Source: Deltaproteobacteria bacterium
Lineage (GTDB): Bacteria; Bdellovibrionota_G; JALEGL01; JAGRMV01
Assembly: GCA_020441045.1 (NCBI GenBank)
Contig: JAGRMV010000003.1
Coordinates: 1 to 35,257, forward strand
Direction of reading: 5' to 3'
DNA: 35,257 nucleotides
Part shown: positions 1-35,257 of the stretch, piece after piece
How positions within the stretch are numbered: the first letter of the stretch is position 1
How the letters are laid out: each line of letters begins with the position of its first letter
Made by a program: the position numbers and the translations under genes
Notes under the pieces: generated by a model
Told to the model about the DNA's origin: nothing
Database searches by the model: none
Seen by the model: the letters and a program-made list of their open reading frames with translations, nothing else

Positions 1-69
1 GATTTCAACGTTTTCACCCATATAGGGGTTATTGACCTTTACACTCAATACGATAGGATGACACACTAA
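1..69 (+). CDS. C-terminal fragment of an upstream gene, possibly a T2SS component
   Basis: Reading from base 1 there is an open frame of 22 codons ending in TAA at 67-69, one base before the gspN start codon. The other two forward frames are closed by stops at about 23-33. The peptide ends in IDLYTQYDRMTH and has no motif that identifies it. Since gspN usually sits at the end of a type II secretion operon, a gspM/gspL-like gene is the natural guess, but that rests on context only. Confidence 0.4.
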   Translation, partial: DFNVFTHIGVIDLYTQYDRMTH

Positions 70-70
70 T

Positions 71-1006
71 ATGGCACAATTTTCTATCAAATCCTTCCGA
101 GAAAAATACGGTAGATTTATTTTAGTAGGATCTATCGTTTTTTTTATAGGGCTCATCCTGCATTTTCCAGTGCAACGCTTGGCGCCTCTTATCACCACAA
201 TGATAGAAAAAAATACCGGTTATCAGATTTCTGCTTCAGAAATTGCTATTACGATGCCTCCTGGCCTTGATATGCAAGATGTATATGTACAAGGACCGCC
301 GATTATGGATATTCCGGTCAATCATTATTTCGAATCTGTAAAACTATATCCCTCTGTTATGTCTTTACTGACCTATTTTACAAAAAAATCATTGGGAATT
401 TCTTTTAAAGTACAGCGTCAAAAAGAAAGATGGTCTGGCACCGTAGCCTATGGGCCAAAATTTACCGATATAAAAGTCAAAGCAAAAAACTTAGATTACA
501 CCATTACCCAAGATTTAGGTAAACTCAACCCCATGCTTGCCAACCAGAGTATCAGCATCAACTCAAAATTCGACTTTAGCTTTGATTTCGATTCCCCTAC
601 CAAAGAACTTACAAGCAATGACTTTACCAAAGCCAACGGCGCTATCTGGCTTGCATCGAAAGACTCAAACATGGAAAGTGGATTGGTTGGAAAACTTGAT
701 TTTAATGACAGCTTAATCAAAGCTGATCTCAAAAAAGGCACCCTGACAATCGAAGATATACATTTGACTGGGGAAAAACTCTCACTTGCAATTGAAGGCG
801 GACTCAACCTGCAAAAATCCATTGATGCTTCTAAAATCGATAAAGCTGATATCAATCTTTTTATTGACCCTTCTCTTGAACAACTTGTTGGTATGATTAG
901 CATGGTGGGATCCATGAACCAACTCGCTTTTCAAGACAATGTCATGAAATTTAGAATCAGTGGTCCCATCAACAACCTACCCAAATGGAGAGTCACGAGC
1001 TTATGA
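71..1006 (+). CDS. gspN: Type II secretion system protein GspN
   Basis: A 311-residue protein with a short cytoplasmic N-terminus, one membrane anchor at about residues 14-34 and a long periplasmic beta-rich region. The sequence just after the anchor (FPVQRLAPLI, then a GYQISASEI stretch) and the overall length fit the GspN family found in deltaproteobacterial-type type II secretion operons. GspN is an inner-membrane accessory protein of the secretion machine and carries no catalytic residues. The start codon lies one base after the stop of the preceding frame, and the 3' end overlaps the following PilZ gene by ATGA, so this looks like the tail of an operon that enters from the left of the window. 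The assignment is from overall pattern and not from a unique motif. Confidence 0.7.
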   Translation: MAQFSIKSFREKYGRFILVGSIVFFIGLILHFPVQRLAPLITTMIEKNTGYQISASEIAITMPPGLDMQDVYVQGPPIMDIPVNHYFESVKLYPSVMSLLTYFTKKSLGISFKVQRQKERWSGTVAYGPKFTDIKVKAKNLDYTITQDLGKLNPMLANQSISINSKFDFSFDFDSPTKELTSNDFTKANGAIWLASKDSNMESGLVGKLDFNDSLIKADLKKGTLTIEDIHLTGEKLSLAIEGGLNLQKSIDASKIDKADINLFIDPSLEQLVGMISMVGSMNQLAFQDNVMKFRISGPINNLPKWRVTSL

Positions 1007-2199
1007 GTCCAGCTGAACGAAGAAAAGATCAACGCCTTACTTTTCAATCATCTGCCTTTATTGAAAAAGAGTATTTTGGAGGAGCAGATGATGCTTTGAT
1101 TACCAATGTATCAGCAAGCGGCATCAGTATTCAAACCGTATTGACGTTACAACAAGGTGAATTTGTTAGCATTCAACTCGAAAACCCAGCTACACATGAA
1201 AAAATTAGACTGATGGGGGAAGTATCTTGGATTGATCTCACAGATGAAAACAACTCGCAGGCTGGCATCGTTTTTCATCCCATGGACAATGCGCTTACTG
1301 TGAAATTAACCACACTGCTGTCTTCCTTAAAAAACCACCTTGCGCCACAAGTGATAGATACCAGCCCAAAAACCAGCAAACAAAGTGTACATGCTGAGAT
1401 TGAACGTATTTTACAAATACCCTCAACATCGATTCATACCTCATCTCCAGAAAATGAAGAAAAAACTTCTGTCGAGGCAGGTATCGAAAAATCAGCTTTT
1501 GGTCCTGTTCATATGTCCATGCACAACCAGAAAAAACCGATTTCATTGTTCACGATTATCGTCCTTATACTCCTTGTGATTGCAGGCGCTGTGTCGTATT
1601 ACCTGTATGATCAATTTTTAATACAAGATGCTATTTTTAGTTCCCCCATCAACACTTCTGCAACAAAAGAAACTCCTCTCAAACCACAAGACACTGATGA
1701 AATTGTTGAGCAAAACCTTGATGAAACAGGCATTGCCACACAAGACGCTACACCTCCAAAGGCAGACTCCAGTGAACCTGTCCCTACTCCAATGGATGCA
1801 AGCAAAGAAAAGTCCTCTACCTCTACACCTGGCCCTCACCAAGGGATTTTAACATTCCCAACCCATACGTGGCTAAAAACATTTACATGGACTGGAGATC
1901 CTCTCAATCTTGCAATCAATCTAACGTTTACCCAAAACATTGACACACAATCGATCAAAGTCCAAAAACTCAATTTTGATGCCAACAATATTCGCTACTT
2001 GTTGCGGATGCCCTCTCCTGAGGAAACATTAAGTCAAAAAGAAATTGTCATTGACCATCCATTGGTTAAAAGAGCCCGCCTAGGCCTGCATAATCGAGGT
2101 GGCAAAGAAATGCATATTGTTTTTGATGTTACCAGTCCATCGGTGAGCATATCAACACGCCAAATCTCGCCAAAGCAAACTGAAATTACATTTCAATAA
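1003..2199 (+). CDS. Membrane-anchored PilZ-domain protein with C-terminal periplasmic domain
   Basis: The N-terminal 95 residues form a PilZ domain: RRKDQR near the start is the arginine motif and NVSASG about 30 residues later is the (D/N)xSxxG motif, both used to bind cyclic di-GMP. A low-complexity linker leads to one transmembrane helix at about residues 180-202 (ISLFTIIVLILLVIAGAVSY), a Ser/Thr/Pro-rich spacer, and a final domain of about 110 residues predicted to be periplasmic, which looks like a beta-sandwich of AMIN type (weak resemblance). An ATG also exists at 985, but 1003 overlaps the gspN stop as ATGA and has GGAG about 12 bases upstream, so 1003 is preferred. Coupling to gspN suggests that c-di-GMP state is passed across the inner membrane to a secretion or envelope machine; that is inference. 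Confidence 0.75.
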   Translation: MSPAERRKDQRLTFQSSAFIEKEYFGGADDALITNVSASGISIQTVLTLQQGEFVSIQLENPATHEKIRLMGEVSWIDLTDENNSQAGIVFHPMDNALTVKLTTLLSSLKNHLAPQVIDTSPKTSKQSVHAEIERILQIPSTSIHTSSPENEEKTSVEAGIEKSAFGPVHMSMHNQKKPISLFTIIVLILLVIAGAVSYYLYDQFLIQDAIFSSPINTSATKETPLKPQDTDEIVEQNLDETGIATQDATPPKADSSEPVPTPMDASKEKSSTSTPGPHQGILTFPTHTWLKTFTWTGDPLNLAINLTFTQNIDTQSIKVQKLNFDANNIRYLLRMPSPEETLSQKEIVIDHPLVKRARLGLHNRGGKEMHIVFDVTSPSVSISTRQISPKQTEITFQ

Positions 2200-2329
2200 A
2201 ATTTGAACATAGGTGATCATCCAAACAACATGCTACTTACGTAGACTTGGCTGACTGCTCTATAAAGACGCATCAAGGACCTGTGAATGTAACCATGACA
2301 ACAGCCATACTTCAGGCAATGAAATATTG

Positions 2330-2358
2330 TTGAAATACCCCTGGTTTGCGTGTAAAAC
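2330..2358 (+). promoter_or_regulatory. Candidate promoter of tRNA-Cys
   Basis: A TTGAAA box (2330-2335) and a TAAAAC box (2353-2358) are separated by 17 bases. Transcription would start about 9 bases before the mature tRNA 5' end. Each box matches four or five of six consensus positions. Confidence 0.4.
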
Positions 2359-2373
2359 GTCAACTCCGAATAA

Positions 2374-2449
2374 GGCGGCGTACCCAAGTGGCTAAGGGAC
2401 CAGTTTGCAAAACTGTTATTCGTCGGTTCGAATCCGACCGCCGCCTCCA
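2374..2449 (+). tRNA. tRNA-Cys (anticodon GCA)
   Basis: The acceptor arms GGCGGCG (2374-2380) and CGCCGCC (2439-2445) pair fully. The D arm, anticodon arm with loop TTGCAAA (GCA at 2407-2409), and a T arm GTCGG-TTCGAAT-CCGAC are all present. The discriminator base is T (U73), the known identity base of tRNA-Cys, and CCA is encoded at 2447-2449. The outermost anticodon-stem pair (C2400, T2416) is a mismatch. Confidence 0.95.
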
Positions 2450-2660
2450 TCTTTCCTATCTTCCAGATCTACATCTCTACTCATTTATATGAAGCAATTA
2501 CGCCCTCACGGATTCGAACTAAAGTTCGTCTGCTTATTACACTCGCCTTCGCGAGTATCGGACCCCCGCCTTTTCAATATTGATGAAATATATAAACAAG
2601 GCGTTACGCCTTGACCTTGAACAACACCACTGCACTCCCCTGCAACCGATCTATCTACAA
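2450..2660. other. Non-coding, structured spacer between tRNA genes
   Basis: I find no credible gene here. The spacer holds three small perfect hairpins: CGAAC-TAAA-GTTCG at 2515-2528, ACTCGC-CTTC-GCGAGT at 2541-2556, and CAAGGCG-TTA-CGCCTTG at 2597-2613. A tRNA T-loop-like string, GGATTCGAAC, occurs at 2510-2519 but no cloverleaf can be built around it. None of the hairpins is followed by a T tract, so they are not obvious terminators. The run continues into the large inverted repeat at 2660-2728. Confidence 0.6.
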
Positions 2661-2728
2661 GATGCCTATGATCTTATGTTTTTCAAAACTTGCGCAGCTA
2701 TTTGAAAAACATAAGATCATAGGCATCT
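2660..2728. repeat. Perfect 28-bp inverted repeat with 13-nt loop
   Basis: The left arm 2660-2687 (begins AGATGCCTATGATC) and right arm 2701-2728 are exact reverse complements over 28 bases; the loop 2688-2700 is ACTTGCGCAGCTA. It lies between the convergent tRNA-Cys and tRNA-Gly genes. As RNA it would fold into a very stable long hairpin from either strand. There is no flanking T tract, which argues against a classic intrinsic terminator. Confidence 0.9.
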
Positions 2729-2768
2729 CGACCTAAAATATATGAAAAATGTATAGGATTAATAGAAA

Positions 2769-2843
2769 TGGAGCGGGAAAAGGGATTCGAACCCTCGACC
2801 CTCACGTTGGCAACGTGATGCTCTACCACTGAGCTATTCCCGC
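2769..2843 (-). tRNA. tRNA-Gly (anticodon GCC)
   Basis: On the minus strand the sequence begins GCGGGAATAGCTCAGTGG and ends TTCCCGC-T-CCA. Acceptor arms GCGGGAA/TTCCCGC pair fully, the anticodon loop is TTGCCAA (GCC), and the T arm contains GGTTCGAATCC. The CCA end is encoded (complement of 2769-2771) and the discriminator is U, as expected for bacterial tRNA-Gly. Confidence 0.96.
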
Positions 2844-2871
2844 ATACAATTCTCGAAGAACTGAAGATGAG

Positions 2872-2900
2872 GTGATATTTCATGTTAGCTTGAATGTCAA
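2872..2900 (-). promoter_or_regulatory. Candidate promoter of tRNA-Gly
   Basis: On the minus strand a perfect TTGACA (2900-2895) is followed after 17 bases by TATCAC (2877-2872). Predicted initiation is about 20 bases upstream of the mature tRNA. It stands back to back with the forward promoter at 2903-2930. Confidence 0.6.
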
Positions 2901-2902
2901 GT

Positions 2903-2930
2903 TTGCTTCTTTCTTGAAGTGCTTTATAAT
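2903..2930 (+). promoter_or_regulatory. Candidate promoter of the S41 protease gene
   Basis: A perfect TATAAT -10 box sits at 2925-2930, with a weak TTGCTT -35 box at 2903-2908 (16-base spacer). It would give a leader of roughly 65 bases before the start codon at 3004. Confidence 0.5.
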
Positions 2931-3003
2931 GTTAGCAGTCAGCATGTTTTACGATCTTTTAAAATGTGCTATAAAAACAAATAGTTAGAAGGATATCTCT
3001 ACC

Positions 3004-5691
3004 ATGACCAAATTTCGAATTGTCTTTTGTAGTCTTTTTATCACCATTTTTTTTACATTTTCTTCTAGTCAGGCCCAGTCGATGAGCGCCAGTAAAATTT
3101 TTGGTCAATACGCCAAAAAGGACACTTATGAACGTCTCAATCAGGTACTCTATTTCGTACATAGCCAATACGTTGATCCAACCCGAATCAACTTCTCAAA
3201 CATGTTCACCTCTGCCGTGAAAGAACTTTCGCTGAACTTAGCTGAACTCTCTTATACCAAGAAAAAACAGACCATCACCGTTACACTGATCAATCAAAGC
3301 AAAACTTTTTCTACCAAAATACCGTCTATCTACGCTTTACGTAACCAACTTAATGACCTACTCGCATTTGTTGAGGCGCATAAAAAAACGCAAAGCAAAG
3401 AAGGGACCATTGAAGAAAATGCTATTAGTGGCCTCCTGAATACGTTAGATCCACACTCTGTTTTTCTATCCAAGGACATTTTAAGCGAAACCAATGTCGA
3501 TATTGAAGGTAAATTTGGAGGACTTGGTATTGTCATCGGATTCCGCGAAGGCAACCTCACAGTCATTTCTCCCATCGATGGCACCCCTGCAGCCAAAAAA
3601 GGAATCGAGGCTGGTGATCGCATTGTCAAAATTGAAGAAGAACCAACCACTGGTATGACTTTGTTTGAAGCGGTAAGTAAAATGCGTGGTGAGCGAGGCA
3701 CCTTTGTAAATATTGCTATCTTGCGCGAGGGTAACGCAAAAGAAATTCCATTTACGATCAAGCGTGACGTGATTGAAATCATTAACATTGACTCCGCACT
3801 GCTAAGCAATAATATTGGTTATATCAAGCTCAAACGCTTTGATAAATCTGCTGCCAAAGACATCGCATATGAGATTCAGAATTTTCAATCGACTTTAGGC
3901 AAAGAATTAAATGGCCTGATATTGGATTTACGAAACAACCCCGGTGGTCTTTTGGATCAAGCCATAGATGTATCAGACCTGTTCTTACAAGAGGGGGGCA
4001 TTGTCAGCACCGTTGAAAGAAACAACAAATTCAATAGCCGCACAAAAGCCAAGAAAAGCGGACGTGACTTTATCTATCCGATGACACTTTTGATCAATCA
4101 AGGCAGTGCCAGTGCTTCAGAAATTGTTGCTGGCGCTCTGCAAAAAAACAACCGCGCACTTTTGATCGGACAAAAAACTTTTGGTAAAGGTACTGTACAA
4201 AAAATATTTGGCCTACCCAAAGATACCGCGTTAAAGTTAACAGTATCCAAATACCTCACTGTGGATGACATTTCGATTCAGTCGATTGGCATTCGCCCTG
4301 ATATTGAAACCCAACCTGTCTGGGTCAAAGATGATTTTGTACGTTTTCAGCAGTATTTAAAATTTAGAAGTGAATCAGATTTAGACCAGAGCTTTGCCAA
4401 CTATGAAAAGGCGAATAAATCTCTCATAGCACTTCCCTACTTGGTTCCGATTCAAGATGAAGCGGTTGGGGGACAAAGTATTGTTGATGAATATCAATTT
4501 TCTAAACTTTCCTCTAAAGAGAAGGAAGAAAAACTCATGCAAACGTTTGAGATTGAGCTCGCGCATACAATCTTATCGCAAGACCGCGTGAAAAACCTAA
4601 GCCGCACGGAATTGTTCCAAAATGCAAAAGGTGCCATCGCCAAGCTCGAAAAAAATGAACAAAATCAAATCCAATTGGCTTTAAGTAAAAAAGGCATCAA
4701 TTGGACCTACCCACCCAAACCTTCAACCTATTGCAATCCCAAAAAGCTTAGCATCACTACGACGCCCACCATACCAAAAGCAGGTTTTCAAGATAACAGT
4801 AAGATTGAGCTTGTCACCAAGATCAAAAACAATAACGATTGCTCATTTTATCAAGTCAAAGGTATTACAGAATCGAAAAACCCTGTATTTGATCAACACT
4901 TTATCTACATCGGACATATTCAACCTCAACAAGAAGTTTCTATCACCAGTTCGATTGATGTACCTGACTATCAAGCCAAAGGTGTTGAGCTCTTGCAAGT
5001 TGTCATGTCTGATAGTGAGGGCCAAGACATTCACCATCAAAATATTCAAATCCCATTTGCCAAACAAAATCAACCTGAGTTCAAAGTTTCATACACCCAA
5101 AGTAAAAGTGGTGTAAAGCAAGAGCTTAGTTTTAACATCGAAAATACAGGTAACGCTATCAGCAATGAAACACTGCTGGTGATCAAACAAAAAGGAACCA
5201 AAACCTTGGAGTTGACCACCTCAAGACAAGTGGTCAAGGATTTAAAGCCTGGGCAAAAACAAACTGTTCATTTTCCTATCAAACAAGCCAATGTTAATGC
5301 ATCGAATGAGCCTGTTATTGTCACAGTCCAATGTGCAGACGTTCAAAATCGTGTATTCTTAGAACAAGACATTAACTTATCTAAACCGCATCCCAATGGT
5401 GTCATTCAAGCCCCTAAAATTGAGCTCGCGACAGAAAAGTTTTTATCTGTTGTAGGCAAACATGCGATAACATTAACTGGAACAATCGAAGATGATCAAG
5501 AAATCAAAGACATGTATATTTTTGTCAATGATGAAAAAGTTTACTATCAGTTGTTTCCTCTCAAAAGTAGCAAAGAAACTTTTTCAGTTGATTTGCCTCT
5601 TTCTGAACAAGAAAATGTCATCCAAATCATCAGCCGAGATACAAATGATACACAAGGATCTACTGAAGTACATATCTTAAGAAATATATAA
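3004..5691 (+). CDS. Periplasmic C-terminal processing protease (S41 family) with long C-terminal extension
   Basis: An 895-residue exported serine protease of the CtpA/Prc type. Residues 1-25 form a signal peptide ending SSQAQS. A PDZ domain lies at about 169-258 (GGLGIVIGFREGNLTVISPI onward) and selects C-terminal tails of substrates. The catalytic core follows; GSASASEIVAGAL contains the nucleophile Ser370, and Lys395 in TFGKGTVQ is the general base, 25 residues later, the same spacing as Ser430/Lys455 of E. coli Prc. After about residue 560 comes an extension of some 330 residues with beta-rich, Ig-like character, absent from short CtpA proteins. AAGGA lies 11 bases before the start codon. 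In other bacteria such proteases trim lipoproteins and peptidoglycan hydrolases, which fits the mreB gene downstream. The function of the extension is unknown. Confidence 0.9.
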   Translation: MTKFRIVFCSLFITIFFTFSSSQAQSMSASKIFGQYAKKDTYERLNQVLYFVHSQYVDPTRINFSNMFTSAVKELSLNLAELSYTKKKQTITVTLINQSKTFSTKIPSIYALRNQLNDLLAFVEAHKKTQSKEGTIEENAISGLLNTLDPHSVFLSKDILSETNVDIEGKFGGLGIVIGFREGNLTVISPIDGTPAAKKGIEAGDRIVKIEEEPTTGMTLFEAVSKMRGERGTFVNIAILREGNAKEIPFTIKRDVIEIINIDSALLSNNIGYIKLKRFDKSAAKDIAYEIQNFQSTLGKELNGLILDLRNNPGGLLDQAIDVSDLFLQEGGIVSTVERNNKFNSRTKAKKSGRDFIYPMTLLINQGSASASEIVAGALQKNNRALLIGQKTFGKGTVQKIFGLPKDTALKLTVSKYLTVDDISIQSIGIRPDIETQPVWVKDDFVRFQQYLKFRSESDLDQSFANYEKANKSLIALPYLVPIQDEAVGGQSIVDEYQFSKLSSKEKEEKLMQTFEIELAHTILSQDRVKNLSRTELFQNAKGAIAKLEKNEQNQIQLALSKKGINWTYPPKPSTYCNPKKLSITTTPTIPKAGFQDNSKIELVTKIKNNNDCSFYQVKGITESKNPVFDQHFIYIGHIQPQQEVSITSSIDVPDYQAKGVELLQVVMSDSEGQDIHHQNIQIPFAKQNQPEFKVSYTQSKSGVKQELSFNIENTGNAISNETLLVIKQKGTKTLELTTSRQVVKDLKPGQKQTVHFPIKQANVNASNEPVIVTVQCADVQNRVFLEQDINLSKPHPNGVIQAPKIELATEKFLSVVGKHAITLTGTIEDDQEIKDMYIFVNDEKVYYQLFPLKSSKETFSVDLPLSEQENVIQIISRDTNDTQGSTEVHILRNI

Positions 5692-5922
5692 CCTTAAGTA
5701 GCATGTACATATGGCTTTGCAGTGATCAAACAAAAAAAGCTATATCTTAAAGTATGCAAATCATTGTAATTCCTGTATCTATGAGTAGATCTTATTAGTA
5801 TCGGTTGTTACGTAGATCTTTGGTCTGCATTTTTGGGTTCATCTGGTAAAACCAAGACATCCTAAAATCTCACTGCAGCATGTTAGTCGCGTAACACCTA
5901 TTGAGATGTGAGGATAAACGTT
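5692..5922 (+). other. Intergenic region upstream of mreB
   Basis: A spacer of 231 bases without a credible gene. A weak promoter is possible at 5717-5746 (TTGCAG, 18 bases, TATATC). A near-complementary pair, GGTTGTTACG at about 5807 and CGTAACACC at about 5890, could bring the leader into a long imperfect hairpin, but the interior pairing is patchy. Confidence 0.3.
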
Positions 5923-6966
5923 TTGTTACGATCTTTTTTTTCAGGCTTTTTGCACGACCTGGCCATTGACTTAGGCACTGCCAATACTTTGGTATACCAT
6001 CAAGACAAAGGTATCATTGTCAATGAGCCTTCGGTAGTAGCTGTTTCAAGTGCCGACGAAATCGAAGATCGTGAAGTACTTGCCATTGGCAATAAAGCCA
6101 AAGAAATGGCTGGCAAGGCCCCACAATCGATTCAAGTGATTCGTCCAATCAAAGATGGTGTTATCGCCGATTTTTCAACGACCGAGGCAATGCTTAAACA
6201 TTTTATTGCAAAAGCGACCTCCAAAAGGTCTCTTTTTCGCCCGCGCGTTGCAATTTGTATCCCATCTGGAGTCACTGAGGTCGAAAAGCGGGCTGTCGAG
6301 GAGTCAGCGCTATCTGCTGGAGCCAGAGAAGTATTTCTTGTTGAAGAGCCAGTTGCAGCAGCCATCGGAGCAGGTCTTCCCATTATGGAGCCCTCCGGTA
6401 ACATGATTGTTGATATTGGTGGAGGTACAACCGAAGTTGCATTGATCTCTTTAGGTGGCATTGTCATTGCCAACTCGATTCGAACTGCGGGTGATCAGAT
6501 GGATGAAGCGCTGGTCACCCATATGAAAAAGAAATATTCATTGTTAATCGGCGACACCACTGCAGAAACAATTAAGATGCAATATGGCGAGGCTTTTCCT
6601 TCAGATGTTACAGATAAAGTATCTCTCAAAGGTCGTGATTTGATCCGCGGTATTCCAAGGACTGTACAAATCACGCGTGATGAAATTCGAGAATCTTTAC
6701 AAGAACCCATTCGTAATATTATCGAAGCCATCCGACAAACCCTTGAAAAAACACCTCCTGAACTCGCATCTGATATTCACGATCATGGCATTGTATTGAC
6801 AGGCGGCGTAGCGCAACTGAAAAACTTAGATAAATTGATTCATGAAGAAACCGGTCTTCCTGTCACTTTGGCAGAAAATCCGCTACTGAGTGTTGTGATG
6901 GGCACAGGAAAAATTCTTAGTGATTTAGAAACGTATCAAAGTGTGTTGATTCGTCGACAATTTTAA
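5923..6966 (+). CDS. mreB: Rod shape-determining protein MreB
   Basis: A bacterial actin that polymerises under the inner membrane and directs lateral peptidoglycan synthesis. The actin-fold signatures are clear: DLAIDLGTANTLVY (phosphate 1), the EEPVAAAIGAGLP segment, DIGGGTTEVALISLGG (phosphate 2) and VLTGGVAQLKNLD (adenosine region). A GTG at 5908 would add five residues; the TTG at 5923 is preferred because GAGG lies nine bases upstream, the protein then begins MLRSFFSGFLHDLAID as in other MreBs, and the length becomes 347 residues, exactly that of E. coli MreB. Unusually, mreC and mreD do not follow; the next gene is an MFS transporter. It may be one of several mreB copies in the genome. 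Confidence 0.95.
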   Translation: MLRSFFSGFLHDLAIDLGTANTLVYHQDKGIIVNEPSVVAVSSADEIEDREVLAIGNKAKEMAGKAPQSIQVIRPIKDGVIADFSTTEAMLKHFIAKATSKRSLFRPRVAICIPSGVTEVEKRAVEESALSAGAREVFLVEEPVAAAIGAGLPIMEPSGNMIVDIGGGTTEVALISLGGIVIANSIRTAGDQMDEALVTHMKKKYSLLIGDTTAETIKMQYGEAFPSDVTDKVSLKGRDLIRGIPRTVQITRDEIRESLQEPIRNIIEAIRQTLEKTPPELASDIHDHGIVLTGGVAQLKNLDKLIHEETGLPVTLAENPLLSVVMGTGKILSDLETYQSVLIRRQF

Positions 6967-7024
6967 GTCAAACTTACATCACCCCCACCTTGCCTTCCAT
7001 TTTGAATCTGATAGGAACGGCACT

Positions 7025-8287
7025 ATGAGAAATGCACGTGTTTTTTGGAAATTGTTTTGGGTACAATTTCTTGGGGCTTTTCTTGATAACTTTTATAAAA
7101 GCTTTTTACTGGTTTTCTTCGTATTCGAATCTGTCTCTCTTTGGGCCCTACAACCGCAACAACTCATCGCGCTTGGGAGTTTTTTGTTCATTCTCCCCTT
7201 TTTTTTGATTTCCACTTTTGCCGGCCAGATCGCTACCAAGTATGAACGCGCCTACCTGGTCCGATTTATCAAATTTTGGGAATTGATCCTGGTTTTTCTC
7301 GGTTTGTTTTTTTATTGGAACGTCCAATATGTGGGTATGCTGATGATTTTATTTGGGCTTGGCATCCAATCTACTTTCTTCGGTCCAATCAAGTACAGTA
7401 TTTTACCTGAATATGTGGCACGTGAAGACTTATTACTGGCCAACGGCTGGATTGAACTTGGCACTTTTGCTTCCATTTTATTAGGCTCCCTATTGGGCAC
7501 CCAATCTAATGTCTTTCGGCTGACACACCCCAATTTTTTTTATGGCATGCTGCTATTACCACCTCTTATAGGTATATACTTTAGCTTTCAATTAGAGGCT
7601 GTACGTATTGAGAATTCAAAACAAGATATTGGCTGGCATATTTTTAAAGATATCAAACATGAAATCATACGGTTTTACCAACACCGTCCTATATTTATGA
7701 CCATACAAGGAATATCTATTTTTTGGTTCAATGGCATTTGGGGACTCACTTTGCTACCTGTCCTGACCAAGCAAGTATTTGTAGGTCCTGAAGACATGGT
7801 AACGCTGTTTCTGTGCATTTTCACACTTGGTGTTGGAGCTGGATCCTTGCTTTGCCCAATACTCCAGCGCCACTTTGAACTTCGCAACTGGCTTCTCCTA
7901 CAATTGGTTGGCGTCTGCATCTGTCTTGGACTACTATGGATTCAAACACCATTTCATGTTCCTTACCAAGGCTTACAGAATTGGATTTTGCAACCACTGA
8001 GTTTTGCTTTTGTCAGTACACTATTTGGCCTGTCTTTCACCTTAGGCATGTATGTTGTGCCTTTATATACTGCTTTACAGGTTTTTCCCGAAGATCATGA
8101 AAAATCCAAAGCCATCGCCAACAACAATATTTTCAATTCTCTCTATATGACGCTTGCTATGGTTTTGTTTTTTTTATTTGCCAATCATATTGAAATTCAT
8201 GATCACTTTTTACTCATGCTGTTGATCAATATTGTTTTTTTTGTCTATCTGTGGAAAAAATTTCCTCGCGTACTTCCTCGACTTTAG
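7025..8287 (+). CDS. MFS transporter, LplT-like (lysophospholipid transporter family)
   Basis: A 420-residue polytopic membrane protein with about 10-12 hydrophobic helices. The N-terminal half resembles LplT and the transporter half of Aas-type fusions: an early GAFLDNFYKSF helix, and the segment QSTFFGPIKYSILPEYV followed by LLLANGWIELGTF, which is characteristic of that branch of the major facilitator superfamily. LplT flips lysophospholipids inward for re-acylation. An acyltransferase of the PlsB type is encoded 4.4 kb downstream, but not fused. AGGAA lies about seven bases before the ATG. Substrate is assigned by family resemblance only. Confidence 0.75.
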   Translation: MRNARVFWKLFWVQFLGAFLDNFYKSFLLVFFVFESVSLWALQPQQLIALGSFLFILPFFLISTFAGQIATKYERAYLVRFIKFWELILVFLGLFFYWNVQYVGMLMILFGLGIQSTFFGPIKYSILPEYVAREDLLLANGWIELGTFASILLGSLLGTQSNVFRLTHPNFFYGMLLLPPLIGIYFSFQLEAVRIENSKQDIGWHIFKDIKHEIIRFYQHRPIFMTIQGISIFWFNGIWGLTLLPVLTKQVFVGPEDMVTLFLCIFTLGVGAGSLLCPILQRHFELRNWLLLQLVGVCICLGLLWIQTPFHVPYQGLQNWILQPLSFAFVSTLFGLSFTLGMYVVPLYTALQVFPEDHEKSKAIANNNIFNSLYMTLAMVLFFLFANHIEIHDHFLLMLLINIVFFVYLWKKFPRVLPRL

Positions 8288-8345
8288 TCCTCCATCACAA
8301 ATACCTTATCCTACAAACTTGATAAGCTAAAAGGAGTCTTTCAAT

Positions 8346-8474
8346 ATGGATATCCATAGCTCAAACCTTGATCAACTACTTTGGTTTACTCGGAAAATGC
8401 AAAAAGCACAGCAGATATATCAACTCGTCGATCATTTCATGACTCATTGTTTTTTTTATAGACCGGTAACTTGA
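8346..8474 (+). CDS. Possible small protein, 42 residues
   Basis: ATG at 8346 is preceded by AAAAGGAG with a nine-base spacing, one of the best ribosome sites in the window. The product MDIHSSNLDQLLWFTRKMQK... is 42 residues and ends at TGA 8472-8474, after running 38 bases into the 3' end of the convergent hydroxylase gene. It has no membrane segment and no recognisable domain. The strong ribosome site is the only support; it may be fortuitous. Confidence 0.3.
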   Translation: MDIHSSNLDQLLWFTRKMQKAQQIYQLVDHFMTHCFFYRPVT

Positions 8475-9246
8475 TCAAGTCCAGCCACGTATTGGCCACA
8501 ACCATTTGCCCATTTGGAGACTGCAATCCTACTTTCATTTCTATGTGGCCAAGTTTTGGACTTTGTTGATATGTGGCAAACAACCGATCCCACCACGTCA
8601 ATTGAAAACCATAATTATGTGAATACTCCCGTTGATCAATGGAATGATGAATTCTATGCATATCAGGTGTCACAAGAAATAAGCGCAAACATCGATCCAG
8701 CCAACCAGGAAGGTAAACATTGCTATGATTGAACAATGCGTTGGCATTAAGCAGTATTTCAAAGCCAAGTGTTACCTCTGGAGAAATACCAAATAGACAT
8801 ACGATGATCGCTTTGTACGCCAGCGAAAGGATGGCTTCAATGGGGTGAAAACGTAGTCCCGACGTCACATCCAAATCTTGGTCTGCGTGATGGACTTGAT
8901 GAAGCCGCCATAAAACCGGAATACGATGACTGAGTACATGCTGCATGTACATCGACAAATCTAGTAACAAAATACCAAACCCTATATCAAGACCTTTTGC
9001 AAGATCAACACGGTTGAAAACGCCTATGCCATTTTTCTCTGCCCACATCGCAATACCAACCAACCCTGCTGGCAATAGCAAATACATACACAAGGCATTA
9101 AAAACAGCGAGTCCTATATGATGCGGCCAACGCTGCATTCGCTGCAAAACCCGATTTCTCCTAGGATAAAGATATTCAAAAACCATCACGATCCATAAAA
9201 CCGTTACAAAAATGCCTATCCTTATACTAGATGCATCATCAACCAC
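8437..9246 (-). CDS. Fatty acid hydroxylase / sterol desaturase family membrane di-iron enzyme
   Basis: A 269-residue integral membrane protein with the histidine boxes that ligate the di-iron centre: HVLSH (103-107), HQVHH (116-120), and HRIHH (197-201), plus the intervening LFNHSN (172-176). Hydrophobic segments flank the boxes at about 10-24, 45-68 and 86-102. Such enzymes hydroxylate or desaturate lipids at the inner membrane with O2. The substrate cannot be read from the sequence; sterols, hopanoids, carotenoids or fatty acids are all possible. The squalene genes further along the window make a polycyclic or isoprenoid lipid an attractive guess, but they are 7-10 kb away and not in the same operon. 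A later start (MVFEYLYP, residue 21) would lose the first membrane segment. Confidence 0.85.
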   Translation of the reverse strand: MVDDASSIRIGIFVTVLWIVMVFEYLYPRRNRVLQRMQRWPHHIGLAVFNALCMYLLLPAGLVGIAMWAEKNGIGVFNRVDLAKGLDIGFGILLLDLSMYMQHVLSHRIPVLWRLHQVHHADQDLDVTSGLRFHPIEAILSLAYKAIIVCLFGISPEVTLGFEILLNANALFNHSNVYLPGWLDRCLRLFLVTPDMHRIHHSIDQREYSHNYGFQLTWWDRLFATYQQSPKLGHIEMKVGLQSPNGQMVVANTWLDLIKLPVYKKNNES

Positions 9247-9445
9247 TCCATCTGCTTATCAACTTATGCAAAGAGGTAAAGCACAAAGCAAGCTGACGTT
9301 GCATGTATATATAGATCAATGCACCAAACATGTATTCATTGGACTTTACGTACAAGTTCATCAAATTTCAGGAATTTTAGCAACGATCACACACACCAAT
9401 AGAGATAACTTATTGATATTATTTGTTTTTTAAAAATATATGGGG

Positions 9446-9475
9446 TTGATTTATCCAAGCATTATGGTGTATATA
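9446..9475 (+). promoter_or_regulatory. Candidate promoter of the lipoprotein gene at 9531
   Basis: TTGATT (9446-9451) and TATATA (9470-9475) are 18 bases apart, in the 284-base spacer between the divergent hydroxylase and lipoprotein genes. Rest of that spacer: no gene recognised. Confidence 0.35.
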
Positions 9476-9482
9476 GTCTACG

Positions 9483-9500
9483 TAAACTGTCTACAGTTTA
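9483..9500. repeat. Small perfect inverted repeat, possible operator
   Basis: TAAACTG-TCTA-CAGTTTA forms a 7-bp stem with a four-base loop. It begins seven bases after the candidate -10 box and ends 30 bases before the start codon at 9531, a position suited to an operator or a leader hairpin. Confidence 0.4.
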
Positions 9501-9530
9501 TATGGGATGGGGATCAGGAAGGTGATACCA

Positions 9531-10241
9531 ATGAAAAAACTACTTACGCTTATACTGATTCTGGCGTTACAAGCCTGTGGCGGCCTGTCTTTGCTCGATC
9601 CTGCCACCCGCAGTGATAGCTCATCACAAGTCCCACAAAATGACACCCCAGATCCAGACAACATTCCTGAAAGCCCCATATACCAAGACCCCACACCACT
9701 GTCACCTCCAGATCTATGTGATGGCGGTGTCGATTACAAAAATGCACCGAAAGACATTTTTATTGTTATGCCTGAAACTGTTCGAGTAAAAGGAGCACCT
9801 TACGTTTCATCACGTATGTTTACAGTCCATGCTCCAACCCCAGGATATCGTGATTTATGGTTTCAAAAAGCATCAGAAAGTGGTCCTTCACAACCAGATG
9901 AGCATACAATCCTATTGATCAAAAACACGACCAATCCGGATGGCTACCCCGTCAACCCTAACGCTGCCCCTTATTTCGTTATGATTGATAATGATAATGC
10001 ACTAACAAGTCCTATCCCTCAAGAACCTCAATATGCTGGAAGATTTTGGTTCGATGCGGGTGATCAAGACATTATTGCAATCCACTACTGTCAGATTTAC
10101 GAAGAACTTGTTAACGCCAATAATGGCAGTGAAGACCCGAACAATATCTTCTTTAGCTTTCATAACGGAACCTGTACCGATGTCTGGAGCCGCTTTAACT
10201 CGATTCACTTTGGTACGGATCATAGCGTTTGTTCACAATAA
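9531..10241 (+). CDS. Lipoprotein of unknown function
   Basis: A 236-residue protein with a lipoprotein signal peptide: MKKLLTLILILALQAC, with Cys16 in the lipobox LQAC. An in-frame ATG at 9507 exists, but AGGAAGG lies just before 9531 and only that start gives a proper signal peptide. The first 50 residues of the mature part are a Ser/Pro/Asp-rich tether (SSQVPQNDTPDPDNIPESP), typical of surface or outer-membrane lipoproteins. The folded part has four cysteines that could form disulphides in the periplasm (in PPDLCDGG, IHYCQIY, NGTCTDV and HSVCSQ). I do not recognise a domain. The gene ends four bases from the convergent mpl stop. Confidence 0.75.
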   Translation: MKKLLTLILILALQACGGLSLLDPATRSDSSSQVPQNDTPDPDNIPESPIYQDPTPLSPPDLCDGGVDYKNAPKDIFIVMPETVRVKGAPYVSSRMFTVHAPTPGYRDLWFQKASESGPSQPDEHTILLIKNTTNPDGYPVNPNAAPYFVMIDNDNALTSPIPQEPQYAGRFWFDAGDQDIIAIHYCQIYEELVNANNGSEDPNNIFFSFHNGTCTDVWSRFNSIHFGTDHSVCSQ

Positions 10242-10245
10242 ACGC

Positions 10246-11652
10246 TTAAGCTGATAATCGTTGCAATAGCTTGCTTGGAGCTTGCTCAAAGCTGCCATTG
10301 GACATGAATAAAACAATGTCATGTGGCTTTGCTTTGCTGGCAATCAAGTCGATCAGTGCTTCTGTACTTTCTGGCGCAAATGCTTCGATATTGTCGCTTC
10401 TCAAACCTTCAACCACTTGCAAAGGGCTTAGCATATCTGCCTGTCCTAGCTGATCTTTCTTTTGAAAAACTTGACTGATACACACCATATCAGCTCCGGC
10501 AAAGCTTTTGACCAAACGCTTTTCAAAGACCTTTCGTCGCATCGTATTGGACCGAGGTTCTAGTGCAACAATCAGGCGTCCTCTTCGAGCTTTACACATT
10601 GGTAAAAAGCCTTCAATTGTTGTTGCTATCGCAGAAGGGTGATGCGCAAAATCTACATAAATAGCCACCTCGTTGTGCTCTCCAATCCGTTCTTGTCTTT
10701 TTTTGACGCCTTTAAAACTTGAAATTGCCTTGCCTACCAATTGCATATCTAGCCCATGCAGATGAGCTTGAGCGACGACACTGAGAATATTGAGTCGATT
10801 GTGTTGTCCTAAAAGGTATGTGTCTACACGCATGATTTTTTCCTGTTTGCGCAGTATATCAAACGATTGACCATGCCCCTCATCAGTCTGGTTTGCAAAC
10901 GTCCATTGAGCATTTTTTTCTGCATATGTCACTACACGATCAAATCCTTGTGCAACTTTTTTCACAGCCTCATGTTCAACACATGCGAGCAAAGATCCAT
11001 CTGTAGGGATCTGTGCAACCAGTTTTTCAAACTGCGTATAAACATGCTCGAAGTCTCGGTAAATATCTGCATGATCAAACTCAATACTCGTCACAACAAC
11101 ATGCTGCGGGTGGTAATGCAAAAACTTAGGTGTCTTTTCAAAATAGGCTGTATCGTATTCATCACCCTCAATAATAAAATGATCACCACGGCCTAAACCG
11201 TATCCTTGCTTAAAGTTATTGGGCACTCCCCCTACAAAATAAGAAGGATCCATTTTGGCTTGCTGATAGACCCAAGCCATTAAACTTGTTGTCGTGGTTT
11301 TTCCATGGGTACCGCAAATCGCAATACGTTTTTTATCAAACATAAAATAATCAAAAAGTGCACCTGCCATCGAAGTATATGAAATATTTTGACGAACGGT
11401 CGCCAGCGCTTCAACATTATCACGCGAAGCAACATTGCCAATGATCACCAAATCCAAATCAGAATGGATATTGCTCGCATCATAGCCTTCGGAAAAAATG
11501 ATTCCACTCGCGGCTAAAGATGTCGATGCTGGAGGGTAGACGTTTTGATCACTCCCAGTTACTTGCCAACCCAATTCAGAGAACATCAAAGCCAAATTCG
11601 ACATTGCTGATCCACCTATGCCAATAAGATGTACTTTTTTACCGCTCATCAT
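10246..11652 (-). CDS. mpl: UDP-N-acetylmuramate:L-alanyl-gamma-D-glutamyl-meso-diaminopimelate ligase
   Basis: A Mur-ligase family enzyme that attaches recovered murein tripeptide to UDP-MurNAc with ATP, the key step of peptidoglycan recycling in the cytoplasm. Visible features are the N-terminal UDP-binding motif VHLIGIGGSAMSNLA, the ATP P-loop GTHGKTTTTSLM, the Mpl-like segment YFVGGVPNNF, the metal-binding EGDEYDTAYFEK, and the central FAHHPSAI motif. Length is about that of E. coli Mpl. Upstream ATGs at 11664 and 11652 are both in frame; 11652 overlaps the TGA of the preceding gene as ATGA and is preferred. Coupling to a beta-lactamase-fold hydrolase suggests a joint recycling unit. It implies a meso-DAP-type cell wall. 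Confidence 0.93.
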   Translation of the reverse strand: MMSGKKVHLIGIGGSAMSNLALMFSELGWQVTGSDQNVYPPASTSLAASGIIFSEGYDASNIHSDLDLVIIGNVASRDNVEALATVRQNISYTSMAGALFDYFMFDKKRIAICGTHGKTTTTSLMAWVYQQAKMDPSYFVGGVPNNFKQGYGLGRGDHFIIEGDEYDTAYFEKTPKFLHYHPQHVVVTSIEFDHADIYRDFEHVYTQFEKLVAQIPTDGSLLACVEHEAVKKVAQGFDRVVTYAEKNAQWTFANQTDEGHGQSFDILRKQEKIMRVDTYLLGQHNRLNILSVVAQAHLHGLDMQLVGKAISSFKGVKKRQERIGEHNEVAIYVDFAHHPSAIATTIEGFLPMCKARRGRLIVALEPRSNTMRRKVFEKRLVKSFAGADMVCISQVFQKKDQLGQADMLSPLQVVEGLRSDNIEAFAPESTEALIDLIASKAKPHDIVLFMSNGSFEQAPSKLLQRLSA

Positions 11653-12632
11653 AGCGCGTTCCATACAATATCATGCACGTCTTGGCGAAATGTTTTTATA
11701 TCTTTCGGAGAAGTTTGATTTTTAGTCCGATTGGTCAACAAAATTACTGCTATCTGGCGCTTCCGATCGATCCATATTGAGGTACCGGTATATCCGAGGT
11801 GGCCAATCAGATGTTTTGGCGCATCAAGTCCTGCTGCAGAGTCTTCCGAAGGAACATCCCACCCAAGGGCATGGGCAGAGCCATCATTGGCGTAGAAACA
11901 CTGTGAAAAAAGGTCTTGTGTTTTTCTTGTCAAAATACCGTTATCTGTCATCCACAGTTTCGTAAATTCAGTCAAGCTTGATAGGGAGCCAAATAGGCCC
12001 GCATGTGGCTGCATTCCCCCCAAAAAAAAGGCATTATCATCATGGACATCACCACATATATTCTTTCGGTATCCTGAGTCTCCTGTACCCATGACATTTT
12101 CTTCTTTCTGAGATAAATCTACCCACGGATAAATATGCTCCGTAATGAGTTCTGGTAAGCAGCGGTACAATGTCATGAGATTTGTCTCTAGCTCTTTTTC
12201 CAATACTTTCCCTAATAGTAAAAATCCAACATCACTATATCGTGTTGTGGCTTTGTATTCTTTTGACGAAAAAGCTCCCAGCAGACAATTCAAGAGTTCA
12301 TGCTCCGGTACATCTTTAAAATCTATCCAAGCAGGTAGTCCTGATTGGTGTGTGAGCAGATCTCTTATCGTACAAGACCCCCATGCTGCCATACTAAAAA
12401 CATCGGCAATCGGCTTTGCAATATCAATTTTACCCTTCTGAACTTGCAGAGCACATAAGGTGGTCGTAAAAATGACTTTGGTTAATGATGCCAAGTCAAA
12501 TAAGTCGTTTTTTGTAGTATTGCTGTAATGTTCAAAAACAAGACCTTTACGGTCTATAACACTACAGGCGATATTAGGCGCAATGCCTTTTTCTATCCCT
12601 AATTCAAGGCGCTTTATGAGATTCTCTTTCAT
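11649..12632 (-). CDS. Serine hydrolase of the beta-lactamase / penicillin-binding fold (class C type)
   Basis: A 327-residue protein with the active-site motifs of the family: Ser49-L-T-Lys52 (SxxK), a RYSDVGF motif in the YxN position (Asp replaces Asn), and HLGYTG as the KTG equivalent. Related proteins act as D,D-peptidases, esterases or AmpC-like beta-lactamases. No signal peptide is visible, so the enzyme seems cytoplasmic, unlike true beta-lactamases. The frame remains open upstream to 12803, but that would run across the divergent plsB-like start; the ATG at 12632 has AGGG nine bases upstream and begins a sensible protein, MKENLIKRLELG. It is coupled to mpl by ATGA, so a role in murein peptide processing is inferred. 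Confidence 0.8.
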   Translation of the reverse strand: MKENLIKRLELGIEKGIAPNIACSVIDRKGLVFEHYSNTTKNDLFDLASLTKVIFTTTLCALQVQKGKIDIAKPIADVFSMAAWGSCTIRDLLTHQSGLPAWIDFKDVPEHELLNCLLGAFSSKEYKATTRYSDVGFLLLGKVLEKELETNLMTLYRCLPELITEHIYPWVDLSQKEENVMGTGDSGYRKNICGDVHDDNAFFLGGMQPHAGLFGSLSSLTEFTKLWMTDNGILTRKTQDLFSQCFYANDGSAHALGWDVPSEDSAAGLDAPKHLIGHLGYTGTSIWIDRKRQIAVILLTNRTKNQTSPKDIKTFRQDVHDIVWNAL

Positions 12633-12666
12633 TATTTTTTCCCTATGATAGAAAACATCACTGATA

Positions 12667-14247
12667 ATGTCGAAAAAAAAAATGTTCCCACAATATAAAC
12701 ACAACCAGGTCCTACAAGAATTATTGGGCGATCCCCTGTTTATCTCAGAGATTAAGGAATACGCAGATTCTATCAATGCTTCTGAAAAAGAACTCCTTCG
12801 CAAATCGCGAAAAATCTTTCGCCAAATCGCCTCTCGATATCAGGGAATGGGTATTCATATAGCAGCATTTTGCATCAAACTCATTGCAACGACTTTTTTT
12901 TCGGGTATTAAAACATATGGCAATACAAATGCATTTGAAGACGATCAGTACCAATACCTCTATCTACCATCGCACCGAAGCCATATGGATTACCTGTTTG
13001 TATCCTATGTTCTTTTTTTAAAGAACATCGCCCCACCCCATATCGCTGCAGGCATCAACTTATCATTCTTCCCTATGGGTATGATTTTTAGGCGACTCGG
13101 GGCTTTTTTTATCAGAAGACGCATCTCAGGAAACTTTCTATACCTACAGTGCCTAAAAACATATCTACGCTGGCTTATTGCATTTCCTCTAAGCATAGAA
13201 CTTTTTATCGAAGGGGGAAGAAGCCGAGATGGGAAAATACGTAAACCTCAAACCGGTATTTTACAGCTTATTTTTGAAAGTTTTGGATCAAGAGCAAGCA
13301 AACCGTACAAGATTGTCCCTATTAGCATTAACTATGACTTCACTCCAGAAGTGTCCTCGTATACACAAGAACAACATGGTAAAGAAAAGAAAAAAGAGTC
13401 ACTTTTCTCTCTTTTACAGTCCTCCACACGTTTAGAGAAGTATCACGAATGCCATATTCGTTTTTTAGACCCGATTGATACGCATGATTGGATCCAGACC
13501 CATGGTAATAACAAAGCTAGTATCCAAAATTTGGCTACACAAGTTATGCAATCGGTGCAACAAGCTACGGTTGTCACACCTTTTCAGATCATAGCATGTG
13601 CCATTTTAACATTGAGTACACCCTTGTTTGAAGATGATCTTTATCAGGCTTGTTTACAGATCAAGCAATATCTAGAAAGTGCAGGTGTGATGCTCACTGA
13701 TGAAGCCAAAAATTTTGAGCAAAACTTTCCAAATATTGTCGATAAAATACTCAAAAAAGGATGGGTCAGCAGACAACCGGGATTTTCCTATCAAGTTGTC
13801 GATGCCAACCGAACAACGATTCATTATTACTTGCACTCTATTCTACATTTTTTTGCTCCTGCGCTGCTAAGTATAACCAGCACTGAATACTTAGCACTGG
13901 CCAATGATATCATCACGCGAGAATTCCCTGTTCTTGCACCTAACTTTGCATCCACTTTGGAACAGCCTGAAACTAAAACAATTATTAAAGAAATTGGCAG
14001 GTGCATTGTGTTGCCATATGCAGAAATTCTAAAAGCACTCCACAAAGAGTCATTAGATAAAATTGTCCACCACCTGGCATTTAACCCAGAACAAAAAGGA
14101 TCGCATAAACACACAAATAACTCTGGACTAACGTATCAAAAAATCAAACATGCCCATGATTTTTTTTCGACAAAGAGCGATGAGGAAATCCGTCAGATTG
14201 ATCGTTATCTACAGACGCTATTTCCTGCAGCAGAAAATTTATTGTAG
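12667..14247 (+). CDS. PlsB-like glycerol-3-phosphate acyltransferase (short form)
   Basis: A 526-residue acyltransferase. The catalytic HxxxxD motif is His103-RSHM-Asp108; GAFFIRR (145-151) and FIEGGRSRDGK (180-190) are the substrate-binding motifs of the PlsB/GPAT family, and a Pro-containing strand (VPISINYDFTPE) follows. It transfers a fatty acyl group to position 1 of glycerol 3-phosphate, the first step of phospholipid synthesis, at the inner membrane. E. coli PlsB has about 800 residues; here the N-terminal region is short, with a C-terminal helical region of some 250 residues kept. Only 34 bases separate the start from the divergent hydrolase gene and no Shine-Dalgarno is evident; an alternative ATG at 12682 is possible. 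Acyl acceptor specificity is not certain. Confidence 0.85.
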   Translation: MSKKKMFPQYKHNQVLQELLGDPLFISEIKEYADSINASEKELLRKSRKIFRQIASRYQGMGIHIAAFCIKLIATTFFSGIKTYGNTNAFEDDQYQYLYLPSHRSHMDYLFVSYVLFLKNIAPPHIAAGINLSFFPMGMIFRRLGAFFIRRRISGNFLYLQCLKTYLRWLIAFPLSIELFIEGGRSRDGKIRKPQTGILQLIFESFGSRASKPYKIVPISINYDFTPEVSSYTQEQHGKEKKKESLFSLLQSSTRLEKYHECHIRFLDPIDTHDWIQTHGNNKASIQNLATQVMQSVQQATVVTPFQIIACAILTLSTPLFEDDLYQACLQIKQYLESAGVMLTDEAKNFEQNFPNIVDKILKKGWVSRQPGFSYQVVDANRTTIHYYLHSILHFFAPALLSITSTEYLALANDIITREFPVLAPNFASTLEQPETKTIIKEIGRCIVLPYAEILKALHKESLDKIVHHLAFNPEQKGSHKHTNNSGLTYQKIKHAHDFFSTKSDEEIRQIDRYLQTLFPAAENLL

Positions 14248-14312
14248 TCATGCTTGTACTGTCGGCTCCCTCATTGGTAAGCAAAAGAAATCATATAAAA
14301 ATGCTATTGTTT

Positions 14313-14321
14313 TGATATAAT
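14313..14321 (+). promoter_or_regulatory. Candidate extended -10 promoter of the PilZ gene
   Basis: TGATATAAT, a perfect TATAAT (14316-14321) with the TGn extension at 14313-14315. No good -35 box is seen, as is common for extended -10 promoters. Transcription would begin about eight bases before the ATG at 14336, giving an almost leaderless mRNA. Confidence 0.45.
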
Positions 14322-14335
14322 GGTGAGCGTATACC

Positions 14336-14986
14336 ATGAAAGAATTACGCAAATTCCCTCGCTATAAAGCCAGCGTACCTGTTGAATTTTCTGACCGCAA
14401 AGAGTCTAAAGGCATGTTAATCAATGCGTCACGTGAAGGTGCACTGGTCTCGATTGAAAGCAAAATCAAACCCGTCAATGCATATGTTTCATTTCATGTC
14501 CTTTTATCGGAAATCGATTCGATCAAAATTGTTGGCAAAGTGGTTCGACATACCCAACACCAAGGTAAAGATGCAATGGGCATTGCAATTCTTGAGCTTA
14601 GCAGTAAAGACCTGTCGAATTGGCTCAATTTTTTAGGCGGAATTCGTGAAGACGGTGAAGCAATTCCCATTCGAACCACTGACCAAAACACACTCAAAAA
14701 CAAAAACCCAAACTTTACAATCAAGTTTTTAACTCGAGCGAAACTTAAACAATTTTTTCCTTCGTCATTACGCGACGAATTTTACTTCACAACAACACGT
14801 GCGATGAACCCAGGACAAGAGATCAACCTTACCTTGCTTCATCCTGATAATGACAATTTGCTTCATCTTTTGATTGTCGTACAAAGATATGGAGATCATC
14901 CAACCAAAAAAGGCAAACAAGGACTATATTGTAAATTTGTAGAACCAAACCTAGAATTAAAACAAAATATTCAAAATTTTGTATAA
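14336..14986 (+). CDS. PilZ-domain protein with a second PilZ-like C-terminal domain
   Basis: A soluble 216-residue protein. Residues 1-95 are a PilZ domain with the c-di-GMP-binding motifs RKFPRYKA (arginine motif, 5-12) and NASREGALV ((D/N)xSxxG motif). Residues 120-216 have similar strand order (a MNPGQEINLTLLHP strand, then LLHLLIVVQRYGDH and GLYCKF) but lack the arginine motif, as in a degenerate second PilZ domain. No membrane segment or output enzyme is attached, so it likely works as a c-di-GMP-dependent adaptor. GGTGAG lies eight bases before the ATG. It stands between plsB-like and arginase genes with its own likely promoter, so its partner is not evident. Confidence 0.8.
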   Translation: MKELRKFPRYKASVPVEFSDRKESKGMLINASREGALVSIESKIKPVNAYVSFHVLLSEIDSIKIVGKVVRHTQHQGKDAMGIAILELSSKDLSNWLNFLGGIREDGEAIPIRTTDQNTLKNKNPNFTIKFLTRAKLKQFFPSSLRDEFYFTTTRAMNPGQEINLTLLHPDNDNLLHLLIVVQRYGDHPTKKGKQGLYCKFVEPNLELKQNIQNFV

Positions 14987-15016
14987 CCGTTTGTTTACGA
15001 TATACAGCAAATACCC

Positions 15017-15946
15017 ATGAAAACCAGTCCTATAGATATTGTACTTGTACACCATGATTTGGGGGCCTCTAAACCAGGAGCTTCGAAAGGTCCATCAATT
15101 TTGTGGCAAGCACTGGAAAAAACACCTCTCGGATCTAACTTTGTATCCCACATCTATCAAAAAGAACTACATGCTACTGCAACAACATTTACTCATGCAA
15201 AACATATTGATTTGATTTCACAAACCATATTTGAAATATCGGAACGCATCAAAGCCAATATGCAGCGCGACAGATCCAGTTTGGTTATCGCCGGAGACCA
15301 CAGTACCGCTGCTGGCACCATTGCCGGCATCAAGAAAGCACATCCAGACAAACGTATAGGCATCGTATGGTTTGATGCACATGCTGACATTCACTCCCCG
15401 CATACAAGCCCATCTGGGAATATGCATGGTATGCCGTTAGCCATTGTCACTGACCAAGATAACACCATCAATCGTATCAATAAAATCACTGAAGCTGAAC
15501 ATATTGCATGGGAAGATTTGCAAGCTTTGAGTGTCATTACGCCTGCAATTTATCCAAGAGACATTGCCTTTATTGGTATTCGTGATCTTGAGGCACCAGA
15601 AAAAAAGCTACTCAATAGTCAAGGTAGCCTAAACTTATATGCGCATGATATCAATAATCTAGATGTTACAACCTGCATAACCAAAATCTTAGAACATCTC
15701 AAAGATTGTGACTATATTTATGTAAGTTTTGATATCGATTGCCTTGACGCAAGTGAAGTACCAGGCACAGGAACCCCAGTCGATAAGGGCCCTTCAACAT
15801 CTAAAGTGATTGAAATTTGTAAATCCCTCCTTAAACGCCCAGAAACCGTATGTTTTGAATTGGCTGAATATAATCCATTGCTCGATCAACAGCAGAAAAC
15901 CAAAGACGTCGCTCTTAAACTTCTCAAGCAAATTTTTGATTTATAA
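15017..15946 (+). CDS. rocF: Arginase (ureohydrolase family)
   Basis: A 309-residue enzyme that hydrolyses arginine to ornithine and urea with a binuclear Mn centre. Metal ligands are visible: His95 in AGDHS, Asp120, His122 and Asp124 in WFDAHADIHSP, and Asp239 and Asp241 in SFDIDCLD. The segment SPSGNMHGMPL (131-141) is typical for arginases as opposed to agmatinases, and FELAEYNPLLD near the C-terminus holds the conserved Glu. The first motif is AGDHS where GGDHS is usual. The ribosome site is weak. The gene converges on hpnE, with a 23-base overlap of 3' ends. A related guanidino-compound hydrolase cannot be wholly excluded. Confidence 0.88.
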   Translation: MKTSPIDIVLVHHDLGASKPGASKGPSILWQALEKTPLGSNFVSHIYQKELHATATTFTHAKHIDLISQTIFEISERIKANMQRDRSSLVIAGDHSTAAGTIAGIKKAHPDKRIGIVWFDAHADIHSPHTSPSGNMHGMPLAIVTDQDNTINRINKITEAEHIAWEDLQALSVITPAIYPRDIAFIGIRDLEAPEKKLLNSQGSLNLYAHDINNLDVTTCITKILEHLKDCDYIYVSFDIDCLDASEVPGTGTPVDKGPSTSKVIEICKSLLKRPETVCFELAEYNPLLDQQQKTKDVALKLLKQIFDL

Positions 15947-17249
15947 TATACGATGCTGCCATATGCCCGCTCTTTACAGCACTCTCAATGGTACACGGAA
16001 GCCCCGTATCAACCCAGTCACCTGCATAATAAAGCCCTTTCACATCTTGGCTCTGAATATTAGGTCGAACTATATTCTGACCAAGTGGAGGTAACCAAGT
16101 TGCATTTTTCATCAAACTCTTTTTTGCTCTAGATATGCTCACGTCACCACACAGTGGAGCCAATGTTTGTTTTGCCATTGTAATCAAATCGCTTGTGGAT
16201 TTTTTGATCAAGTCATCTGCACCAGAGGCAACCAGAGTATAATGCGATACTGATTGATCCTGCATAAACGATTGTTTACGAAAAACCCAGTGAAACGGCG
16301 TATCCCAAAAACCAACATATGCATCGTCAAACAAATGTCGATTCGTCCATATATGGAGTGAGACAATAGGGGAAGACTCCATATGTTTTACGTTACGCGC
16401 GAGAGTTTGCAATCTAGATTCTTTTGCCAATAGCCGATACAAATGGTTGGGCGCAATAGCAGTAATCACATAATCTGCTTGCACCTTTTCCCCATTTTGT
16501 AGAACAACACCTTTGATCTTTTCATGATCAAGTATCAATTCAGATACAGTTTCACGCAAACGTATAGATCCACCTTTTTTTGCCATATAGGCTTGAGCGG
16601 CATCTCCAAAGAGCTCTGTCAACCCAACATCAGCCAATCCCGAAGCAGAGTCTTTACAAGAAGCCATAAAACCCTGTGTCAAAACGACCTTCAGCAAGTC
16701 TGCAGGTGCCCTTTTGGGATCGACATTCAGTGTTGCCAAAATCAAAAGGTCCCAAAAACGCGTTTGGGTTGTTTGACTTTGTTTGCACCGACTCAAAAAT
16801 TCCGCGCAAGACATGCAAGCCAGTTGCGTATCTGTATATTTTTTTAACCCTCGTACAACATGGATGATTGAAAATCTTTCTAACATTGAGAATGCCCGGT
16901 ACTGCATATAGCCCAACAAAAGATGTAAAGGAGCAGGCAAACGGTAGGTTTGCAAAAAGGCTTTCTCACCTGAAAGACCGATCATTAAGGTCGAAAAGGC
17001 ATTACGGTATTTTACATGCTGATCTACACCCAGCCGACGCAGAAATCGGTCTGTTTCGTTATAGCAACCTAAAAACATATGCTGCCCATTATCGACAGGC
17101 TCACCTGTGGCAGGATCGGCTACAGAACTGGTTCTACCTCCCAAAATCCGGCTCTTCTCAAAAACTGTAGCTTGGTAGCCTTTTTCTACAAGTGCTGTTG
17201 CTGCACTTAATCCTGCACACCCACCACCTATGATAATGACTTTTTTCAT
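15924..17249 (-). CDS. hpnE: Squalene-forming FAD-dependent oxidoreductase HpnE
   Basis: A 441-residue flavoprotein of the carotenoid/phytoene desaturase superfamily. The N-terminal dinucleotide-binding motif is VIIIGGGCAGLSAATAL, followed by LGGRTSS and DNGQHMFLGCY, as in HpnE; the C-terminal FAD motif is GLYYAGDWVDTGLPCTIESA. HpnE reduces hydroxysqualene to squalene, the last step of the HpnCDE route. Its ATG immediately follows the hpnD stop codon, so the genes form a tight operon. It converges on arginase with overlapping ends. Carotenoid desaturation is an alternative role of the superfamily, but the hpnC-hpnD context settles it. Confidence 0.93.
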   Translation of the reverse strand: MKKVIIIGGGCAGLSAATALVEKGYQATVFEKSRILGGRTSSVADPATGEPVDNGQHMFLGCYNETDRFLRRLGVDQHVKYRNAFSTLMIGLSGEKAFLQTYRLPAPLHLLLGYMQYRAFSMLERFSIIHVVRGLKKYTDTQLACMSCAEFLSRCKQSQTTQTRFWDLLILATLNVDPKRAPADLLKVVLTQGFMASCKDSASGLADVGLTELFGDAAQAYMAKKGGSIRLRETVSELILDHEKIKGVVLQNGEKVQADYVITAIAPNHLYRLLAKESRLQTLARNVKHMESSPIVSLHIWTNRHLFDDAYVGFWDTPFHWVFRKQSFMQDQSVSHYTLVASGADDLIKKSTSDLITMAKQTLAPLCGDVSISRAKKSLMKNATWLPPLGQNIVRPNIQSQDVKGLYYAGDWVDTGLPCTIESAVKSGHMAASYIINQKFA

Positions 17250-18071
17250 TTAAAAAAAAGAGCCTATATATTGTTTGCGAGAAATCCAAAATTTTTTCCA
17301 TATGGGCACAGTCACTTTATTGGATAAAATAATTTTTGGGTGCTTCGAAATGGCTCTATAAATTTCAGCATATACACCCTTCATGACTTCTGCAGGCCAT
17401 ATTTTTTTGCGATCCAATGTTTTATAAGTTTGCGCAGATTGTTGAAAATAGGCTCCTGCCACCTGCAAAAAATCTAAAACCATGGTCTCAAAAGCAGAAG
17501 ACCAGTGTTTCTGCAAAAAATCTTCCTGCGTAATTTCATATTGAGTCCAATGTTCCTGTGGAATATAGATCCGATTCATTGCGCTATCAGTAAAAATATC
17601 TCTGGCAATATTGGTCAATTGTAAGGCGCGACCTGTAGCAATAACATAATCTGATGGAATCTCTACATGTTGTTCAAAAACGTCCATACACATATAGCCA
17701 ACGCTACTTGCCACAGCATCACAATAAACAAAAAGATCATTCCAAGTCTGATATTTTTTCTGGGAAATATCCTGTAATACTCCATCCATCAACCAATACA
17801 AATGGGAAACAGGAATCGAAAATTTCTGCACACTCCAATGCAACTCTTGGAAAAAGATTTCTTTCGACACATCCAACACATCGACTTTCTTGCGAATGTT
17901 GGTTAGACCGATCAACGCGGAAACATCGTCTGTTGCTTCATCAACTGTATCATCAACGACGCGACAAAACGCGTAAATCGATGACAGCGCCCGCTTCTTA
18001 TCTTTATTAAGACCCCAAAAAGCGGCATCAAAACTTGTCTTACTTTGTTTTAAAACGGTCTCAGGATGCAT
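17250..18071 (-). CDS. hpnD: Presqualene diphosphate synthase HpnD
   Basis: A 273-residue trans-prenyltransferase of the squalene/phytoene synthase fold that condenses two farnesyl diphosphates to presqualene diphosphate. Two Asp-rich motifs that bind Mg and diphosphate are seen: DDTVDE at residues 40-45 and NIARDIFTD in the second half, followed by the conserved RIYIP. The string GRALQLTNIARDI is characteristic of HpnD and phytoene synthases. The start overlaps the hpnC stop by 11 bases and the stop abuts hpnE. Phytoene synthase activity is the alternative, made unlikely by the paired hpnC and hpnE. Confidence 0.92.
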   Translation of the reverse strand: MHPETVLKQSKTSFDAAFWGLNKDKKRALSSIYAFCRVVDDTVDEATDDVSALIGLTNIRKKVDVLDVSKEIFFQELHWSVQKFSIPVSHLYWLMDGVLQDISQKKYQTWNDLFVYCDAVASSVGYMCMDVFEQHVEIPSDYVIATGRALQLTNIARDIFTDSAMNRIYIPQEHWTQYEITQEDFLQKHWSSAFETMVLDFLQVAGAYFQQSAQTYKTLDRKKIWPAEVMKGVYAEIYRAISKHPKIILSNKVTVPIWKKFWISRKQYIGSFF

Positions 18072-18915
18072 AACCTAGACAAGCCCTCAAAAGCATATAA
18101 AGTTTATCCCTTTTTTTGATCATGGGCCTCTGTGATAACACACAATACCTTTGTTTTTTGATTTTTTGTAAAATCATCTCTCCGCCCAACACAATCATGG
18201 CAATTTCTTTTTGCAAACGACCATCTAATAGGGGGATCAACTTCTTACCCTCGTCAAACATCGTCTGCGTTTGAGCTACCAAGTATTGTATCACTTGTGT
18301 AAAAGCTTGGTTCTCATCTCTTTGGTATAATCTTTCAAGAGAGTACCCAAATCCTTGCATAATATTGGTTGGAATATAGACCCGTTTTTTTTCTAAATCC
18401 ACCGATACATCTTGCCAAAAATTGGTAAATTGCAAAGCACTGCATATCGCATCCGAATATACATTCAGCTGTTCATGACGATAACCGTGGATGGACAAAT
18501 ACAACCGACCGATAGGGTTGGCAGAGCGTCTTGCATAATCAACGATACCTGACCAGTTGGCATACTCACTTTGCTGCACATCTTGTTCAAATGCATCTAA
18601 AAGATCGTAAAAAAGTGCGTGTGGCAAAGCATGTTTCTCAATCGTATCTGCCAAAGTGAGGAAAAGTGGATCTTTTGCGTTTCCCGCAATGCATTCATCC
18701 AGCAGGTGTCGCCATTTTTTTAGCTCCTCCATTCGCCGCCCATCAAACATAGCTTCGTCTGCATAATCATCGGCAGTCCGCGCGAAAGCATAAATCGCAT
18801 GGAGGCTTTGCCGATACTTTGCGGAGATCAACCAAGATGCCACTGGAAAATTTTCATAATGGTCCCGGGCAAGACGACTGTAAGATTGATAGTCATGGAT
18901 ATGTTGAGAAGTCAT
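18061..18915 (-). CDS. hpnC: Hydroxysqualene synthase HpnC
   Basis: A 284-residue paralogue of HpnD that converts presqualene diphosphate to hydroxysqualene. HpnC hallmarks are HYENFPVASWL near the N-terminus, DDYADE as the first Asp motif, RRSANPIGRLYL in the middle, and FTNFWQDVSVD with RVYIP as the second. The open frame runs up to 19047, but a start there would run across the divergent lipoprotein start at 19030; MTSQHIHDYQSYSRLA at 18915 gives the usual HpnC length and has AGG six bases upstream. First gene of hpnC-hpnD-hpnE. Squalene is the precursor of hopanoids and sterols; no squalene cyclase gene is in the window. Confidence 0.92.
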   Translation of the reverse strand: MTSQHIHDYQSYSRLARDHYENFPVASWLISAKYRQSLHAIYAFARTADDYADEAMFDGRRMEELKKWRHLLDECIAGNAKDPLFLTLADTIEKHALPHALFYDLLDAFEQDVQQSEYANWSGIVDYARRSANPIGRLYLSIHGYRHEQLNVYSDAICSALQFTNFWQDVSVDLEKKRVYIPTNIMQGFGYSLERLYQRDENQAFTQVIQYLVAQTQTMFDEGKKLIPLLDGRLQKEIAMIVLGGEMILQKIKKQRYCVLSQRPMIKKRDKLYMLLRACLGYAS

Positions 18916-19029
18916 AGAAACCTGTAAAAAGGATTTTTTTTGTCTATACCCTTTTCTGGCCATTTTGGCAAAAAAAACTACCATTTGGTTGCGTTGAGTC
19001 ATCTGGTTTTTTCTGCTATAGAAAAGATT

Positions 19030-19701
19030 ATGAAGTTGGGGAACCATTTTATAAAAACTGGTTTGAGTGTTGTTTTACTATTTCTCTCAAGCTGTCAAAA
19101 AATGGATACCTTTGATCAAGAAGGTATGATGGAAGTTTTTAACGGCACCATGCGTGTTACACCTGGTATCAGTAGTGAAATCAAGTCAGATATCAACTCC
19201 GTAGGCATGTTTTCTTACAACTCTAACGGCAAAGAGGTCATTATTGCCGATGCGTCTGGTAAAGCGATCTCGCTTCGAGAGATGCTTTTGGCCAACGCCA
19301 GCGCCGAGCAAGTTGACAAGTTCAAACTTCTTTTAACCATCAAAGAACTGCACCCAGATGATCGACTCGAATTTTCTGGATTTCGTGGAGAAGTTGTTCC
19401 AGGAACAGGGGGGAAGGAACTCCGCGTAACCCAACTCGAATCATCCACACAAGGTATCAAAGAGCTCAATGTCCAGGTCGAAGGCTATGCAAAAATCGAC
19501 CGTAAAAACAAACTGTATATTACAAGCAATATCCATGTATTCATCAACAAAATTGATATTGAAAATTTTTTACCAGAGTTATTAGAAGTGATTGCGGTGG
19601 GCGAAGACAATAAACCACTTTCGGAAGTAGATGATGATAGTTATATATTGTCTATTGCCAATATTCAGTTTACTGGTGTAGCTTTAACGGGACTATTGTA
19701 G
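19030..19701 (+). CDS. Lipoprotein of unknown function
   Basis: A 223-residue protein with a lipoprotein signal: a basic start (MKLGNHFIKTG), a hydrophobic core and the lipobox LSSC with the acylated Cys at 23. The longer frame from 18940 would place about 30 residues before the signal peptide and is rejected. The mature part is beta-rich and acidic with no recognised domain; FRGEVVPGTGGKELRVTQLE and KLYITSNIHVFINKIDIENF are its most patterned stretches. The ribosome site is weak. It lies ten bases upstream of the large exported protein at 19712, so the two are probably co-transcribed and may work together at the envelope. Confidence 0.7.
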   Translation: MKLGNHFIKTGLSVVLLFLSSCQKMDTFDQEGMMEVFNGTMRVTPGISSEIKSDINSVGMFSYNSNGKEVIIADASGKAISLREMLLANASAEQVDKFKLLLTIKELHPDDRLEFSGFRGEVVPGTGGKELRVTQLESSTQGIKELNVQVEGYAKIDRKNKLYITSNIHVFINKIDIENFLPELLEVIAVGEDNKPLSEVDDDSYILSIANIQFTGVALTGLL

Positions 19702-19711
19702 GAAGGGTGCT

Positions 19712-22444
19712 ATGATAATCAGCCGCATGGTTAAAAAAAACAGGGTAAACATTTGTTTAAGTTTTCTGCTTGTCTCTCTACTTTGTCACTGTGATGTCAT
19801 TCCTGAGATTTCGCCCGACCGCAGCGAGCTCACTCGCAATTTTTTAGAACGTAGTAAAGGTTTCAAGCAATTTAATCTTATCACCAACAACAAAAGAAAA
19901 GCTGGTCAAACAGATGACGACAATACTGGGGATGATCAAAAATCCCAAGAAGAAGTCAACCAAGCCCAAAGCAAAGGGGCCATTTTGCTTTTCCGTTCAT
20001 CCATCAAAGAAAAAAAACCACTTATTCAATATGTCACCAAGTTTCTTACAGAAAACGAACAATTAGGTCCTCTTGAATCTCATGGTGACAGACCTTATAA
20101 AATTACTGACCTCTACCATAAAAGTGACGAAATCACTTTCCCAAAGGGGGCCGATTTAGGCTCTTATTTCTTTCACAACAACACCATTTTACAGGGCAAC
20201 GTCAATTACTTGCTTGCCTTACCAGAAGATAAAGACAACTTGTCTGCACTTGGCATTAACAAAGATTCTTGGGATTCAATCAAAACCAACGTCGCGCAAA
20301 ATTGCCAATCTGATATTATGGGATTTGAACTACGCTCAGAACTTGCTTTTGATTTTGGCCCTACCTCGCTAAGTGACTTTGACATCGGTGATCATCTTTT
20401 GGATGCTGCATTTTTGGATAAAGATCCTATTTTATTTGATTATCTACAGCCCAGTGTCAAAGACGAAATCAAAGGTATTTTCAACTATTCTTTAGAAAAA
20501 GGTAGCTTGGTCAATCACATCATGATCTGTCCCGATAATATGCCTACGGTCTGGCTCATTCGCGATGATCAATCGATCAAACAAGAAAGTATTACTGAAG
20601 AATCTGGTCTTCTCACCATTCAGTTCAAAGATACGGTACAAAGGAACTTTTTGAAAAAAATCGAACTCAGTCCTGTCGCTTCGTTGCTCGATTTGGCTAT
20701 CACCGGTAAAAAAGGCAGCGACGTAAAAGTATTTACGCGTGATACATATGAAGAATATATCAAAGTCCATTTACCCTTGGTACCAAAGATTGTAACAACT
20801 TTTGCAGAAAAGAAAAAAAATGGTACCGCTTCTGAAAATTCTACTACAGAGGAAATTGCCAGCGGTGATAACAACAGCAGCGCTACAAGCACAAACAACC
20901 CTTTACTCGTTGACCCTGCATACGCTGCTGTACAAAATGAAATTTTGAACGATCCAAATCGACGTAGAAAAACCCTCTCATCAACTTCTGCAGGAAATAC
21001 GACAACACCAAGTCATCAACCCGCAACGACCAACACACCGACTTCTTCTTCACCCAATGTTGATATTCAAGCTGGAAATAGTGATGAATACGAAGATTTG
21101 AAAGCCAAAATTGCGACCTGGAACAATGGTTTACGTAACGATAGTAACGCCAACCCATTTTTTTCTACCGTGCTCAACAAAATTTCACATTTGTTTTATG
21201 AGCCCGATGGACAATATCTCCCCATGGGTTCGCCGCATTTGGTGCAAGATGGCAATGGCTTTTCATCGCCGCTAGGTAAAATCTGGAATGGCGACCTCTT
21301 CAAAAATGACACTGAATACAGTGATGCTGAGGTAACAACCTATTGTAGTAATTTTCCTTTTATTCGTGAATTAACTTTCCACACAGATATTCGTCCGCCC
21401 AAGAACGCTGAAAACAAAAACTATGTTCCCAGCCTTGGTAAAACATTAGCAGATGCAGTCATTGATCAATTGTGGGTAGATGCAAATCCAGCCAATTCAA
21501 AATATTCGTCCAGCCAAGACAAAACCGACAACTCAAAAGAAAAACCCAATAAAAATGCACGCGCTGCGGTTGAGATGATCACCTATGGTGCTTTTAACGT
21601 AGCTCCGGGGGATCCACTAAAAAATAACCAGCGCATGAATATGAAAGTATGTGTTGATCCAGCTTCTGGGAAATATGATATTTTTTGGAAATCGGCTGGT
21701 ACAGAATTCACATGGAAACCCGGGGCGCAGTGGAAGCTACGACATGCAAAATTTGATAAATATGTCAAAGATGCATTGGCCAAAACGTTTACCGAAACCG
21801 ATACTCCTTTGATCGCCAACCCCAAACCATGGCGAAAAGCATCCAAAGCCATTCACTTCCTAAAAAACCAACACCTCAATGACGTCATGGCACTTGCCCA
21901 AAAAGCCAAAGACACTTCTATTTACAAAACGCTCTCAAACCGTGCCAATCAGTCCCCTTCGCAAACCAAAGTTGTATGTTCAGAGAACATTAAAAAGTGT
22001 TTTTTGATTTTTCAAGCTACTTTCTTACGCGCACTTAACCCCGCCATCCTCGCTCTGTATATCAACCCCCCAACCAACCTGTTACAGAAATATAAAGATC
22101 GTATTCAAGATACAGCCCCCATTCCTTATTCGGTTATTTATGGTGAAATGATTCAGCAGATGATGGATAAATATAACAATACACCCAATGGCTATCATAA
22201 AAGTGAAACAACGTTATATGGCGCGCTTGAAATTAAATTAGATGAGCTTGATCAAGAACATGTGCCACTGCCTGCAACATTTTTTTCTATGGACAGCATC
22301 AAAAACAAAGTTTTCGATGCTGTAGGGCTAAACAAAGACAAAGACGGGTATGTGTACTTTACTGGCGCTACAGCAGAAATGTACTTATCACTTACAGCAA
22401 AAGATGCTTCCAATACGAATAAGACATCCCAGCCTGTTATGTAA
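19712..22444 (+). CDS. Large exported protein of unknown function, possibly a lipoprotein
   Basis: A 910-residue protein with an N-terminal signal peptide (VNICLSFLLVSLLCHC). A cysteine ends the hydrophobic core but the preceding residues (LCH) are not a standard lipobox, so lipidation is uncertain. AGGAAGG is six bases before the ATG. About residues 360-460 form a low-complexity Ser/Thr/Asn-rich linker (SGDNNSSATSTNN, STSAGNTTTPSHQPATTNTP) that joins two larger globular parts; both contain scattered cysteines. I recognise no catalytic motif. It follows the lipoprotein gene at 19030 and converges on the PEGA operon. Size, export and linker are in keeping with a surface or periplasmic structural protein. 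Confidence 0.75.
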   Translation: MIISRMVKKNRVNICLSFLLVSLLCHCDVIPEISPDRSELTRNFLERSKGFKQFNLITNNKRKAGQTDDDNTGDDQKSQEEVNQAQSKGAILLFRSSIKEKKPLIQYVTKFLTENEQLGPLESHGDRPYKITDLYHKSDEITFPKGADLGSYFFHNNTILQGNVNYLLALPEDKDNLSALGINKDSWDSIKTNVAQNCQSDIMGFELRSELAFDFGPTSLSDFDIGDHLLDAAFLDKDPILFDYLQPSVKDEIKGIFNYSLEKGSLVNHIMICPDNMPTVWLIRDDQSIKQESITEESGLLTIQFKDTVQRNFLKKIELSPVASLLDLAITGKKGSDVKVFTRDTYEEYIKVHLPLVPKIVTTFAEKKKNGTASENSTTEEIASGDNNSSATSTNNPLLVDPAYAAVQNEILNDPNRRRKTLSSTSAGNTTTPSHQPATTNTPTSSSPNVDIQAGNSDEYEDLKAKIATWNNGLRNDSNANPFFSTVLNKISHLFYEPDGQYLPMGSPHLVQDGNGFSSPLGKIWNGDLFKNDTEYSDAEVTTYCSNFPFIRELTFHTDIRPPKNAENKNYVPSLGKTLADAVIDQLWVDANPANSKYSSSQDKTDNSKEKPNKNARAAVEMITYGAFNVAPGDPLKNNQRMNMKVCVDPASGKYDIFWKSAGTEFTWKPGAQWKLRHAKFDKYVKDALAKTFTETDTPLIANPKPWRKASKAIHFLKNQHLNDVMALAQKAKDTSIYKTLSNRANQSPSQTKVVCSENIKKCFLIFQATFLRALNPAILALYINPPTNLLQKYKDRIQDTAPIPYSVIYGEMIQQMMDKYNNTPNGYHKSETTLYGALEIKLDELDQEHVPLPATFFSMDSIKNKVFDAVGLNKDKDGYVYFTGATAEMYLSLTAKDASNTNKTSQPVM

Positions 22445-22500
22445 CCATACAGGTTTAATAGTCATCTAATTGTTATTTGATCCATATTTTTAGCAATGAA

Positions 22501-22566
22501 CGCAAAGATGGGGAAGCCATGTGAGAACTTGCGTAAGCTGTCGAATATGACTTCCCCAACTTTGCG
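22501..22566. repeat. Imperfect 16-bp inverted repeat between convergent genes
   Basis: Arms CGCAAAGATGGGGAAG (22501-22516) and CTTCCCCAACTTTGCG (22551-22566) pair at 15 of 16 positions around a 34-base loop. It sits between the stop codons of the 910-residue exported protein and the PEGA operon. No T tract follows on either side. The loop contains AACTTGCGTAAGCT, similar to the loop of the repeat at 2660-2728. Confidence 0.75.
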
Positions 22567-22608
22567 CGGTCTTGAATAAAACCAAAACAACCAATACAGA
22601 TTTTACCA

Positions 22609-23988
22609 TCAAAAATTTCCAGCGTTATTGATCTTGATATCACCATTGCCTGTTTGTAAGCTGGTAATACCATAATACCCGCCAGCTCCAATGGCCACAA
22701 TCCCAGCCCAGAACCACCATTTTTTATATAATTTCGTTTTTGCAGCTTGCGCTTGTTGAATACCTTGGTTTTCTTGTCTCGCCTGCCCAAGTGCTGATAC
22801 ATTGGGGTCAGCAGCAAGCATGTTTTGTTTACCTGAATTCACCAAATATCCATCTGCACGGATTTGAGTCAGTAGGGCCGCTGCCAAATCAGCATTTGAA
22901 CCCGGCAAATCAGCCAAACTATTGCCCATATGAATAAAAGCCACTTGTGAAAACTCGCCCGTACGAACATCAAACAATTGACCAAGTATCCGATACCCCT
23001 CTACCTTCTCAATATTCGATAAAAAAACCATATCTGCCCCCAGCGCTCTACCGCGATTCTGGATAAAGCTTACATCTTGTGATTGCTGATCTGCGCCTTC
23101 TCGAATGCGAAATAAATGTTGTTCTTTTGAAATATTGATCAGTGGTTGAATATTTGCCTGCAGGTTTTCGACAGGCTTGTTAAGTTCGACCAATTTTGTC
23201 CATGGTGTTAAAGGACTTTTGGGAGACTCCACCAGCACATAATAGGTGCCAGGTATTAACCGTAAAGTTGATGGCACTTTTCCTTCGAGCTTACCATTGA
23301 TATAAATATTGGCGCTACTGATATTACTGCTAATTTTTACAGTTACGCGTGGTTTCTGTAAAACTCTCTGTTTTACTTTTTCAAATGCTTCTACCACTTC
23401 AGGTGAGTACGTTCTCGTCGATAACGTCAAATTGGTATCAAGATAAACCGCTTTTTCTAGTTCCTTATGTGCAAGCTCTTCGTATGCAATTTTTGTTGGA
23501 CTTTGCTTAAAAAGAGCCAATAAAGACATGGCAAGATACAAATGAGATTTCAATAAATCTCGATTCGATCGCAAGTGAGAGAGGTTACGAATCCACTCAT
23601 CTCGACTTTCAGCAAGGAGCTGTTGCGCTTGGTCAAACTCCAAATATTGATATGCTTGCACGCCATCTTCAAGAAGCTTTTTTGCCTTAACCAAATACAC
23701 TTCATCTTTTTGTTCCACTTCAGCAGGGACTACATGCTTTTGAATAAACGCCTGTATTTCATGTGGGGGAACGACCGTAACTTGATTCGCTTGATAAAAA
23801 GATTCAAATGCAGCACGCTGAATTTGCGGATACCTATCTTGGATAGCATCAAGCACTTTTACATGGTCAACCAAAATTTTGGGCTTACCAAAAGTTTTAG
23901 CGTCATCTGCATAGCTGAGCATGGGCAATAACCAAATCATCAATACCCAATAAGTAAAGAAAGATTTGTATCTATAAAACCACGACAT
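22609..23988 (-). CDS. PEGA-domain envelope protein, third of three tandem paralogues
   Basis: A 459-residue protein: signal peptide or N-terminal anchor at 10-28 (ending MLSYADDAK), a helical TPR-like region at about 80-200, a PEGA domain at about 215-285 (VTVKISSNISSANIYINGKL, then KVPSTLRLIPGTYYVLVES), a mixed domain to about 380 and a C-terminal membrane helix (WWFWAGIVAIGAGGYYGI) near 425-445. The PEGA core is degenerate compared with its two neighbours. PEGA domains are carbohydrate- or surface-associated beta modules. Orientation suggests a periplasmic body held by the C-terminal helix. The ATG follows the previous stop by one base, so it is the last gene of a coupled operon. Function unknown. 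Confidence 0.8.
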   Translation of the reverse strand: MSWFYRYKSFFTYWVLMIWLLPMLSYADDAKTFGKPKILVDHVKVLDAIQDRYPQIQRAAFESFYQANQVTVVPPHEIQAFIQKHVVPAEVEQKDEVYLVKAKKLLEDGVQAYQYLEFDQAQQLLAESRDEWIRNLSHLRSNRDLLKSHLYLAMSLLALFKQSPTKIAYEELAHKELEKAVYLDTNLTLSTRTYSPEVVEAFEKVKQRVLQKPRVTVKISSNISSANIYINGKLEGKVPSTLRLIPGTYYVLVESPKSPLTPWTKLVELNKPVENLQANIQPLINISKEQHLFRIREGADQQSQDVSFIQNRGRALGADMVFLSNIEKVEGYRILGQLFDVRTGEFSQVAFIHMGNSLADLPGSNADLAAALLTQIRADGYLVNSGKQNMLAADPNVSALGQARQENQGIQQAQAAKTKLYKKWWFWAGIVAIGAGGYYGITSLQTGNGDIKINNAGNF

Positions 23989-23989
23989 G

Positions 23990-25267
23990 TTAAGGAATCT
24001 CCGTCACCAGAGTGCTACTAGACACCCCACTATCGAGTATTCCACTAAAGTACACACCAGCTCCTGCACCAATCACAACTACGCCAACCGCTGGCCAGAA
24101 CCACCACTGCTTAGTGATACGTTGCTTTGCCGCTGCCGGCTCTTTGGGCGGATCATAGTTTACTGTGGTTTGTTGTTGTTTTAGCTGCTTTGCAGGGATT
24201 TCTTTTGCTACACTTGATGGAACCGCAGGAGTTTTAACCACATAACCGTCGTTACCAATAAAGGCTAATAGTGACGAAACCAACTCCTTGGGATTTTGCG
24301 CTTCAATTGCCGGTGAAAGTTCCTGACTTCTTTGATCAAACAATTGACCTCTGACTTTACCCGACAGCGGGGTTAAAAACAAAAAGATATCCCCACCAAC
24401 ACTTAAACCAATTTCATCCAAAAAAGTGACGCGATTTTTTTCCATTTCAGCAACATTAGCCACTGTATCAAAAAAACGTATTGCATCTTGTTCTTGAAGG
24501 GAAGCAAGGTCTGCTGTCACGCGATTTTGTCCAACCACAATAAATTGCTCTGTGACTTTTTCTTCGAAACCTTGCAAAGCAAACCGAAAATAATGTTTAC
24601 CTACAGGAATATTTTTAAGTGAAGCCGGTGCCTTACCTATGCTTTGGCCATCAAAAAAAACTTCTGCCCCAGCGGGTTCGACTTGGATCGTCACATCCCC
24701 AACGTCTCTTTTTTCAAAAGCGTGATAGACTTCTTCATAAAGCTTTCTTACTTGAGGAGAGTAATATTTTTCAGAAAGTTTTTTTTCTTTGCGGGAAGGA
24801 TCAATCAGCATGACTTCTTCCATTTGGATGCGTGCTTCTTGCGTACGTCCCAAAGCTAAAAAACTTTGGGCCAACTGAAATTTTGTTGTACGAAACGATG
24901 TAAATGAATCTTCATCCCAGAGCGTACCTTTATATAAACGTTCAGCTTTACGAAAGTAGTCTACTGCATTTTCCATATCAAGATTTTGATAGGCATTTTT
25001 ACCCTGCTGAAAAAACTCAAATGCTTCTTTTGATGATGAAGGTTGTTGTTTTGATGAATATTTCTCAATAAACGCACGAACCTCCTCATGCTCAACAACT
25101 AAGACTTTATCCGAAGCAAGTAACTGATTTGTGATAGCCTCAACCGCAGGTTTAGACTGTTCCCCACGCATAGGAGAAACGACAACCGATGGTTTAGACT
25201 GCGCATATAAATTATTCACACCTACAACAATGAAAAATAATAAAGATATACGACAGACTTTCATCAT
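23990..25267 (-). CDS. PEGA-domain envelope protein, second of three tandem paralogues
   Basis: A 425-residue protein with a signal peptide (1-22, ending NNLYAQ), an N-terminal segment (SVVVSPMRGEQSKPAVEAI, then LVVEHEEVRAFIEKY) that resembles the start of CsgG/TolB-N-like domains, a TPR-like helical region (about 85-185), a clear PEGA domain (189-256: VTIQVEPAGAEVFFDGQSIG, KAPASLKNIPVGKHYFRFAL), and a C-terminal membrane helix (WWFWPAVGVVVIGAGAGVYF) at about 390-412. Its start codon overlaps the stop of the first paralogue as TGATG. Same architecture as both neighbours, which points to tandem duplication. Role inferred as a periplasmic scaffold or binding protein; not established. Confidence 0.82.
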   Translation of the reverse strand: MMKVCRISLLFFIVVGVNNLYAQSKPSVVVSPMRGEQSKPAVEAITNQLLASDKVLVVEHEEVRAFIEKYSSKQQPSSSKEAFEFFQQGKNAYQNLDMENAVDYFRKAERLYKGTLWDEDSFTSFRTTKFQLAQSFLALGRTQEARIQMEEVMLIDPSRKEKKLSEKYYSPQVRKLYEEVYHAFEKRDVGDVTIQVEPAGAEVFFDGQSIGKAPASLKNIPVGKHYFRFALQGFEEKVTEQFIVVGQNRVTADLASLQEQDAIRFFDTVANVAEMEKNRVTFLDEIGLSVGGDIFLFLTPLSGKVRGQLFDQRSQELSPAIEAQNPKELVSSLLAFIGNDGYVVKTPAVPSSVAKEIPAKQLKQQQTTVNYDPPKEPAAAKQRITKQWWFWPAVGVVVIGAGAGVYFSGILDSGVSSSTLVTEIP

Positions 25268-26592
25268 CAGTTCAAAGGATTATCCACGTTTAAAACATTC
25301 GATGTCATACTTCCGCCCGAACCAGCCAAAATGAAATATCCACCTACACCAACTGCAAGTGCGCCAAGACCAATCCATAAAAGGTTCGTATTAAAGCCCT
25401 TGTCTTTCTTGACTTCTTTTTTGGCGTATGAAGGCTCCTGAAAATCTTTTTGGAAATCGATATCACCGGTTATGGGTGTGGATACTTTTTTGACAACGGC
25501 ATCAATCCACTGTTCAACTGCCTTAACCACTCGCTGGCTGACTTTTTTAGGTTTTCCACTTACACTCTTGGTAAACACCGAAGAATACTTACCTGCCATC
25601 ACATCATAACTTTGTAGTTTCATATCCAACTGCTGTTTATCGTTGGCCTCAACTTGCCCCAAAATAAAGTAATCAATAGAATGTTCTTTCGCTGCGCTTT
25701 GCAAAATACGTGTTTGCTGGCTGTCTTTTTCTTGCTCAAATTGGTTTTTGGCCAAGAATATTTTCTCTTGCTCTAGTTTAGCAATGATATTTTGTTCACC
25801 CTCTTTTACGTCCAGAAGTTGTTTGTATAACTTATGCCCAGCTTGATCGATCGCGATAAAATGTTCACCCGCAGGAACATCACTGATAGTAACCGGCGTC
25901 TCTCCGACGTCCATACCATCAAGCATAACCTTGGCAGCTGATGGATTTGAATCAATATGAATGGTACCACTGGGCAATTTTTGGACAATAGCGGCTTGGT
26001 TACTATGAATTTCGACAATTTTTGGTGGAAAATCTCGCGAAGGCAGTTTTCTGGTCTTTCTTTGGGTGTCCAGTTTGACCATTTCTTGGATGATCTTTTT
26101 TCCTTCATTTTCTCTACCATCAAAATAAAGGGCCATGCCTAAATACAAATGAGAATACAACAAATAATGATTATCTTGTAAAGAACCTATACCCGCACGG
26201 TAGCCTTTGACTGCTCGATTAAGCTCGCGAATCGCCTGCGCCAACTCCAATGTTCGATAATGTTCCACACCCTGGACAAAATGCTCATACGCGCTTTGGA
26301 TTTTTTCAGAAGAGGCCTGCGATAGTCGACTCATAGGCTGCATGATTTCGACCTCAACAGTAGACTCGCTTAATACTTGAAAATCTTCTTTTGATTGCAA
26401 TGTATCACGAATGGTTTGGGATACGCTCTTTTCTTCATCACGGTGCACCCCATGTTGAAAACCAATAATGGCAACATTTTTTCGGGAAAGTGCTTGCCCA
26501 TACACAGGAAGATCAATAGAAACAGCGCCCAAAAACACGGCCATATATAAAGCCAATGATTGTTTGACGCCAAGTGGAGGAAATTTCACCAT
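25267..26592 (-). CDS. PEGA-domain envelope protein, first of three tandem paralogues
   Basis: A 441-residue protein with signal peptide (to about 33, PVYGQA), a CsgG/TolB-N-like N-terminal segment (NVAIIGFQHGVHRDEEKSVS), TPR-like helices (about 95-200, with NHYLLYSHLYLGMALYFDG), a canonical PEGA domain (208-275: IHIDSNPSAAKVMLDGMDVG, ETPVTISDVPAGEHFIAID), a domain with IDYFILGQVE, and a C-terminal membrane helix at 403-424 (LLWIGLGALAVGVGGYFIL). AAGGGA lies some seven bases before the ATG. First gene of the three-gene unit, divergent from tadC with 109 bases between starts. Comparable proteins are common in deltaproteobacterial-type genomes but their job is not known. Confidence 0.82.
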   Translation of the reverse strand: MVKFPPLGVKQSLALYMAVFLGAVSIDLPVYGQALSRKNVAIIGFQHGVHRDEEKSVSQTIRDTLQSKEDFQVLSESTVEVEIMQPMSRLSQASSEKIQSAYEHFVQGVEHYRTLELAQAIRELNRAVKGYRAGIGSLQDNHYLLYSHLYLGMALYFDGRENEGKKIIQEMVKLDTQRKTRKLPSRDFPPKIVEIHSNQAAIVQKLPSGTIHIDSNPSAAKVMLDGMDVGETPVTISDVPAGEHFIAIDQAGHKLYKQLLDVKEGEQNIIAKLEQEKIFLAKNQFEQEKDSQQTRILQSAAKEHSIDYFILGQVEANDKQQLDMKLQSYDVMAGKYSSVFTKSVSGKPKKVSQRVVKAVEQWIDAVVKKVSTPITGDIDFQKDFQEPSYAKKEVKKDKGFNTNLLWIGLGALAVGVGGYFILAGSGGSMTSNVLNVDNPLN

Positions 26593-26701
26593 CTAAAGTC
26601 CCTTTTTTGATACAATATTCCTGTAAGAGTATGATTTTATTTCTATTTACCTCCTAAAAGAGTAACATAAATAGGTCAAAATAGCATTGAAAAGAAAAAC
26701 C

Positions 26702-27655
26702 ATGTTAGATTTTATTCAACAAATTTCGTCAGTTGGCCCCAAATACCTTAGCCTTTTTTGCGGCGCGCTGGCGGCGTTCACTTTAATTTACAGCATTTTC
26801 CCTGACACCTCGCAACTCGCTGCTCGCAAACGACTGGGGATGGAAGATGAAAGTGTACAACCCAAGAACATTGCCGTTTTTAAATTGCTATATCCACTAT
26901 ACTCAGCGATTGCGTCATTATTTTATTCAGAATATTTTCCAAGCTGGGCTGTAGCTTGGGTTGAAAAAAAACGCCCGACAGTAAGCAGGAAACTAACCAT
27001 TGCCAATCTCCGAAGTGAAATTACTCCAGATGAGTTTATTGCATTTGGCCTGACCATGGCTGCACTTGTTCCATTGTTAATGTATTATTTGTTTGGTACG
27101 CTGCGCTTTAATATCCCAACTTTTCTTCACCCTGCCATATTGCTGTTTGGTTTTTTCTACTCTGATTTATGGCTGGCCCAAGCTGTCAAAGCAAGACAAA
27201 AAAAAATTCTCCGCGCCCTCCCTTATACACTTGATCTCTTAACGCTTTCTGTCGAAGCCGGAATGGACTTTATTGCAAGTCTACAACGCATGTCTGAGCG
27301 GAGTAAAAAAACTGCGTTACTGGAAGAACTCGATATTGTGCTCAAAGAAATTCGCCTGGGTACCACCCGCTCAGACGCGCTTCGCAATTTAGGCGAAAGG
27401 CTGGATATTGAAGAAATTGCATCCTTTACTTCGTTGTTGATCCAAGCCGATCAACTCGGTTCATCCATCGGCATGGTTTTACGCGCACAATCTGACCAAC
27501 TACAGACCAGAAGGTTTCAAAATGCTGAAACAGCTGGTGCCAAAGCTTCACAGTTGATATTGCTTCCATTGGTATTTTGTATTTTTCCAGCTGTCTTTAT
27601 CGTCATCTTGGGCCCGCTGGTGATTAAGTTTTTGGTCCAAGGAGGCCTTGTTTAA
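26702..27655 (+). CDS. tadC: Tad pilus inner-membrane platform protein TadC (type II secretion F domain)
   Basis: A 317-residue (312 from this ATG) membrane protein of the GspF/TadC family that forms the inner-membrane platform of Tad/Flp pili together with TadB. Seen are an N-terminal helix (about 15-35), a basic RKRLGMEDE cytosolic stretch, paired helices at about 112-155, the conserved soluble helical bundle RALPYTLDLLTLSVEAGMDF through GSSIGMVLRAQSDQLQTRRF (about 170-270), and a final double helix (LILLPLVFCIFPAVFIVILG). A TTG at 26687 is an alternative start, adding five residues; ribosome sites are weak for both. TadB and the ATPase TadA are not adjacent: upstream lies the divergent PEGA operon. 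Confidence 0.88.
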   Translation: MLDFIQQISSVGPKYLSLFCGALAAFTLIYSIFPDTSQLAARKRLGMEDESVQPKNIAVFKLLYPLYSAIASLFYSEYFPSWAVAWVEKKRPTVSRKLTIANLRSEITPDEFIAFGLTMAALVPLLMYYLFGTLRFNIPTFLHPAILLFGFFYSDLWLAQAVKARQKKILRALPYTLDLLTLSVEAGMDFIASLQRMSERSKKTALLEELDIVLKEIRLGTTRSDALRNLGERLDIEEIASFTSLLIQADQLGSSIGMVLRAQSDQLQTRRFQNAETAGAKASQLILLPLVFCIFPAVFIVILGPLVIKFLVQGGLV

Positions 27656-27659
27656 AACC

Positions 27660-28007
27660 ATGGTTGTTGCTCGATTGCAAAAAAACAATGCAGTGATCTC
27701 CGACCATGTGATCCAAGCAGACACTTTTGGCAAAAGGCTCAAAGGCCTGATTGGATACAAACAGCTTCCTCCTAACCATTCCATACTCATCAAGCCTTGC
27801 AAAAGCATTCATACTTTTTTTATGCGGTTTCCCATTGATGTACTTTTCTTATCTGATCAAAATGATGTTATTGCCATGTATAAAGCTTTACAGCCTTATC
27901 GTATCACAGCAACCGTTCGCAAAGCCTGCGCAGTTTTAGAAACCAATGCCGGCGTGATTATTACACATCAAATCAGCCTTCGAGATCAATTGAGGTTTGA
28001 AATATGA
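27660..28007 (+). CDS. DUF192 family protein
   Basis: A 115-residue protein with the DUF192 pattern: GKRLKGLIG (24-32), IHTFFMRFPIDVLFLSD (50-66) and AVLETNAGVI (91-100). The function of DUF192 proteins is unknown; many members have a signal peptide, but none is seen here, so it seems cytoplasmic. GGAGG at 27641-27645 is 14 bases from this ATG and two bases from a TTG at 27648, so the start is uncertain. The 3' end overlaps the next gene as ATGA. It is embedded between tadC and the FHA genes, where DUF192 genes are sometimes found in Tad-type clusters. Confidence 0.8.
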   Translation: MVVARLQKNNAVISDHVIQADTFGKRLKGLIGYKQLPPNHSILIKPCKSIHTFFMRFPIDVLFLSDQNDVIAMYKALQPYRITATVRKACAVLETNAGVIITHQISLRDQLRFEI

Positions 28008-29089
28008 AACCCGTTTTGCATATCATCTCAGGTGTCGCAGCCACCCGAAGTTTTGATCTCAGGCAAGGTGACCAAACCATAGGTCGAGAAAACTCCGCCG
28101 ACATCCAAATCCCATCTAAAGAAATTTCCAGACATCATGCTCGCATTACAATACAAGGCGAGAAAGTTGCAATCATTGACCTGCAAAGTTCCAATGGCAC
28201 GATTGTCAACACCAAACGTGTTAATTCCAAAGCGCTCAAACATAAAGACCGTATCATTCTAGGGGACGTTATTTTAGAATTTCGTGACGAAGAAAAGTAT
28301 ATCGCACAGAAGTTTGATGGTGGCAAAACCCTTTATCAACAAGCTACCAAAGTCATGACCGAACGTCTCAAACCCAGAAACCTATGGCCGTATTTCTTTA
28401 TGTTCTTTGGGTTTTCATTTGTTTTGGTGTCTTGGTTGATGCATTCCTCTTATAAAAGTCTTCTGCACGACCGACTGACCCAGTCCTATATCCAAAACGC
28501 ACAAAATATCACGCGCTATCTTGCTGAAAAAAACCGTGAAGATCTTAAACTGCATAACCACCTTTTACTTGATGTGAGTGTAGTCGAAAATGAGCCCGGG
28601 GTGATCGATGCCATGGTCATCAGCAACAAAGGTCGTATTCTTGCGCCAGCCAAAAATGCTGATAAAACCGATCAAGGACCCTATGTCATGGAAGCACTCA
28701 GCCATGATTCCAACACGCTTATTCTCCCAAGTCCGCGCAATAGTAAAGGCCACCAAGTATTTGTCCACCCCATTCGTGTCTATGACGATCGGCAAGGCAA
28801 ATACGTCACCCTGGGTGTCGCCAAGATTATTTTTTCAGCCGATAAAGCCATTGGCGATCTCCCTGAAACAGATCAAATGCTTTATTTGATGTTATTGCTA
28901 TCATTATTGATTTCAATGGGCTTAAGCTGGATTGTCTCTAAATCACTATCGATTCCCATTACCCAATTGGCCGAAAAAGTGCAGCGTTGGCGCACCGGTC
29001 AAGCCTATCAAAACCAATCCGCACCGTTTAAAGATTGGGATCCATTATATCAAGCCATTGAACGAGCCATCGAAGAGGCTGACAAATAG
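28004..29089 (+). CDS. Transmembrane FHA-domain protein with extracytoplasmic sensor and HAMP
   Basis: A 361-residue protein: FHA domain at about 5-95 with the phosphothreonine-binding residues (GR at 27-28, SRHH at 42-45, NG at 64-65), membrane helix 128-147, an outside region of about 145 residues (148-291, with VVENEPGVIDAMVISNKGRI resembling a Cache-type sensor), membrane helix 292-311, and a HAMP-like tail (KSLSIPITQLAEKVQRW). There is no kinase, cyclase or methyl-accepting domain after HAMP, so the FHA domain at the N-terminus is the likely output or input partner. The design suggests an envelope signal altering docking of a phosphorylated partner in the Tad-type apparatus; this is inference. 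ATGA overlap with DUF192. Confidence 0.85.
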   Translation: MKPVLHIISGVAATRSFDLRQGDQTIGRENSADIQIPSKEISRHHARITIQGEKVAIIDLQSSNGTIVNTKRVNSKALKHKDRIILGDVILEFRDEEKYIAQKFDGGKTLYQQATKVMTERLKPRNLWPYFFMFFGFSFVLVSWLMHSSYKSLLHDRLTQSYIQNAQNITRYLAEKNREDLKLHNHLLLDVSVVENEPGVIDAMVISNKGRILAPAKNADKTDQGPYVMEALSHDSNTLILPSPRNSKGHQVFVHPIRVYDDRQGKYVTLGVAKIIFSADKAIGDLPETDQMLYLMLLLSLLISMGLSWIVSKSLSIPITQLAEKVQRWRTGQAYQNQSAPFKDWDPLYQAIERAIEEADK

Positions 29090-29225
29090 TAAAACTTTGG
29101 GCATTGTGCCTCACAGATTCAATAGTGTTCAAATCCTAAGAATGTTATACAATATCGCTTACGTTTATTGAAAAGCAAAAACCACTTCGATTTGGTGTAT
29201 ACTATACATGTAGGGCAATAATAAA
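29090..29225 (+). other. Spacer between FHA genes, possible internal promoter
   Basis: This 136-base gap breaks an otherwise tightly packed gene row. TATACT at about 29200, preceded by TTTGGTG, could be a -10 box for the second FHA gene, but no -35 box at proper distance is found. No gene seen. Confidence 0.3.
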
Positions 29226-30179
29226 GTGAATCAAGAACAAAACATATGGTTAGAGGCTACCCAAGGGCTGATTCAAGGCCAAAAACTACCCATCGATCAG
29301 GGCCAGATCACTTTTGGCCGGACTGCACAAAACGATGTGGTATTGGCTGAGCAAGCCATATCTCGACAGCATGCACGTATTTTCTTTGAAAACAATCAAT
29401 TATGGATCACTGATTTAGGTAGCAAAAACGGCACAATGGTGAACAAAAAAACTATTACCCCCCATCAAAACGTTGCAATCCATCCCAATGACTCCATTCA
29501 GCTGGGATCGACCATTTTACACGTTATCAAAAACCCGTCATCCTTTACTCATATATCGAGGGCTGATCCAGGACCTAAAAAAAATACAACCCTGGCCAGA
29601 CTCAAAGCCAACCCCTTACCCGACTTTCTTGCCAAAGGTAAGTCGTTTAAACTTCCCCCCATCAATCGAAGAGTAGTCCTCTACGGGGGAATGGTTTTTG
29701 TATTGTTGGTTTTGGTAATTTCCTCATCTTCTAAAAGACAAAAAAACCAAACACCCTCATTAAAATCAACTTATGAGAAACAAACCATCACCATCCCAGA
29801 TCACTTTCAAACCGATAGCGACCAGATACAAAAAATACCAACGCTTGAAGAGGTCGAGCTACTTATTTCTCAAGCACAATCTGCCATTCGTTTCGAAGAT
29901 TATCATACGGCCATACGCTTATATGAACAGATTCTTAAAGTTCGGCCTGAAGATGAAAAAATCATTGCTTACTATAATGTCGCGAAACAGAATTTATATC
30001 GAAAAATTCAAATCAATCGAAATATTGCAATCATTGAAGTAGAAAAACTCAATTTTGAAAAAGCCATGCAACATTGGCAGCGTATTGCTGAATTGACGCA
30101 AGGGCTTGATCCAGAAAGATATAACGAAGCACAAGAACAGATCAAGTCTCTAAGGAGCATGATTGAAAATCCGTCATGA
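29226..30179 (+). CDS. FHA-domain protein with membrane anchor and TPR-like tail
   Basis: A 317-residue protein beginning at GTG. The FHA domain (about 5-100) keeps its binding residues: GR 31-32, SRQH 46-49, NG 68-69 (LGSKNGTMVN). A linker leads to a membrane helix at 148-166 (RRVVLYGGMVFVLLVLVIS), and then a tail with a TPR-like helix pair (about 215-300: ELLISQAQSAIRFEDYHTAI, then RLYEQILKVRPEDEK). By topology the FHA part is cytoplasmic and the TPR part periplasmic. It overlaps the next FHA gene as ATGA. Together with its neighbours it forms a trio of membrane FHA proteins. Specific partner unknown. Confidence 0.85.
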   Translation: MNQEQNIWLEATQGLIQGQKLPIDQGQITFGRTAQNDVVLAEQAISRQHARIFFENNQLWITDLGSKNGTMVNKKTITPHQNVAIHPNDSIQLGSTILHVIKNPSSFTHISRADPGPKKNTTLARLKANPLPDFLAKGKSFKLPPINRRVVLYGGMVFVLLVLVISSSSKRQKNQTPSLKSTYEKQTITIPDHFQTDSDQIQKIPTLEEVELLISQAQSAIRFEDYHTAIRLYEQILKVRPEDEKIIAYYNVAKQNLYRKIQINRNIAIIEVEKLNFEKAMQHWQRIAELTQGLDPERYNEAQEQIKSLRSMIENPS

Positions 30180-32302
30180 ATATCAGTATCAAAAAAGACG
30201 GCAAGCTGATCAAACAAGTGACGCTACAAAACCAACCTTTGATTGTGGGTCGCTCAACTTCCGCGGATATCCAACTCCTTGATGCTACCATTTCAAGACA
30301 GCACCTAAAAATCACCAACAATAACCTTTCAGTAACTTTTGAAGATCTGGGATCCCGCAATGGTATTTTTTTTAAAGGATCAAAAGTTCGCAGTAAAGAA
30401 ATTTTTCCAGGGCAAAATGTTCGTGTCGGCATCTATATTATATCTGTAGATGCACTTGATCCATCTGAACAAAAAACCATTGCCATGCTAGAAGAAGGCG
30501 AAGAGGCAAAAACCGAAGTTGCCTATACTCTTGATGATGTCGATATGGCTGACGAACTCACTCTAGATGCACCGCCTATAGAAATTTCCAACCCACTGTT
30601 ACATGCTGATGTAGTAATGCCTGAAAACGACGAAGATCTCCATAAAGCAAGTACAAACAAGTCTAAAACCAATAATGCAGATTCTTTTATGCAGGCTATT
30701 GCCGTATCACAACCTCCGCATTCCTTGCCAGATATTGAAGATATGCATGACTCAAAAACACATTTGGATACGCAAGAAGAAAGCTTTGCCTTTGAAAACT
30801 CTAACCCTTCATTTGCTAGTATCGAAGATGCACCCATGGCCAACCTTGACCAAGAGGATACCAGTGAAAACATTCATCCATCAAATCTGTCTAAAAAAAA
30901 TATCCGCGAAACCAGGGAAGATAAAAATTTGGAAGAGGATGAAAAAAGTTTTTTCGACAATGGGATTGCGACCAAGAAGATTAACTCAGATGAAATTGTA
31001 AGCTCTCCTGTGATTGAAAATTCCAACCCTCTATTTTCAGAAGTTCTCAAAGAGGAAAATAAAGAAGATGAAAAAACACCTTCGATCGCGTTTTCTTCTC
31101 TACAAAGTAGCCCACAAATCAAAAGTGATGATTCGCCAAGGGATATCTTTCAAAATAATCACCCCGAGGATCAGGAAAGCAATATTGAAACCGGTGCTTT
31201 TACCCCACCAACCCCATCTAGTTCACGTACGCAAATTCGCAACTTTGAGCGGGTGCCCTCTCCAGCTCCTTCAAAAACACTTTCAACTGCCAAAAAATAT
31301 ATGTTTGTGCTTTCGGCCATTCTCATTGCAGCACTTATGCTTTTTTTGGATAAAGATGTTCAACGCGCCATCTTTCGCAAAGAAGCCAAAACATCTTCTC
31401 CCCAAAATATAGATAAAGAAAGTACACGCATCGTTCTTTTTAAAATCGAAAAAGTTCGAAAAAACCTAGAAGACGAAGACCTTACAGCTGCCAAACAAGA
31501 GGTCAAAATATTGTTGACAGAATACCCCGAACACCCTGAAGTAAAAAAGTTTTTACCTGAATTCAACCAGAATAAGGCCCTGATTGAGCAAAAAATACAA
31601 ATCGAAGAACTCGAAAAATCAAAAAAACAAGATCAGGTCACACTTTTTTCACAGCAAGCCAGTAAACTTATAGAAGATAAAAACTACGATGCTGCCATTG
31701 AGACCTATCAAAAAATATTACAAATCGCGCCGGATGACCCCGATGCCTTGGAGGGCATTGATACCGCCGAGTCTCTTAAAATTCAAGAAGAACGCAAAGA
31801 GTTTGCAAAAAAGCAAAAACACCAAATGCTCGATCGCATATTTAATGAGGGGGTAGAGAAATTCGAGGCCGGTGAATTTGGCAAAGCCAAAAAACTTTTC
31901 GAACAGGTTACAGCCGATGGGAGCCACGCAAAACACAAAAAAGCCGACGATTTTTTATCCAAAATTGCAACGCAAACCGATGGCGCGCTCAATGAAAAAA
32001 TAGATGAGGCTAAACAACAGATTGATAATACCATCACACTCCCAGAAGCTTATAAGACACTATCCACATTAACCAAGCAATTCCCACAACACAAAGAAGC
32101 CAAAGAATATCTTAAACTTGCCGAAGATAAGATGTTACAAAAAGCCAAACAACTCTACGCTGAAGCCATTGCTCAGGAAGAGCTGGCCGGGGATTTCTCA
32201 ACCGCGCTTGACCTGTATCACGAAGTACTCATTTATGCCCCAGATCCAAGCAGCGCCTACCATAAAAAGGCCAAAGAAAAGATCGAAAAACTAGAACTGT
32301 AA
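30176..32302 (+). CDS. Large FHA-domain protein with acidic linker, membrane anchor and TPR repeats
   Basis: A 708-residue protein of the same plan as the preceding one. FHA domain at 1-95 (GRSTSADIQLLD, SRQH 40-43, LGSRNGIFF), then about 270 residues of acidic, low-complexity linker rich in Asp, Glu, Ser and Asn, one membrane helix at about 374-393 (YMFVLSAILIAALMLFL), and a long helical part with TPR repeats, the clearest at about 495-530 (NYDAAIETYQKILQIAPDDP). In the FHA domain the Thr that usually follows NG is Ile. The long linker contains two similar ENSNPxF motifs and a related ISNPLLH, which may be short docking sites. Topology: FHA and linker inside, TPR outside. Last gene before the pilin promoter. 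Confidence 0.85.
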   Translation: MNISIKKDGKLIKQVTLQNQPLIVGRSTSADIQLLDATISRQHLKITNNNLSVTFEDLGSRNGIFFKGSKVRSKEIFPGQNVRVGIYIISVDALDPSEQKTIAMLEEGEEAKTEVAYTLDDVDMADELTLDAPPIEISNPLLHADVVMPENDEDLHKASTNKSKTNNADSFMQAIAVSQPPHSLPDIEDMHDSKTHLDTQEESFAFENSNPSFASIEDAPMANLDQEDTSENIHPSNLSKKNIRETREDKNLEEDEKSFFDNGIATKKINSDEIVSSPVIENSNPLFSEVLKEENKEDEKTPSIAFSSLQSSPQIKSDDSPRDIFQNNHPEDQESNIETGAFTPPTPSSSRTQIRNFERVPSPAPSKTLSTAKKYMFVLSAILIAALMLFLDKDVQRAIFRKEAKTSSPQNIDKESTRIVLFKIEKVRKNLEDEDLTAAKQEVKILLTEYPEHPEVKKFLPEFNQNKALIEQKIQIEELEKSKKQDQVTLFSQQASKLIEDKNYDAAIETYQKILQIAPDDPDALEGIDTAESLKIQEERKEFAKKQKHQMLDRIFNEGVEKFEAGEFGKAKKLFEQVTADGSHAKHKKADDFLSKIATQTDGALNEKIDEAKQQIDNTITLPEAYKTLSTLTKQFPQHKEAKEYLKLAEDKMLQKAKQLYAEAIAQEELAGDFSTALDLYHEVLIYAPDPSSAYHKKAKEKIEKLEL

Positions 32303-32355
32303 TATTTTAATGCATCAAATCATGGGACCCTCATGCCATAACTTGTGCTTAAATC

Positions 32356-32378
32356 CGGCACAACTACCATCGGTGCCG
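32356..32378. promoter_or_regulatory. Dyad upstream of the sigma-54 promoter, candidate activator site
   Basis: CGGCAC (32356-32361), 11 bases, GTGCCG (32373-32378): a perfect inverted repeat centred about 94 bases before the predicted start of transcription. That is the usual distance for an enhancer-binding activator of sigma-54 promoters. Confidence 0.4.
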
Positions 32379-32434
32379 ACCTTGATCCATTTAAAATAAT
32401 CGTTATATATCAATAATTTACATAAATACCCATT

Positions 32435-32450
32435 TGGCACCGGTCTTGCT
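32435..32450 (+). promoter_or_regulatory. Sigma-54 (RpoN) -24/-12 promoter of the pilin gene cluster
   Basis: TGGCAC (32435-32440), five bases, TTGCT (32446-32450) matches the sigma-54 consensus TGGCAC-N5-TTGCW. GG is at -25/-24 and GC at -13/-12 if transcription begins at 32461. It lies in a 163-base gap between the last FHA gene and the first pilin-like gene, in the right orientation. Confidence 0.75.
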
Positions 32451-32465
32451 TTTATAGAAAGTGTG

Positions 32466-32690
32466 ATGTCGATAAGACTTTTGACATACCCTCAAAACAA
32501 AGGCCAAGCCTTGGTGGAATACGCCTTGTTGATCCCTGTGATCGCAGGTCTTTTTCTCCTGAGTACTTTGTTTTATCAGAGTTACGTCCAAGAGAACTTA
32601 TACGGCAAACACGCAAACTACGAAAGATTTATGGAAGGAGAAAACCCAAGCCTCGGTCAAGAAATGATTGTCAGCTTGCCTATTCCATAA
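32466..32690 (+). CDS. Flp/TadE-type pilin-like protein
   Basis: A 74-residue protein with a short basic leader (MSIRLLTYPQNKG), a class IV-type processing motif G-QALVEY with Glu at +5 and Tyr at +6, and a hydrophobic helix (ALLIPVIAGLFLLSTLFY). The remaining 35 residues are hydrophilic. It looks like a Flp/TadE-family pilin or minor pilin, assembled after cleavage by a prepilin peptidase. GTG at 32463 is a possible start. The predicted sigma-54 transcript begins at 32461, so either start leaves almost no leader and no ribosome site. First gene of the pilin cluster. Confidence 0.75.
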   Translation: MSIRLLTYPQNKGQALVEYALLIPVIAGLFLLSTLFYQSYVQENLYGKHANYERFMEGENPSLGQEMIVSLPIP

Positions 32691-32720
32691 GCAATAGCAA
32701 CCCAAGAAGGAGAATAAAAC

Positions 32721-32912
32721 ATGAAAAAATTCATCCAACAAAACAAAAAAACCAAAGGCCAATCTACACTTGAGTACGCTCTGGTCATTGGCGTTATTGT
32801 CACCGGCATTATTATTGCGGCCCAGAACTTTGTCGGTGGTGAAGATTCTGCAGCTGGTGAGCTTTTCAATAAAGCTATTGGTAAAGCAAGCCAAACACTT
32901 GACAGTGAATAG
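32721..32912 (+). CDS. Flp-type pilin subunit
   Basis: A 63-residue protein with the hallmarks of Flp pilins: positively charged leader MKKFIQQNKKTKG, cleavage motif G-QSTLEYALVIGVIV (Glu +5, Tyr +6), hydrophobic helix to about residue 35, and a small polar tail. AGGAG is eight bases before the ATG. Probably the main structural subunit of the pilus made by this locus, being the closest to canonical Flp; abundance cannot be read from the sequence. Confidence 0.85.
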   Translation: MKKFIQQNKKTKGQSTLEYALVIGVIVTGIIIAAQNFVGGEDSAAGELFNKAIGKASQTLDSE

Positions 32913-33137
32913 AATAACCATTTTTTGACAAGAAACTTTGGTTTTTCTCCGCTTCGCTTGTCCTCACACTGCAATACAAGGGCAACGTTACGAAGATTGC
33001 ATAGGCTTATTCCATAAGCCCATCGAACTTTCAATAACGTACAATTTGCAGGTAGGGCAAGCGGAGTTACAATTTATGGTGTAGAATAAAACAAATATCT
33101 ACATCCAAACAACAGGGCAGAAAGGAGAAAACAAATC
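32913..33137 (+). other. Spacer in the pilin cluster with hairpin
   Basis: This gap of 225 bases has no credible gene. GGCTTAT-TCC-ATAAGCC (33004-33020) is a perfect 7-bp hairpin without a T tract. CTCCGCTT at about 32947 and AAGCGGAG at about 33056 are complementary and could close a larger structure. Such elements after a major pilin gene could give partial termination or mRNA stabilisation and so lower expression of the downstream minor pilins. Confidence 0.4.
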
Positions 33138-33776
33138 GTGCCATTGTATGCACAAAGCAATCAAAATCGATTAAAAAAAGCCGGTCAAGCTTCGCTTGAA
33201 CTTGCGCTGTTATTTCCCCTTTTATTTTTATTATTTTTTGGCGGGATCCAAATCATCATTTACATCCAATCGGCTACTGCTGTGCAATATGCAGCCTTTT
33301 CATCTGCCAGAGCCTTTCAAGTCTATGGTGATCGCAAACTTGCTGATATCGGATATCGCAAAATCGCCTCTCATCCCAAGACCAATGCCGACCAAACCAT
33401 TGCTGAAGCCGCAGCCGAAATGGTTATTTTTGAAAGTTTGATGTGGGAGCAAAGTCGCATAGACCAACGCTCGAGCCTAGATATTTTCAATCGTGTCTAC
33501 GAGGATGGTAACGATCTATCTTACAACCGCGGAGCAAGCTATGCATCTGGTGGCGCGGTTAAAGTCAATTTACATTGCGCCCATCCAGGGGGCTGTGAAA
33601 ATGGCGAAGGCGTCACGGTCACTTACTGTATGCCGTTTGTGTTTCCAGGGGTTGATCTTTTCTTTGCCGCTCGTGAAAAAGAATATCCCTGTAAAGTACA
33701 GAGATTTGGCCGAAGCTATAACGGTGTTGCCTTGAGCAAATCTATCTTTTTAGGTCGGGAGCCATTGGAGCGATGA
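33138..33776 (+). CDS. TadE-like minor pilin
   Basis: A 212-residue protein that starts at GTG, with AAAGGAG ten bases upstream. After a basic leader comes G-QASLELALLFPLLFLLFFGG, the TadE processing motif (Glu +5) and membrane helix, then a region typical of TadE-like proteins (AVQYAAFSSARAFQVYG, the helical part following the anchor) and a C-terminal domain with four cysteines (LHCAHPGGCENGEG, TYCMPF, EYPCKV) that may form disulphides outside the cytoplasm. TadE-like proteins are pseudopilins needed for Flp pilus assembly. Coupled to the next gene by ATGA overlap. Confidence 0.82.
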   Translation: MPLYAQSNQNRLKKAGQASLELALLFPLLFLLFFGGIQIIIYIQSATAVQYAAFSSARAFQVYGDRKLADIGYRKIASHPKTNADQTIAEAAAEMVIFESLMWEQSRIDQRSSLDIFNRVYEDGNDLSYNRGASYASGGAVKVNLHCAHPGGCENGEGVTVTYCMPFVFPGVDLFFAAREKEYPCKVQRFGRSYNGVALSKSIFLGREPLER

Positions 33777-35155
33777 AATTCTTACGTTCAGATATACACT
33801 TAAACTGTAAGGGCCAGCTCACACTCGGTTTGGCTTTTGGTTTTACGATGATGCTGGCACTGTTTGCATTTGTTTTTAATACGAGCATGAACGTACGGGA
33901 AAAGATCAAACTCCAGCAAACAACAGACTTTGGGGTTCTGGTTGCAGCCAACGCTCAAAGAAAATATCTCGATATTATTCGCGATTACAATATCGCCATT
34001 GAAGCGCAGTGGTTTTCACATTTGGCACTTCTGCAAAACAATCACTGCGTGCAACCACTACCAGGCTTTACAATCACTGCCCCAAACAACTTACCAGGTG
34101 CAACTGATATCATTTCAATCCAAAATGTGGCCCAGGCCTATATCACTCGTGCCAATATCTCCGCCGTTTCATATAATGAATTTTCTAATGATGCGTCTCT
34201 GAACACGGGCGACTATTGTGACTACATTTGCAATAAATACAACGACGCCGTCAACAGTCAGATTCGAAAGCGCTTCGCTTCCATGCGTACAATCATCAAG
34301 AACCAAATCATCAACTTGATTCTCAATGCCAACCAAGATGCGCATCAATACGCGCTTCACCACTTTCTTCAGCCCAGCAATTTACCATGGGGCCTACAAC
34401 TCAAATTGCGTTCTGTCTTAGGAGATAGCTATACTGCCACTGATACACTCGCAGGGTATCAAAACAACCTACTTAACATAGACGCCAACAATGGAGAATG
34501 GGGATATGAAGTAGCCAGTGAAAACAAGAACGACCCACTGTTTGTTCCGGGTGACGAGAGCAGACCCTTTATTTTTTATAAACATTATTTTTACCAAGAT
34601 TCACGCGCAGCTCCGACTGACATGACCCAAGTTTGTAGAGTACTCGGTCCCATTGGTGGCATCAAATCGATGAATTCCAGTGTAAAAGTCGTTAAAACAG
34701 GCTCCTACGAAACCCATTTTTTTTCCGGCATCAACTATCTGCCTCCGTCCAATCTATTTGAAAACAACGAGGCCCTGGTCAAACGCAAAACCAATCCGGA
34801 TGAATTAGGTGCGTCTGAAAACAGATTGCGTGATCCATCATTGTTGAGTCGGCGCTCCGCCATGGTTACACGCAGTGCTGCCAAACCTTTTGGAGGCAGT
34901 TTTCCTGCAGCTGTAACCAGCAATCTTACTTCTTTTATCAGCTCACTTTTATGGGGTGGCAATGCCAATACACCGCCAGCATTTACGCAAGGGGCGGGAA
35001 AAGAATTCAAAGGGGCTAAGCTTTTTGGCATCGCCGATAGTTTTGAGATTGGCGGCTACCCAATTGCCCGAGCCAATCTGGAAACCGAAACATTGGATGA
35101 GCAAGGTAATGTGCAGTCAATCTGGAAAATACTACAAGAGGACTATTTACATTGA
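33773..35155 (+). CDS. TadG-like pilus assembly protein
   Basis: A 460-residue protein with an N-terminal membrane helix in a TadE/TadG-like context (CKG-QLTLGLAFGFTMMLALFAFVF) followed by a large predicted extracytoplasmic domain. Unlike its neighbours the +5 residue after the putative cleavage glycine is Gly and not Glu, so processing is doubtful. The segment NTSMNVREKIKLQQTTDFGVLVAANAQRKYLD is like the post-anchor helix of TadG proteins. No von Willebrand A domain, common in some TadG proteins, is recognised. It overlaps TadE-like on the left (ATGA) and a further TadE-like gene on the right (TGATG). Confidence 0.75.
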   Translation: MKFLRSDIHLNCKGQLTLGLAFGFTMMLALFAFVFNTSMNVREKIKLQQTTDFGVLVAANAQRKYLDIIRDYNIAIEAQWFSHLALLQNNHCVQPLPGFTITAPNNLPGATDIISIQNVAQAYITRANISAVSYNEFSNDASLNTGDYCDYICNKYNDAVNSQIRKRFASMRTIIKNQIINLILNANQDAHQYALHHFLQPSNLPWGLQLKLRSVLGDSYTATDTLAGYQNNLLNIDANNGEWGYEVASENKNDPLFVPGDESRPFIFYKHYFYQDSRAAPTDMTQVCRVLGPIGGIKSMNSSVKVVKTGSYETHFFSGINYLPPSNLFENNEALVKRKTNPDELGASENRLRDPSLLSRRSAMVTRSAAKPFGGSFPAAVTSNLTSFISSLLWGGNANTPPAFTQGAGKEFKGAKLFGIADSFEIGGYPIARANLETETLDEQGNVQSIWKILQEDYLH

Positions 35156-35257
35156 TGCGCATACATCGACATATTGTATCCAGACAAGTTACGCGATCGT
35201 CGGCACAATCATCGGTCGAACTGGCATTGTTGATTCCTATTTTTATTTTCATCATGG
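35155..35257 (+). CDS. TadE-like pseudopilin, N-terminal part (runs off the window)
   Basis: The ATG at 35155 shares its A with the preceding TGA. The 34 codons present give a basic leader followed by SSAQSSVELALLIPIFIFIM, a TadE-type motif with Glu at +5 but Ala in place of the usual Gly before the cleavage point. The remainder of the gene lies beyond the window. Confidence 0.75.
   Translation, partial: MRIHRHIVSRQVTRSSAQSSVELALLIPIFIFIM

Follow-up and report, generated by a model that had tools for sequence, protein, structure and literature searches.

Several described systems come close to the locus examined here. The Kil system of Myxococcus xanthus uses a Tad-type machine, and Seef et al. 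(2021) found that FHA proteins are over-represented in the Kil/Tad loci of Myxococcus and its relatives, for which they proposed a signalling cascade that was left undefined (PMC8460266). In Bdellovibrio bacteriovorus, the Bd0474 mutant (Bd0474::tn) attaches to prey but does not kill it (PMC6561027). In Bd0474, a pair of FHA domains faces the cytoplasm and the TPRs are extracytoplasmic; Bd0075 is bound through the periplasmic part (PMC12034629). The threonine-phosphorylation pathway of the type VI secretion system (T6SS; PpkA, PppA, Fha1) combines an FHA reader with a PP2C phosphatase in the control of an envelope machine, and SctD/YscD of the type III secretion system (T3SS) joins a cytoplasmic FHA fold by way of one membrane helix to a periplasmic part.

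The window analysed here, a stretch of 35,257 nucleotides, contains the Tad/Flp pilus genes TadC, TadE, TadG and Flp together, as identified by sequence and Pfam (Table 1). The initial annotation had described three consecutive genes for membrane-anchored FHA proteins (28004-32302) between tadC and the pilins. Open frames, Pfam FHA matches (cut-off 20.7 bits; E-values 3e-13 to 6e-21) and hydropathy-predicted membrane helices confirmed these genes, which we call FHA1, FHA2 and FHA3. Their position was also correct, except that a DUF192 gene between tadC and FHA1 had been missed.

Table 1. Features of the module and its surroundings (all coordinates are window positions; TM, membrane helix).
Feature	Position	Strand	Evidence or remark
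PEGA-domain protein, divergent from tadC	25267..26592	-	Pfam PEGA 55 bits
TadC inner-membrane platform (T2SSF family), 322 aa	26687..27655	+	Pfam T2SSF 61.5 bits
DUF192 protein, 119 aa, overlaps tadC and FHA1	27648..28007	+	Pfam DUF192 62.6 bits
FHA1, 361 aa	28004..29089	+	open frame; Pfam FHA 70 bits
FHA1 N-terminal FHA	28076-28264	+	Pfam
FHA1 TM1 (residues 127-145)	28382-28438	+	hydropathy
FHA1 TM2 (residues 293-311)	28880-28936	+	hydropathy; followed by HAMP-like C-terminal stub
FHA2, 317 aa	29226..30179	+	open frame; Pfam FHA 75 bits
FHA2 N-terminal FHA	29307-29507	+	Pfam; short TPR-like tail at other end
FHA2 single TM (residues 150-168)	29673-29729	+	hydropathy
FHA3 (Bd0474 orthologue), 708 aa	30176..32302	+	open frame; Pfam FHA 50 bits
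FHA3 FHA	30242-30430	+	Pfam; followed by long acidic linker
FHA3 single TM (residues 377-395)	31304-31360	+	hydropathy
FHA3 TPR tail, best repeat	31658-31750	+	Pfam
Small TadE/pilin-like protein, 75 aa	32463..32690	+	Pfam TadE E 0.029, below cut-off
Flp-type prepilin-like protein, 63 aa, GQSTLEYAL motif	32721..32912	+	sequence
TadE-like minor pilin, 212 aa	33138..33776	+	Pfam TadE 39.5 bits
TadG-like protein, 460 aa	33773..35155	+	Pfam Tad (PF13400) 22.7 bits, cut-off 22.3

The window shares TadC, TadE and the TadG-like and Flp-like proteins with the classical Tad/Flp systems (Caulobacter Cpa, Aggregatibacter Tad). For this genome, the ATPase TadA, TadB, the secretin CpaC and CpaB were found on contig C1 (L058): TadB as a TadB-like match, CpaB and CpaC from their sequences and from synteny with genome G004. 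This contig probably continues the right end of the window, the join itself being inferred. Positions 4301-6436 of L058 encode TadZ (CbiA) fused to T2SSE (Pfam), and this candidate TadZ-TadA fusion is the probable motor. Classical Caulobacter and Aggregatibacter Tad loci are not known to contain a membrane FHA trio. The window's Tad-like locus shares with Kil the over-representation of FHA proteins. Compared by published description, KilF, the motor of Kil, differs from the candidate motor by its N-terminal FHA domain (PMC8460266): no FHA was among the 25 best Pfam families on the TadZ-T2SSE protein, and a genome-wide FHA search found none on contigs C1 and C122. The CpaF models of Caulobacter and Aggregatibacter also lack an FHA domain (PMC12019362). 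Among the smaller neighbours, the 75-aa protein has homologues at the equivalent place in L059, L061 and L093, and proteins similar to the Flp-type prepilin occur there in L059 and L061. Homologues of the PEGA-domain protein adjoin TadC in L059, L060 and L061, so that this gene is kept in the window's order and is a possible partner of the module.

The net positive charge on the N-terminal side of the membrane helices, except before TM2 of FHA1, fits a topology with the FHA domains inside and the remaining parts outside. The initial annotation had assigned a Cache-like sensor with HAMP to FHA1. Although Pfam detected neither domain, a shallow AlphaFold model of residues 124-330 (blocks of pLDDT 63-86, mostly >70) supports a Cache-like fold for the periplasmic domain, with Foldseek matches to the sensor domains of DcuS (E 5e-3) and WalK (E 2.5e-2); of the HAMP domain we see a HAMP-like stub. 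The claimed TPR tail is clear in FHA3 (TPR_19, TPR_2 and TPR_14 over the Pfam cut-off) but weak in FHA2 (TPR_14, E 0.003, under the cut-off). FHA1 of the window ends at residue 361 with its stub, whereas most relatives outside the window's order continue for another 130-200 residues; where Pfam detects a domain in this extension it is PAS (above cut-off in G004 and G134), and this PAS-like domain after TM2 is absent from the window protein. FHA3 of the window has one FHA domain, while most relatives have two.

The module begins with TadC. The order TadC-DUF192-FHA1-FHA2-FHA3 on one strand is present in all five genomes (G000-G004) of the small phylum to which the window belongs, and TadC orthologues with 47-54% identity head the same operon in G001-G003. 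As far as the contigs reach, the same order was found in 43 of 43 sampled loci of the large Bdellovibrio-containing phylum. TadC is the first gene in 41 of these loci and the other two start at a contig edge after TadC; the DUF192 gene is present in all 43 and in G000-G004. The order also occurs in G134 and, without a DUF192 match, in G046. An FHA1 homologue, nearly always in single copy, was detected in 233 of 241 large-phylum genomes (137 of 142 genera). Hence, the order that the initial annotation proposed to look for is not unique to this genome, and the trio is a real module linked to TadC. FHA domains are common, with 14 in this genome alone, and three unrelated FHA genes could in principle have come together by chance in this metagenome-assembled genome. 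We rejected this reading as having a practically negligible probability, because the same three architectures recur in one order next to TadC in four families of the window's order, in a second class and in other phyla.

The initial annotation did not recognise the module as described. Judged by its sequence, it is the Bdellovibrio bacteriovorus operon bd0470-bd0475, with TadC, DUF192, FHA1, FHA2 and FHA3 in the window's order and the trio orthologous to bd0472-bd0474: the published residue fingerprint of Bd0474 matches the Bdellovibrio FHA3 orthologue at 17 of 18 positions, compared to at most 9 in 2000 shuffles. FHA-rich Kil/Tad loci (PMC8460266), this operon, the Bd0474 phenotype (PMC6561027) and the partner Bd0075 (PMC12034629) have thus all been described. 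The window lacks three features of the Bdellovibrio operon: the extra length of FHA1 beyond the second membrane helix, the second FHA domain of FHA3, and the PP2C-like protein Bd0475 after the trio. Furthermore, only tadC accompanies the trio in Bdellovibrio and most other tad genes lie at bd0108-0119 (PMC5430801, PMC3818213), whereas the window and G004 have the trio embedded within the Tad operon.

This separation in Bdellovibrio would fit a general membrane signalling unit that stands beside tadC by happenstance and acts elsewhere, for example on gliding motility or on the attack-phase programme. The many further FHA proteins in these genomes and weak matches of the trio to the gliding protein GltG point the same way. 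However, those matches reach 40, 27 and 25 bits against a cut-off of 650 (NF033760, NCBIfam), by which we rejected GltG membership, and the constant first place of TadC and the trio's location within the Tad operon of the window and G004 make a general signalling unit improbable.

As claimed initially, the ligand residues GR, SRxH and NG are intact in all three FHA domains (FHA1: G27R28, S42RxH45, N64G65; FHA2: G31R32, S46RxH49, N68G69; FHA3: G25R26, S40RxH43, N62G63). In a first set of 27 loci, every FHA1 sequence keeps the S, H, N and G, and 26 have the GR pair, the remaining one being masked; FHA2 keeps GR and SRxH in all 27. All six residues are present in FHA1 of 23 out of 23 later loci. 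The ligand site of the first FHA domain of FHA3 is partly lost in many relatives. From these sequences, the trio's FHA domains would be expected to bind phosphothreonine. A broad phosphothreonine-type motif is mildly enriched in the FHA3 linker (45 against 33.5, sd 5.5). The narrower motif [KR]T.[VI], picked after viewing the first set, is enriched in a held-out set (8 against 2.5; 6 of 2000 shuffles as high) but present in only 7 of 19 sequences, and we take this as a hint only.

Alternatively, the trio may serve the Tad machine as a structural scaffold at the inner membrane, with FHA domains that bind partners without phosphorylation as in SctD/YscD and with TPRs that run along the periplasmic side and connect to the secretin. 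The FHA-helix-periplasm layout, with a single helix in FHA2 and FHA3, resembles SctD, Pfam Yop-YscD_cpl is over cut-off on all three proteins, some lineages show erosion of the FHA3 ligand site, Bdellovibrio has a degenerate linked PP2C, and Bd0474 binds Bd0075 through its periplasmic part (PMC12034629). Nevertheless, FHA outscores Yop-YscD_cpl on each window protein, and we rejected SctD/YscD membership since TIGR02500 (NCBIfam) gave 18.3 against a cut-off of 86 for FHA1 and did not list FHA2 or FHA3. Unlike SctD/YscD, the window trio keeps the phosphothreonine-contacting residues, almost without exception among relatives for FHA1 and FHA2, and carries TPR or Cache-like outer parts. A pure scaffold would not be expected to carry a sensor of the Cache-like and HAMP-like kind. 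We therefore consider a scaffold rather unlikely.

A PP2C-family phosphatase-like gene follows FHA3 in 36 of 43 large-phylum loci, including 17 of 20 held-out ones, and is therefore usual though not invariant; Pfam PP2C_2 is over cut-off in G046, G134 and G302. That such a gene adjoins the trio in other phyla supports a role in Ser/Thr phosphorylation. Bd0475, annotated as hypothetical, lacks the PP2C metal-site motifs, which suggests a degenerate PP2C, and dephosphorylation by the linked protein would thus not be universal. No PP2C gene follows FHA3 in the window or in G001-G004. We also rejected a relocation of the module PP2C in this genome, because both PP2C copies group with generic ones in a tree with weak deeper branching and flagged long branches: that on contig C55 with a housekeeping-type clade common to G001, G003, G004, G046 and G134, that on C48 with a second generic group. 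As to the linked Ser/Thr kinase that the initial annotation suggested searching for, Pfam found no kinase in the window, and hence no linked PpkA-type kinase; nine are encoded on other contigs of the genome. When 51 loci were scanned by motif in six-frame translation, a linked kinase appeared in G004 only (about 3 kb away), and we rejected this linkage as a general feature.

Taken together, TadC, DUF192, FHA1, FHA2, FHA3 and usually a PP2C-like protein form a fixed, nearly universal pilus part in Bdellovibrio-type bacteria. The window holds a reduced variant, with FHA1 lacking PAS, FHA3 having one FHA domain, and linked PP2C and kinase absent. The explanation we favour, and regard as reasonably probable, is that the trio is an ancient accessory to the Tad (Kil-like) pilus, a module that reads Ser/Thr phosphorylation at the inner membrane for assembly control. 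The data establish gene order, orthology, domain architecture, conserved ligand residues and the PP2C linkage of relatives, and from these we infer phosphothreonine binding, the kinase, its substrate and the control of assembly. Counting against this explanation are the scarcity of linked kinases, the lack of a linked PP2C in the window's order, the degenerate Bd0475, the partial loss of the FHA3 ligand site and a probable motor that carries no FHA domain. The three proteins would be neighbours in the inner membrane, their FHA domains facing the cytoplasm and their sensor or TPR parts the periplasm. A Ser/Thr kinase encoded elsewhere would phosphorylate a threonine, either of the Tad machine or of the FHA proteins. 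By binding this phosphothreonine, the FHA domains would draw TadC and the motor to the periplasmic scaffold or lock them there, and a signal such as contact would in this way trigger building or firing of the pilus. The Cache-HAMP unit of FHA1 may report periplasmic conditions, and in many relatives the adjacent PP2C protein may reset the state.

It is also possible, though doubtful, that TadC, the membrane FHA trio and, in most lineages, the PP2C enzyme or pseudo-enzyme form a phylum-wide phosphorylation switch through which prey contact would gate the assembly of a Tad pilus used for killing or invasion. Such a switch would parallel, for Tad pili, the T6SS pathway; as a single module it would be new to the literature. 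It would differ from that pathway in its machine, its unlinked kinase, its three membrane FHA proteins in place of one cytoplasmic Fha and, in the window, the missing linked phosphatase. The trio is no peculiarity of this genome; it offers a clue to how such pili are activated and bears on how a predatory bacterium converts prey contact into pilus assembly and killing. A gene set that is fixed nearly throughout the Bdellovibrio-containing phylum, one member of which has a kill-defective phenotype, provides named genes and residues to test.

The end of the window is part of a Tad pilus locus (table) in a metagenome-assembled genome (2.29 Mb, 92% complete, 341 contigs, the window being C276). 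The three membrane FHA proteins that the initial annotation placed after tadC are borne out: FHA1, FHA2 and FHA3 score 70, 75 and 50 bits against Pfam FHA (cut-off 20.7), contain transmembrane (TM) helices, and supply three of the genome's 14 FHA domains. In FHA1 an N-terminal FHA domain precedes two TM helices (127-145 and 293-311) that flank an outer domain, and the protein ends in a HAMP-like stub. FHA2 combines FHA, TM and TPR tail; in FHA3 a long acidic linker separates the FHA domain from TM 377-395, which precedes the TPR tail. Of the two tails annotated, that of FHA3 holds, whereas that of FHA2 scores weakly. An AlphaFold model of FHA1, built from two sequences, is poor in the FHA part and reasonable for residues 124-330 (block means 63-86, mostly >70). 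In Foldseek this model hit FHA domains, with Rv0020c ranked first, as well as the sensor domains of DcuS and WalK (E 3e-3 to 2.5e-2). These E-values are not strong, but the model supports the Cache-like part of the annotated sensor; Pfam found neither Cache nor HAMP in FHA1.

Features of the Tad locus and other genes in the window
Feature	Position	Strand	Remark
Squalene/phytoene synthase genes (two), then FAD amine-oxidase-type gene	15924-19047		resembles a squalene or hopanoid precursor set
PEGA-domain proteins (three, tandem)	22609-26592	-	divergent from tadC
TadC	26687-27655	+	
DUF192	27648-28007	+	between TadC and FHA1
FHA1	28004-29089	+	
FHA2	29226-30179	+	
FHA3	30176-32302	+	
Pilin-like genes (two, small)		+	between FHA3 and TadE
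TadE	33138-33776	+	
TadG-like gene	33773-35155	+	

Contig C1 starts within an ORF homologous to the gene after TadG in G001, a genome of the same order, and contains CpaB, CpaC, a TadZ-TadA fusion and a TadB-like match. Therefore C1 is probably the continuation of the window beyond its right end, the join being inferred. Its motor, one 711-aa ORF (L058:4301-6436), is apparently TadZ fused to TadA (Pfam CbiA and T2SSE) and has no FHA. A second Tad locus of this genome (C122, L057) encodes a secretin, a motor ATPase and TadB/TadC-like proteins without the trio. Since PEGA homologues adjoin TadC in the order's other genomes (G001-G003), the three PEGA proteins may belong to this order's Tad locus.

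With FHA1 as query we found a full-length orthologue in each of the order's four genomes, which represent four families; the relatives' copies are 34-43% identical, and FHA2 and FHA3 lie immediately downstream, with TadC (47-54% identity) at the head. A fifth genome of this small phylum, G004 from outside the order, has the whole operon from TadC to TadZ, and the trio also occurs in G046 and G134 from other phyla. In the large phylum of G134, a profile of 17 FHA1 sequences (E <= 1e-40) detected homologues in 233 of 241 genomes, nearly always as single copies. Among 385 genomes sampled domain-wide only 13 passed 1e-30, and matches extended past the FHA domain only in the window's genome, G001-G004, G046, G134, G271 and, partly, G191. 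All 43 large-phylum loci inspected (20 picked by score, the remainder taken from additional families or because the genome was complete) contain FHA1-FHA2-FHA3 in order together with DUF192; TadC is present in every case where the contig extends far enough. The three-gene order beside tadC recurs in G001-G004, G046, G134 and, to the limits of their contigs, these 43 loci. G191, a partner or relative of G046, has TadC and FHA1 only (L194), possibly a stripped-down form.

In the Bdellovibrio-type genome G358 the locus comprises TadC, DUF192, FHA1, FHA2, FHA3 and a PP2C-like gene, six genes like the published operon bd0470-bd0475 (PMC12034629). Of 18 residues named for Bd0474 in that study, 17 match on the G358 FHA3, and none of 2000 shuffles matched more than 9; the result was the same for two close relatives. 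By this sequence fingerprint FHA3 is Bd0474, and by position FHA2 is Bd0473 and FHA1 is Bd0472. Bd0473 had already been published as an FHA protein and was modelled together with Bd0475, and Bd0474 binds the TPR protein Bd0075 in a two-hybrid assay (PMC12034629). Seef et al. reported many FHA proteins in Myxococcus Kil/Tad loci, assigned the systems of Bradymonadales and Bdellovibrionales to the same group as Kil, and suggested, on the model of the T6SS, that a signalling cascade operates (PMC8460266). Given these two reports, the trio's design cannot be called undescribed; in our text searches of open-licence papers, none treated the trio, TadC and PP2C together as a single conserved unit.

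The gene after FHA3 in G046 and G134 encodes a PP2C phosphatase above the Pfam cut-off. A search model built from 17 such proteins found PP2C in 17 of 20 held-out loci and in 36 of the 43 large-phylum loci, some negative loci stopping at contig edges. Many module PP2Cs keep the NED and DGxGG motifs; in the clade that includes the Bdellovibrio protein some members lack both and so are probably pseudophosphatases. The Bd0475 equivalent of G358 (L160:12022-12708) aligns with this family without either motif, a probable pseudophosphatase. Pfam gave no match for the Bdellovibrio protein, which was assigned through the family model, with E 3.5e-15 at a stage when the model did not yet include it. 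No PP2C adjoins the trio in the window's order; the two PP2C genes of the window's genome group with generic copies common to relatives, deep branches being weakly supported. A search for Ser/Thr kinases outside the window, as initially proposed, returned nine, all on other contigs and none linked to the trio. One, on C277 (L022:5862-8293), adjoins a tandem pair of FHA genes, one of which encodes two FHA domains, and is a candidate trans partner. Among the loci scanned the only kinase gene near a trio is that of G004 (L093:17552-18682), ~3 kb from TadC, divergent and past a MutS-like gene.

Three things that are the norm in the phylum are missing from the window copy: the PAS part on FHA1, one of the FHA domains on FHA3 and the PP2C gene. 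In G001-G003 FHA1 is likewise short and PP2C absent, but these genomes retain FHA-like sequence ahead of the FHA3 membrane helix, clearest in G001, which the window has lost. By these absences the window copy is a variant of the already known Bdellovibrio-type module.

As to function, the absence of a linked kinase, the lack of PP2C in the window's lineage, the degenerate Bdellovibrio PP2C and the eroded first FHA of some FHA3 proteins count against a regulatory role. The main rival, a phosphorylation-independent scaffold like SctD, seems rather unlikely to us. Across 50 sequences the ligand residues of FHA1 do not vary except for one masked stretch, the SxxH of FHA2 is almost invariant, PP2C is the usual neighbour, and a Bd0474 mutant is defective in killing prey, to which it still attaches (PMC6561027). 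On these grounds we favour, with moderate confidence, a regulatory trio that would read Ser/Thr phosphorylation at the Tad inner-membrane platform.
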